The notes under the pieces were generated by a model, which was not told the DNA's origin, did not search any database, and saw only the letters and a program-made list of their open reading frames with translations. Below are positions 1 through 64,000 of a DNA stretch of 64,000 bases, one piece after another; position 1 is the first letter of the stretch, and every line of letters begins with the position of its first letter. This DNA is from Astropecten irregularis. Its lineage: Eukaryota > Echinodermata > Asteroidea > Paxillosida > Astropectinidae. The stretch is taken from the NCBI GenBank assembly GCA_963971285.1, contig OZ020262.1:9740745-9804744 (forward strand), in the 5' to 3' direction. The translations under genes and the position numbers were made by a program.

Positions 1-148
1 AGAAATATCTATAATAAAGTCCTGAACAACAGCTTAACTGATAAAATTCAATACAATAATAAAAATATTCAAAAACTATGAAGACCCTTTTGCAATTTGG
101 GTCTTATACATACATTGAATTAAAGTTACATACTATGCACACGCTTTA

Positions 149-530
149 TTAAAGGTACAATACAGGATTGGCAACATACCCAAACAGGAATGTTCACAGA
201 TTAACGTACCGGTATTTATAACTTTCAGGATGAAGATGGTGCTGGTAGAAACATATTTGTATATTACGGTCAAAATGTTTCCGTCTGAAATGGTGTATTT
301 ATCCAGAAATTAGTCAAACAAAGACAGAAAACAGTTTTTATCTTGTGCTGAGCTCAAAACCATTCTTTTTGTTTTATAAGAAAAATTGAGTCAGGTTTTT
401 GCTATTTTCTTGTGACTCAGTGTCCGATTGAACTCACATTTCACAGGTTTATTATTTTATGTACAGTACGGATCAGACAAAGTGTGAGTGCTGTTCTGTG
501 ACCTTTACCAATCATGTATTATACCTTTAA
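149..530 (+). mobile_element. TTAA-flanked MITE, end type B
   Basis: Both ends are flanked by TTAA; the left end reads AGGTACAATACAGGATTGG and the right end is its imperfect inverse CCAATCATGTATTATACCT. The interior is shared with the other copies in the window. TTAA target sites suggest mobilisation by a piggyBac-type or other TTAA-specific transposase. No coding capacity. Confidence 0.8.
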
Positions 531-1136
531 ACCTGCACCTGAACCCACAGTGGGACTACAGTTTCAATTATAGCCGCAGTTTGATTCAGAATGTGACCGT
601 GAATTGCTCAGTGGTTAGGCCTAGGTGATTGCCCGACGTGTCTCTTTATAGTCTAAACCACAATCAGATTAATCAGGATGTGCCCCAAACCAAGGCCATC
701 TTGAATCGCCTGATAGTCCGTTCCTTACAACTTCCTTTGCTTTACACAGAAACATCCGCCATTTCCATGGAGTTTACTCAGAGGGGTGAAGGCAAATTTC
801 CCTCTGGACCTCAACACATGTGTCGTAGTTTTAGGATTTCCTCTGTTGTAGCGTGTACGTACAAAAAAAACACCTGAAAAAATAGAAGGAAGTATACTGT
901 ATGCTGCACGGACAAATGACAAAACATTTGTGTAGATGTGGTCAAGGTTTGAAAACATCCCTCCACAGGGATGTTGCTTAAATTGGAAATGATCACTTTC
1001 TGTCAGCCTTCAAATTACATATTATACGATAAATGTGTGAAGATATCATCATAGCTAATGAAAACATTGAGTCATAATGAATCAACGATGGGCTTTTAGA
1101 TTGTCAAAACTTGTCAGTGGCAGATGAAACGTGTCC

Positions 1137-1368
1137 ATACTAGACACGGACCCCTGGTCATTGCCTTGTGCCCCTGGTCATTGCCTTGGTCACAATGGTG
1201 CCCCTGGTCATTGCCTTGGTCACAATGGTGCCCCTGGTCATTGCCTTGGTGCCCCTGGTCATTGCCTTGGTACCCATAGTCATTGCCTTGGTGCCCCTGG
1301 TCATTGCCTTGGTGCCCCTGGTCATTGCCTTTGTGCCCCTGGTCATTGCCTTGGTGCCCCTGCCTGTT
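1137..1368 (+). repeat. 21-bp minisatellite, locus 1
   Basis: About ten copies of GTGCCCCTGGTCATTGCCTTG, some with a three-base extension (CACAATG). The same unit recurs at 18268-18712 (opposite strand) and 37297-37490. ORFs through it on both strands are by-products of a period divisible by three. Confidence 0.95.
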
Positions 1369-1911
1369 CATGGTGTACAGTATGCTTGCACTATTCAGAT
1401 TCCTCACTAGCCCAATAGGTAAATACAGTATTCCCTCTATTGTCTCCAAACTCTGAAACCAGTTTCATGTTGCTTATACAGAAATAAAACCAATTTCCAG
1501 CCTGTACATTGCATAAAATGTTGGGTTTGATTGGTGCCCTAGGTGTTAAAAACCTTTCTATGCTGAGCAGACATTTTTGTGATAAACCTGTCCTCGGGTC
1601 ATTGCACCTGTTCAGGTAGTATGTTTCCTGTATGGCTGGAACAATTATCTCAGTGCAGGTCAGTGTGTACAGTTATATATTGTATCTAATTTCTTGCAGG
1701 TTGTCTAAGGGTCACCTTATCTGGAGTGATACTGCAGGAGCAGGAAATACATCAAATCGGCAGGCTACATGAAGGCTACGGGCCACTCATAAGGATATAA
1801 CAAGAGGACATGTGAGATATAAACCTTTCCGTATTATCCTCATTTCAGTTCAGTGCCGCGACCATTTTCATAGAGCTGCACAAAATTTTCTTTTAACGTC
1901 TTCCTTGGTCA

Positions 1912-2042
1912 AATTGGGGCCAATTTCGTAGAGCTGCTTAAGCACCAAAATTTGCTAAAGCACCAAAAACCTTGGTAAATAAAATCAGTATGCCAGCTAA
2001 AACTCCTTGTGAATGTTATGCTCAGCAAACAATGGCCGAATA
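1912..2042 (+). mobile_element. Partial foldback MITE (AATTTCRTGGAGCTG family)
   Basis: Starts GGGGCCAATTTCGTAGAGCTG and resembles the left part of the fuller copies at 20911 and 48096; the right part is diverged or missing. Confidence 0.55.
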
Positions 2043-2089
2043 CAAGTCAAAAGCATAAAACACATGAACATTTTGTTGGCATAATCCTG

Positions 2090-2285
2090 TTTGATGAAGG
2101 AAGACTTTTCATGCTTTTAAAAGCATAATTGACTAGTATTAGGGATACCACCAACATAGACCTTGATAGAGAAGTTGGTAAAGAGCTCCGGTATGATATT
2201 CCGGAGGTCACTGGTTCGAATCCCGCTCTAGTCATTTTGTCTTTGTTAACTTTTCAATGACTTTAAAACCAGCCAGTTTCCCTTT
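2090..2285 (+). repeat. tRNA-derived SINE copy (GGATAGCTCAGTTGG family)
   Basis: A degenerate A-box-like segment and an intact B box (GGTTCGAATCC) are followed by the family's ...CTCTAGTCA and CTTTTCAATGACTTTAAA tail. Diverged from the copies at 25290 and 40770. Confidence 0.65.
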
Positions 2286-2391
2286 TGACATGTTTGATTA
2301 ATCTGATATTAATCATCACCACACTCACAGCCCCAATGCAAAACCTAGAGACCAACATTTTTGTTTCGTTGACATTCCCTTTATCAATATC

Positions 2392-2679
2392 CAGGGCTCG
2401 AATTTCGTGAAAAAGGGCACTTGACAGCAGGTCTAGTAACTGAAGCATTTTACTAGACCTGAACTTTTTTCACTAGACCTGTGGCATTCATGTACTGTAC
2501 ACAGGAAAACCATAATTGTATGCAATTATTGTGTCAAAAATCATCAATTTAGGTACCATTTCAATTGTGCAAGGAAAACAAAATCACTAGACAGCCGGAC
2601 TAGCGCAGAATAAACTTTACTAGACCAACACTGAAATCACTAGACTCGGTCCTCGGTCTAGTGGATATTTCGAGCCCTG
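2392..2679. mobile_element. hAT-like palindromic MITE (CAGGGCTCGAA ends)
   Basis: Terminal inverted repeats CAGGGCTCGAAtt/atTTCGAGCCCTG and repeated internal CTAGACC segments. Six flanking bases (AATATC) repeat on both sides. The ends resemble hAT termini; assignment is by termini only. Confidence 0.65.
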
Positions 2680-3407
2680 AATATCTGTGTTTTGCATTTT
2701 GCTTGACAGAAAATCTCTGTCATAACCTTGGAAAAAGATCTCACAAAGATCAAGAGGTCAGTCTGTCCTAACTCTCAAACTCTGAACAACATTAAAGGTT
2801 TTGTAAATGAAATAATTGGACCCCCATGCTATTCAGTTACAATTTGGAGCACCCTGGCTTAGAAACCTTGACTTGATATTAAGGTCAGGATGTACTGGAG
2901 GGAGAGGGGTAGGGTTGTGGAACATGGAACTTCTTACAGTCATTCTAGGGTGTTTGTTTGCATGAAGTACCCCCAAGCAAGGAAAGCCAGTTAATATTGA
3001 TGGCTTTGAATCCAAGGATTTCAGAGATTTGTCACGCTGCTCGTCTCTGAATTGACTTGAAAATTCCTGTTGGAGTCAATAACAGAAGTTCACATTGGAT
3101 GTCGCCCCTCGTGGGTATTCACTTGCATCCTCCCTGAGAAATAAATGGACTCTTCCAGTTGGTTAATATTGCCTTATTGCGGGGTCCGCATTATTACTTT
3201 TCACAAGAATGATGGAGTTACAGATCATAATCAGCACACAGGCCCCAGGGGTAATCATGGGGGTCAGTGGAGGTCAGGGGTCAGCGTAGGTCAGAGGTCA
3301 TGGTGAAGATCACTTGACTGTACCTTGCTGCCTGTTCCTGTATTATATTTTCATACTGATACTCATAGAGCTATAAATATGTTATAGAGAGAATCAGGTT
3401 GACAGGC

Positions 3408-3573
3408 CAATAGCGCTTTGCACTTGCACTAAAAATAGCACCGGATCTCAGACAAACATTGCAACCATGCAAACGTGTGTGCGTGTAGCGCGTCCTTGCC
3501 ACATTATGTGTGTGAGTCAATGTTTGTCTGACATCCGGGGATTTTGTGACGTCATTAGTGCGGAGCGCTATTT
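3408..3573. mobile_element. Short MITE with AATAGCGCT ends, copy 1
   Basis: Inverted ends CAATAGCGCT.../...GGAGCGCTATT enclose GTGCG-rich sequence. A related copy lies at 54130-54267 with the same ends and interior (CTCAGACAAACATTGCAAC). Confidence 0.7.
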
Positions 3574-4028
3574 CATCGTGAATGTCATTCTCATAACATC
3601 GATCGCGTTCAAACAAATGGTTTGACGATGCTAAAAAAAATTTTATAGGAAAATCAATACTACATTATCCCTTTAATGAAACTCGTAATGTAGGACAAGT
3701 CATATATACTCAGCATGCACTACTGCTCCCAGTGGGCAAAGTAATCAAGCACGTACCATTTTGACATCTGTTCAGTAACTTGATGAAGTAACAGCTCCTA
3801 GTTAATAAAGACAGCCGCTGCCGTGGGACTCGAGTCGTAGGCCAGCGAATGTCTGAGTAATAACAACTTGCACGCAATTGATTGCAGCATCGAAGGGAGT
3901 ACATGTACTTTGCTGCTGTTCCGCGGACGGGCAGTGTATTTTTAATTTTCAGGGTTTGTGAAAAGGTTAGGAGTTATGTGTAGGCCTAACTGTAACTTGT
4001 AAGGGAAATTGTTCTAATTTGTCTGTAT

Positions 4029-4395
4029 TTAAAGGTACTATCATACTTGGGCAGCATACCAAAACAGACATATTCACAGATTTACCTATAACTAATACAG
4101 GGTATAAAGAGGGTGATGGTAGAAACATACCGTTAAAGTGTTTCTACCTGAAATGCTGTATTTATCCAGAAAAGAGTACAACCAATTGACCAAAAGCAAT
4201 TTTGATCTTCAGAGGATCAAAAAACCTGTGAAAAGTTTTTAAAATACTGTGGGAATTTTTCACTGTTTTCTCAAAAAGTGGACACTGCATGGGACTGGGA
4301 ATTTCACAGATGACTGTTGCTGTATCTTGCTTGATATTTTTGACCATGAATCTGCATTTCTTTGACAAAAACCAAAGTATGAAATCACCTTTTAG
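4029..4395 (+). mobile_element. TTAA-flanked MITE, end type A
   Basis: Left TTAA then AGGTACTATCATACTTGG; right CCAAAGTATGAAATCACCT. The interior matches the 8087 and 27898 copies. The right target site is mutated. Confidence 0.75.
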
Positions 4396-4899
4396 GCCGA
4401 GAAGAAGGTCGTATTTGTCTGAAAATCACCCCTCTCCAACAAATCTAGCATTCAGTCAGCTTGTTAACAATTCTGACATTTTCCGCGAAGGCAGAATTAG
4501 AACAGCAGATTAAAGCTGTTAGCCTTGTTCACTGTTGGATCCTGTTGGGCCCCCACAGGATACCGCGGAGAATATAGGTCTAAAGGTGACAGCGGAAGGT
4601 AACCAATGTAGAGATTTTACGTGTGTGTGACGTGCTATACAGCCCACAAAAGGACTCGGCCTGAAGGCATCGACATAAATTTAGAACGAAGACATACTTG
4701 TACATAAATTTAACCGTGAGCTGGGAAAAAAAACGATAGGTGTAGAGGGTTAGGGCTAAGGAACGTGTTGTAGACGTTTACAATTAGATTCCATGTTGTT
4801 AGTGTCCCAAAGGCAAGAACAGTGAGTCAAATTGTGCCAGATTTGACAGGCATGCAACTTTTCCTTGGATCAGCTGATTTCCTCTTTTTTCACTTCACT

Positions 4900-5620
4900 C
4901 TTATGCCATTGAAAAGTGAAAAACACTGTACAAAATATGGTAAAGATTGGAATTTCCTTTTTTTTTGGAAAGTCCAAGTTGATGCCTGATTTGAAGAATT
5001 CCATTTTCCTAAAAAATGTTGTGCAAACGTCTGAAAGTGGTTTGAGTAAAGGCAGGCAGTTTATTGAAAACTTCCCTCAAATTTGTCCAGCCAAAATGAC
5101 TTCTAAACGATACCATGCATATACCCATATGTTCGAGATTTTCAATTTCAGAGGCACTTTCTGGCTTATGTTCAGATTTCCTACCAAGTGTTTCCATGGC
5201 AACTGTCATAAGCCTTATTTTTCAGTTTCACGGTCTCTTGATTTATTTCTTTGCCATGCGGTGATGGACTCGTGGTACAGATTCCTAAATTCTCGCATTA
5301 TTGAAGGGCCGATGCGTTCTTGTTAAAAGAGTCGCACAGCCTGAAAGCTTCACTCGGAGGTGATCGACCTCCCGGGAAAAATCCATTTCTGTTTCCTCCG
5401 CATCTTTCTCAAAATTTGACAGCTTCAATTTGGCTAATGCCTCCACTAAGTGGACCAATGTGTAGAAGCCGAAATGCTCATTACGCTCTTTTAGAAGCAC
5501 TAAGAAGAATCTTATTAAGGGTGTCTTATTTTATTTGGAGTTCCTTGAGGACTTGGGGGGAAAGAGTGGAGAGGGGGGCGACGGGAGGTTGTTTGTCCCC
5601 AGTCAGTCATGGCTGACCCC
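4900..5620. other. Unassigned low-repeat stretch
   Basis: No copy of the window's dispersed repeats, no convincing splice-bounded exon, and no recognised protein family in any frame. Longest open frames (136 aa plus strand at 4916-5326, 98 aa plus strand at 5320-5616) show no recognisable motif. Confidence 0.3.
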
Positions 5621-5936
5621 AGCCTCAATTCTGCTTCCTGTTGAGGAACAAATAAGGGTCAGCGTCTTACCACAAACTGGCTGAGTAGGCGTCTTTGATT
5701 GTAATGTTGATGACTGACGTCCAATGGTGATAATGGTACTCAGATGGAGTCTGTTTTTTGTCTCGAATCTTCCCAAATCCATTCCTAATGAAAGTATCAA
5801 ACTCTGGACTATAGGCCTAATGGACTCTGACTGAACAGTACATGTACATGTATGTGGTGCTAAGCTCCTTCAAAGGAGGCTATCTCATCAGCGTATCTTG
5901 GTGTGACGTAGGGAAAAATTTAATTAATACAAGTAA

Positions 5937-6300
5937 TAATCTGCTGCAAGCTGCTCATCGACCAAAATAATGACCGGAAATATATCAAATACTGCGAGGA
6001 GTTAGGAGGACCTGACTTTTCAATCCTAGCCTTTGAGAAAGATCCTGCTAGGATCGAAACGTCAGGCGGATTCAGGCCCTCCTAGCTCCAAGCATTTGAT
6101 ATGGTTTATAAATGGTTTCCAGTCCCACTGACAACAATATACAGAACAGTTCTAGTTTCTAGTTTTTTGCCTTTGAGAAAGGTCCTGCTAGGCTCGAAAT
6201 GCGTCAGGCCCTCCTTACTCTAAGTATTTGATATATTTCAGGTCATTTTGACTGATGAGCAGTTAGCAGCAGTTTATTACTTGCAGTTCTAGTTTCTAAC
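5937..6300. repeat. Dispersed palindromic repeat (GGAGTTAGGAGG / CCTAGCAGGATC family), tandem pair
   Basis: Two adjoining copies with GGAGTTAGGAGG...CCTCCTAGCTCC arms around a GATCCTGCTAGGATC core, plus the family's CTGATGAGCAGTTTGCAGC segment. Other copies: 28580, 37690, 39453, 44905, 53838, 57302. Confidence 0.7.
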
Positions 6301-6764
6301 TAGAAGTTGTGAAATATATTACTGATATCAACACGGTTTTTACCACCCAACTTGTCCCAAGTTCATGGAATACAACTAAATCTGTGATTTCTCCAGAATC
6401 CTGATCGACAGCATGATAATCTATTGTCATCGTGACATCCCATTAAAATCTCTGCAACTTGCTGTATCACAGTTGTTGATAAGTTTTATATTTCCTTGAA
6501 GGTCAAATGTTGATTGTATTTCCCGGCTGCCTGCATTTCTGACCTCTTATAACCTTGGGTATGCCCCAAGGGGAGAGACAGAGGCCTTTAGCTAAAAATA
6601 CCATAGTGCTATTATCCATACGTGTATTTTGCTGATTGATGCTTTCACAGTATGTGTGTTTTCACTAGTGCTTCAGAGTAATATTGTCCTTTAATTTAAT
6701 ACCATACCACAACCACCTTAAAGTCACTCAAATCTGTAAACTTGTAAAGTTATGAAACTACCAT

Positions 6765-6960
6765 GGGCCAATTTCATGGAGCTGTTAAGCACAAAAATAT
6801 TGCTTAGCTCAAAATATCTTGCTCAATTAAACAGACCACCATTAACAATTCCATTTGATACTCATGGTCAGCGAACAACAGCCAAAGAACAATCACAAGT
6901 GATACACAACTCATGGACATTTGGTCGTTAGTCCTGTTCTTATTATTGAGACTGTGTTTG
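6765..6960 (+). mobile_element. Foldback MITE (GGGCCAATTTCATGG family), right end diverged
   Basis: Starts GGGCCAATTTCATGGAGCTG with the family's interior (ATGGTCAGCGAACAACAGCC). The closing inverse end is not recognisable. Confidence 0.65.
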
Positions 6961-8086
6961 TTGAAACCTGAGACAATTCAGGAAAGATTGATGGGTATTA
7001 TAAGTCAACAGAATGTTGGCTCTGAAAAGCTGGACAAACTGGCAACTAAACTTTCCACATTCATCATATGATCGAGATCGAGATTCATTCAATACGTTTG
7101 TCCTTGTGAGACAGTTTTCTCAAAACTACTCTTACTTTTCGCTTTAATAATTTTTTGCAGAATTGTAGGAGTTTAATTTCAAATTTACCCAATGTTCTTA
7201 CAACTTGCAATGCATGCACTTCTTAATCTTTTTTGTTCATTGGGAAACATACAGGATGTGCGGTACATCGGAGATTTAGTTGGGGAAAACTCACGGTAGA
7301 CATGTTCCATTAAACTAAATTTAGAAAGGCAGTACCATTCCGATAAAGTAAATATGTACATAAATGCTTCACATCCGGTGCATTGCGGGAACAGATAACA
7401 CAAAGAGGACTTCGTCTCAGCGATGTCAGGAAATAGGTATTGACATCCCAGCTTATGCCTAGCTTTGGCAAACGGAAAACTCTGTTGATCTGAGTCGAGG
7501 GTTTGCAATGTAAAGAGTTTGTTAGAAGTTTTGCTGCTTCTTTTTTTTTCTTTTCAGGCGATTAGGCTAAAGTCAACATTCCTGCCATAAGACTACAGTA
7601 TACATGTATATCCTGATATAGTAAGTAAAGAAAAAAAAAGAAAAAAGAAGAAGAAACTTTTAGGGACAGTTTAGAAAATGTGTAAACTATGTGAAAACTT
7701 CAACATGCATCAAATATACCATAGAGCTATGAATATACATAGATCATTCAACCACAGTGTACTGTATTGCAAAAAGTCTAATCCCTGCTTAGTTGTGAAA
7801 TATTGATTATGCATGAAATGTCATGAATATGTAAATACAAATTAGCATATAATCCAACATTTTGTTTGAAACTTTTTACATACTGATGACTTTGCAGAAA
7901 GAGAAAGTTTGGGTTTATAAATACAAAACCTTGAAGTTTCACAGAGTCTCAGGAACCCTAGAGGTTAAGGTCAAAGTTCATTAGACCCATGTCGGAATGT
8001 TCTGGCAAATTGCTGAAAATTGTCAAATAATGCTCAATGATATCTGAACATGTGGTCTTCATGTTAACTTCCTGCATAAGACGTTA

Positions 8087-8440
8087 TTAAAGGTACCATC
8101 ATACTTTGGTAAGACACCAAAACAGAAATGTTCACAGATTTACGTATAACTTACAGGGTATGAAAATGGTGACGGTAGAAACATACCGTTAAAATATTTC
8201 CGCCTGAAATGGTGTAGTTATCCAGAAATTAGTAAAACAAGGATTGAAAATCTTTTTGGTCTTTTAAAATATCGAAAATAAAAGAGAAAAAACTTTGTCT
8301 GTTTTTCACTGTTTTCTCAAAAAGTGGGAACCGTATGGGACTGAAATTTTCACAGTTGACTAATACTGTATCTGTCTAGATATTTTTGCCCATGAATCTG
8401 TATTTCTTTGATAAAAACCAAAGTATGATATTACCTTTAA
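8087..8440 (+). mobile_element. TTAA-flanked MITE, end type A, complete
   Basis: Perfect TTAA on both sides; termini AGGTACCATCATACTTTGG and CCAAAGTATGATATTACCT. Best-preserved copy for defining the family. No transposase coding. Confidence 0.85.
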
Positions 8441-8734
8441 AGCGCCCATGTCTCTTTTATCAGTTTTATGATGAACGATTGGCAAAGCTTTGGATTGTTT
8501 TACGATCGGCCAGATGTTTCATACAGGAGAAACTTCTGCAATCAGGGTACCACAGACTTGTTTGGAATGTATCCAGCAATGTTCATGAGTCATATATTGT
8601 GGTTTATGTTCTCCTGTCTAGCTGTTGAAATGGTGTTTCATTTTCAAGCCTTTTGCCAAGCTTCGCTATGAGCTGGGTTGATGTATGACCAATTTTAGTG
8701 TATCAAGCTTGTTTTTGGCAAAAAGAAAATCAAT

Positions 8735-8836
8735 GGACCTGTTTGTTGAACGCACAAGATCGCTAGATGTACATTGTACCATGCACAGGACATGGATCCG
8801 CAGATCTGGGATCCTGTGCGTTAAACAAACAGGCCC
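8735..8836. mobile_element. Short MITE with GGGCCTGTTTGTT ends, copy 1
   Basis: Inverted ends GGACCTGTTTGTTGAACGCA/TGCGTTAAACAAACAGGCCC around GGATC-containing sequence; a second copy lies at 32253-32372. Confidence 0.75.
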
Positions 8837-8929
8837 AATATGAACAAATTTTCTATGAACATTTTGAAATGCGAGATAGAGGAAATCAATTTGTTAATGT
8901 GTTTTTGTTTTCCGTTTTTTTGCCTACAG

Positions 8930-9001
8930 TTGAGAAAGATAACGACCAAAGTGTCCACCCTGAAGGATTACCAAGACAAAGTTGACTCATCATCAGGCTG
9001 A
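8930..9001 (+). CDS. Possible terminal exon of an unseen upstream gene
   Basis: A T-rich tract ending in CCTACAG is followed by a 23-codon open stretch (LRKITTKVSTLKDYQDKVD then SSSG, stop). A poly(A) signal lies at 9204-9209. The residues look protein-like but no family is recognised and no matching upstream exon was found. It may equally be an untranslated exon or chance. Confidence 0.2.
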   Translation: MRKITTKVSTLKDYQDKVDSSSG

Positions 9002-9203
9002 GTGGAGCACCGCCCCCAAGAAACAGCAACCCCGCCCCTTTGGAAGCGACTGAAAACTGCTTCAGGTCTCGCTAAGCTGTTCCTTCAATTACGAGAGACA
9101 CACAGTGAGCTGGTGATCAACGGTATAAAACTTTTGTCACAGGGTTGATTAAACTCTTAAAACCCTGAGGTCTTTCTCATCGCTGCCTTCTCTCACCGAG
9201 TCT

Positions 9204-9209
9204 AATAAA
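9204..9209 (+). promoter_or_regulatory. Possible poly(A) signal
   Basis: AATAAA about 200 bases after the putative terminal exon ending at 9001. Only meaningful if that exon is real. Confidence 0.2.
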
Positions 9210-10390
9210 CGAAGTCGTCCTTCTTGCCTGCCCCCACGTCGTGTTTATCGACCGCATGCACACCCACCTTCGACTAACCAGAAGACATCCGTACTGTGAG
9301 GTGCTGGACACCGTGGAGAGGTCACGACAACCTACTTTACCAAGTCAGTCACCGACATCTACAACTCATCGATAGACAGGAATGTAGGCAAGACCCTACA
9401 TTGAGGACTTACTTTTACCGTAGACACAACTCGTTGATTACAATTGTAAATGTTTATCAATATTGCTTACAATTTTCCCTCCAGTATTAGATTTATGCTA
9501 AGTACTTTTTGAAAGCTTTATATTTATATATGTGTTTTGTAGAACAAATAGCCCACTGTTAACAGCATTACTAATTATCTGTTTAAATATTGAAGCGGCA
9601 TTTTGATTTAGTTAGTAATTAGCCTGGCTATTGTTAATTATTCGTGTAATTAATTGGCAATTATTTCTTGTTAGAGTTTATTTGTTGAAATCAAGGGGAC
9701 TGGGTTTGGCAGTGGATAGTCTCAACTCTGTTTGTTTTTATTTTAAGAGCAAGGAAGGTTGTAAGATTCTACTTAGCTTGATCTCTGTTTGTTGGGAAGT
9801 TTTTATTTTACAATCCCGGCAAATTTTGCGGACTGTCCCTTTTGTATGTCACAGTTTTATGTCACGTTACACAAATGCATGTCAGCGGATGTCTGAGCTG
9901 GTATGTTGATTTGGATCATTGAGGCTCCAGCTCGGCATCTGGAAGCTTTCCAGCCATTTTGCTTATCTGCTCACTCTATCCAAGCATAAAGCGGGAACTT
10001 GACAAGCTGGAGTGCCAAAGAATTGATGGTTACATTTCTCCAGAGCGTCATTCTTTTGGAGCAGGCATTTTTATCCGATTGTCTGACTATTATCTTTTTA
10101 CAGCAACTACTTTTTCATTCTTTTATTTTTTTTGTCTGGCATGACCCAAGGCCATTTTAACATGAACTTCGTTATCCTTACCACGCAGTTTGTCATTTAC
10201 AGGAAGTGAGCATTTAAGCCATGGTTTATGACGCAAATTATGAACAAGCTAAGCCTGCACTAGTATTTCCTGGTACTCCTTCTCAAGACACGCTGGTAGT
10301 TTCTTGAAAGACTCCACAACAATTCCCTGTCAGTACTCAGCAAGGTCAGTTTCTTGAGACTGTGAAGTTAATTTATCGGAAAGTTCCAAT

Positions 10391-11695
10391 ATGCTGACGA
10401 TTAGTCGCTCTATCTTCTTTTTTGTCGTAGCTTTTAGTTTTGTCGTCATCTCTCTACTTACGTACACCGAAGTTCTTTCAAAACAGTCAAAGCTGACACT
10501 TCATCCCTCCGCGTACAGCTTTAAAAGCAAAAAGTTTAAAAATACTAAATTCTCAAAGTTTGTTGGCAAGGAGCTCCTGAATAGCTATGCAAGGCAGACA
10601 AGTGAGGAATTATTGCAGCGCCCTTTTAACTCGTCCGATATCACGGCCGTGAACTTAACAAACTTGCCAGCAATTGGCCGTGGGCACCGGTCAGGATTGA
10701 AGATTATGTTGATGGCGAGGATGCGAACTGGCTCCACGCTGCTGGGAGAGATCTTCAACCAGAATCCAAACCTCTTCTACTTGTTCGAACCTCTTCATGC
10801 CACCGACAATCTCGTTCAGATGAGGCTCATGGAACTCGGCAACATGAAAGTTGCCATGGCGAATCTCCTCCGCAAGCTGGCCATCTGCAACGCCCCCAGC
10901 GAGTACATGTTTGACGTCTACAACTGGGGCATTTCTAAAGGAAAGAGCCGGACCCTACGCGGGATGTGTCAGGCCAGGACTAAGTGCAGCAATATCAACC
11001 CGGGCATGTTCAGCTCTCGCTGCGCAGAGCGCAAGGGCCACATCGCGATGAAAATGATCCGAGCCGATCTTGAGACCATCCAGCCCCTTATCACCAACGA
11101 TCACCTCGATGTCAAGATACTCCATCTCGTGCGGGATCCACGCGGCACAGCCAACTCTCGTCGAAGCTTCTATTGCAAAAGACGGAAACATTTGCCGGGT
11201 CCGTGCACATTAGATGTACTAGGCTTGCTGCAGAAAAACGAGCAAAAATACAAGTACAACACCGTGCACAAATTCTGCTCCTGGATGCGTCAAACCGTGA
11301 CGACAGCTCTTAGTCGGCCAAAATGGCTACGAGGGCGCTATAAGCTCATCAGGTACGAAGACCTGGCAGCGGAACCCCTACGCTTCGCCAAGGAAATCTA
11401 CAAGTTTCTCGGGCTCGCTCTGCACCCTGACGTAGCGGCGTGGGTGGAAGCCAACACGCAGGCCAACACCAAAAAGAGCAAGAAGCCTTTCAGCACCAAC
11501 AAGAACTCTTCCGAGGCGGCGATTCACTGGAGGGACTCGCTCACCTTCAGAGAAGCTGAAGACGTCCAGGCAATGTGTGGAGACGTGATGGAGTTGCTGG
11601 GATACCTCCCCATCAAGAGTGAGGACGATTTGACGAATTTTAGTGTGCCAGTCACATCGCCTCATAATATCGGCGCAGATATCAGTTTTACGTAA
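10391..11695 (+). CDS. Carbohydrate 6-O-sulfotransferase (CHST1/3-like), single exon
   Basis: This 434-residue intact ORF encodes a type II Golgi membrane enzyme that would transfer sulfate from PAPS to the 6-OH of Gal, GlcNAc or GalNAc on glycans or proteoglycans. Seen in the sequence: a short cytosolic N-terminus, one membrane segment at about residues 7-25, and a basic stem. The 5'-phosphosulfate-binding loop RMRTGSTLLG lies at 110-119 and is followed by FNQNPNLFYLFEP (122-134). The 3'-phosphate-binding motif LHLVRDPRGTANSRR lies at 244-258. Sequons at N80 and N88 suggest a luminal catalytic domain. Length and intronless coding region match the CHST1/2/3/4/5/7 family of animals. The first ATG is used because it directly precedes the signal anchor. 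Substrate cannot be told from sequence. No poly(A) signal was seen close behind the stop. Confidence 0.93.
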   Translation: MLTISRSIFFFVVAFSFVVISLLTYTEVLSKQSKLTLHPSAYSFKSKKFKNTKFSKFVGKELLNSYARQTSEELLQRPFNSSDITAVNLTNLPAIGRGHRSGLKIMLMARMRTGSTLLGEIFNQNPNLFYLFEPLHATDNLVQMRLMELGNMKVAMANLLRKLAICNAPSEYMFDVYNWGISKGKSRTLRGMCQARTKCSNINPGMFSSRCAERKGHIAMKMIRADLETIQPLITNDHLDVKILHLVRDPRGTANSRRSFYCKRRKHLPGPCTLDVLGLLQKNEQKYKYNTVHKFCSWMRQTVTTALSRPKWLRGRYKLIRYEDLAAEPLRFAKEIYKFLGLALHPDVAAWVEANTQANTKKSKKPFSTNKNSSEAAIHWRDSLTFREAEDVQAMCGDVMELLGYLPIKSEDDLTNFSVPVTSPHNIGADISFT

Positions 11696-12302
11696 GGCAG
11701 TGCTAAATGTGAGAAGAATTGAGCCGCGCTGAGTTCACCAAGACCCGTTTGACTGATGGTTAAATCTTTGTCTGTGTAATGCTAAGGAAACGTACATAAT
11801 TGCATGATTAGGCTGGAAAAAAATGTATGGTCACCAAGGCTTATAAATCAACGGTCTTGGGTCGTTTTGAGGAGACACGCTTTTTTACTGCTAAATCTAC
11901 ATTTTCTGTCCAAAATGTTGAGTTTTTATACTTAAAGACTCAGAGAAAAAAAAAAAAAAAAAATCCCGACCCAAAGTTTTGACATTTTACGGTCGGTCGC
12001 TGAGTGCAACACAACAATTTTTTTTTTCGGCCTTATTGCAACTGTCCATGTACATTCTTAATCTACTGTGAGATATTGTGGCCTTCTGTCAAGCCTGTCA
12101 TTCATTCTGTCATACCAATGATATCATGTTCACACGATTGGCTGTTCATTGTTGCACATGTGCCAAGCCTTGCTTACCTGCGCCTATGGAAGCTATGGCG
12201 ATACATTTTGACCACATGTATGCTGTGGTCATCTGTCTATTGCAGCCTGTAGGTCAGTTTGTCCACTACTGTACCTGTCCGCTCCAGCATTTGACCCAGT
12301 AT

Positions 12303-12490
12303 TTAAAAGGGAGCATACAGGATTTGCAAGGCCTCCAAAACAAAATTATTGAGTTTGAGACAGAAAATGGACTAAACAGTTCTTAAGCAGTTCTTAATTT
12401 TCACAGTTTATTATTTCATGTACATGTTTGATCAGACAAAGTATGAGTGCTGTCATGTGACCTTTACCAATCATGTATTGTACCTTTTAA
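12303..12490 (+). mobile_element. TTAA MITE, type B, internally deleted
   Basis: A TTTAAAAGGGAGCATACAGG left end and a CCAATCATGTATTGTACC right end, but under 200 bp long. It lies just before the type A copy at 12508. Confidence 0.6.
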
Positions 12491-12507
12491 GACCATCAGT
12501 ACCTTGG

Positions 12508-12843
12508 TACAATCATACTTTGGTAGCATACCAAAACAGAAATCTTCACAGATTTACCTATATAAATTTACAGGGTATAAAGATGGTGATGAGTGGAATT
12601 GTTTTGCCTGAAATGCTGTATTTCTCCAGAAAAGAGTACAACCAAAGACCAAAACCTGTTTTGATCTCGGCCTGAGATCAAAACTCCTGAGAATAGATTT
12701 GATGATAACGTTTCCTGAAGAAGTGGGCACTTTGTGGGATTGGAAATTTTACAGATTACAGTAACTGTATCTTTCTTGATATTTTTGCCCATGAATCTGC
12801 ATTTTCTTTTAACACAAAAACCAAAGTATGAAGTTACTTTTAA
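12508..12843 (+). mobile_element. TTAA MITE, end type A
   Basis: Left ATCATACTTTGGTAGCATACC and right CCAAAGTATGAAGTTACTTTTAA; interior matches the family with small deletions. Confidence 0.75.
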
Positions 12844-13349
12844 GCCCTGTTGATACTTACTGCAATTTTGATGACATAACAATCATTACGTTCTGTTTTA
12901 TGTATTTTGAAGCAAGAAATATCAAAGTTCACATGAAGTATGAACTAGGCTTTAAAGGTGCAGTACCTTAAAGTTGATAGAAAACTTTGAAAAAAATATT
13001 GAATGTAAATCAGTGTATTATTTGTTTAAATACTACATACAACTACTTATTGATAAAGTATTATTCTCAAACTTTTCTGAGTGACAAAAAATACCAACTT
13101 AGTTTCAGCATTAAGACTTTTAATATTTATGTTATAAATATTTATATCATTATAACTGACTGGATGTGTTAAAGTATTAGATCCGTGTGCTTAAAATCAG
13201 TGGCCAAATTAAACATAGATTTTTCATGCATTTTTGTTGTGCCAAAATGGACGATTGGAATTTAAATTAAATGAATTTTGTGCGCTAGCTTTCTTGCCAT
13301 TACAATTTGTATTGTATTTGTATGCTTAAATAAATTTATCATCTACAAT

Positions 13350-13511
13350 GCGCCATTCCAAATACTTGGAATCCAAGAGTTTGGCATTGGCCAATCACAA
13401 CACACGGAATCTGTCGACTCTTTCCAGATGCGCATTGGGTCGGCAAATTCCGTGCATTGCGATTGGTCAATGCATTGCAAACTCTTGGAGAAGCATTATT
13501 TGGAATCGCCC
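13350..13511. mobile_element. Palindromic MITE (GCGATTCCAAATA ends), copy 1
   Basis: Long inverted arms containing GCGCCATTCCAAATA, AAGAGTTTG and TTGGCCAATCAC close with TGGAATCGCCC. Sister copies at 26637 and 58844. Confidence 0.7.
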
Positions 13512-14349
13512 ATATTATTGTCAGATAGTTTTTATGATAAATTGCTTTCCATACATCAAAAATCTTTTTTAAGTTTGTGCTTAAATTTGTAATAAGTGAC
13601 AAAGTCATCTGTTTTTAAAATTGTTTTAAATAGTATACTCAGCATTGACAGCTAAAGTTACGATGTTCGTACACAATATTTCATATTCTGTTTAGAATGT
13701 GATAGCTTGAGTCCCTCGGTTGGTCATTTTGTTTGTTGATTTGTTGGTTGGTCAGTCAGTGAGTTCATTGATTGTTTGGATGTTTAATTGGTTGGTCAAT
13801 TGTTTCATTGAATCTTTAATTTATTGAGCTTTCCCTGCTTACTTGTGTCTGTACTCAGCATGCTTTGGGTACAGTTGACCGGGATTGGTGATGTTTTTCA
13901 AAACAAACAAATGACACTCAAAAGTCCAGTAAAGCATATATTTAACAAGCACTCTCTCCTGCATATTAGAAAAAAAGAATGAAACAAATTGATCATTCCT
14001 AAGAGGAGTTATGTCTATTTTTGGAAAGTTACTGCTTGACTGAATCTTAACATCTGATGAGTAAGTAGCAAAGGGTATTAAAGAGTCATTTTAGCTACGT
14101 ACACAGCTAAAATGTTTACTTTATATTTGTTTTGTCAAGTATGGACAGCTTGCAAAATGGGTACCTTCATTAAAATAGACATACGTCCTCTTAGAAATGA
14201 TCAATTTGTTTAATTCATTTTTCTAATAAACATCACCAATCCCGGTCAACTTCTTTTTGACTCACCTTGTACTTCATTATTTGGTGACTATTTGTTGATA
14301 CGTTTTTGTATCATGTTGTATCAGACTTAGTACCCTACTTTTGACGTAG

Positions 14350-14475
14350 CTAATGGCATCTTGCACTAGTAAGCAGGAGGTCATGGGTTCCAATCCCACC
14401 TGAGCCAGCGCATGATTTTTTTTCATGTGCACTCAAAAAGATCTTAGTGCTCATCTACATCGGTGTAAGGTAAAA
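14350..14475 (+). repeat. tRNA-like SINE, CACCTGAGCCAGCGCATG family, copy 1
   Basis: B-box-like GGTTCCAATCCCACCTGAGCC followed by GCATGATTTTTTTTCATGTGCACTCAA. The same tail appears at 23678-23810. Confidence 0.6.
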
Positions 14476-14544
14476 GTAAATAATTTGCATAATGATTTAC
14501 TTATAATATATTGCGTGCCAAATAAGAAAGCGTGTCTTGGTTTG

Positions 14545-14925
14545 TTTTTTTAGACTTGAATGATTGCAATTAATTTCCATTTTATAAATGGAAATATTTT
14601 CTCATTTATTGTTATTTCTTTATTTTATAGTAATTAATATTTTAATTTTTAATGACTATCATTGATGTCCTATTAATTGTTACGTTAATTATAACAGTAT
14701 AAATCTTATGTTTATGTGCTACTTTTAATCAACAAATTGTTAGATTTGAATGGTTTTGAATGATCGCAATTATTTTGCATTTTATAAATGGATATATTTT
14801 CTCATTTATTTTTATTTTTTTTATTTCCATATTTGTTATTATTGTTATCATGTTATCATGTTTAATAAATATTAGTATAAAATGTATGCTTTATATGTGC
14901 TACTTTTAATCAACAAATTCTGTGA
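14545..14925 (+). repeat. AT-rich tandem duplication (~190 bp unit)
   Basis: Two diverged copies share TTGAATGATTGCAATTA, CATTTTATAAATGGA, TTTTCTCATTTATT and TGTGCTACTTTTAATCAACAA in the same order. Confidence 0.65.
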
Positions 14926-15024
14926 GTTTGTGAAATAAATTTATGTGCTGTGTACATGTCAGAATATATTGTATCAAATACAAAAAAAATCTCTGCAAGG
15001 CTCTATCTTTGTTCATAAAAATCG

Positions 15025-15385
15025 AGGTATTACATACTTTAGTAGCATACCAAAACAGAAATCTTCACAGATTTACCTATAACTTACAGGGTATAAAGAT
15101 GGTGGAAACAAACATACTGTAACATTTTTCTGCCTATATGGTATGTTTTTTCAAAAAAAGAGTAAAACAAATTGACCAAAAATAATGTTGATCTCCGGAA
15201 GATCAAATATTCTGTGAAAAGATGTTTAAGAAAATACAGTGGGCCGTTTTTCACTGTTTTCTCAAAAAGTGGGTCGGCACCGTATGGGACTGGAAATTTC
15301 ACAGATGACTGTTACTGTATCTTCCTTGATATTTTTGCCCATGAATCTGCATTTCTTTGACAAAAACCAAACTATGAAATTACCT
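15025..15385 (+). mobile_element. TTAA MITE, end type A
   Basis: Family interior complete (TTTTTCACTGTTTTCTC, CCATGAATCTGCATTTC) with termini slightly diverged; flanking TTAA lost. Confidence 0.75.
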
Positions 15386-16060
15386 TATTATCTGAAAAGC
15401 AGGTGAATTAGACAATCAATTATTCAATTGCATAGTGGAAATAAATGTTTTCGTGCGCAATAAACAAAGATTTGAAATAATTTCTGTTCCAGAGTTCAAT
15501 TTAATCATAGAATCATAATGATGCAATGAAAGCTTTTTTTGTTTGGCTCCGGTCCCAGCACAAAATAAGTTGATGATTATATCCCACAATGAACCTTTTC
15601 TTCAATTTGCCTAGGGCCTACATGAAAACTAGGTCAACTAATTGAACTACTTCCGACCACAAAGACCTCCAAAATAGACTTTCTTAAAACTAGAATGGGG
15701 TGCCAAATTTGCTTTTCCGACCCCTACATGGTTATTTATTGGCTCCATATTGTGCGTAGGGACGGCCACGCCCAGAGGAGATGGTTGTACTGTTTATCGA
15801 GAATGCGACGGCTGTAGTTAAGACGTTTTGTTTTTGTACTCCAAAATAAGACCTTTTCACGCGATTTTTCTCCTGCTTGAGAAATGTCTCAAGGATTCAC
15901 CAGGGACGTCGGTCACTCTCATTGTCTCAAGCATTGGTGTCATTTCACACGATGACACTTTCGTAAAAATTCTCAAGCCTTGCGAGTTTTATTTTAGCAT
16001 CTTGTGAAAAGGGCTTAAGCGATTATTTTCTCTTGGTAATCGGGAGGGGAAGGTTGAAAC

Positions 16061-16117
16061 ATGGAGGAAGGAAATAATTATATATTTCCGAAATAAATAA
16101 TTATTTCCTTCCTCCAT
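16061..16117. repeat. Perfect 20-bp hairpin
   Basis: Arms 16061-16080 and 16098-16117 are exact inverse complements (ATGGAGGAAGGAAATAATTA) with a 17-base AT-rich loop. The short sequence GGTTGAAA repeats just outside both arms. It lies in the spacer before the SBNO-like gene; no function assigned. Confidence 0.85.
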
Positions 16118-17238
16118 GGTTGAAATAATGACGAACGCTTGGTAAAACTGTTTATTGTGACAGACCTACTATCATTAGAATCAATTTTATGTATAAACTG
16201 TATTCATACGAAAACAGCCGTCGGTAGCAGGACCAAAATAGTCGGATACACTTTGAATGGTCTGTTATTCCTTTAGATAAACAATGCGAATAAGGATACC
16301 AGACTGACGCGTGTTGAGACATGGCGCGCTATATTTTCACCGCGAAGGCACGATTCGTTTGAAGAGATTTAAAACCTTATTTTGACAGCTAGAAAAAGGG
16401 AAATTATTCACTAAAGTTGGTCACTTAGACTCTATGTTCGCTTCCTCAGGAAGGGAAGAAGCGCACGTGCATGACATCGTCAATTGTGCGTGACACTCCT
16501 GACTTCATACGGTAACTGACAAGCGACAAACATAGGGTAGACCGTATCCACTGTGACTGTATACTCAATACTGTGTGTAATTGTAAGGCCTACCTACAGT
16601 ACACGTACAGTACATCATACATTACATGCTCACTACTTTTTTTTAGACGTCTCATTTTTCGTGAATTTGCAGTTTTTTACATCAGTTCAGGGATACCTTT
16701 ATAAACGTTATCTGTAAGTTGTAGGTAAGTACAAAATCAGCATTTATCAAATAATTAGCAATAGTTGCAAATGCTAAGACTTTGAATAGCAAATTTGACT
16801 GATTAATAAAAATTTATATAAATTTATCAATTAGGGCCTAGGCCCCCTAATTAAAAAGCTAGGATTTTATTTTTTCATTTTTGTTGGTCTTATCATGATG
16901 TCTTGTTTATTTGAGTAAATATAATAGCCTTCCAATGACCGCTAGCTGGTCCAGAACCATGTTTGCTAACTTCCATTTAGGCCGGCATAGATACATGTAC
17001 TTTGTAGGGCTACATGTAACGTTAGTTGCGATGATCGTAACGGCCTGGCCTTGGTCTGAAGCCAAGGGCAAGGGTTACGCAACTTACAATCATAGCAACT
17101 GAACTAGCATAGCCTAGGGCATAATGAAATAATGAATGGAAACTAAGAAAAGATTTAAAAAAATACATGTATATAAAAAGAAATTTCAATTGATTATTCT
17201 TCATCAATCAACTTAGCCCCGGAAAGGAATTGTACAAA

Positions 17239-20200
17239 ATGCAAAATGGAGGAACGGAACCAAACACGGCCAGCAAGATGCAACAAGCTCAGATGAGACG
17301 AGATGCCGAGATAAGGATGCTCGGAGGAGTTGCTATGGCAACCGGTAGCATCATAGGCTCATCCAGTTCTACGTCCTCTCACGCCGTCTCGGAACTCCGG
17401 GATGATGTGAGGATGATGCTGAGCCAAGGGGTAGGAGGAGCGAAACAGGGAGGACCGTTAGCTGTATCTTCTGTGAACACTCTTGGTGACAGGTTGATGA
17501 GAACAGGTGCAGAGAGGGCACAGGACGTACCCGACGAAGGAGTACAAGAAACGTTAAGGTGAATCCGAGCTTGGAAGCTCTCCTCCTATGATTCTAAGTG
17601 CTCTGAATCCAACAGTATCCTACACCAAGCACATTATATTTTGATGGATCATGTTGAATGAAAAGAAACTGAAGTGAAAGATTCTCATGTCACATTGTTG
17701 AATGGGAGACTTTTGAGAATCAGTCTTCAAGTCAACAGCGCAGGCGCAAAACAACGCGGCACATTCTCACAATTGCGTGCGCGTGCGCTGTTGACTTGAA
17801 GACCGGTTCTCAAAAGTCTCCCATTGTGTTAGATTACAATAACCCTAGTACAGTGGAATGCCGCTACACTGTATAACGAACATGTATGGCAGGATGCACA
17901 GATATTGTCCGTTATAGTGGTCGTTCGTTATAGTGATTTAAGAACCATATTGGGTATGTATTGTACACAAAAATTGGGAGCCAAGGATAATGTTCGGTAT
18001 ATCCAAATGTTTATAATAGCCGTATTCGTTATAGTGGCGTTCCACTGTAGTAACCACTAAGCTAGATGCCTTTCAGTCCACCAAATGGCACGTTATTTCA
18101 ATCTTAAAACTTTCAATCTATAACTAAGTCTAACCTATGTTAATTTTTGGAAATCCTTCTTTTCAGCAAGGAAGTATTTACTAAATACCAAAGCTCTGAC
18201 CTCATTACTGGAGCTAGATACCATCCAGGGGACATTGTAGAGGCTGCGTCACTCGCGGTAAGTATGGGGCACCAAGGTAATGACCAAGGGCACCCTGGCA
18301 ACGACCAGAGGCTCCAAGGCAATGACCAGGGGCACCAAGGGAATGACCAGAGGCACCAAGGCAATGACCAGGGGCACCAAGGCAATGACCAGGGCCACCA
18401 AAGCAATGACCTTGGGCACTAAGGCAATGACCAGGGGCACCGAGGCAATGGCCAGGGCCATCAAGGCAATGACCAGGGGCACCGAGGCAATGACCAGGGG
18501 CACCAAGGGAATGACCAGAGGCACCAAGGCAATGACCAGGGGCACCAAGGCAATGACCAGGGCCACCAAAGCAATGACCTTGGGCACTAAGGCAATGACC
18601 AGGGGCACCGAGGCAATGGCCAGGGCCATCAAGGCAATGACCAGGGGCACCGAGGCAATGACCAGGGGCACCAAGGCAATACCAGGGCCACCAAGGCAGT
18701 GACCAGGGGCACAAATGAATTTGCCTTGATTGATTTTGTAAAGATAAAGCCATCTTTTGCAGAAGTTTATACAACTATAACAACTCGTAATTTATCTTCC
18801 TTGTTTTAGGCTATTCCTCTGCCCAAAGCGACCTATGACCTTTCTGCATCTATACCTTCTGAGCTCATTACCCAGCGTAAATTGAGTCGTCTTCAATTGG
18901 AAGGAATCTTGTATGCAGTAAGTAGAAGCATAAAGCTCTGAAATATACCAGCAACCTAACACACTGAGTACACATCAAGTGAGGGATGCTGCAAGGCTAA
19001 ACATTTTAGGAGCCCAAGACCCTTGGCAAAGCCCTGGGTCCAATTTCATGGAATCTATTACCGTACGCCACAAATCTCCACTTACGATAGCAGACTTTTT
19101 TGCTTATGGTTAGAGTATTTAATTCATGGGAGAGTTTTCTTTCTGGCAATGCTAAACAAGGACTTTCTGCGGAATGCATATTTCAGCGCGTTAGCAGAAA
19201 ATAATATTCATGGTTTATTATTAGTGCCTGTAAGCACAAAAATAGGCCGAAATGGATTCCATGAAATTGGGCCCGGGCCAACCAATATTGAAGTTTGTCC
19301 CCCTTAATAAACACCAAAATGCAGCAGTATACAAAGCATAAACAAAAATATCCCATAGCCATGCTCCATTTAAGTTAAAAACAAGTTCCTTCAAGGAAGG
19401 TGATTTGTCGAGTTACTTATGCTTGATGTTCTTGCGTTCATAATTTGACAGTGCCAGCGTCACCAGAACATCCTACCCAACGGCCACCGAGCCGGCTGCT
19501 TCATAGGGGATGCTGCAGGAGTTGGTAAAGGAAGACAGGTGAGTTTCTATTTTGATTAGCTGTTTGGGATTCGAACCAACAACCACTGAAATATCGTACT
19601 GGCGCTCTTACCAACTGACCTATCCAGCCCTACGTTGGCGGTGTCCCTAATAGTCAATTATCTTTGTTCTTTTGGAAATCAGAAGCCATGAAACCACTCA
19701 CATACCGTAATTTTGTCCCAAGGATCATTTACGGTAAGATTCGCGCAACATAGAACTGGATAGCTCAGTTGGAAGTGTACCCATATGGATTTCCGGAAGT
19801 TGCTGGTTCGAATCCCGCTCTGGTCAGTTTTTCTTCGTTCACTTTTCACTGACTTTAATAAGCTGTTTATACATCCCTACTACAAAGCTAGTACCATAGG
19901 TTCAACTTAATAAAATAATCATTTGAGTGATAACTGTGGACAGAGTTATAAAGATACAACTTTTTGTTTTATCATCAGGACATAATTTACATAACAGATG
20001 CTTTGTATTTTAGGTATTTCTTGATTTTCCTCTCCATTTTGAAACAGATTGCCGGTATAATCTTGGACAATTTTGGCAGAGGTCGTACCAAGCACATATG
20101 GTTCAGCATTTCAGCAGATTTGAAAGTGGACGCTCAAAGGTACATGCTAGATTTGTTTGTTTTGTTTTGTTTTGTTTGTTTTATGGGAATATTAAAATAG

Positions 20201-23200
20201 TCATCCCAATTCAAAAACAATATTATAAAGTCTTTACTTTACATTACACCTGTAAGAAACATCAGTGGTTTTGGCAATATTGTACCTGGACATGGGGCCA
20301 CATTTACTCTCCTGAAACCATCTCAACTCCCTGGGGAGTATATAGCCCTGTCTACTGTAAGGCACACAAAGGCTAATCAACCACAAAGCCATCTCTACCC
20401 TCACATTTACCCATTTACACCTGGGTGAAGAGAAACAGTTATTACTGGCAAAGTGTGTATCATCAAGAATTCAAGCTTATTTGTTAAAACAGAGGAATGC
20501 CGCTATAAGGAACACCGCTACACCGGACATTTAGCTGTACCGACTACCGAACATCATCCTTGGCTCCCAATTTTTATGTACAATGTATAGGCCTGCTGAA
20601 CAACCACTACAATGAATGACCACTATAACGAACAATTTCTGTGCATCCCAGCGTGTTCGTTTTAGTGGCGTTTCACTGTAGTACCAAGTTTGAATTTGTT
20701 TTGAGTGAGTTTGTTTGTTTGTATGTTTGTTAAATTTTTCTCATTTTTTCCTCAGGGATCTTCATGATATTGGTTGTCACATCAAAGTAATAGAAGGATG
20801 TCAACAACTCGATAAGGAAACCAAGTATGCACCTGTCTGTTTGTCCCTCTGTTTGTCTACCTGTCTATCTATCTCCCCACTGTGTTATATTGTCTGGCAT
20901 TTTATGACCAGGGTCCAATTTCATGGAGCTGTTAAGCACACAAAATTTGCTTAGCACAAAAGTCTTGCTCAATAAAACAAACCACCATTAAAAATTCCAT
21001 TTGATATTCATGGTCAGCAAACAACAGCCAAAGAACAATCACAAGTGATAAACATAACATATGGAAATTTGGTTGTTAATCCTGTTTTTTTATTAAGACA
21101 GAAATTTCATGGTTAGCAAATTTTTGTGCTAAGCAAGGCCGTGAAATTGGCCCAAGTTTACTTATTTGTAACCATTTGTTTCAAGACGTTTTTTTATCAT
21201 ATACCTTGACTTAACAAGGACTTGAACCCAAGACCTTGCGAGTGCCATACCATCACTCTACCCTCTGACCTATCCAGGCCTAAGATGGTTGCTTACCAAT
21301 AGCCCCTTTGAAGAAAACTATGAATGTTGAATGTATTATAATCTTCACATTTTGTCATCTTGGTTTTTCAGAGTTCTCGGTCTGCCAAAGGATTTCCAGC
21401 AGGGAGTGATTTTCAGTACCTACGCAACTCTCATATCCTCTACTCAAAAAGGAGGTACGTTGAGTGAAAAAGTACATGATTGTGAGGATTTTAAACTTTT
21501 CAAAACAGAGGTCATCGGAAATCTTTCAGATTTGGTGTAGTTATAACAGCATTCTATGGTCCAGTCAAAAAATCTGGGTACTGATGACAATCTTCTTTGT
21601 AAAAATGCTACACTACTCCTATCCAGTGCAGCACACAAATCCTTGATTGTGAAGTCAAGGCTTTGTTGTCATTTTGTGTGCAAATATCTTCAAGCTCGGA
21701 GAAAGCTTCATCAGAGCTCTATTCACTGATGCATTGGAGGAACTTGTTTTGTTTCGGGGTCGTTTTTTTACAAAAGGCGATGGCTTTGGTTTTTGCATTC
21801 AGGTTCGTTGGGGTCAGCTCGGCAGAGTCGCTTGGATCAGTTGATTCGTTGGTGCGGAGGCGAAGACTTCACCGGCTGTCTCATCTTTGACGAATGCCAC
21901 AAAGCTAAACATTTCGTCCCAGTAAGTCAGAAACAACGATCTTGTCAAACGAAGTTCTTGTCTTAGATTACTCAGATTTGAGGCTATGCATGGAAGAAAT
22001 ACATACAGTTTTGCGGTAGCAACATGTGACATGGGGTGGCTCTGAAAAGAGATGGTTAACTCGACGTTCTGGTCAGTATGCTCTGGCCGTCTTGAGGAGA
22101 AGTCCTTGTCATTCAAAGTCCAAGAAGGAAAAAAGACAACAACAAATGCAAACAAAAGCAAGAGAATTGACCGTTGACATTAAATTTGTCATTGTTACAG
22201 GGCCAAGAAAACAGAAGCACCAAAGTGGCGTTTGCCGTGACAACCATTCAGAGGTGAGATTAACGACTTCTTTGTATCCTAGATTTTTTTTATAGTATTC
22301 CTTTTCTTCAGTTGTAAAGAAATTGATATTTTATTTTTATTTTCTTATTTTTTTTATCAGATTACTACCCCGTGCTAGGGTGCTGTACTGCAGTGCAACG
22401 GGAGTTACCGACGTAAAAAACATGGTGAGGTTGCCTTGGAAAAATCTAGATTTTGCCCTGTCGTCCACCTTAACCAGTGACCCACAATTGTACAGAATTG
22501 AGGCCTTTTCCGAACCTCGGATGTGGCTCCAGCTCCAGCTACATTTCGTGAATCCATTCTAAAATTCTAAAACTGGTATCAAAATAGAGGCTTTTGACTT
22601 GTAGATTCTCTGGTTTGAAAATGAAAACAGAGCTTAAGCTTCATTGACAAACCACATCCTATATTTTCAGCATATGGATGACAGAGACAAAGCCAAAGTT
22701 TGGAAAAGGCCCTTGGTATCAATTCATTGAAGATTGAAGTGCAACTGCGGGTGTCACTAATTGATGTTTGCTCAGTGCGACAGGTTTCCACAGTTGTACA
22801 AGTTAAAATCTTCTCAAGTTTATGTCTGTGGTATCTTGCTGCATTCCGCAAAGTTACTGGAACCAATTTGTCCGTCTCGTTTGAAAAACGTCTGTTTGTT
22901 TCTTGCAGGCTTTCATGGAGCGTCTTGGTTTGTGGGGAGATGGGGCCGCCTTCAAATCCTTCGAGCATTTCCTGGAAACAATCAACAAACGAGGACTTGG
23001 TGAGCACAAATGATGCAACTCAAAATCTGATTTCAATATGGCAAATCGCGCTAAATCTGTAGAATCTCCTTTAAAGGTAATATACTTTGGATTTTGTTTA
23101 AGAAATGAAGATTCATGGGCAAAAATATCAAGGAAGATATTTATAGTTATACTGTTATCTGTGAAATTTCAAGTCCCATACGATGCCCACTTTTTGAGAA

Positions 23201-26200
23201 AAACTGTGAAAAATGCTCATGGTATTTTTAAATCTGTTCACAGGAGTTTGATCTCTCTGAGATCAAAACTGTCTTGGGGCAACTAATTTTACTCCTTTCT
23301 AGATAAATACATCATTTAGGGCGGAAATATTTTAACAGTATGTTTCTACCAGCACCATCTTCATATCCTAAAAGTTATAGGTAAATCTGTGAACATTTTT
23401 GTTTGGGTATGTTGCCAATCCTGTACTGTACCTTTAATGACATTGTTTGATGAAGGTGTTGCCGAGATGCTCGCTATGGAAATGAAGGCATCAGGCATGT
23501 ACGTCTCCAGGGGACTAAGTTTCAAACAAGCTGAGTTTGTTACCGTGGAGATGGATTTAACACCGGAACAAGTGAAGATGTATGACACAGCGGCTCACGT
23601 GTGGTAAGTTGTCATGGCAACCTAACAAAAATTCACTCTGTGGTTTTTATTGCCAAACAGCTTGAAATGTGGCATGGGTCAGAGCACTAGTAAGCAGAAG
23701 GTTGTGGGTTCGAATCCCACCTGAGCCAGCGCATGATTTTTTCATGTGCACTCAACAAGCACGGAGTATGTAGTGCTCATCCACGTCGGTGAAGGCCAAG
23801 TCTAATTTGTATAAATGGAATTTAGTTAATCATATTGATAGTACCTCACGCTCAGTACCACACTGGCTTGTTCGGGCTGGATTCGAACCTTCAACCACCT
23901 GCTTACTAGGGCAGGTGTATCACCAGATACACCAGTAGCCTCTAAACAGTTCTCGACTTGGAGTCGAGTTGTTAAGCACCAAAAAAAATTGCTTAGCACA
24001 CAATATCTTGCTCAATAAAACAGACCACCATTAAAAAACGCCATTCGATATTCATGGTCAGTGAACAACATCCAAAGAACAATCACGAGTGATACACAAC
24101 ACATGGAAATTTGGTTGTTAATCCTGTTTTTATTGAGACAGAAATTTCATGGTTAGCAAATTTTGTGCTAAGGAGGGCCGTGAAATTAGCCCCCATGTTT
24201 TGTGTGATTAGGGAAATAAGCGCCAACATTTATACAAGAATTTGAATCTTCTTCCTCCAAGGAATGAACTGAAGACTTCTCTGGAAGCAGCCATGGGTCG
24301 GACCAACTCAGGAAACCCTCGTGTCTGGTCTTACTTTGGCGCTAGCCATCAGCGATTCTTCAAACAGTTGAGGTAAACAGTCAAGTGACTCACTTTCGAT
24401 CTTCAGTTCTTGCAGTTTCTAACTGAGCAAGTAGAGATGCAATTGATGGGACCCTTTAATTTATTATCATCTTCTAACATTTCTTTACAGCTGTTGAAAT
24501 TTTAAATCGAATTCAACCAAATTTGGTACAAAACTTGAGTGTTGCTCTTGTTGTCGTAATCAAAAAGTGGCAACGTGTCACAGCCGCAATGAAATGTGCA
24601 AAACGTGACAATAAATGGAATAGACCCATTCTTTGCGTTTCTTTTGTGACTTAATACATTGTTTTGAATAGACTGTTGTCCTCCAATATCACAAATAAGA
24701 TGCCAGTCTATGAAGATAGTAAGATGGTGGAGGTAAGGATTTTACAAGAGGGCGTCTTAAAGACAACCTGTTCGCTGTTTTGGGATTCCCTGTCGGGTTG
24801 CCCTTGTTATTCTGCGAGTCAAAACACCGTGGAACGGCACTCTAACGAACACCGCTATACCAAACATTGGCCTATACCGAATATCATCCTTGTCTCCCAA
24901 CTTTCATGTACAATACATACCCAATATGGTTCTTTAATTCACTATAACGAACGACCACTATAACAGACAATATCTGTGCATCCCGCCATGTTTGTTATAG
25001 GCGCATTCTTCTGTAATTCCTTTTTTGTAAATCCCAAGGAATTAGGCTTAAAAAATACAGTTTACTTTCAGCAGTAGCGTGATGACTTTTTGACATATTT
25101 CCTTGTTCCGTTTTGTGACAGTTTGGGTGTGAAGGTGCCGAGGATCGTCGAAGAGTCCAAGAAGGCCTTGAAGGATGGCTACTGCATCGTGATTGGCCTA
25201 CAGAGCACTGGTGAAGTAAGTAACCAACCAATCAAATGTCAGTTTGAGTCCTGGTAGCCAGATTTTAAAAGACCTACCCTCTTTGGGTGACCCTCCATGT
25301 ACTGTTTCTCATTGCTAATGCTGCACATATCTTCAGTAGTGATCCTTGGGATATAGCAGTATGTGAGTGGTTTCATGGCTTCTGACTGCCAAATGAACAA
25401 AGATAATTGACTATTAGAGACACCACCAACATAGGACTGGATAACTCAGTTGGTAAGATCGCCGGTACTGTATTCCAGAGATCACTGGTTCGAATCCCAC
25501 TCCAGTCAACATTTGTTAGTTCAATTTTCAATGAATTACAAAACTGTCAACCATTTCTGTTTCCAGGAGAGTGAATTTCTTGGCAGCCTTATTTGAAAGG
25601 GTTATTATCTGCCGCTGATATTTTTCTTGGTATTTGTTTTGTATTCCAGGCTAGCATGGACAGTGAGGTCTGCAAAAGTGACGGCAAGCAGTCTGGCTTC
25701 GTCTCTGTGTCTCGAGAGATCCTCATCCGATTCATCAACCTGTACTTCCCAACTCTAATCCTCTCGGTAAGAAACATCATTAGGGGAAGACTCTTAGGGG
25801 GATTACGGAACGGAGGCTCAGGCTCAGGCTCAGACTCAGACTCGATCAGGCTCAGGCCCAGGCCCAGGCTCAGACTCAGACTCAGACTCAGACTTAGGCT
25901 CCGGTTACATCTTGTGAATCTGCATTCTATATTAACATGTATTGAAATAGAGGCTTTTGGCTGCTGTTCTGAAGTAGATCCTCTAGTTTGAAAAGGAAAA
26001 CAGAGTTTCAGCTTCAATGAAAAACCACAACCTATATTTTCAGCATATGGATGACAGAGCCTGAGCCTGAGCCTCTGTTTCGTAAACCCCTTAGACTGCA
26101 GATGGCAGCGAAATAACTTTATTCTCCATTTGGGGAGTGTGTTTGTGCTGTAAGCACACAAAGGCTAGTGATCAAACCGCAAAGCCATCTCTACCCTCAC

Positions 26201-29200
26201 ACATATACCCATTTACACCTGGGTGAAGAGGAGCAATATGTGACAAAGCATCTTGCCCAAGGACGCAAGCACCACTAGCCCATGGCTGGATTCGAACCCA
26301 CAATCTATAGATTGACCACAAGATCTTGAGTACGATGCACCAGACCACTAGGTCACTTCACCCCACAATATTTAGGGAGTAGTGACGTAAAAAATGACAG
26401 AAAACCTGAAGCAACGAATTTAAACCTTTTGTCAAAGTCGGCTTTCTCAGTGTCTTCAACTCTTTCCCTGTCTTGGAATGTTCTTCGTTCGCCTTTTCCC
26501 CTCAGAATGAAGAGGCACCAAGACATGATAGCTGGAGTCAGACAGCTAAGGCGATGCTCCTAGACTTTGCCAAGAAGATGCCGCTTCCAAATAGGTCAGT
26601 AAGAAACAGAATTATGTTATCGAGGAATGTAGCAGTGGGCGATTCCAAATAGTGCGCCCCAACAGTTCGCAACGCGTTGGCCATTCACAATGCACGGAAT
26701 TTGTCAATAAAATGCGCATCTGAAAATGGTTGACAAATTTTATGCATTGCACTTGGCCAACTCGTTGCAAAATCTTGGCGGCGCACTATTTGGAATTGCC
26801 GAAATTATTTAAGATTTAAGTTTGTTGTAGAAGAAGTTGAATCTTTTGGTGAGTAGAAAATGTTATGTTCATTGGTTTGTTTGTTTTGGGTTTCCAGCTT
26901 GTCGAAATTTTTCAGTGTATGATAATTCCCCTCCATCTTTCTTCCTTAGTCCCCTAGATGACATCATCGATCAGCTTGGTGGTGCGACAGCCGTAGCCGA
27001 GATGACAGGACGTAAAGGTCGTATGATACGCGACGGACCAAACACGACGGCATGTTACCAAGCTCGTACTCCCCCAGACTCCAATGACGTCAATAGTTTG
27101 AATGTACAGGAGGTAAACTAATCAAGAATTAAGCCGTCATTTTACTCAAATTATTATTTTATTCATTTATTTGATTAAATCTTAATCTTTTTTCGTCTAT
27201 TCATCAAATAACCACAAGGGAAACTGACTGGATTAGTTTTAAGTCATTGAAAATTATGGCTCAGTTTAGTAAAAGTGTTGGTATGGTGTTCTGGAGGTCG
27301 CTGGTTCGATTCCCGCTCTTTCTATTTTTTTTCTGGTGCATTTATTGTTCAGCTTGCCCTTTCCTTGCTTGCTTGAATGTATGTGGTTTATGTTTGTGAT
27401 CATTTTGCAGAGGAATAGCTTCATGGTGGGAAAGAAGTTGATCGCTATCATCTCGGACGCAGCAAGCACGGGTATGAGAACAATCAGTCATTTATCCGAT
27501 CTTAAATAGAAATAGAAAACAGCCAAATTTCCAGTGGGCAATGAAAATTGTTCCTCTTTAATGTCACACTCCACATTCCAGACGCGCGCTTCATACGTGC
27601 CCTGGACATAAGCCATGGCTGTGATTGGTCAGAAACAAATGGGGCGACGCTCAATGGATCGGTCTGTTGGGTCATCGATCTGCATTACATTATAATTAGT
27701 CACCGAGCCTCGTTAATTTTGTTTTTCAATTTTATCCAGGTATTTCCCTACACGCTGATGCTCGGGCTAAGAACCAACGCAGACGGTTACATCTGACCAT
27801 TGAGCTGCCCTGGTCAGCTGATAAAGCCGTCCAACAAATGGGACGATCCCATCGGTCAAACCAAACCAGGTACGGTCACTACACCCATGAAGATTTCTTT
27901 AAATAGGTACTATCATACTTTGGTAGAATACCGAAACAGAAATCTTCACAGATTTACCTATAACTCACAGGGTATAAAGATGGTGATGGTAGAATTATAC
28001 CGTTAAAATATTTCCTCCTGAAATATTGTATCTATACAGAAAAGAGTAAAACCAATGTCCAAAAACAATTTCGATCTTGTAAAGATAAAACGGTGAAAAG
28101 ATTTAAAGAATACTGTGGCTGTTTTTCACTGTTTTCTCAAATATTGGGCACTGTATGGGACTGAAAATTTCACAGATGACTGTTACTGTATCTTTCTTGG
28201 TATTTTTGCCCATGAATCTGCATTTCTTTGACAAAAACCAAAGTATGAAATTACCTTTAAAGAGAAAGGAGAATTTTTGTCAGTCGTTGATTTTATCATT
28301 GCTTTTTATTATCATCATTTCTTATTTTTGTTTTCAGTGGTCCTCTTTACAAACTCCTCACAACCAATCTTGGAGGTGAGAGACGATTTGCGGCATCGGT
28401 AGCGAAGCGTCTACAAACTCTGGGTAAGATAAGACGGATCAAATTTGTTGTCACAGGGAAGCCAGACAACAGCCTGCATATTACACTCTCAATCACACAG
28501 GTTTTTCCTAAAGTAGATTTACCAGACGATCTTTTTTGGGAGATGAATTTTCGGAGGGAATGTTAATGAGCGATTGTTTTGCTTGGAGTTAGGAGGGCCT
28601 GACATTTTTTATCCTAGCAGGATCTTCTTCAAAAGCAAAAAATCGAAACGCGTCAGGCCCTCCTTATTCCAAGCATTTTATATATTTCAGGTCATTACTT
28701 TGGGCGATGAGCAGTTTATTACTTGCTTTGAAATAATCTTTTTGATGTTTGTTTGTCTGTTTGTTTGTGAAGGTGCCTTGACCCAGGGTGACCGCAGGGC
28801 CGCAACGGGAGCCGACCTGACACAGTTCAACTTTGACACGCCCTACGGACGATCAGCACTACGGACAATGTACACATCTATTTGTAACGTGAGTTAATTA
28901 TCCGTCATCTTAAAACGAGAACCAATTAATTGGCAAGTTGCTAATTCCGTAAGAGCAGCTGAACATGAATTGTGCTTTTAATATTACAAGTTCATTGGTC
29001 TAAGGTTCGAGTCCAGTCTAAGATAGCAAACAAACGGCAGATTACCAGCTACAATTTCATGTGATGCTTATTGTGTATGACTGGTACTTGGCTAGCACTG
29101 GCATAACACGAATATTGTGCAATTTTGATCTGGTATGAAGCAAGCTTCTTTGGTGAAGCTAGGGACTGGACTTGAACCTTAGACCAATGAACTGCCAATT

Positions 29201-32200
29201 AAGAGTTCTACCCTTATTTCCTCCTCTCCCCCATTCCAGGAGGAGCTTGCTCCCGGTGTCTCTCTATCGTCCATCTCTACCGGCCAAGAGGACTTCTCTG
29301 AGCTCAACGCAGAGCTCCTGGAGTGTCTGTCCTTCATGGGTGTGATGGAGTCGGTCACTGTCGGCCGTAAAGTGACCGATAAGGACAGCAGCAACGTCAG
29401 CAAGTTTCTCAATAGGATTCTCGGACTTCAAGTGGACCGGCAAAACCTGGTATCAGTTAGATTCTCTCTTCGTGCGTTCTTTATTTTGCTTAGCAGTTAG
29501 GATGAATTTACACTTAAGATCATTCTTAGTGCTTCATGACATCGCCCCCCGGTACAACTTTGTATATTGTCTGCTTCTGTCTGTAGATTTTCAACTATTT
29601 TAACGAGTGTCTCCAAGCACGAATCGCCATGGCAAAGAAGGAAGGAAAGTAAGTCAGATTTGTCAATTTTTTCATAAATCGCCCTGAAGTCAAACCTACA
29701 AAATCTTTATAATGTGCCCCTTAAAGAATATGACCAGCTTTATAGATTTTTGAATATTTATTTTGTCCCATTCACTTTGTACACGTTTTCAAAGAATAAA
29801 ATGTTAGATATTTCCGTACGCCTTTTGGTCATTAAACAATCTCTGATTTGACCAACAACAACAACAAAAATGAAAGAAAAACATGTGGAAATTAACTAAC
29901 TAAAAAATCCCTAGTTACACTTACATGAAGTTTCTAAGGGTGTTTACGAAACGGAGGCTCGGACTCGGGCTTAAGCTCCAGCTCTGTCATCCATATGCTG
30001 AAAATATAGGTGGTGGTTTTTCATTGAAGATGAAACTCTGTTTTCCTTTTCAAACTGGGGAATCTACTTCCGAACCGCAGCCAAAAGCCTCTATTTTGAT
30101 ACCCGTTATTTTAGAATGGATTCACAAAATTGAGCCAGATCCTGAGCCTGAGCCTCCATTTCGTAAACCCCATATGAGTTAGATTGGCTCTTTACTGTGT
30201 GACCATGGTTATGACGCGTCATATGAAGAAGCAACATTTTTCTTAAGCCACTCTTTTTCAGCCTTGCGTTCCTTCGGAAACTTATGTGAAGAGAATTTGA
30301 TGGCCTGTCCTGTGTAAGAATGAAACTTCAAGCCAGATGGCCATTGCTTTGATGTGGGACAAGCTCCTTCATATAACTATAAAGGTAAATTCTCCCAAAC
30401 CTCCCTCTTTGTCTGTATGTACAGGTACAGTGAGGGTCTGGTAGACATCAGTGCCTCATCAGTTGAGATGGTATGTTCTCCCAAAGTTGTCTTCAAGGAA
30501 GCTAATACCAGCACGCCAACACAGTAAGTATAGAGATCATAAACAGTGTAGCCGCTATGTCATGCTGATAGTAACTATCAGCACCCCCGTCATTCAATGA
30601 CTCCAATGTGCCTCATTATTGGTCTAGAGAGGGCGCTGTTCTGGACGCCATCTTTAGGGGTACAGGAGCAAAATCCTTTGGCTAATATATTACGGTAAAC
30701 GTAAGTATTAAAGGTGATTTCAAATTTCAATTGACAAAAATGCACTAGATTTTCAGGATTTTTTGCCAATTTGGGGGATAACTTAATGCAACCTGAACCT
30801 GTGTGTGTCTAACGAGAGGTTACTCAGGGAGATTCAGATGAGACCTATTACCTGCATGATACGTGAGCGCCACAGTGACGGTCATGTGGCTAGATTCCCT
30901 GCGAGTGATCCTGCTAGGCGGATTCTCTCTTTGAGAGAACCAGGGCTCGCCCGTTAGGGCATCCACATGACACGTGGTTGCGTCAGATGGATCGTTATTT
31001 TGCTGAGATGGGGATGGGTCACATGGCTGCCTGGGGGATGGCCATCAGGAGACCAGAGTACTGCTCGAAGGTAGATGCGGCAATGCTCTGTCATGATGCA
31101 AGCTCCCACTGATTAATAATTGATTGTTTGAACCCAAACCCACCAAGATGGCGGTAATAGAGCGCCACCATTTGGTTGTTTCTTATAATCCCCAGACTTC
31201 TGTCTCTGTCCGTGGATCGTGGTCTGAGCTGGGAGGCAGTCCTAGAGAGATCTCAACGATTCCAAGGCAAGGACGACGGCTTCTATTGCTCCAAACGAGA
31301 GCAGTTTGGCAAGTTGCTGTATATCCTAGCAACGCAGAAAGAGGATTCGTCACATCTCTTCAAGATTGCAAGGTGAGGCAATGGACCCCCCTCCCTCTGA
31401 AAAAATAATGAGAAGAGAAGAAATATCTTTAATCAAATTCATGGACCACTGAACATTTTTTTTATTTTTACATAAATTTGGACCAAAATTGTCAAATGCA
31501 TCAATTGGACTAAAAATAAACGCTATAGGTTAGGTTACACAAAGTATGGTGGTCTTGAATGGCCATATATAGTTTTAAAAATGCTCACACAAAAATATCA
31601 CTAGGCTAGTTTACACCAAGTATGGTGGTCTTGAATGGCCATGTAGAGTAAATAAATGCTCACATTGTGTCCCATGATGTTTCTTTCTTAAGAACAATAG
31701 TTTATTTCTGATAATTTCTTTTTGGGGTTTTTCATGTTGGTTTTCTCAGGCCCAATACCGGCGTGTCCCCCCATGACGAGGAGTTTGCCGATCTGACGCA
31801 GCGATATAAACCAATCAGAAAAGATGAAGCAGGTGACGTTTGCATTTCATTGTTTTACCTCCCCCAACCCCCCCCCCCCCCCCCCTCCCATGAAATATTC
31901 TAAATTCACTGAGTTTGGATTTCTCCCAAATTAACCTCTTGTTGCTAGGAGCAAAACTTCAGCAAAACTCTAAACTGAAAAATGTCTACTAAGATTTAGG
32001 AGGGCACTGGGTGAGCCGTACGACATCTGCTGGAGTGACCCATCCACAGTCCACTGATCACGGCATTGTGAACGCGAATCCCAACCTACAGGATATAACA
32101 GACTCCGCAGCATCCAGTTCTTCAGTTGCCTGATGAAGGCTAGCAGTTCCAGCAGTCGAAACGTCGCTACCACCAACACGACTTCGTGTGATTTTGATCA

Positions 32201-34987
32201 CCTTTTTTCCTTATCTGTACAGCGATGAATAATCCTTTTCCTTTCTTTATAAGGGCCTGTTTGTTGAATGCACAGGATCACGACTCTTGCTGATCCGGAT
32301 CCCATTTTAGCGTACCCTGCATAGGACGTGGATCCTTAAATCTGGGATCCTTTGCGTTAAACAAACAGGCCCTTAGTTTGCAGTTGTTTATTTCTTTGTC
32401 CAGAAATATTTGCCACTAAAAGATTTTTAAATTTTTTTTGTAGAGGAGGGATGGAAGGAACAATTTGAAGCAACGACCGAAAAGTGCATCCATGGTTCCC
32501 ACTGCAAGAATCCTGCTACATGCATGAGTAAGTTTGGTCATCAATAAATTATTCTAGATGCAGAGAATTCCAGAGAATTTACTCTCATCGGTCCTTTTCA
32601 GGACCACACACCTTCCAAATAGAGTGTCATACATGGTGTCTCCGCAAGCCTTACTTAGTTCTAGTCTCTCCACCATGCAAAACTTCAAATCCTACATTAG
32701 AATCTTTGATTGACCCCCCATGTACTGTTTCTCAGGTTGCAGCATTGCTAATGCTGCGCGTATCTTCAATGATCCTTGGGATATTGCGGTATGTGTGTGG
32801 TTTCATGGCTTCTGACTGCCAAAGGAACAAAGATAATTGACTATTTGGGACACCACCTACTTAGGGCTGGATAGCTCAGTTGGTATTGAGCACCGGTACG
32901 GTATTTCGGAGGTTGCTGGTTCTAATCCAGCTCCAGTCAATTTTTCTTTTCTTTTTTTTCACTTTTCACAGATTAGAATTGTCATTGTTTTAATGTTTAA
33001 TTGATTAATGCAACAAATTAATCAATCATCCACTAAATTTATGCTCAATTATTATTTAATTTATCACTATAAGTAGGTCACCAAGTATGGATCTCTTTTG
33101 ACATTGAATCTTATATTTGATAATTTGACCTTTTGACCTTTTGATGAAATTTGACCTTTAGTTGGTTCTCGTCATCACCGCATGGATCTGTTATGTGGTG
33201 GGATTGTAACCCTGCTGTCAACCCTCGAGACTACGGCTGCAAAACACGCTCAGAAGCTTGACCTGAGGTACTTCAAAATATGTGACGATTTGAAAAATTC
33301 ACCGAAATTCCATTTCTGCCATCCATTATCCATTTATTCATTATTCATAAAGGTACAGTACAGGATTGGTAACATACCCAAATAGAAAGATTTACCTATA
33401 AATTTCAGGGTATGAAGATGGTGCTGGTAGAAACATACCGTTAAATTATTTCCACCTGAAATGGTGTATTTATCCAGAAATTAGTAAAAACAAAGACCAA
33501 AAACAGTTTTGATCTCGGGGTAAGATCAAAACCATTCTCTATGTTTTATAAGAAAAATTGGCTATTTTCTTGTGACTCAGATGTCCGATTGAGCTGAATT
33601 TTCACAGGTTTCACAGGCATGTACATGCTGGATCAGACTCAGTGCGAGTGCTGTTCTGTGACCTTTGCCAATCATGTATTGTACCTTTAAAGAATTTTTG
33701 ATACGATTTTCACTTTGCATTGTTGATGTGTGAAAACGTTTTTTTTTCGTCTTTCTTCTTATAGTAAATCTAGTTACAGCATGCGAGTTGTACGCGTCGA
33801 ACTGAGCAACCAGAAACAGGTCATTGGAATACGTTACCCAGAATGCCTTGTGGAGATTGCGGAGGAAGCGTTACGCGAGCAGAAGATCATTGATGCTCTG
33901 CAAGCGGTAAGAACAAAAACTGAGCAAAATCTTTCCACCAAAATTGTCAAGTTATATAAATTTTACCTTTTTTTTTCTTAACTTTTTTATTGCAGTATCG
34001 TTGCCATAGAAATTGAGAGAAAATCTTACTTTTGACTTCTTCGGTTTTTTTTTAAACTTTATTATTGTATTATTTTCGTTGCCACAGAAACTGAGAGAAA
34101 ATCTTGCGAACGGTGCCACTGCAACTAGTTTGAACTCTGTTGATCTTGCCAAGCAGCCAAAGCTTGCCACTGTCGAGCCACCGTCGCCGGTCAATCCAAA
34201 ACTGGTAAAAAGGGCCATGACCGCCCCCATCACCCTCAACACATTCTTCAAGCCCGCCCCTCGATTCAACAATGGAGACTCCCAAAGCTCGCCGCCAGTG
34301 CAGGCCGGCGGTGGGAGAAGGGTAGATACCACTGCTCGTGCGGGGAAAGGGAAATCTGGAGGGGCTACACCAGGGAGGCAACGGTCTGGCAGATATTCAC
34401 TGAGATCTGCCTCAAAAGAAAAAGCGGACGACGCCAACGTGGAAAAAGGGGAGAAAAAGACGACTAAAGATAATCAAGATGACGACTGCTGTATCCTAGT
34501 CGAGGATAATGAACCCGATACTCCCCCACCAAAATTGAATGGTATGTCCCAGGTCACAGGTCACACACCAAAGGATGAATCAGCTGAAAGCCTTGTGGAT
34601 ACCTCCTCTGTCAAAGAAGGGGAGTCGACTACGGACGTCAAAAGTGAGGATCTGAGTATTCCGCGGCCGCAAAGCATTATGGGTATTAAATCATCCACAT
34701 CCAGCACCAGTCTATCCGTCGACAGCAGCGTAAGCACCCAGAGCTATTCAGTGAGCGGTCCGGGTACCAAACGCCCCCTGCAGGATGTGAATGGTCGCCC
34801 TGCCGACAGCTCTTGCCAACAGCCTGCTGCCAAAAAACAGAAATCGACCAGTAACCTGGAAGAAACTTTGACCAAGCAAGCGTTGCTGGGGAAACTGACT
34901 TGCCCCGTTTGCGACAAGGAATTTCCAACTGGAACGTGGATAGCACAGTTAAACAAGCACATTGACGCCTGCCTTCAAACAGCTTAA
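17239..34987 (+). CDS. SBNO: Strawberry-notch (SBNO) family helicase-like protein with C-terminal UBZ-type zinc finger, 30 exons
   Basis: Coding exons: 17239-17558, 18167-18257, 18810-18917, 19452-19538, 20048-20139, 20756-20824, 21372-21454, 21803-21921, 22201-22253, 22361-22424, 22909-22999, 23456-23603, 24262-24372, 25122-25215, 25650-25766, 26506-26594, 26950-27112, 27411-27471, 27740-27869, 28338-28423, 28773-28888, 29240-29449, 29587-29648, 30425-30523, 31196-31372, 31750-31832, 32444-32527, 33162-33267, 33765-33906, 34088-34987. All junctions are GT-AG and phases close to 1384 aa. Seen: Walker [11 protein letters not shown] (192-201), DECH box (313-316), SATG (352-355), LQSTGE, a motif VI-like QQMGRSHR (685-692), and the Cys-rich SBNO C-terminal domain encoded by exons 27-29. 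These match nuclear SBNO1/2 regulators along the whole core. The N-terminus is much shorter than SBNO1; an AG at 17215-17216 may be an acceptor, so upstream exons are possible. The tail after residue 1086 is not part of the usual SBNO layout: PIP-like ITLNTFFKP, acidic ILVED patch, KR...KKQK NLS, and C-x2-C-x15-H-x3-C finger (1357-1380). Probably a divergent SBNO paralogue. Confidence 0.93.
17701..17825. mobile_element. Palindromic MITE (AATGGGAGACTTT ends), copy 1
   Basis: Inverted arms share GGAGACTTTTGAGAA and CTTCAAGTCAACAGCGCA around a CG-rich centre. Lies in SBNO-like intron 1; second copy at 62695. Confidence 0.8.
17851..18047. mobile_element. Pogo/Tigger-like TA-flanked MITE, copy 1
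   Basis: Ends CAGTGGAATGCC and GGCGTTCCACTG are flanked by TA on both sides, as in Tc1/mariner-pogo elements. Interior palindrome of CGTTATAGTGG type. In SBNO-like intron 1. Confidence 0.8.
18268..18712 (-). repeat. 21-bp minisatellite, locus 2, with 168-bp higher-order unit
   Basis: About 21 copies of the 21-bp unit, here reading ATGACCAGGGGCACCAAGGCA on the plus strand. A block of eight units (168 bp) with the same variants occurs twice in tandem. The array starts about ten bases after the SBNO-like exon 2 donor. Confidence 0.95.
19036..19273. mobile_element. Foldback MITE with GGGTCCAATTTCATGG ends
   Basis: Ends GGGTCCAATTTCATGGAAT and ATTCCATGAAATTGGGCCC are inverse; the interior is also largely palindromic. 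In SBNO-like intron 3. Confidence 0.75.
19565..19745 (-). repeat. tRNA-derived SINE, minus-strand copy
   Basis: Inverse B box (GGATTCGAACC) and A-box region (TATCCAGCCCTACG) followed by the family's 5' part (CAGAAGCCATGAAACCACTCAC). Directly abuts a plus-strand copy at 19746. Confidence 0.75.
19746..19870 (+). repeat. tRNA-derived SINE, plus-strand copy
   Basis: GGATAGCTCAGTTGG A box and GGTTCGAATCC B box, spaced as in a tRNA, then the family tail. Head-to-head with the copy ending at 19745. No acceptor-stem pairing typical of a working tRNA was seen. Confidence 0.75.
20290..20445 (-). repeat. SINE fragment, CATTTACACCTGGGTGAAGAG family
   Basis: Shares CTCCTGAAACCATCTC, CCTGGGGAGTAT and CCATCTCTACCCTCACA with fuller copies at 26150 and 43600; the tRNA-like end is missing. 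Confidence 0.65.
20490..20678. mobile_element. Pogo/Tigger-like MITE, copy 2
   Basis: Ends CAGAGGAATGCCGCTATAA and TTTTAGTGGCGTTTCACTG; same interior as 17851. In SBNO-like intron 5. Confidence 0.75.
20911..21153. mobile_element. Foldback MITE (GGGCCAATTTCATGG family), complete
   Basis: Ends GGGTCCAATTTCATGGAGCTG and GGCCGTGAAATTGGCCC with TTAGCACA-type inner arms. In SBNO-like intron 6. Confidence 0.8.
22498..22712. mobile_element. MITE of the GAGGCTC family, diverged
   Basis: Interior TAGATTCTCTGGTTTGAAAATGAAAACAG-type sequence and CATATGGATGACAGAG match the copies at 25797, 29933, 57055 and 58461, with altered termini. In SBNO-like intron 10. Confidence 0.6.
23071..23437 (-). mobile_element. 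TTAA-flanked MITE with one type A and one type B end
   Basis: TTAA on both sides. One terminus is AGGTAATATACTTTGG (type A), the other is CCAATCCTGTACTGTACCT (type B). Its edge is 18 bases before SBNO-like exon 12. Confidence 0.85.
23678..23810 (+). repeat. tRNA-like SINE, CACCTGAGCCAGCGCATG family, copy 2
   Basis: B box GGTTCGAATCCCACCTGAGCC followed by GCATGATTTTTTCATGTGCACTCAA. An inverse tRNA-like segment follows at about 23865-23945. Confidence 0.7.
23953..24194. mobile_element. Foldback MITE (TTTCATGG family)
   Basis: GTTGTTAAGCACC...GGGCCGTGAAATTAGCCC; interior matches 20911 and 48096, left edge diverged. In SBNO-like intron 12. Confidence 0.7.
24825..25013. mobile_element. Pogo/Tigger-like MITE, copy 3
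   Basis: CACCGTGGAACGGCACTCTAAC...ATTCTTCTG with the family's CGTTATAG-type interior; more diverged than the other two. In SBNO-like intron 13. Confidence 0.7.
25290..25560 (+). repeat. tRNA-derived SINE, long copy
   Basis: A 5' part (CCTCCATGTACTGTTTCTCA, GTGGTTTCATGGCTTCTG) precedes a GGATAACTCAGTTGG A box and GGTTCGAATCC B box. The same long form occurs at 32715, so the tRNA-like part lies inside the repeat. Confidence 0.75.
25797..26094. mobile_element. Palindromic MITE with expanded CTCAGG/CTCAGA ends
   Basis: Ends GATTACGGAACGGAGGCTCAGG and inverse GAGCCTCTGTTTCGTAAACC flank the shared interior. The left arm has grown into a CTCAGG/CTCAGA array (about 25818-25903). In SBNO-like intron 15. 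Confidence 0.75.
26150..26370 (-). repeat. SINE, CATTTACACCTGGGTGAAGAG family
   Basis: Includes CCTGGGTGAAGAGGAGCAATATGTG-type body and an inverse tRNA-like end (GGATTCGAACCCACAATC). Second full copy at 43600. Confidence 0.75.
26637..26800. mobile_element. Palindromic MITE (GCGATTCCAAATA ends), copy 2
   Basis: GGGCGATTCCAAATAGTGCGCC and inverse GGCGCACTATTTGGAATTGCC. In SBNO-like intron 16. Confidence 0.8.
27898..28260 (+). mobile_element. TTAA MITE, end type A
   Basis: AGGTACTATCATACTTTGG to CCAAAGTATGAAATTACCT then TTAA. Fills most of SBNO-like intron 19. Confidence 0.8.
28580..28735. repeat. Dispersed palindromic repeat (GGAGTTAGGAGG family)
   Basis: GGAGTTAGGAGGGCCTGAC, AGCAGGATCTT and the closing TCAGGCCCTCC arm, then TCAGGTCATTACTTTGGGCGA. 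In SBNO-like intron 20. Confidence 0.7.
29933..30172. mobile_element. Palindromic MITE, GAGGCTC family
   Basis: GTTTACGAAACGGAGGCTC and inverse GAGCCTCCATTTCGTAAACC with the shared interior. In SBNO-like intron 23. Confidence 0.8.
31530..31665 (+). repeat. Short tandem duplication (~80 bp unit)
   Basis: Two copies sharing AGTATGGTGGTCTTGAATGG and AATGCTCACA in SBNO-like intron 25. Confidence 0.75.
32253..32372. mobile_element. Short MITE with GGGCCTGTTTGTT ends, copy 2
   Basis: GGGCCTGTTTGTTGAATGCA and inverse TTAAACAAACAGGCCC. In SBNO-like intron 26. Confidence 0.8.
32575..32685. repeat. Dispersed repeat (CCTTTTCAGGACCACACACC module)
   Basis: Contains CACACACCTTCC, ACATGGTGTCTCCG and CTTACTTAGTTCTA, shared in order with 41838-41911. 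Confidence 0.6.
32715..33000 (+). repeat. tRNA-derived SINE, long copy
   Basis: Same 5' part as 25290 (CATGTACTGTTTCTCAGG), GGATAGCTCAGTTGG A box and a mutated B box (GGTTCTAATCC). In SBNO-like intron 27. Confidence 0.75.
33347..33690 (+). mobile_element. TTAA MITE, end type B
   Basis: AGGTACAGTACAGGATTGG to CCAATCATGTATTGTACCT then TTAA. In SBNO-like intron 28. Confidence 0.8.
34226..34249 (+). other. PIP-box-like motif in SBNO-like tail
   Basis: Residues 1132-1139 read PITLNTFF, followed by KPAPR. The pattern L-x-x-F-F with a basic/proline-rich follow-up resembles PCNA-interacting (PIP) boxes, although the usual first Gln is Pro. It is a degenerate motif, so binding is inference. Confidence 0.45.
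34478..34519 (+). other. SUMO-interaction-like acidic/hydrophobic patch
   Basis: Residues 1216-1229 read [14 protein letters not shown]: a short I-L-V core framed by acidic residues, the usual look of a SUMO-interacting motif. Short motifs of this kind are common by chance, so the call rests on its context between the PIP-like motif and the zinc finger. Confidence 0.35.
34901..34972 (+). other. UBZ-type C2HC zinc finger (ubiquitin binding) of SBNO-like protein
   Basis: Cys1357, Cys1360, His1376 and Cys1380 form C-x2-C-x15-H-x3-C with CPVC at the start and LNKHIDAC at the end, four residues before the stop. This resembles the RAD18 and DNA polymerase kappa UBZ fingers; the spacer is nearer the polymerase kappa type than RAD18's 11 residues. 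The family usually binds mono-ubiquitin, for example on PCNA. Confidence 0.8.
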
Positions 34988-36270
34988 AGAAAGAACAATT
35001 GTTCTTTGGTTTCAAAGTCAATTCTGTTTCATCTTGTTACTTTTTTACCAAGGTGCTATTTTCAAGCTTTTTTAATACATAACATAGGAGACAAAAAAAC
35101 AAAATAAAACATTTTTATCTCTTTCTATATATATAAATATTTAATCATAGCGGTAGTGTTTAATGAGTACAGTGAGATTTGCAAGATTTAAACTTTGTTA
35201 TTTTACTAATTATATTTTGTAATTTATTAACAGTTATTAAAAGTGAAAGTACTACAGAGATAGTGGTTCATACAGGAAAAGTTGAAATTTAAACGACATT
35301 TTCACAAAAATTGCTTGGCTAAATTACACAAGTGTGGAATTTCAACTAACAGTCTAGTCCTACTGATTCTTTTGTTGTCATCAAAAAGTGAAGAAACAAA
35401 CATTTACTGGAGCGGGATTCGAACCAGCGACCTCCGAAATGCCAATTAACCAGTCAGTTTCCCTTGTGTTTTTTTTTTGTGAAAGATGACAAAATTCTGA
35501 AGTTTGTTCAAAAATTGTCATCTGCTTCTGACGAATTGAGGCTTATTATTAAGTGATAAGGCATAGGGGACATTCCTCATTACACATAGCACCTCTGATA
35601 TCCCTTTATATGTGGACCAAGTTTAAAGTTTTCTATGCCAACAAAAAACAAGGCCACAAACTTGAAAATGTTTCAAGGCAAACAGTGAAGAAAAAAAAAA
35701 AATTTCCTCTCAAATCTTGTCACTTCTGGAAAAAAAAAGAATGTTTATCAGTAGCATTAACAATCTCAGTGAAACTTGTTTAAATCATATTTTTTTGGTC
35801 AATCTTTGTTGGAAAACCCAGAGTTGTAGCAGTTAATTTGATAAAAAATATCAAGATATACACATACACATAATAGCAAATAAATTAAAAACGCTGAAAC
35901 CATACATATTTTTGTACTGATTTCAATGATGTACTTTCCATAGAAAAAAATCCAATACACAATATTTCTAGTCATATATAAAAAGATATAAACTTTTGCC
36001 CTAAAGTCCACACTGTTTACCACAAGAAACAAAGCAATATGATGTAAGCTTTTAGCAATTTTCAGACAACACAAATATGGAATGTGATATCGTTGGTAAT
36101 TATTAAGGACGAAAACCTTTCTTGAGATTAATGTTGGTGAATTCTACTGATTATCTTTTGCTCCTACCTATTTTTTATTTTTAATCTAAAAAGGATATGT
36201 GGATCAGTAATGGTAGAATCACAAGAAAACAGCTAATAACACTATGTCTAATTACAACTAGATTTCCATA
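34988..36270. other. 3' flank of SBNO-like gene, AT-rich
   Basis: Contains the poly(A) signal, a diverged minus-strand tRNA-like SINE end at about 35390-35470 (GGGATTCGAACC), and otherwise AT-rich sequence with no supported exon. Confidence 0.5.
35103..35108 (+). promoter_or_regulatory. Poly(A) signal of SBNO-like gene
   Basis: AATAAA lies about 115 bases after the stop codon in an A-rich stretch, the first such signal downstream. Confidence 0.55.
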
Positions 36271-36274
36271 ATAA

Positions 36275-36642
36275 AGATAATTTCATACAATGGCTGTTGT
36301 CAAAGAAATGTAGATTCATGGGCCAAAATATCAAGAAAGATACAGTAACAGTCATCTGTGAAATTTCCATTCCCATTCGGTGCACACTTTTTGAGAGGAC
36401 AGTGAAAAACGCCCACTTTATTTAAAAAAATCTTTTCACAGGACTGAGTTTTGATATTCCTGAGATCAAAATTGTTTGTGGTCATTGGTTTAATACTCTT
36501 TTCTGGATAAATACATGTACAGCATTTCAGGCAGAAACATTTTAACCGTATCTTATCACCATCTTTATATCCTGTAAGTTATAGGTAAATCTGTGAAGAT
36601 TTCTATTTTTGGTATGCTACCAAAGTATGATAGTACCTTTAA
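36275..36642 (-). mobile_element. TTAA MITE, end type A, minus orientation
   Basis: Right edge CCAAAGTATGATAGTACCT then TTAA; the other end is degraded. Family interior intact. Confidence 0.75.
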
Positions 36643-37296
36643 GTTTAAAGTCACTAAGTAAAATACTGCCCTACAAACATCCAAAACGCAGCCCTTTACT
36701 TCGAGGGCCTTAAGCCTTCTATTGTGCACTCTACAAAAAAATGGCGTATTAAATTTGAATAAACTTGAATACCAAATGGTGGCACCACTCAAACAGACTT
36801 CTCAAAATACAATTAGATTTTTGTCTAGAATACTAAATACAACCAATAATAACAACAGTACTATAATGATAAATCATTTTTTATAGCGGATAATACAATC
36901 AACGTATGAGGTCATCTGCGCCTTTATAACTAAAACAAATGCAAATCACGATCTAATTAAATTAGTACCAAAATGTTTTACAGATAAATACATAATACAA
37001 AATATATTTCTTTGTAAAAGGAAGAAAAAAAATACTGGAATGAACATTTTGCACATCACTTGAAGACCTGATTGGCTTAATTGGTTCTGTCGAATACTTT
37101 GTTTGGAAACAATTCTGACATTGTTCCCTTTGCTCATGATTAAAAAAAAGTTCAATGGGAACACGGTTTTATAAATGACAGCTCGACTGCCTAATAATAC
37201 AACACAATGGAATATTTCGAGTATTAGCAGAAGTCTTGATCCACGACTATGTTATTACTCGAACGTACGAACCGATTATAGGTAAGCAGTAGCTTG

Positions 37297-37490
37297 TTGC
37301 CCCTGGTCATTCACTTGCTGGCCCCTAAACATTACCTTGGTGCCCCTGGTCATTGCCTTAGTGCCCCTGGTCATTGCCTTGCTGGCCCCTAGACATTACC
37401 TTGGTGCCCCTGGTCATTGCCTTAGTGCCCCTGGTCATTGCCTTGCTGGCCCCTAGACATTACCTTGGTGCCCCTGGTCATTGCCACGGT
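37297..37490 (+). repeat. 21-bp minisatellite, locus 3
   Basis: Same GTGCCCCTGGTCATTGCCTTG unit as at 1137, alternating with GCTGGCCCCTAGACATTACCT variants, giving a three-unit higher-order pattern. Confidence 0.9.
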
Positions 37491-37689
37491 ACCCTCATTG
37501 AGCTTTTTAGCCAATTTCTGTGTTAATAAGCAGAGGACCAGTCAATATAGAATACATAACATAATGAGAATTTGGTGGGTAACCAGTAGCAATATCATTC
37601 ACATTAATGGAGCCATCATATTTGATATAGAAGGAAACTACAGTAGTGTACAATGTCAAAGTTCTATGGAATTTTTTTTAACTACCCAT

Positions 37690-37895
37690 ATATAAATACA
37701 AGTAATAAACAATACAAGTACTATGGACAGCTGCAAACTGCTCATCAGCCAAAATAATGACCTGAAATTTATAAAATGCTTGGAGTTAGGAGGGCCTGAC
37801 GATGCCTTTCGATCCTAGCAGGGTCTTTATCGAAGGCTAAATTTTAGATTCTGCTAGGATCGAAATGCGTCAGGCCCTCCTAACTCGAAGCCTAC
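37690..37895. repeat. Dispersed palindromic repeat (GGAGTTAGGAGG family), complete
   Basis: ACAAGTA...CTGCTCATCAGCC lead, then GGAGTTAGGAGGGCCTGACG, GATCCTAGCAGGGTC and the closing CGTCAGGCCCTCCTAACTC arm. Confidence 0.75.
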
Positions 37896-38831
37896 CCATA
37901 TATCAGTGTAAAAGAAAAATAGAAATCTACAACTAAAAAACTACAAATCAGTACATCAAAATTTGAAAGACAGTGACATTTCCACCAGAAATAACATCTA
38001 AAAAATGGAATGCATGATAAATTCAATACATAAATGATTTTAAAAACTACTGATATAATAGAAAATAAATATGAGTTTTTATACTGGAATAATTTTTTTC
38101 AATGCTTTGATATAAGGTCGGTATAAAAATAATTTACTTCAAATCTCTGTACCTTTATAAGGGCATCAACGATGACACATTGTTCTTTGCATAATTAACG
38201 AGGCACCTTAATTATTCTCAAATTTCCCCTCAATTCTGATCTTACTCATGACAACTGCAAATGTCATATCAAGACAAATAACCTAAAAAAGCCAATATTC
38301 TAACATTTATCTGCGCAATTCCCGAGACATTTATGCCCTTGACACATTTCTTGGTCTTAAAGAGGATATGCCGCGCCAGAGTTACATTTTTTTTAAACAT
38401 GCATCAATACAAGCGGACATACCAGAAAACACAGCTGCGAAGTTCTGGAATGCGAGGAAATATGTTAAAAATGTTTATTTTCACGACCCTATCTCATCGC
38501 CTACTCGGAGCAAAAGCTAAACAAAAGCCGTCAGGTACGGAGAGTTAAGCCCAAGAATCGTGGCGTATTAGAACGGAGTTGTTTAGCCGACTAATTTTTG
38601 TTTCTATTTGTAGACTTCTGTCTCGGGAAAAGATTGTGCATCCTGCAATCCATAAAGCAGGCCAGAGAATGCGTACATTTTTTCCTTATCCTGCCATGAT
38701 GCGTTTGTGTATCTTAGTTTCTTGAAGCCACGATATCAACAAGATCAACTATTAAAATTCTATCACCACCACTACCAAGTTGCAAGTGACAAGCTAGTGA
38801 CCGCGAAAGAAGACGAAAAAGATGTTTATGG

Positions 38832-38837
38832 TTTATT
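38832..38837 (-). promoter_or_regulatory. Poly(A) signal of Na+/H+ exchanger
   Basis: Reverse-strand AATAAA about 120 bases past the stop codon of the exchanger; other candidates lie farther on. Confidence 0.5.
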
Positions 38838-38956
38838 TAACCGTAAGTAAGCTTCATAGAGCTGGTCAAGCACATGGATGTATTTTTGACCGTCTTTCTT
38901 TAGTACCAAGAAGTTGATGTTAGTATTAAACAGGCTGCATTCTCGAGGAATCTGGT

Positions 38957-41900
38957 CTACAATTTGGATTCAACATCCTCCCCATTGATCTCCACCTTAA
39001 CAACCTTATCATTCTCCTTTTCATCGATGCCCTGGATCACGATTCCACCATCGTCACTATCGAGATCTCCGTTCTTCCTCGAGTCGCCAGCTGCCTTCAT
39101 CTCAATACCTCCGTCGTCATCGATGCCCCGGATCACAATCCCACCCTCCTCATCATCTGAACCTCTCTTCCTCCTCTCCGAATCGTCGCCTGCTTCTATC
39201 TCGATCCTCTCCTCCTCCTGGATCATCTTGTTCCTGGTGCTGGCCCGTTTGATCTCGTTGAAGGCGTGCTTCCATTTGCCCAGGGCCGTCATGTTGCTGA
39301 TTCTCTCTCTGGTCAGGCTGTGTTCCTGGGATCGTTGAGTCATCAGCAAGGGTAGATCGTGGTAGTCATCCTTCAGGAGGTTCTTGTCGTACCTCTTGTG
39401 GAGCTGTGTGGGAAAAGACAACACCAAATTTGTTTCTTTAGCCAAATGCAACTTGTACAAGTAATAAACTCCTGCAAACTGCTCATCGGCCAAAATAATG
39501 ACCTGAAATTTATAAAAATGCTTGGAGTTAGGAGGGCCTAGCTAGGGTTTTGATCCTAGCTGGATCTTTCTCGAAGGTTAAATGACAAGAGGACAAGTAT
39601 GAGATGAGAGGATCGGGACAAAAGGGGGTCTTTGCAACTTGCTAAACAAGTATGTCCTCCTCAGACTGGAACAGATTATTATTTCTTATCCGAACTACAT
39701 CACCACATTCAAAGCTCAGGTCCGGCAGACCATGTGATCAACTTTCAGCCAATCAGAATCCAGAGACCAACCTGGTATAAAAGCCTGGTTTGATTGACTC
39801 ACCGCATCACTGGGATTCTGCCTCAGGATACCAGCTATGTCGGCCGGTGTGGTCTTATCACTGATGGCCGTGTATTCTCCGTCTTGGGTCTTCTTGAAAG
39901 GCTTGAAAGGACGTCTCCGCTTGACAGTCTCAAAGTAGGAGTCGCCCGCTGCTGAGGCTGAAGAAAAAAATCATAATTTTAACATATTTTTTAACCGAAC
40001 CTGATCTTCACCACTTTAAATCTTTCCGATTGAAAGAAGACTTGAGCGGGATTCGAACCAGTGACCTCCGGAATACTGTCTACCAACTGAGCTATCCAGC
40101 CCTACATTGGTGGTGTCCCTAATAGTCAATTATCTTTGTTCGTTTGACAGTCAGAAGCCACGAAACCACACACATACCATCTTTTAACTTTCATGAGGGC
40201 GACTATGATACTGATATGATGATATGATGAACTGTTATGAACTGTTTACTCTTCCAGACATGATGAAACATGTATACCACTCTGGGTTCGATTTCACGAA
40301 GCCCTACGATCGATTGTAACTCGAGTTAGAAAGGATAACCAATTGTATCCTACGACTTCCACGTGGTCCTGCAATGTATCATGAGTCCTACGATTGATAG
40401 TTAGCTACGATGAATTTGCGGGTGAAATGGACCCATGGCCTTCCGCAGTTCAACTGTGAAAGAACAAAGCACTGCAGTTGCTTCAACCGGGATTCCAACC
40501 AACCAAGATTCGTCTACTTTACCTTTATGTAAGAGCTGTTTGACGTCGTTGAAGCTCGACTTGCGACTCTCCTCTCCTTTACAAACTTTAAAGATGTGGT
40601 TATGATGATCACTGTCAGAAATAAAACACAGACACATTTAGAGGGTCAACCGTTGTTTACTACAGTTGCATCAAAGTTGGTACTGAGAGGCATCACTACA
40701 ACTCTCTATCATCTACTAGTCAGCACTTTTATAAATAACAACAGAGCAAGCAGTTGACAATGTCAAATTAAAAACTACCACTACCAACATAGGGCTGGGT
40801 AGCTCAGTTTGTAAGAGTGCCGGTACGGTATTCCGGCGGTCGCTGGTTCGAATCCCGCACCAGTCAATTGTTCTTTGTTCACTTTTCAATGACTTGAAAT
40901 TAAAAACTACTTTGAAAACTTGCAATTTCACAAGAACTAGATTTCACATCCATGGTGTTACCATGGTGTTAGTTACCATGGTGTTAGTTACCATGGTGTT
41001 ACCATGGTGTTACCACAGAAACCTTCCTGCTGACTATTAATTCCAAGGAGGATTTCAAACTCACTGGTTGGTGATTTTCTCGAACGTCTTCATGACGTTG
41101 TCCTCCCAGCTGGTGGGCTCTCGCTGTAAAAATCTCTTCATGAACGTGTTGTCCAAATGCTCCAACCACATCTGCCAAAAAGTTACGAAAACATTTTCTT
41201 TTAAAAAATAAACAATGTTTTTGATCTTACCCCGAAATCAAAACTCGATCTTTGTTTGACTAATTTCTAAATAAATATAGCATTTCAGGCGGAAATATGT
41301 TATCGGAATGTTTCTACCACCACCATCTTCATATCCTGAAAGTTATATGTAAATCTGTAAACATGTCTGTTTGGTTAGTTACCCATCCTGTGCCGTACCT
41401 TTAATCTTAAATCTAAGGTTATGTTTTTCAAGACATGTTTGAATTGGCTCATTGTTTGGTGTTAAAATCGCAATTCGCTCAAGATTATTGGAAGCCCATT
41501 ATCTTCGATGGCATGTCTTATGAATGAGTTTCTATTCTGACAAATGAATCATGTGACTTTGGGCTGCACTGTGTAGCGCCCTCACAGTCCAGGACTGGAC
41601 GTGCTGTACTTCTGAGGTCACAGATGGGTCAAAGGACAAACATGCTGTCCCGTGTTTGGATGACTTACCCTCATGGAGTTACGACCCCAATGTCCGACAA
41701 TCTCCTCCACTCCTGCCATTGTATAGTCCAAAACCTGCACAAAACAACAACAGAACAACAATAAGAACAAAACAACAACAACAACAACTCTCTCTCCTGA
41801 GGACGGCCAGAGGAAACTGACCCAAACGTTGAGATATTTACTCTCACCGGTCCTTCTCAGGACCACACACCTTCCATGAAGACATGGTGTCTCCGAAGCC

Positions 41901-44900
41901 TTACTTAGTTCTAACAACAACAACAACAATAACAGCAATAACATCAGCAGCAAATGTGATCCAAATTTCACTGAACTTTTGGCGGGAAAATTTGAGAAAT
42001 CATTCTGCAATGAGGAACAACTAAAGAGTTACTCTGGTCCAATTACTTACAGTTTGATGAATGGATATGGCAACGCTACACTCCTCCTTAGCGGATCGTT
42101 TGATTCTAAACAGCTTCACAAGTGGCTTGATGGTAATACCCTGTCATATATATATATATATATATCAAACAAAGGACCTTTGTCAATTATTAACAAAAAC
42201 AAATGTTTACAGACTAAAAACATCAGTTTCTATGGCAACCAAATATCATGAAGCATTTCATACGTAGACTTCACCCAAGAAACCAGAAAACAAAAAAATT
42301 GATTCAAGAACGGTGTCAGTCCCAACTTTTGTTTGATCGAGTTAAGCATCATCAAGCATCTCCCATAGCAACCAAACATTGTGAGACATTTCTTACCTGG
42401 AGAAACACAGTTACGATGATAACGACCAACGTAGTCGTCACCAGCACGTTACGAGCCGGGACATTGTCGGTGCTTAGAGTGGCAACCAATGAGAAGGCTA
42501 CAGCTCCTCGTAAACCTCCGTAACTCTGAAAAAAGAGAATGGTGCAGATAAAATAAAAATATGCGTACCCTGCGCCTTATATTACACCTGGGATAGATTT
42601 CACCAAACTCATCGTAACTTACTATCAATCGTAGGACTTATGACACATTGCAGCCCCACATACAAGTTGTAGGATACAATGGGTTATCCTTCGTAAACTC
42701 GAGTTACGATCCATCGTAGGACCTTGAGAAATCAACACCATGTTCAGGATCTGGTGCGAAATACTACATCTAACCTGAAGTCTTTCATTGAAAAGTGAAC
42801 AAAGACAAATTGACTGGAGCGGGATTCGAACCGGCGACCTCCTGAATACCGTACAGGCGCTCTACCAACTGAGCCATCCAGCCCTACGTTGGTGGTGACC
42901 CCAATAGTCAATGATCTTTGTAAATGAAAAAAAATGAAAAGGTCAGGAATTTACCATTATGAATTGTTCCTCCTTGTTGATCTTACAGATACGAAACTTG
43001 TTGACGATGAACGTAATCAGAACAACTCCTGAAAAATAATAAAAAATATCAAAATAAAAATTTGAATGGAAAAACCAAAAACAGTCTTCAGATTCCCCAA
43101 GAGTTTTATTGTCAAAGAGAAGGTTTTATACCATAATCAGAACGTAATCAGAACAACTCCTAAAAATAATAAAAAATATCAAAATAAAAATTTGAATGGA
43201 AAAACCAAAAACAGTCTTCAGATTCCCCAAGAGTTTTATTGTCAAAGAGAAGGTTTTATACCGTAATCAGAACGTAATCAGAACAACTCCTAAAAATAAT
43301 AAAAAATACCAAAATAAAAATTTGAATGCAAAAACCAAAAACAGTCTTCAGATTCCCCAAGAGTTCTACCGTAAAAGAGAAGGTTTTTATACCGAAGGCC
43401 CTGTAGATGAAAATGAAGATCAGAGTGAAGAGGATGAATCCCGTGTTCCAGTCATGTCTCTCCGCCCATAATGTCTGGCCGAGCTGTAGGAATATTAAGG
43501 ACTCGGTGGTGGTCCTGGTGAATCCAATAAGAAAACAATTTTAAGAAATGCATTTGTGTAACATTCTTACGTTAGTGGTATCACAACCATTCCTGGTCAT
43601 TGGGCCCATTTACATTCCTGAAACCATCTCAGCTCCCTGGGGAGTATACAGCCCGCAGCTGCCTGCAAAGCGCGCAGGGCTAATCAAACAAACAAAGCCA
43701 TCTCTAACCCTTGCAGGTACCCATTTACACCTGGGTGAAGAGGAGCAATATGTGACAAAGCGTCTTGCCCAAGGACGCAACACCACTAACCCATGGCTGG
43801 ATTCGAACCGACAAAATCTGTAGATTGACCACAAGACCTTGAGTACAACACCCCAGACCACTAGGCCACAGCACCCCATTTATGCATCACATTTGATTGT
43901 TGTTAAATGTACAAAAACTCCAAGGAGATACAGCTATTCAGTCTTAGAACCAAAGGACTACTCGAAGTTTGGATGAGTTTAGCTTAAGGGAATCTCTAAA
44001 AAAAAATACAGCGGTTCTCACATAGAACCAGAGGTCTACTCAATGTTTGGACTGGTATACCATTGCAGTAACACCATGTAGGGAATCTCTAAGGAGATAC
44101 AGGTTTGCTCAATGTTTAGCGAGCCCTAAGTCGACCAATTTGCATATACTCACGAGAGCATCTTAGTGAAGTAGGTTACCGTGGTACTAGACTTCCTGGA
44201 GATGTTCGCAAATGCGTACTGAACTTGGGCAAGACCACAACAGATGATGCTGCAACAAAACCACACAAACAAACTTCAGGACAAACTCAAAAGCAAACAA
44301 ATGATTCCCATGGACTCTAATTGCAAGCTTCAAGTATAAGGGCTGGAAACTTCAATACTAGTTGGGCACAGCAACTGGAAAGCAAGGCCAGGCCTGGGCA
44401 TTTTGCCCGAGGTCTTGGGCTTCTACAATCCCCAGCTTCGGGCTGTGTCCTGCTGTGTCCTGGATCATGGTTGAAAAGCCTGGCCAGGCCTGGGCTTTGC
44501 CTGGGGGCTTGGACTTCTATAATCCCTAACCTTTCAACTTCTAGCCCCTGCTGTGTCCCTGATCGTTACCATATTGACCTGATTGACAGAGTGAGTCCAC
44601 ATTGATCATGGACAGTATCTAGAAGCCAGGCTTGATTGATTTCAAGCAGCTCTATTGCAGTGAAGATCAGGGCTGACAAGGGGAGGATTTCAGGCCTGAA
44701 GGCCCAGGCCTGGCCTGGCTTATCTGTGGCTGGGCCAACCAAGAACTAATAAGTTTCTCTCCAAAACTGATGAACGTTACTTTCCTCACCTGATAATGCC
44801 TGAGAAGTGGAACAGCTCAGCAACGAGATATGACAAGTAGGCCATTCCAAGCAATGCCAAAGGCTCCACCACTGCAAGACACAAGATAAAATCAGAGCCT

Positions 44901-47900
44901 TCGATATTAAAGACCCTGCTAGGATCGAAATGCGTCAGGCCCTCCTAACTCCAAGCAAGATAAAATCAGAATACAAATACTCCAATGATGTCTCTTGTTG
45001 TGGTATCCTGAGATACATGAGTAATTAGCATTAAACACAACAATTAAAACATTCTATTTTCTCACTTTGACAAAGGAAAATTAGGCTCGCTTTGTGCAAA
45101 TTTGCAATAAGTGCGAGCCAGGCTTTACGCCAGCTATGTATTCATTTTATCACAACTCACCTCTGACGTGCTTGGTGTACTTGGTGAGAAATGCCGTCAA
45201 AAGACCGATGATTAAACCGATAAAAGCGCCCCCTAAGCTCACCGTGAAAAATGACAGGAACCCAAGAGCGATCTACAAGAAAAACAATTCACACAATTTT
45301 ATGAAATGTCTTCAAAACTGGAATATTTTTGAGACTGAAATTAAATTGTGGGTGAGTCAGGGAGTCAGGTTGGCGTAGCGGTTCTTTCCTCGCCTTTCAC
45401 CTCTGGCGGACCGGGTTCAAGTCCGGCTTGGTCCACAAGTGGATTGGGTTTTCACTCCCTACCTGATTCTGTGGGTTTTACCCAGAATATTACTTTGGGG
45501 TTTTCCTCCCACCTCTAAAACTGTATCTTCTTCTCATCATCTTTCCATAACAGGTTTCATCAGGCTTTCAAGCTACAGTGCCTAGGGCACTTTTGAGGAA
45601 TCCTTGGTTTCATTACAAGAAATAAATACTTATAACAATAATAATAATGAAGTTCTTTGTTTACCTGACTAGCTGGAATTGTTTCCAATGTTAAGAAGCT
45701 ATTCATCATATTGTAGAGAACTACCGTCACCGCATCTACAGAAGATACAACACAAATTATGCTAAGCGACTCAAAAAGTTGCTTATTAAGTTTAAAAACT
45801 AAATACTTAAAATAACTATTCATCAAACTGTATTCATTTTTTCTGCTCAGCCCATGCTGTCATATGCATTCAAAATAAAAAGTCCTTGCTTAGCATAGCA
45901 AGAAAGACAACTCTCCCATGAAATACGCTAACCATAAGCAAAATGTCTGCTATCGTAAGCAAAGAATTTTTGCTTACAGTAACGGATTCCATAAAATTAT
46001 CCTGGTAGTTATGATTATGATAAGTTATAGGAATCATCATTTTATTCAATTAAATTATATATATTTCTCGAATATGGAATTTTCACTCACCGTTAAGGAG
46101 CGACTCCCCAAAAACCAAAAAGTACAGGACGTGATTGACGTGTATTTCTTGGAAGATTGCCAAAACGGCGACGGGATCGACGGCCGAGATGAGTGAACTG
46201 AAGATGAGGCATTCAATAAAGGTGATGGTGAACGTGTCGCCATAGGCACCAGTGAACGAGATACCATATAACGTCAGACCTGTCAACGGGAAAGATCCAA
46301 ATACACAGACTAGTAGTGTGATCTGCACAGTGCTTCTGGTAGGATTCGAACCACGCGCACACTAAGTGCTGGGATTTTTATCCGGTTATAGGTTAACCGA
46401 CTCGGATTTAATCATTCGGTTACAAATTGGATAGATTCAAATACACAGACTAGACGTGCTTCTGGTAGGATTCGAACCACTTGCATCAATCTAGTTAGGA
46501 CTAATAACCCTATCCTATGGTACACCAGGTGGGATTCTAACCAAATACATGAATAAAGCAGAGACCGATAACATGATCCATACAGACCCCGTGGTGGGAT
46601 CTGAACCAGTCTCTCCGATCAGTTAAGGACTCACAACTGTAAAGTGCACCTGTGATGGGATTCAAACCTAGTACCACAGACAAGAAATATAACTTTCCAA
46701 AATTTGTAACTTTTGGTTCAAAATGTTATGATTAACAATGTGAAATTGGTCATAACTTACCGATGAGGAAAGTATTAATCAAAGTTCCCTGAAACAAAAA
46801 AACGAGACATAATATAGTTTGAAATTGATCAAATTCGTTCTGTAACACTTTCCTATTGTCTTTCCGGATTAAAATAATTAATTTTAAGAGTATAAACTCT
46901 AATTTGAGGTTGTATAGATGAATTTTATTACGTTCCCAAAAATTTGAAGCACTGAAAAACTTCAACTTTTCATCCGAATAAAAAAATCTTTACCATGTCA
47001 TGCGGACGACCCGACAGACGGACAGATGGACAGACGGACGGATATCGGTATTAGACTCGCACTGCTTCACAGCAGCTCGCCAAAAATTATTTCAAATAGC
47101 TCTTTGATATTGACTTACCATCACGGCAAACATGAGGATGGATGCCAGGTTATCAAGAAATGTCCGATCATGGAGAGAGTACGCTGACTCCAAAATAATC
47201 CTTCAAAGAAAAAAAGTATCCAAACTTTGGTTTGTGAACGGCCTATGCATTGGAGGTGTAGTTCTTTTAGAAAACAACGCTCGAGCAGGGTTACTCCTTG
47301 CAAAACTCCTCCCATTGGTCAAAGGTATTTTGGTGTCGAATGAAACTGTTGACCCCCTTTGGGAAAATGTGACGGGGCAGCAAGGTAATGGACCTTTCCA
47401 GCTTTGCTCTTTTGCCCCGAACACATGTGTGTTTTACATGTGACCGAGTTTGACCGAGGCTTTCATGGTCACCTGATTAAAAGGCATTCTCCAATTGGTC
47501 AATGCGCACAATTTGATTGACAGGCCGGAAGGGTCCATAACCACGGGCAATGCTGACCAGGGGTACCCCGAACTCTGAGAAGTTCACGCTCCAAGAAAAA
47601 TCTTAATGCTTTTGCGACAATTTTGAAAGGGACGTCATGCCATTAAAACACAGGGATGTGAGTTGCCACAAAAAAATCTGAAAACACCAAGGAACTTAAA
47701 GCTGAAATTTAAAAGTTCCTATACTTTTGTACAGATCGCAGGTGTAAGCACTAAGCTGAAATTCAGAGTAAAAATCTGAACCGAAAAAATCTGAAATCAG
47801 ATTTAAATTTGAAGTCTCACATCCCTGAAAAAAACAACAACATCAAACGCTGAGTGAAAAGAATAGGAAAGCCTAGAGCAATGAAATAGGCAACTTACGG

Positions 47901-49105
47901 TGGTAGTAAATAGAGAAAGAAAGTCTTGGACTGCATGCTATCTGCAGTACCTGTAGCACTGAGATAAAATTAACAAAAAAGAACATCTCAAATATAAACT
48001 CTAACAATGGATAAGCAAGAACGATTTCAAATGAAACATCTTTTAACTAACATAATCATTCACATGAACACAAGCCAATTAGGCACTGAATACCTGGGAC
48101 AATTTCACGTAGCTGTTAAGCACCAAAAAAATTGCTTAGCACAAAATGTCTTGCTCAATAAAACAAACTACCATTAAAAATTCCATTTGATATTCATGGT
48201 CAGCGAACAACAGCCAAAGAACAATCACAAGTGATACACAACATATAGAAATTTAGTTGCTAATCTTGTATTTATTAAGACAGAAATTTCATGCTTAGCA
48301 ATGTTGGGTGTCGACTAATATATCCACCTGCACACTTGTTGCAGATCCTGAGATACTTACAAAGCAATGCCACCAAAGATGACTCCTAGGATGATGAGAA
48401 GAACAGATTCAGGAAAGATCGCTGACAGGAAATCAGCATGATGGAAACCTGAAATAAAATCAGCAAGAAAATAATTTAATTTTTAGGATTACGATAATTT
48501 GTGGAATCTTAAGCTGTTTCAGTGTTGAGAGGCTTACCGATACCGATAAATCGATAACTAATTAATATCACCATCACTATCAATATCAGAACTAGATCCA
48601 CCCACCGATTCCATTCTCTTCACCCATCCAATCCAATATACCCTTCTGCTTTGACCACACCCACCTATTTGGACCACGCCTACTTATTTTGGCCACACCT
48701 ACCAGTTTGGACCACACCTACTTATATTGACCACACCCACCTATTTGGACCACGCCCACTTATTTTGGCCACACCCACCTATTTGGACCACACCCACTTA
48801 TTTTGGCCACACCCACCTATTTTGGCCACGCCCACAAACAATCCAAATGCTGTAATGACCAGCGGCAGCTCCACGTAGTCAAAGTTCCAGGATGCCACAT
48901 GCACGCCACTCCTATGTCCGCCATGAGGCTCCGCCCCTCCGTGTTCTTCATCTGGATCGTCAGTGGTGTTTTCGTGAGTTGTCACATCAGATGTGAAGGT
49001 CTCATCAGCTGCTACAGGGGTCACATGACACGCGGCAAGGAACAGCAACGCAGGCAGCAGGATGAGTAAGGCAAGACGCCATCTACGCATCTTGGATGTT
49101 GCCAT
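38957..49105 (-). CDS. SLC9A: Plasma-membrane-type Na+/H+ exchanger (NHE, SLC9A family), 19 exons
   Basis: Coding exons in transcript order: 49105-48817, 48448-48361, 47958-47899, 47200-47119, 46788-46761, 46279-46091, 45735-45665, 45272-45161, 44871-44790, 44249-44154, 43514-43393, 43028-42955, 42525-42397, 42140-42051, 41734-41669, 41171-41065, 40611-40523, 39957-39803, 39403-38957. Phases close to 791 aa. It would swap external Na+ for internal H+ to set pH and volume. Seen: signal peptide ([14 protein letters not shown]), acidic luminal stretch, about a dozen membrane helices, [10 protein letters not shown] (214-223), FGESLLNDAV (239-248, key Asp246) and SYGGLRGA (432-439, key Arg437), then a cytosolic tail including a CHP-binding-like segment. 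The tail ends with acidic repeats GGIVIRGID (730-738) and GGIVIQGID (762-770), and -SKL. Closest to the NHE1-5 group; subtype not assigned. The exon 1 donor and intron 11 sit in tandem repeats. Confidence 0.95.
39453..39580. repeat. Dispersed palindromic repeat (GGAGTTAGGAGG family), truncated
   Basis: Has the CTGCTCATCGGCCAAAATAA lead and first arm; the closing arm is absent. In exchanger intron 18. Confidence 0.65.
40020..40190 (-). repeat. tRNA-derived SINE, minus strand
   Basis: GGGATTCGAACC inverse B box, CCAACTGAGCTATCCAGCCC inverse A box, then the AGAAGCCACGAAACCAC 5' part. In exchanger intron 17. Confidence 0.75.
40281..40435. mobile_element. Palindromic MITE (TTTCACGAAGCCCTACGATC), copy 1
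   Basis: Inverse arms with CGATTTCAC, CTACGATCGATTG, GGATAACC and GTATCCTACGA segments; related copies at 42590 and 62838. Confidence 0.7.
40770..40900 (+). repeat. tRNA-derived SINE, plus strand
   Basis: AGGGCTGGGTAGCTCAGTT A-box region and GGTTCGAATCC B box with the family tail. In exchanger intron 16. Confidence 0.75.
40953..41015 (+). repeat. Short minisatellite TTACCATGGTGTTA
   Basis: Five CCATGGTGTTA units with or without a GTTA spacer, just downstream of exchanger exon 16 in transcript terms. Confidence 0.85.
41215..41404 (-). mobile_element. TTAA MITE, type B, truncated
   Basis: Shares the GATCTTACCCCGAAATCAAAA and TTTCAGGCGGAAATATG interior and ends CCGTACCTTTAA. In exchanger intron 15. 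Confidence 0.7.
42590..42738. mobile_element. Palindromic MITE (TTTCACCAAACTCATCG), copy 2
   Basis: Matches the 62838 copy along its length (AGTATCAATCGTAGGACTT-like, GGTTATCCTTCG). In exchanger intron 12. Confidence 0.7.
42783..42930 (-). repeat. tRNA-derived SINE, minus strand
   Basis: GGGATTCGAACCGGCGACC and CCAACTGAGCCATCCAGCCC with the AATAGTCAATGATCTTTG end. In exchanger intron 12. Confidence 0.75.
43029..43392 (-). repeat. 130-bp tandem triplication of exchanger intron 11 with its splice sites
   Basis: Nearly three units of 130 bp. Each carries a donor-like GTATAAAA sequence and an acceptor-like TTTTTAG/GAGTTGTTCTG sequence. Two 28-base candidate micro-exons (43262-43289 and 43132-43159) result, each framed by AG and GT and holding an in-frame TGA. 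Confidence 0.85.
43590..43878 (-). repeat. SINE, CATTTACACCTGGGTGAAGAG family, full copy
   Basis: CTCCTGAAACC-like start, CCATTTACACCTGGGTGAAG body and an inverse tRNA-like end (GGATTCGAACCGAC, ACCACTAGGCCAC). In exchanger intron 10. Confidence 0.8.
44380..44740. repeat. GGCCAGGCCTGGGC-rich repeat segment
   Basis: Two diverged copies of GGCCAGGCCTGGGCNTTT...CTTGG plus GCCCAGGCCTGGCCTGGC near 44700. Locally very GC-rich against an AT-rich intron. Confidence 0.6.
45366..45545 (+). repeat. tRNA-like SINE, GGACCGGGTTCAAGTCC family
   Basis: A GTTGGCGTAGCGGTT A-box-like segment and GGTTCAAGTCC B box precede GGGTTTTCACTCCC and GGGTTTTCCTCCC tail segments. In exchanger intron 7. A related minus copy is near 60820-61110. 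Confidence 0.65.
46325..46690 (-). repeat. Tandem row of degenerate tRNA-like B-box segments
   Basis: GGATTCGAACC, GGATTCGAACC, GGATTCTAACC, GGATCTGAACC and GGATTCAAACC occur one after another at spacings of roughly 65-110 bases. In exchanger intron 5. Confidence 0.6.
48096..48306. mobile_element. Foldback MITE (AATTTCACGTAGCTG)
   Basis: GGGACAATTTCACGTAGCTG start and family interior (TGGTCAGCGAACAACAGCC); closing arm shortened. In exchanger intron 2. Confidence 0.75.
48645..48835 (-). repeat. ~38-bp minisatellite containing the exchanger exon 1 donor
   Basis: About five units of CCACCTATTTGGACCACACC / CACTTATTTTGGCC. On the minus strand each unit carries AAATAG/GTGGGTGTGG, the same sequence as the real donor at 48817/48816. 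Confidence 0.9.
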
Positions 49106-49899
49106 GGAAACTAATCTGATGGAGAATGATGGAATAAAGCAATGATTAACAGACGTTGATTTTGATTATTTAATCAGTATCATATCAGCAACATTATCAA
49201 GTATTATGCAACTTGTCATGATCTCTTACTTAGGCTGCTTGTTTGAACCCCCCCCCCCCCCCCCCCCCCCCTCAGCAAGCTGCAATTATGCTGATTCCTC
49301 AAACAACACTGTGAAACAGTACTTATGATTTCGCTCAGTACGGAATGACCATCATATGTTCAGTTATTAGCATAAAATACTGCAAATCATGATGTAGGGC
49401 CTAGCACTTTTTCTTTCAAAGCAAAATTCAGCCAACCGTTAAACAAACAAAAAACACTCACAGCTATAAAAAAAATATATAAATGATAGCTTTTTTTTTT
49501 TTTTTTATTTGTTGTGGTAATTCATGATAACTGATCATGTGTGACCATATGTCGAGGGAAACCCAACAGGCATGACGGAAGTTCAATTAATTTTGGACAC
49601 ACTTCCTGAACTTGAAAAGGGAAGTCATAAATCATCGCGACATCCTAAACAAAATGTACAGATTGTCGCTCAATTATCGATACGGATCTAGGTCAATTAA
49701 GAGTTGGGCGTGGTTACTTACTATACAAACATGGAGGTTTTCCTGCTCTAAGCCGAAAGGTGAAAAAAAAAACAGGTAGGATATGACCCCGAATTCGTGT
49801 CACGCTTACCTCGAAACGATTATTGTTTACCAATGAATTTCGGTGATAGCGCCACCAATCGGCCAAGAAGATTTAGTAATTAATCTGTGAAGACCAAAA
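49106..49899. promoter_or_regulatory. Shared divergent promoter region between exchanger and receptor
   Basis: The start codons of the two divergent genes are 794 bases apart. The space holds a poly-C run (about 49250-49272), T/A homopolymer runs and unassigned sequence, and must include both 5' UTRs. No TATA box or specific factor site is claimed. Confidence 0.5.
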
Positions 49900-52800
49900 A
49901 TGGCAACAACTTCGGCCAGTTTGGGGGACGAAAATTCCAGTATTCCCGGAGAAAATGGCATTTTTACAACACCAGGACTGGGGATGTCGTGTACATTATT
50001 TGACGGTGACCAAACGAAATGTGTAAGTGTGGAGTTGTAGCTTGTTGTAAGCCTAGTAGTTGTAGAATAATTTTGGTCGGTTCGTAAATTCAGCTTTCAA
50101 TTAGGCCTAGTTGTTGTAGTTACAATGTTTGAAAGGTGAATGGAAATGTTTGTACTACTTGATGAGTAATTTTTGCCATGTTCTTTTCATATATTGATGA
50201 GAAAAATAAACATGCATGTACTCTGAAATATGCTTTAATTCAACTGTTTATTTTTGTCCTTTTGATATTAAAGTGTAATGTAAGAAATAAATCATGGAGA
50301 AAGAAATTAAAGTTGGCCTAGTAGTGAATTTAATTTAATTTTGAGCCCTACATTTTAGAAGAAACGCTTTGTCTGAAGATGGATTTATTTTCTGTTTTCG
50401 TATTTTTTTCAGGATGCTGTTGTTGGGATTAAGAAAGCTATGGCATCTTTGTCATTGGTTGGATGGTAAGTGCGACTAAGTGGTCATTGCGATACGTTAA
50501 TTTATTTTCTAGATGATCTGTGAAAATGTCACGTTATGTAAGGTAAGCAGCTGGCCAGTTACTTGCGGCAATCGTAGCCTTTGGTCTATCATGGGACCAA
50601 ATTTCACGACTTATTTATTGATTTATTTTCTATATTTGGTCTCTTTTTACCTAGTCTGTTTATGATTGGAGTTATCTGGCTGTTCAAGAAACACGTCGTG
50701 TTCGTTCAGCGTCTTATTCTGTATTTGACCATTGCAGCATTCTTTGATAGTACAGCATACTTAATGGTGAGCTTATGAATAGATAAACTTCTACTATAAA
50801 TTGGTACGTAAATATAAATTTATAAAGGATGTGTATATTTTGCCGGCACTTTCATTCTTCTGATTTGCCAATTCTCAATACGTCATGCTGACCTTCCTAA
50901 TTATGACGGACATTCGTCTACCATGACGGAACACTTAGTCAGTTTTATGACGCACCATTTCTTGATTGTGACGAACCATTGGGGGGGGGGCTACTGTCCT
51001 TGTGACAGACCAACCATTGGCAAAGGCACCCCTGTATGTGCAGCGCATGATATAGCAAAATTTACACACAAGTCTATGGAGTTTAAAATGACTGTCATTG
51101 ACGCACCCATTCATCAATGTTGTGACGGACCAAAGGCTTCAATGACGGTACCCTGCATCAGGAATGTGTGGTAAAAGGCCCATCCTTTCCTTGGGGTTTA
51201 ATAGTGTGTCTTACAACTGACAGCTGCATTATTGAGATAACAAAAACTTGGGTCTTTGCCCCACCCTAATAATTAGACACCTAGGTCACAGAAGTCATAG
51301 ATTCACCTGCTTTTTGAGATTATTATTAATTGATTGAAACAACACCTGTCAATTGTTTTTAAATCAGGCTAATGTGCAACCCGATGGATCATTGTGTGAC
51401 TTTGAGGCATTTTGGCTGTCTTTCTGGGGTAAGTCCTGCAATCTCTCAGTGATTGTAACCAACAACATGCTGTCCTATTTCTAGAATGTTGCTATTTCTT
51501 GTCGCAATCAACAATCATAGATTGTGTCAGGTTGAAAGGTAATAATAGGCCTATACTTTGGTTTTTGTCAAAGAAATTGTTATTCATGGGCAAGAATATC
51601 AAGAAAGATACAGTCATCTGTGAAATTTCCAGTGGTGCCCACTGGTGCCCACTTTTTTAGTAAACAGTGAAAAACACCCACACTTATTTTTAAATCTTTT
51701 CACAACATTTTGAATATTCCAAAGATCAAAATTGTTTTCGGTCAATTGGTTTTACTCTTTTGTGGATAAATACAGCATTTCAGGCTGAAAAATGTTCATG
51801 GTGTGTCTGTATGTTTCTACCATCACCATCTTTGTACCCTATAATTTATAGGTAAATCTGTGAAGATTTCTGTTTTGGTTTCTTACCAAAGTATGATAGT
51901 ACCTTTAACCTGATAGCTCCTTTAAACTTATTGTATACGTTTACATCAACAAAAACAATGTTAAGTCACAGTAGATACTAATTGGCGTCGGGGTAAAATG
52001 GCGACATTTCCTGGTATAAGTTGTACGTGATTGATTTTCAAAGTTACCCGGTTTGAACAAGGCCAAATAAACCGCTCAAGGTTAGAGAACTAAAGGAAAC
52101 AGGAAACAACTAGACTTGTGGTTGTGTGAACAACCACTAGGTGTTCGGGGTCTCATTACGTGGTGCAACTGTTATGTGAACATAAAAGTTATGTTGGAAC
52201 GTATGTGGTCAATTGTCGCTCATACAATGGCATATTGAAATACACACTAAATTTTGAATATGATCTAAATATCTTGCAGTTTTTATTTTGTTTGATTGAG
52301 ACATATGATTTAAAAGTGACCATATCTCAACGTAAAAAAACTTAATTTTAGCCCATGGATTTAGTTGCAGTGTTTATGGAACACATTGTCATTTGACAAA
52401 ATGATGTACAATACTTCGCAACCTACATCGATAGCATTTCGATTAAGATTTGGTGCTGGTTTTTAAGGATATATAATAAGATTTACGTGCAAATATATAT
52501 GGCAAGATTTAAACAACTAAACAAAGTTTTGAGTCACGCAATTGGACATTACATGTACAGTACATATATGTTCTACACAGTGAATTATGTACGTATATAT
52601 AGTGTATGGGAAATACAGTCAATCGATCATCATATTTTTTGTACATGACCATATTTTCACGTAACACATGTACATGTATAGGGGTGTACAAAGCTAATGG
52701 GCTAGTGTGAGAAATATTTCAAAATTCATATATAAATGTTCAATCCACATCTATACTGTAGGAACTTTGTCTGGGCCTTTGTATGGTTAAAATTGACTGT

Positions 52801-55800
52801 TTAAAAGTGTATACATGGGGTGTATCAAACTCCTGTGTTGAGGCTATCATGCATTTCCACTGAGACAATCTAATGAAGCACATTCCAATCACCTTGCAAT
52901 GACTGCCATCTGGTACCAATCAGAGTCTCTTGTAATCACAAGAGACAATGAGTAAACAGAATTTGAATAATTCAGTAATTTTCCCTTTAAAAGAGCATAA
53001 CTTCCGGTTGAATGACGTCACAGATTTCAAACTTCACATACATGTCGTAGTACATTAGTGCTTTACAGTCACCAAATTTGGCGGAAATCTGTTGTTTACT
53101 TTTGGATTACGTAATCACTGTATATCTTTAATCCACCGTAGAGGGCGCTATACAGCCTGTATGACGTCATCGTTTATATTTTCTGAAAGCCCAAGACCTT
53201 CTCTATCTTTGACCCATTGAGGTTTTTTGTGCCTAAATCCTTCCGTTTTCGAGTTATTTTGAGTCAAACTTCAACTTCCGGTTACACCGGAAGTGAAGGT
53301 CATTTGTACACAACATATATATATTAATTGGTAAGATTTACGTGTTGAGTAACATATGTCAATATCAAAATCGTAGGTCATGTGGTTCTGAAGTTATGGG
53401 GCACCAAAGTTTTTCCTAAAAACACGTGTAATTTGATACCCGATGACGTCATCATGACGTCAATCTTCTAAATACAACTTGGGATCACGACCGAAGTTCC
53501 CACCAAGTTTCAAGTCAATATCTTGTAACCGTGATATAGAAGTCCTGCTGACAAGTTTGGGAGGAAAAAAAATGGAAAAAAAAAACTCGAACAATTTCAA
53601 TAGGTGTTCGGCTTGAACCCGAACACCTAATTATTCATGTTGGTGGAGAACAGACCACTTCAAACTTCTTGTTTAAAGGTGAACGAAAACAAATTGTTGT
53701 CTGTTAGTCACATCACAACAATATCAGATCGTCGGTAAGTTAAGGGCATTTGAACTTCAATTTTATGATGTCATATTTTGTGTTGGGCAGGAAGTTTGAG
53801 GCAGCCTTCTGTGTCATATTACAGGATATTGTGCTTTATATAAGTAATAAACTGATGCAAAGTGCTAGTCATCAGCCAAAATAATGACCGGAAATTTATA
53901 AAATGAGGGGTGTTAGGAGGGCCTGACGTGTTTAACACCCGTCACCCAGGGCTCTATTTCATAAAAGTTAGGAATATTCCTATCTGGGACTTAGGAACAA
54001 TAATTGTTCCTAAGTTATTTAGGAACATTTATTTAGGAAGATTCCTAAGTACTCTTTATGAAATAGAGCCCTGGACACAGTCACCTTCAGCCACCATTAT
54101 GCCAGAACTCTTAGCCTTAAGAACTCTCCAATAGCGCTGCGCACTGACGCTAAAAATAGCACCGAACCTCAGACAAACATTGCAACGTGGCCATGCAAAC
54201 GTTGGTGAGTGGAAGTATGAGTGCGCGTCGCGCGTGGTGTGACGTCATTAGTGCGGAACGCTTTTCACCATTTTCCTCGCATATATTGCAACCTACCAAC
54301 TTATATTAAGGACTCTCTTGTACTAGACTCATTTCAGTGTCTTAATCGGGCATTAACTGCTCACTACCATGAAGATTCATAATTTTTCTATTGCTTTTTG
54401 CTGACATGTTGGATTTGTTTATTTTTTTATGATGAAATGTGTGTTTGTCAAGCTGTTTGTTTTTCTTGTCTGTCCTCAATTGTTACCCCTCTGTTTATTC
54501 CCCCTTGTCCTGAGTAACAATCCTTACTTCTACCATCTGTTGTGTTTGATGTATTTGTTGGTTTGCTGGTTGCTGTTGTTGTTCTTCCTTGTGTTATCTT
54601 ATTGTTGTCTTTCTTTCTTGTTGTCTTATTAGTATCTTTGCCTTGGATATTGTGCTCTTGGACTTCTTGTACTTTTGGACTTGTAAGATGAGTGTCCAAT
54701 GTCCAATGTCACCAGCCTATTGTCATTGTGTGTCTAGTCTATCGTCATTGTGAGTCTTGTCTATCACCACTGTGTTTCCTGTTGTTGTTTTTCTTTTATG
54801 TCCAAGTGTCACTTTGTCCGGGATATTACGTGAGTGTTTATATGTATCCTTCGGCCTGTCCACAGTCACTATTTATGTCTTAATTATCCATTACCAGTCC
54901 ATCTGGTGCTTGCCATTTTCTGTATGAAGATCATTCTGTATTTCTTTTCTGTTTTCAACACTACATTTACAGATTAGTCTTACATTTTGGATGAATTTAT
55001 TTGCTTATCAAATTATCTATTTAGTTTTGTTGTTCTCTTAACTTATTTTACTTTTTACACTTATGCTATTTATTTTGTATATTTTCTTATTTTAATATCT
55101 GAGTATATTCATGATTTTTATTTATTACAATATGTGTACCATCTTTGGATTGGATGAGCAGGCTTTCGAGTCACAGTGTCTTCACTTTTGCTCATCCTGG
55201 CCGTCCTAAGTTTGGCTTTTCTCTTCTTATGTGCATTTGTTCTTCCCAATCCCATCACCCACTCCACCCTCCCCAAACCCACTCCACCCCACCCCAACCC
55301 ACTCCACCCCTCCCCAACCCACTCCTCCCCAACCCACTCAACCTCGCCCCAACCCACTCCACCCCTCCCCAACCCACTCCTCCCCAAACCCACTCCACCC
55401 CACCCCAACCCACTCCACCCCTCCCCAACCCACTCCTCCCCAACCCACTCAACCCCAACCCACTCCACCCCTCCCTATCCCACTCCACCCCACTCCATCC
55501 TTCCCCTACTCTCTCCACCCCTCCCCAACCCACTCCTCCCCAACCCACTCAACCCCAACCCACTCCACCCCTCCCTATCCCACTCCACCCCACTCCATCC
55601 TTCCCCTACTCTCTCCACCCCTCCCCAACCCACTCCTCCCCAACCCACTCAACCCCAACCCACTCCACCCCTCCCTATCCCACTCCACCCCACTCCATCC
55701 ATCCCCTACCCTCTCCACCCCTCCCCAACCCACTCCTCCCCAACCCACTCAACCCCCACCCACTCCACCCCTCCCTATCCCACTCCACCCCACTCCATCC

Positions 55801-58800
55801 TTCCCCTACTCTCTCCACCCCTCCCCAACCCACTCCTCCCCAACCCACTCAACCCCAACCCACTCCACCCCTCCCTATCCCACTCCACCCCACTCCATCC
55901 TTCCCCTACTCTCTCCACCCCTCCCCAACCCCCCCCCTTTTTACACCCCTTGCTTTTTGTTATTGCTTATTGTTATTGCCCTTTTAGTTATCTGTGATTG
56001 TACATTTTTTTGTTTCTTGTTCTCTTGAATTTGGCCGAATAAATAATAATAATAATAATAATAATAATCCTAGCAGGATCTTTATCTTTATAATAATTGC
56101 AACGTTTTTTCACTGTTTTCTACTGTTTCCAATGATCAATTGAGCTGAATATTTTCACAGGTTTGTTTTTATTCCATGACACATCAAATTATGAGCAGCC
56201 TGCAGCTGCTCTGTCACCTTTACCAATGTTGTATTTGCCCTTTACAATTTTCATGTTTTTTTTGTTCATTTTGTTTTAACGTTTGCACATTTGGTTGTTT
56301 CAGACTGGGCCGTGTTGCTATGGGTTTCGTGTCTCACTGTGAATCTCTTTCTGATCTCCGTCAAAATGATCAGAACGGATCGCTACGAAATGTAAGAAAT
56401 AATTTCAGGTTATTTCCATGATCTTGGGCGTGATTTGTCAATTCCTCAATGCACAAACATCGTCTTTTAATAGCAGTTGAACTTTATAAAGATTCTGAAA
56501 ATTCATTTATCTGTATCAGTATTTGTGGTGGCAGGTGGTGTAGGCCTACTGTGTGTTGAAAGGCACTGTGGCATTTTGTTGGGTTTGGGACAGTTGACAG
56601 TCACACACCAAGGAATAGACAGTCAATGGAACAGTCCATCAATCTTGTTGAAAACTTGGATATATTTACACAACTGAGAAATTTGACAATCTTTGTTGTT
56701 TAGGTATTTTTGTGTGTGTGGGGGGGGGGGGGGGGGGGGGTTGTGAAGGGGGAGGGATGTTGACACTGGTGTGTCATGGATACCCTGAATTTGAGTCATA
56801 TTCTCTACTTATTAAAAATCATTGACCATTTTATGTAACCATGGTAATTTGTTATTTTTGCTTTTCTATGGACAGCTTGTACCATGTTGTGTGCTGGTCA
56901 GTGGCATTAGGTATATCTCTACTACCACTTATTGGTGATAACTATGGACCAGCAGGGGCATGGTGGTGAGTATGCTAATTAGTGTTCAGGTTCATCGTGG
57001 TGAGGCATATCGTGTTAGTCGTACCAAGAATTCAAATTAAACTAATATCTGGGGCCTTTCTCAAAGTTCTCCGGCTCTGGCTACGGCTCTGACTTCGTCT
57101 CTGTCATCCATACGCTGAAAATATAGGTTGTGGTTTTTCATTGATGCTGATGAAGCTCTGTTTTCCTTTTCAAACCAGAGAATCTACTTCGCAACCGCAG
57201 CCAAATGTCTCTATTTTGATACACGTAATTTTAGAATGGATTCACGAAATGGAGCCAGAGCCTGAGCCTGAGCCAGAGCCGAGCTTTGACAAATGCTCTT
57301 ATTTGATACAAGTAATGAATTGCTGCAAACTGCTCATCAGCCTAAATAATGACCTGAAATATATTACCGCCTTTGAGAAAAATCCTGCTAGGATCGAAAC
57401 ATCAGGCCCTCCTAACTCTAAGCAGCCTTTGAGAAAAATCCTGCTAAGATCGAAACATCAGGCCCTCCTAACTCTGAGCAGCCTTTGAGAAAGATCCTGC
57501 TAGGATCGAAACATCAGGCCCTCCTAACTCCAAGCATTTCAACTTAATATTTGATTTTGTTTCTTCTGTTTATTCTTGATCTTCTCAGTTGGATTAAGGA
57601 GGAGTCCACAGCCTGGAGATTCTTCACGTGAGTTCTGTTCTGTCGTCTTTCTAATCCTTAATCCCTCACCGTGGGAATTTTGGCCGGGAGCCTTCCTGAA
57701 TCTGCCAAAGTCCAATGTACACTGTGCAGCAGCCCTATGGCACATTCTGTAACCCTAACCCCCTGGGCATTTTGGCAAGGAACCTTCCTGAATCTTCCAA
57801 AGTCCAGCACTGTGCAGTATACCTATGGCACATTCTGTAACCCTAAACCCCCTGGGCATTTTAGCCGGGAACCTTCCTGAATCTGCTAAAGTCCAACACT
57901 GTGCATTATCCCTATGGCACATTCTGTAACCCTAACCCCCTGGGCATTTTGGCAAGGAACCTTCCTGAATCTTCCAAAGTCCAGCACTGTGCAGTATCCC
58001 TATGGCACATTCTGTAACCCTAAACCCCCTGGGCATTTTGGCAAGGAACCTTCCTGAATCTGCCAAAGTCAAACACTGTGCAGTATCACTATGGCACATT
58101 CTGTAACCCTAACCCCCTGGGCATTATGACCGGGAACCTTCCTGAATCCTCCAAAGTCCAACACTGTGCAGCATCCCTAAGGCACATTCTATAATCCTAT
58201 CCCCTGTGCATTATGGCTAGGAACCTTCCTGAATCTGCCACAGTCCAACACTGTAAAACTACCCAAGACTCATTCACCACCTATGACATTCTCTATTTCT
58301 TGTCTTTCAACGCGTAGATGGTACGGTCCTCTGTTCCTGATCATCATAGCCACATTCATCATGTACAGTTACATCATCTACACTCTCAATAAAAAGGTAA
58401 ACCTTGCTCATCGTGTTCATCATAACAGTGGCTGTTCTTTGACTGGAATATTGTATCTGTGGGAGTTTACGAAACAGAGGCTCAGGCTCAGGTTGTGGTT
58501 TTTCACTGAAGCTGAAGCTCTGTTTTCCATTTCAAACCAGAGAATCTATTTCCGAACGGCAACCAAAAGCCTCTATTTTGATACTCATTATTTTAGAATG
58601 GATTGACAAAATGGAGCCTGAGCCAAAGCCTCTGTTCCGTAAACGCCCTATGTTGTTAGAGTCCGGACTGTTGGCGGATCACAATTAATGGCTAAGGCTC
58701 TGGATTCATAGTTTGCATCTGTCTACTGTGAGTCCTAGGGTTCCCATGGAATCGACCTTAGCAACAGTCACCACCAAAGCCTTGTATCTTCTTATTAATA

Positions 58801-61800
58801 ATTGACGACCCTTATAAGTAACAATTACTTGGTTACTCAATACGGCCGATTCACAATAGCGCGCCACCATGAGTTTGCAATGCATTGGCCAATCACAATA
58901 CGCATAATTAATTTTTTTCGGCAAACTGCGCATGTGCAAAGATGCGCAGTTTGTCAACAAATTGGCCAACGCGTTGCAAACTCATGGTGGCGCGCTATTG
59001 TGAATCGCCCCCGTATTATTTCCTACACAGCGCTAGATGAAAATTTCTTTGAATGAATTTTGTCTTTAGGTCAAGAGTTGGCAGGGCACGTATGAACCGG
59101 AGATCGAACGGAACCGACAGATCCTGAAGGCTGAGATCCGACCGCTTCAAGCTTATCCCTTCATCTACTTGGCACTGTCCATCTTCCCTCTCATCAACAG
59201 GTAAAAGTGAGATCAAACACACCGACATCTTGGATCTGGGAAGGTTTGGAAAGGTTTCAAACCACGAAGCCTTAGGGGTTAGGGTTAAAGAAGGTGCCAC
59301 TGTGGTACTGGACAGTGTTGTATGACTCGAGACCGGAAATTTGCTGCATCGGCCTCGGCCTCGTAGGTCTATGACTCGGCCTTGGCCTCGGAGGCTGTGG
59401 ACTCGGATACAACACTGGTACTGGACCTTGCTGATGTAAGTTGGGCCCTCGCCGAAGTTGGACGACTCGAGGCGGTGACTTGGACTCGAGTCCGACTCGA
59501 GTTCCCAATCTTTGTGACTTGACTTGGAACAAAATGGCTTGAGATTTTACTTGACTTGAGAAAATTTGACTTGCGACTTGACTTGACTTGAGAAAATTTG
59601 ACTTGCGACTTGCAACTTGACTTGAACAAAATTTTACTCGCAACTTATTGACTTGACTTTTGAAATTTTGACTTAGTCAGAAGCCGTCACAACTCTGGCC
59701 CTCGCTCAACTTCAAGTGGCTTTGGTAAATTCATGCTCGTATACAGCCGTCATTATTGATGTTATTTTATATCACCCTATACAGAATACAGAATGCGGTC
59801 AAGCCTGGTCATCCAGTCTTTGCTCTGGTCATCCTCCACGCCATGTCGTCCCCTCTACAGGGTCTGGTCAATGCCATGGTATATGGAATGGATAGGGAGA
59901 CTCGCACCAGGCTGTCGTGGACACAGATCAAGGTATTACTATCTCCCATCCCATCCCTATGGATCCTCCAAGAGATCGGTCAAGCCAGGCCAAACAGCAG
60001 TCTCCAAACCACCAAACAGGCCTCAGGGTGTCTAAAAAGTAAACAGGTTGCCATTACACCATACAGACATAATAAGACAATACACCGATCCATTAGGCCA
60101 CGCCCACCATAGCAACGTCCAAGCCACAACGCACACGCGCACGCACATAACGTGTCACGATCGGCCACACACGAAGCATCGCATACTCTCAACCACAGAA
60201 CGAACCTATCTCTGTTGAACTTTGGTTTTGTAAAAGGCCAAAAATGTACATTTCCTCTCAGCCAGGGCATCGAGAGTCAGAAATATAATGAAAATATAAA
60301 CACCGCTTGACCATGGTTCAGAATAAAACTTGGATTTGTCATAGAATTGCCTTGTACATACGAAACAAAAGTAAACTCAACGAAAAGTGTGTAGTAAAGA
60401 ATACACAATTTAAAACATTTTGTCGGACAAAATGGTGGCAATTTGTCGGACCTTAAATTACGTGCTGTGATTGGTCAATTTGTCCAGAGGCGTGGCCTAC
60501 TGGATTGGTGTATTGTCGATTTCAGCCTTTTGTGTCAGAAATCAGAATCCTACAGCTTGAAACTTTGCATCAATGAGATCATCTAGATATCATCGTGGAA
60601 ATCTCAGACACGCGTTTACTCCAGCAAAAAATATGATCAGCTTTCCTCAAAATGTTTTCAAACTTGTATCATTAGCCCTTTAGAAGTATGGCGGACACAA
60701 TAGGAGGGCGCGGCTTGGTTTGGGTAAAGTCCTTTGTGTTTGACTCAAAATACCCACTTCAAACAGTGCCCTCCTATTGTAAATAAATAATAATAATAAT
60801 AATTTGGGAGGCTAATCATCCTTACTGGCAGCTGGGGTGCTGAATTGCGAAGGATGCGACTTCAACGTGATCGAGTTGCAGGCTTTCATGGGCGCCCTTG
60901 GCTGCCAGCCAAATCAACCCATATATGATCACGGAGTACAGCCTGAGATCGAAAGTGTTTGATTTTTGTGGAGGGAGGAAAACCGGATCACCTGGAGAAA
61001 AACCCTCGTAGCATAGGAGAGAACCAACGCACAACTCTACTCACATATGACCCAGGCCGGATTCGAACCCGGGACACATTGGTGAGAGGCGAGTGCCTAA
61101 CACACTTGCCACCCATGCCACCCATGTGTCCGCCATACTTCGAAAAGGCTAATTTCATTAACTTGTGGCTGTGAGATTGTGTATCATTGAGGGAATTCGT
61201 TGACCGAGCTTCTGCAGTGCCAATTAACAATTAACTGGTGACACTTGATCAACTCTGTGCAATTTCCTAACCTTTCACCCAACCTAGCTAATTGTAATGC
61301 TTATCTGGGGCAGGTGTTTTGTTCTTATATGTACGATTGATTCCTGTGACAGCTGTGGCCTTTGGTGATGGTGTTGCTCTTATTCATCATGCATACGTGA
61401 TATTTGTCTTGTTATTTCTTCGCACCCATTTCTACCCCCCAAATTTATTCCAATTTGATCCCCGGTCGGTCATGCTCCCAACTTCCAACACCCATGTACC
61501 CACCCACCCACTACCCTTTGTTTACTTACTCACCCTATAATTATACCATGTGTACCCTTCCATTTCCACCCAATCTGGGTTTCCCACCCTATGTCTTTTC
61601 CTCGCCCTTTATACCTGTTTACAAATCCCCCTGCTTACCAAATCTGGGCTGTTTACTTCCCTTTTACACCCTCACACCCATTTTTAATCGTCTCTTATTC
61701 TCTCCCATCCCGGACTCTTTCCCTACGCCACACCCTTCACCCCTCCCTTTACACCCATTTTGGGCTCTTTGTTTCCTCTATACCCTCTGTCCACCTTTGA

Positions 61801-62332
61801 TCCATACCCATTAAATTATCTGTCCATCCTCGCCTATTTTGGGATCCATACCCTGTGTGCACCTTTAACACCCATTTAACACCCACTTTCCCCCCCCCCC
61901 CCCCCTCACCCAATTTGGGCTCTGTACCCTCTTTGCACCTTTTACACCCATTTTGGGCTCCATACCCTGTGTGCACCTTTAACACCCATTTAACATCCCC
62001 ATCCCCCCCCCACCTCTCACCCATTTTGGGCTCCGTACCCTCTGTGCACCTTTGACACCAAATTAACACCCCCATCCCCCCCCCACCTCTCACCCATTTT
62101 GGGCTCCGTACCCTCTGTGCACCTTTGACACCCAATTAACAATCCCCCCATCCCACCCAATTTGGGGTCTCTTCCCTCCCCCCCCCCCCCTCCTTCTCAC
62201 CAACAGGCCGCATACGAGGGTCGTTCTATGCACCAGCCCATCAGAGAGTACCCGCTGGTGTCGGCGCCCGAAACTCCGGAGCTGGAAGACGTAGACCCAT
62301 TTGCCATGAAGCCCCTCAAACACTCCATGTGA
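49900..62332 (+). CDS. Seven-transmembrane receptor, cAMP-receptor-like (Dicty_CAR/class E-like) GPCR, 11 exons
   Basis: Coding exons: 49900-50022, 50413-50465, 50655-50766, 51368-51428, 56304-56391, 56876-56965, 57589-57627, 58318-58396, 59070-59200, 59785-59932, 62207-62332; phases close to 349 aa. Seen: short extracellular N-terminus with an NSS sequon, seven hydrophobic segments, GAWCWI at 173-178 (Cys176 could pair with Cys106 before helix 3), a charged third intracellular loop, and SPLQGLVNAMVYG (281-293) in helix 7. This layout matches the cAMP-receptor-like/GPR157-type receptors found in many invertebrates, which are distinct from rhodopsin-like receptors because DRY and NPxxY are absent. 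Ligand and coupling are unknown; the name does not imply cAMP binding. Intron 4 is nearly 4.9 kb and packed with repeats. A second possible last exon lies at 63799. Runs away from the exchanger gene. Confidence 0.88.
51541..51908 (-). mobile_element. TTAA MITE, end type A, minus orientation
   Basis: Right edge CCAAAGTATGATAGTACCT then TTAA; the other end reads CTATACTTTGG. In receptor intron 4. Confidence 0.75.
52138..53629. mobile_element. 1.5-kb non-autonomous element with TA/GGTGTTCGGG ends
   Basis: Left TA then GGTGTTCGGGGTC; right GAACCCGAACACC then TA. The right end is itself a hairpin (TAGGTGTTCGG-CTTGAA-CCCGAACACCTA). The interior has CTTCCGGTT and ACCGGAAGTGAAGG segments and no ORF of note. 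TA flanks suggest Tc1/mariner-like mobilisation, but the family is not recognised. Confidence 0.6.
53838..53940. repeat. Dispersed palindromic repeat (GTTAGGAGGGCCTGACG family), truncated
   Basis: Lead TAAGTAATAAACTGATGCAAA and first arm only. In receptor intron 4, cut off before the next MITE. Confidence 0.65.
53947..54073. mobile_element. hAT-like palindromic MITE (CAGGGCTCTATTTCATAAA)
   Basis: Nearly perfect inverse arms CAGGGCTCTATTTCATAAA / TTTATGAAATAGAGCCCTG with inner TTCCTAAGT/ACTTAGGAA pairs. Confidence 0.8.
54130..54267. mobile_element. Short MITE with AATAGCGCT ends, copy 2
   Basis: CAATAGCGCTGCGCACT start and inverse TTAGTGCGGAACGCTTTT end; interior as at 3408. Confidence 0.7.
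55252..55938 (+). repeat. C-rich satellite with exact 100-bp higher-order unit
   Basis: CACTCCACCCCTCCCTATCC recurs at 55461, 55561, 55661, 55761 and 55861, so the period is exactly 100 bp. Each unit is built of ~10-base CCAACCCACT/CCACCCCTCC blocks. No T-led stop codon occurs in any plus frame, giving three overlapping false ORFs of 265-280 aa. Confidence 0.95.
56100..56246 (+). mobile_element. TTAA MITE fragment, type B right half
   Basis: TTTTCACTGTTTTCTACTG, GATCAATTGAGCTGAAT, TTTCACAGG and CACCTTTACCAAT match type B copies; left half missing. Just before receptor exon 5. Confidence 0.6.
57055..57290. mobile_element. Palindromic MITE, GAGGCTC family
   Basis: Shared interior (CATACGCTGAAAATATAGG, GATTCACGAAATGGAGCC) with CTCCGGCTCTGG-type ends. 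In receptor intron 6. Confidence 0.7.
57302..57540. repeat. Dispersed GGAGTTAGGAGG-family repeat with locally triplicated arm
   Basis: After the CTGCTCATCAGCC lead, the module GATCCTGCTAGGATCGAAA..CATCAGGCCCTCC occurs three times in tandem (~59-bp unit). In receptor intron 6, ending about 50 bases before exon 7. Confidence 0.8.
57640..58255 (+). repeat. 88-89-bp tandem repeat
   Basis: CACATTCTGTAACCCTAA begins at 57741, 57829, 57918, 58006, 58095 and (variant) 58183. Units also carry GGAACCTTCCTGAATC and AAAGTCCAACACTGTGCA. Fills receptor intron 7 between exons 7 and 8. Confidence 0.95.
58461..58652. mobile_element. Palindromic MITE, GAGGCTC family
   Basis: GTTTACGAAACAGAGGCTC and inverse AGCCTCTGTTCCGTAAAC with a shortened interior. 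In receptor intron 8. Confidence 0.8.
58844..59010. mobile_element. Palindromic MITE (GCGATTCACAATAGCGCGCC), copy 3
   Basis: GGCCGATTCACAATAGCGCG and inverse CGCGCTATTGTGAATCGCCC; arms include GAGTTTGCAATGCATTGGCC. In receptor intron 8, about 60 bases before exon 9. Confidence 0.85.
59340..59665. repeat. CTTGACTTG-rich and CTCGGCCTCGG-rich simple repeat segment
   Basis: Overlapping variants of GACTTGACTTGAGAAAATTT between 59505 and 59665, preceded by GACTCGGCCTTGGCCTCGG-type sequence. In receptor intron 9. Confidence 0.7.
61430..62206 (+). repeat. ~73-bp tandem repeat before receptor terminal exon 11
   Basis: CACCCATTTTGGGCTCCGTA, CCCTCTGTGCACCTTTGACA and C-homopolymer blocks repeat with decay toward 61430; copies near 61907, 62019 and 62092 are clearest. 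The C/T-rich last unit forms the polypyrimidine tract of exon 11. Confidence 0.85.
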
Positions 62333-62619
62333 ACACAAAATAACCAAAACCCCACACACACACAGAGTTAGTATCTGGAATCAAACTTCTTCAACATCTG
62401 GGATATCATTATTCAAGCTCGTGGCTATAAATCAGTCTGTTCGTTTTGTTAAACAAGCGATTTTTGCATTTTAGAGTAATTGGTGGTAGTGGTGTTACGT
62501 GGTGGTTGTTACATTTTCTGTTTTTCTACTTTATCCCTCATAATTCTTTTCAGGTTGCTTAGCTTCTTTCTTTTTCTTGACTTGATTTTGTTAATCATGT
62601 GTGATTATCAATGCTAGGA

Positions 62620-62990
62620 TGGATTTCACAAAGCCCTGTGAACGATCGTAACTTGAGTTACAAAGGATAACCCATCGTATCCTACGTAGGACTGCAATGG
62701 GAGAATGGAGAATCGGTCTTCAAGTCAACAGTGCACGCAGTTGTGAGCATGCGTGCGTTGTTTTGCGTGTACGTGCGCGTGCGCTGTTGACTTGAAGACC
62801 GATTCTCCAAAGTCTCCCATTGTTGTGGATTTACACTTCCAGGGGTCGATTTCACCAAACTCATCGTAACTTAGTATCAATCGTAGGACTTGTGATACAT
62901 TGCAACCCCACGTAGAAGTCGAAAGATACAATGGGTTATCCTTCATATCTCGAGTAACGATCGATCGTAGGACTTTGTGAAATCCACCCC
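62620..62990. mobile_element. Composite: two TTTCAC-type MITE pieces around a GGAGA palindromic MITE
   Basis: 62620-62692 is half of the family seen at 40281. 62695-62822 is a full copy of the 17701 palindrome. 62838-62990 is a further copy of the first family. Confidence 0.7.
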
Positions 62991-63377
62991 CTATATGCTG
63001 CCCCCATCCAAAAACCTATAAAAACAAATCTACATCTTAATTCATTTGAATATCTATCATGTATTGCTTGAGCCATACTGAAGTTTAATGGTGTTGTTAC
63101 TGTGTACCGGTATTTAAAAGCTTATGCAGCTTGACTTTTAGTTAATAGTCTTCTTCATCAAGTTCTGCAATCATTTTGTATTTGCTCAACTAACATGACT
63201 ACACACTGCTTACTTTAGAATTGTCATTTTTCAAGTCTTCTGTTTTCACTAACTCTCTTTTGTTATTGAATTAGTTTTTTTTTTCATTTTGTCCCTTTTT
63301 TTGCATGCATACACTGCTTTACAGTTGCGCCATTTTGTGCTTCAGTCATAACAATTACTGTGTTTATTTTTCATTGC

Positions 63378-63727
63378 TGGTTTCAAAATAACGTAGACAT
63401 AGACTTAGCTCTAGACAATCAGATTTGGATGCAGCCAGAGCTATGGCTAGGTCTATTTTCTTGGTGTCTCCACGTATTTTCAATGGAGCGAAGACCTAGA
63501 CCTAGCTCTAGACAACAGATTCGGATGCAGCCAGAGCTATAGCTACGTCTATTGTCTAGGTGTCTCTGAGTATTTCCAATGGAGCGAAGACCTAGACCTA
63601 GCTCTAGACAATCAGATTCGGATGCAGCCAGAGCTATAGCTACATCTATTGTCTTGATGTCTCTGCGTATTTCCAATGGAGCGAAGACCTAGACCTAGCT
63701 CTAGACAACAGATTTGGATGCAGCCTT
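63378..63727 (+). repeat. ~97-bp tandem repeat before alternative terminal exon
   Basis: AAGACCTAGACCTAGCTCTA begins at 63491, 63587 and 63684; a partial unit leads the array. Each unit has CAGATTCGGATGCAGCCAGA and CCAATGGAGCG. Ends about 70 bases before the exon at 63799. Confidence 0.9.
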
Positions 63728-63798
63728 AGTTCGATAAAAAAAAAGCCAGCATCAGGGGATCAGTTTGTCATGAGCCTTTCATTGATTGTCCTTCTTAG

Positions 63799-64000
63799 AT
63801 GAGTTTCATCAGTCGCATCACCAGGGTCCCAGAGATCAAGGAATACCCCATGCCTGAGGAAGAGGCAGACGGCACCTCAGCGCCCCAGGAGGGTCGTGGA
63901 GAGGACATCGGGGAGGGAGACGAGATGAGGTCTCCCTCGGAGGTGCATCTTACCGATCATCGTGACGACCAGGAGGTGAAGATGGAGGGAGTCATGACAG
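63799..64000 (+). CDS. Alternative terminal exon of the receptor (partial, runs off window)
   Basis: After a good acceptor (CTTCTTAG) a phase-0 open frame starts MSFISRITRVPEIKEYPMPE and continues as an acidic, Ser/Pro/Glu-rich tail to the window edge. Exon 10 (ending 59932) also ends in phase 0, so this exon can replace exon 11. Both tails carry an R/K-EYP motif (PIREYP in exon 11, EIKEYP here), which supports an alternative or duplicated C-terminus. It could instead be the first coding exon of a next gene starting at this ATG. Confidence 0.6.
   Translation, partial: MSFISRITRVPEIKEYPMPEEEADGTSAPQEGRGEDIGEGDEMRSPSEVHLTDHRDDQEVKMEGVMT

Follow-up and report, generated by a model that had tools for sequence, protein, structure and literature searches.

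This locus raises the question of whether an SBNO-family (strawberry notch) protein of Astropecten irregularis carries a C-terminal finger of the UBZ type as part of its own chain and, if so, toward which target such a tail might direct the motor. Mitochondrial gene order points to a sea star as the source of the DNA. In what follows, the window is the whole 64-kb stretch of DNA analysed, and the features under discussion are collected in Table 1.

Gene model and SBNO motor

The gene was modelled with the first ATG in the open frame chosen as the start. Its 30 exons close into a single frame with no internal stop and a single terminal stop, and all 29 introns are GT-AG. At 25 of the 29 junctions the top-scoring splice option was taken; a lower-scoring option that keeps the family alignment was used at junctions 1/2, 4/5, 11/12 and 20/21. 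The original prediction held that exon 30 completes this frame, and that the finger is part of the SBNO-like protein and not of a neighbor. Both claims were borne out, since the frame closes and exon 30 is coding in frame, with a coding score of +0.206, whereas none of 500 intron windows scored above -0.013. It might be argued that exon 30 is part of another transcript, or that the join is a gene-model error, because the model was built from DNA alone and intron 29 contains two similar 3' splice sites, the upstream of which would add 26 in-frame residues if used. We regard this as very improbable, given that the best-scoring splice pair at junction 29/30 closes the frame, that exon 30 is coding, and that, within 33001-36000, no polyadenylation-type hexamer precedes an ATTAAA at 34685, which lies in exon 30 itself, while an AATAAA follows past the stop codon.

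The AAA_34, Helicase_C_4 and SBNO alpha/beta domains all scored far over their Pfam cut-offs and, together with an intact Walker A motif, DExH box and motif VI, place the protein in the SBNO/strawberry-notch family. These features are shared with SBNO1, SBNO2, Drosophila Sno and plant FORGETTER1 (FGT1), but the window protein continues into an additional tail of 299 aa that bears a UBZ-type finger, whereas FGT1 has a PHD finger. Residues 1-1068, comprising the motor, had no sequence relatives in the PDB at E<=1 (phmmer).

Table 1. Features of the SBNO-like gene and its product, in window coordinates.
Feature	Residues	Position	Strand	Basis
SBNO-like gene, 30 exons	1,367 aa	17239..34987	+	gene model, 29 GT-AG introns
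Exons 2-12, N-terminal helicase half, AAA_34	109-420	18218..23603	+	E 4.6e-123, 410 bits (cut-off 27)
Walker motif	175-184	exons 2-12	+	motif located in translation
DECHKAK	296-302	exons 2-12	+	motif located in translation
Exons 17-24, C-terminal helicase half, Helicase_C_4	563-845	26950..30523	+	E 7.5e-104, 348 bits (cut-off 30.5)
C-terminal helicase motif	668-678	exons 17-24	+	motif located in translation
Exons 25-29, SBNO alpha/beta domain PF25373	881-989	31196..33906	+	E 2.4e-26, 92.7 bits (cut-off 24)
End of SBNO-like part, MRVVRVEL...VIGIRYPE		within exons 25-29	+	alignment
Intron 29 segment separating two similar 3' splice sites		34010..34087	+	
Exon 30, tail and stop	299 aa	34088..34987	+	coding score, in frame
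PIP-like motif, no Gln at first position	1116-1124 (ITLNTFFKP)	34226..34255	+	pattern scan
SIM-like patch CCILVED, acidic surroundings	1202-1208	34487..34507	+	by eye, no statistical support
Basic NLS-like stretch KRPLQD...AAKKQK	1296-1320	34769..34843	+	by eye from translation
UBZ-type C2HC finger, C-x2-C-x15-H-x3-C	ligands C1340, C1343, H1359, C1363	34901..34975	+	pattern, RAD18 match, Foldseek
AATAAA polyadenylation signal		35103..35108	+	115 nt past stop codon

The finger and other motifs of the tail

The PIP-like, ILVED, NLS and finger motifs that had been described in the tail were all found in the translation, with residue numbers 16-17 lower than first given because a different start was chosen. 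The finger has the C2HC ligands and the H-x-D-x-C-L helix of the UBZ4 type. The window's six frames contain this UBZ4-like pattern a single time, and 20,000 shuffles of the exon-30 protein never produced it; a looser C2HC pattern had two occurrences in the window and arose in 0.005% of the shuffles. When the tail was compared with the PDB, the best sequence match was the UBZ of RAD18 (E 0.28), and an unrelated KDM2A chain followed closely (E 0.41), aligned to a different stretch of the tail. The alignment to RAD18 retains the CPVC pair and NKH-[LI]-D-x-C-L, with the Asp placed two residues past the His, although 15 residues separate the Cys pair from the His here, compared with 11 in RAD18, and the Pfam scan found no other RAD18 domain in the window protein.

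The finger was predicted to adopt a bb-alpha fold (pLDDT 75). When this model was searched with Foldseek, ranks 1-15 were all ubiquitin-binding fingers (best E 0.16; no match at E<=0.001), and such fingers made up 24 of the best 50 among 106 matches. They come from five proteins, TAX1BP1, NDP52, RAD18, WRNIP1 and FAAP20, with the fingers of TAX1BP1, an adaptor outside DNA repair, as the top fold matches. In Pfam scans, however, the finger fell under every cut-off, and an NCBIfam search with the tail returned no family. The UBZ identity originally proposed thus stands as a resemblance in sequence and in predicted fold, and does not extend to a match over Pfam cut-offs or to strong E-values in the PDB and Foldseek searches. 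The scores under every curated cut-off, the weak Pfam scores that also go to other fingers such as the RAD50 hook and C2HE, and the 4 of 28 top Foldseek rows that are not ubiquitin binders would suit a small C2HC finger that is degenerate or of another kind, one that binds nucleic acid or protein and lacks ubiquitin affinity. We consider such a finger quite unlikely, since the Asp and the flanking NKHxDxCL match RAD18 and the leading structural ranks are occupied entirely by ubiquitin binders. A UBZ-like finger is supported as a resemblance by its sequence and its predicted fold.

The PIP-like motif retained only part of its proposed character. ITLNTFFKP is present in the tail, but it departs from the canonical Q-x-x-(L/I/M)-x-x-(F/Y)-(F/Y), with Pro replacing Gln in PITLNTFF, and the pattern scan found no Q-type PIP in the tail. 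Without Gln, the bare pattern arose in 1.6% of exon-30 shuffles and had 271 occurrences across the window's six frames, so that the motif is weak when taken alone.

In its own genome, the tail matched only itself, and no relatives of it were found there or in viral_contigs. Three candidate loci from viral_contigs (L032-L034), the same protein by their letters, encode a phage protein rich in zinc knuckles; they were rejected as chance matches because the tail shares with them only CPVCDKEF and scattered letters before it.

A second SBNO gene and prokaryotic relatives

The same genome contains a second SBNO gene, at locus C10, with a classical end, which we take to be that of SBNO1. A six-frame translation of 50 kb at this locus contained no UBZ-like finger. 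The window and C10 proteins are 44% identical (the C10 model being incomplete), and this identity and the separate locus indicate that the window gene is not the classical animal SBNO itself. The paralogy that had been suggested is therefore supported by a distinct SBNO gene without the finger.

Searches for relatives of the motor gave seven loci from genome_contigs, all titled bacteria, and one plus nine loci from viral_contigs, while a search with the C10 protein found no motor relatives. Nine of these 17 loci entered the trees; left out were L014, which shares a contig with L023, L029, whose scores equal those of L026, and L018-L022 and L031, which were short matches. The prokaryotic proteins (L014/L023, L016 and others) carry a homologous SBNO motor, with 41% identity to the window protein in the case of the phage homologue L014. 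They differ in having, at the nine loci in the trees, frames that run without interruption over 1,497 to 4,284 codons, in lying outside the eukaryotic branch, and in having no UBZ-like pattern in six frames of the 17 fetched loci (200,483 bases). The window and C10 proteins formed one branch beside them with support of 100/100. Taken together, the gene model, the SBNO domains, the coding exon 30, the second SBNO gene and the identities of 44% and 41% indicate that the window gene is a genuine and apparently ancient SBNO paralogue bearing a UBZ-type tail.

As a lead only, we also compared both proteins with a provisional sequence of an Arabidopsis FGT1 fragment; over 564 columns the window protein shares 52.8% and the C10 protein 57.8% identity with this fragment. 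C10 SBNO grouped with FGT1 at 87/91 in a tree containing this provisional sequence and a window row of odd residue make-up. In an AU test with the same provisional sequence, the grouping of window and C10 proteins was disfavored (p 0.0196), and that of window protein and FGT1 was not rejected (p 0.153). A broader reading, which we think unlikely, is that the window gene represents a third eukaryotic SBNO class that predates the plant/animal split, bears the PIP-like and UBZ tail, acts at ubiquitinated PCNA and is kept in some invertebrates, with classical SBNO and FGT1 as transcription-side sisters.

Possible targets of the tail

Judged by its motifs, the tail looks built for gripping ubiquitin, and perhaps the replication clamp. 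A close parallel is SPRTN (Spartan, DVC1), in which a catalytic part is followed by a PIP and a C-terminal UBZ in the same order; SPRTN has a metalloprotease as its catalytic part and a proven PIP, whereas the window protein has an SBNO ATPase and a PIP-like motif without Gln. The PIP and UBZ of SPRTN span residues 325-332 and 456-475 of 489 (PMC9240642), and its preference for ubiquitinated PCNA uses both elements (PMC3510514). Because the PIP-like motif lacks the Gln and the SIM was read by eye, a SPRTN-like role of the window protein at PCNA and stalled forks is offered as a hypothesis and not as a result.

In this tentative but plausible proposal, the window gene would encode a second, old SBNO (strawberry notch/FORGETTER1) helicase-like ATPase guided by its own C-terminal tail. 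The finger would bind ubiquitin attached to a protein of chromatin, with the PIP-like motif contributing a weaker contact with PCNA. In this way the two might, like the PIP and UBZ of SPRTN, jointly pick out ubiquitinated PCNA at forks that have stalled or bear lesions. At such sites the motor could remodel protein-DNA complexes or fork DNA, and C10 SBNO, without the finger, would keep the transcriptional role of the family. Known work on SBNO and FGT1 points to transcription (PMC5040591, PMC12289961), which counts against an explanation based on PCNA and forks.

The finger may instead recognize the ubiquitin of modified chromatin proteins, whether histones (such as ubiquitinated H2A at breaks or promoters) or others, making the protein a chromatin co-regulator like the known SBNO proteins and the PIP-like motif accidental. 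The weakness of that motif is consistent with this possibility, as are the top fold matches to TAX1BP1, with its role outside repair. FGT1 also provides a chromatin precedent for coupling an SBNO motor to a reader finger, as it is described as binding histone H3 through its PHD finger and working with chromatin remodellers (PMC5040591). We nevertheless hold a chromatin co-regulator to be slightly less likely than a role at ubiquitinated PCNA, since the order of PIP and C-terminal UBZ closely matches that of SPRTN and, according to the authors of PMC3510514, every protein with this type of UBZ that has been examined functions in damage tolerance.

A targeted literature search found no paper linking strawberry notch to UBZ and helicase, to a zinc finger and Rad18, or to ubiquitin-binding. 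To our knowledge, the substrate on which SBNO motors act is unsettled. A natural fusion of an SBNO motor with a ubiquitin reader would name the class of substrate, either ubiquitinated chromatin or PCNA, and the tail, if it does grip ubiquitin or the clamp, would point to a target for a poorly understood helicase family. With two SBNO genes in one animal, transcriptional and repair roles might be assignable to different paralogues.

Gene model, motor and last exon

The gene was reconstructed from peptide anchors and splice scoring, with the choice of anchors guided by sequences of the strawberry-notch (SBNO) family. Its 30 exons, separated by 29 GT-AG introns, encode 1,367 residues and just one stop, at the end of the frame, bearing out the original prediction that the whole frame closes, and the gene showed no sign of being a pseudogene. 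Exon 29/30 and 24 other junctions take the splice pair with the highest score, and at junctions 1/2, 4/5, 11/12 and 20/21 a lower-scoring pair was taken, which preserves the family alignment. The earliest ATG in the open frame was chosen as the start codon; residue numbers in the original prediction run 16-17 higher. The protein contains a Walker A motif, a DECH box and a QxxGRxHRSNQ motif, together with three Pfam domains (see table), and residues 1-1068 had zero matches at E<=1 when compared by sequence with PDB chains.

Positions of features in the window and elsewhere in the assembly
Feature	Position	Basis or reading
SBNO-like gene	17239-34987 (+)	
AAA_34	residues 109-420	Pfam, E 4.6e-123, far above cut-off
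Helicase_C_4	residues 563-845	Pfam, E 7.5e-104, far above cut-off
SBNO alpha/beta domain	residues 881-989	Pfam, E 2.4e-26, far above cut-off
Intron 29	33907-34087	
Open frame, 445 aa	10358-11695 (+)	by eye, reads like a carbohydrate sulfotransferase
Repetitive stretch in intron 2 of the SBNO-like gene	18262-18702	several frames open at once; by appearance a tandem repeat rather than a gene
Repetitive stretch	55115-56028	several frames open at once; by appearance a tandem repeat rather than a gene
COX1-type gene	G000:C131:32162-33484	zero TGA within a 552-aa open frame
Partial COX1	G000:C25:9951047-9952018	seven TGA codons; likely a nuclear copy of mitochondrial DNA

To score exon 30, a codon model was trained with exons 1-29 set against the introns of the gene. 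The joined frame gave +0.206 bits per codon and the remaining five frames were all negative, while the maximum over 500 intron windows, each taken at the best of six frames, was -0.013. Exons 1, 17, 22 and 25 scored higher (0.38-0.54), but lie inside the training set. Among the three plus-strand frames, the joined one was preferred in 3/3 thirds of the exon. Polyadenylation-type hexamers between 33001 and 36000 begin with an ATTAAA at 34685, within exon 30, and an AATAAA follows 115 nt 3' of the stop codon. The coding score and the position of these hexamers make the exon 29/30 join appear well supported and, with the closed frame and the top splice pair, uphold the assignment of exon 30 to the SBNO-like protein. 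A stretch resembling the 3' splice site of intron 29 and the first exon-30 codons (27/34 letters alike) lies 78 bases further upstream. Since this upstream acceptor likewise keeps the frame, a second isoform with 26 extra residues is possible.

A probable UBZ-type finger in the tail

Across all six frames, the window yields a single UBZ4-like match, a 25-residue stretch encoded by exon 30, and 0/20,000 shuffles of the exon-30 protein matched the pattern. The best PDB sequence match was the human RAD18 UBZ (2mre; E 0.28, not significant alone), with an alignment running through CPVC and NKH-I/L-D-x-C-L, followed by a KDM2A chain (E 0.41, different stretch) and a second RAD18 construct (E 0.75). 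AlphaFold2, run on the single sequence, predicted a beta-beta-alpha fold (mean pLDDT 75), with which Foldseek gave 106 PDB matches at E<=10 and zero at E<=0.001. Ubiquitin-binding fingers, those of TAX1BP1, NDP52, RAD18, WRNIP1 and FAAP20, made up 24 of the best 50 of these 106, ranks 1-15 among them. Pfam gave sub-threshold matches only, the best being an autophagy-receptor zinc finger, a kind that we take to bind ubiquitin. The predicted UBZ-type identity stands on pattern, RAD18 likeness and modelled fold, and falls short of the Pfam cut-off and of Foldseek significance; support is good but not conclusive.

As for the PIP-like motif, a ten-residue stretch of the tail matches the PIP box only if the Gln is dropped, and that Gln-free pattern occurs in 1.6% of tail shuffles (0.035% for a narrower form, defined after seeing the motif). 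SIM-like and NLS-like stretches were recognised by eye, and all three motifs are best treated as leads.

A second SBNO gene and the age of the split

Within the genome (475.7 Mb, 168 contigs), AAA_34 was found at two places among the best candidates scored, with 5 matches in the window and 6 on a second contig, C10. The C10 gene has features that we take to be those of SBNO1, and most simply ends 34 residues past the KIVG motif, without a tail; even a loose form of the C2HC pattern was absent from six frames of the surrounding 50 kb. The two proteins are 44% identical (the C10 model being without some exons), and the prediction of an SBNO paralogue is supported. Identity between the window protein and the phage homologue L014 is 41%. 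In a tree rooted on nine homologues from phages and bacteria, the window and C10 proteins formed one branch with support of 100/100, on an alignment whose window row was flagged for odd residue make-up. Their separate branches are long (1.25 and 1.14 changes per column), which, with 44% versus 41% identity, marks the duplication as old.

The tree was extended with a fragment of Arabidopsis FGT1 whose letters are provisional. This provisional fragment grouped with the C10 gene (87/91); the window and C10 pair was rejected (p 0.0196), and window with FGT1 was not (p 0.153). Provided that these letters are correct, the two lineages would have split before plants and animals diverged. FGT1 is reported to be single-copy, to be an orthologue of Sno, SBNO1/2 and let-765, and to bind histone H3 with its PHD finger (PMC5040591).

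SBNO-like motors also lie within long prokaryotic or phage frames (loci L014/L023, L024-L030, L016 and L017). Nine were examined, with frame lengths from 1,497 to 4,284 codons, some of these frames being truncated at locus edges. A 16,335-base contig of the assembly is the mitochondrial genome, its COX1 having ten in-frame TGA. Translations read by eye give the order cox1, nad4L, cox2, atp6, cox3, nad3, nad4, nad5, nad6 (minus) and cob, while the minus strand also carries nad1 and nad2; we take this to be the sea-star arrangement. Contig C131, which holds the COX1-type gene, seems to stem from a bacterial symbiont or contaminant in the assembly.

Possible delivery of the motor to ubiquitinated targets

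In the open-access literature, strawberry notch was not found together with UBZ plus helicase, zinc finger plus Rad18, or ubiquitin-binding. Subscription papers lay for the most part beyond this search, as did preprints and protein databases, so automatic annotations of such SBNO-UBZ proteins may exist. SPRTN has a catalytic domain, a PIP box (325-332) and a RAD18-like UBZ (456-475) close to the C-terminus (PMC9240642), the same order as in the window protein, whose catalytic part is the SBNO motor. SPRTN is reported to prefer ubiquitinated PCNA by joint use of PIP and UBZ (PMC3510514).

What the analysis shows is the motor, the tail, a finger-like sequence and its predicted fold. We infer that the window protein would bind ubiquitin and PCNA and play a role at replication forks; a reading in which it recognises histone ubiquitin is nearly as likely. 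Caution is warranted because UBZ mutations in Pol eta reportedly left function unimpaired, and because the route from mouse Sbno1 loss to DNA damage is transcriptional. Loss of Sbno1 in mouse increases damage via Yeats4 expression (PMC12289961). In the explanation judged best, the tail would deliver an SBNO motor to ubiquitinated PCNA or, failing PCNA, to another ubiquitinated chromatin protein.
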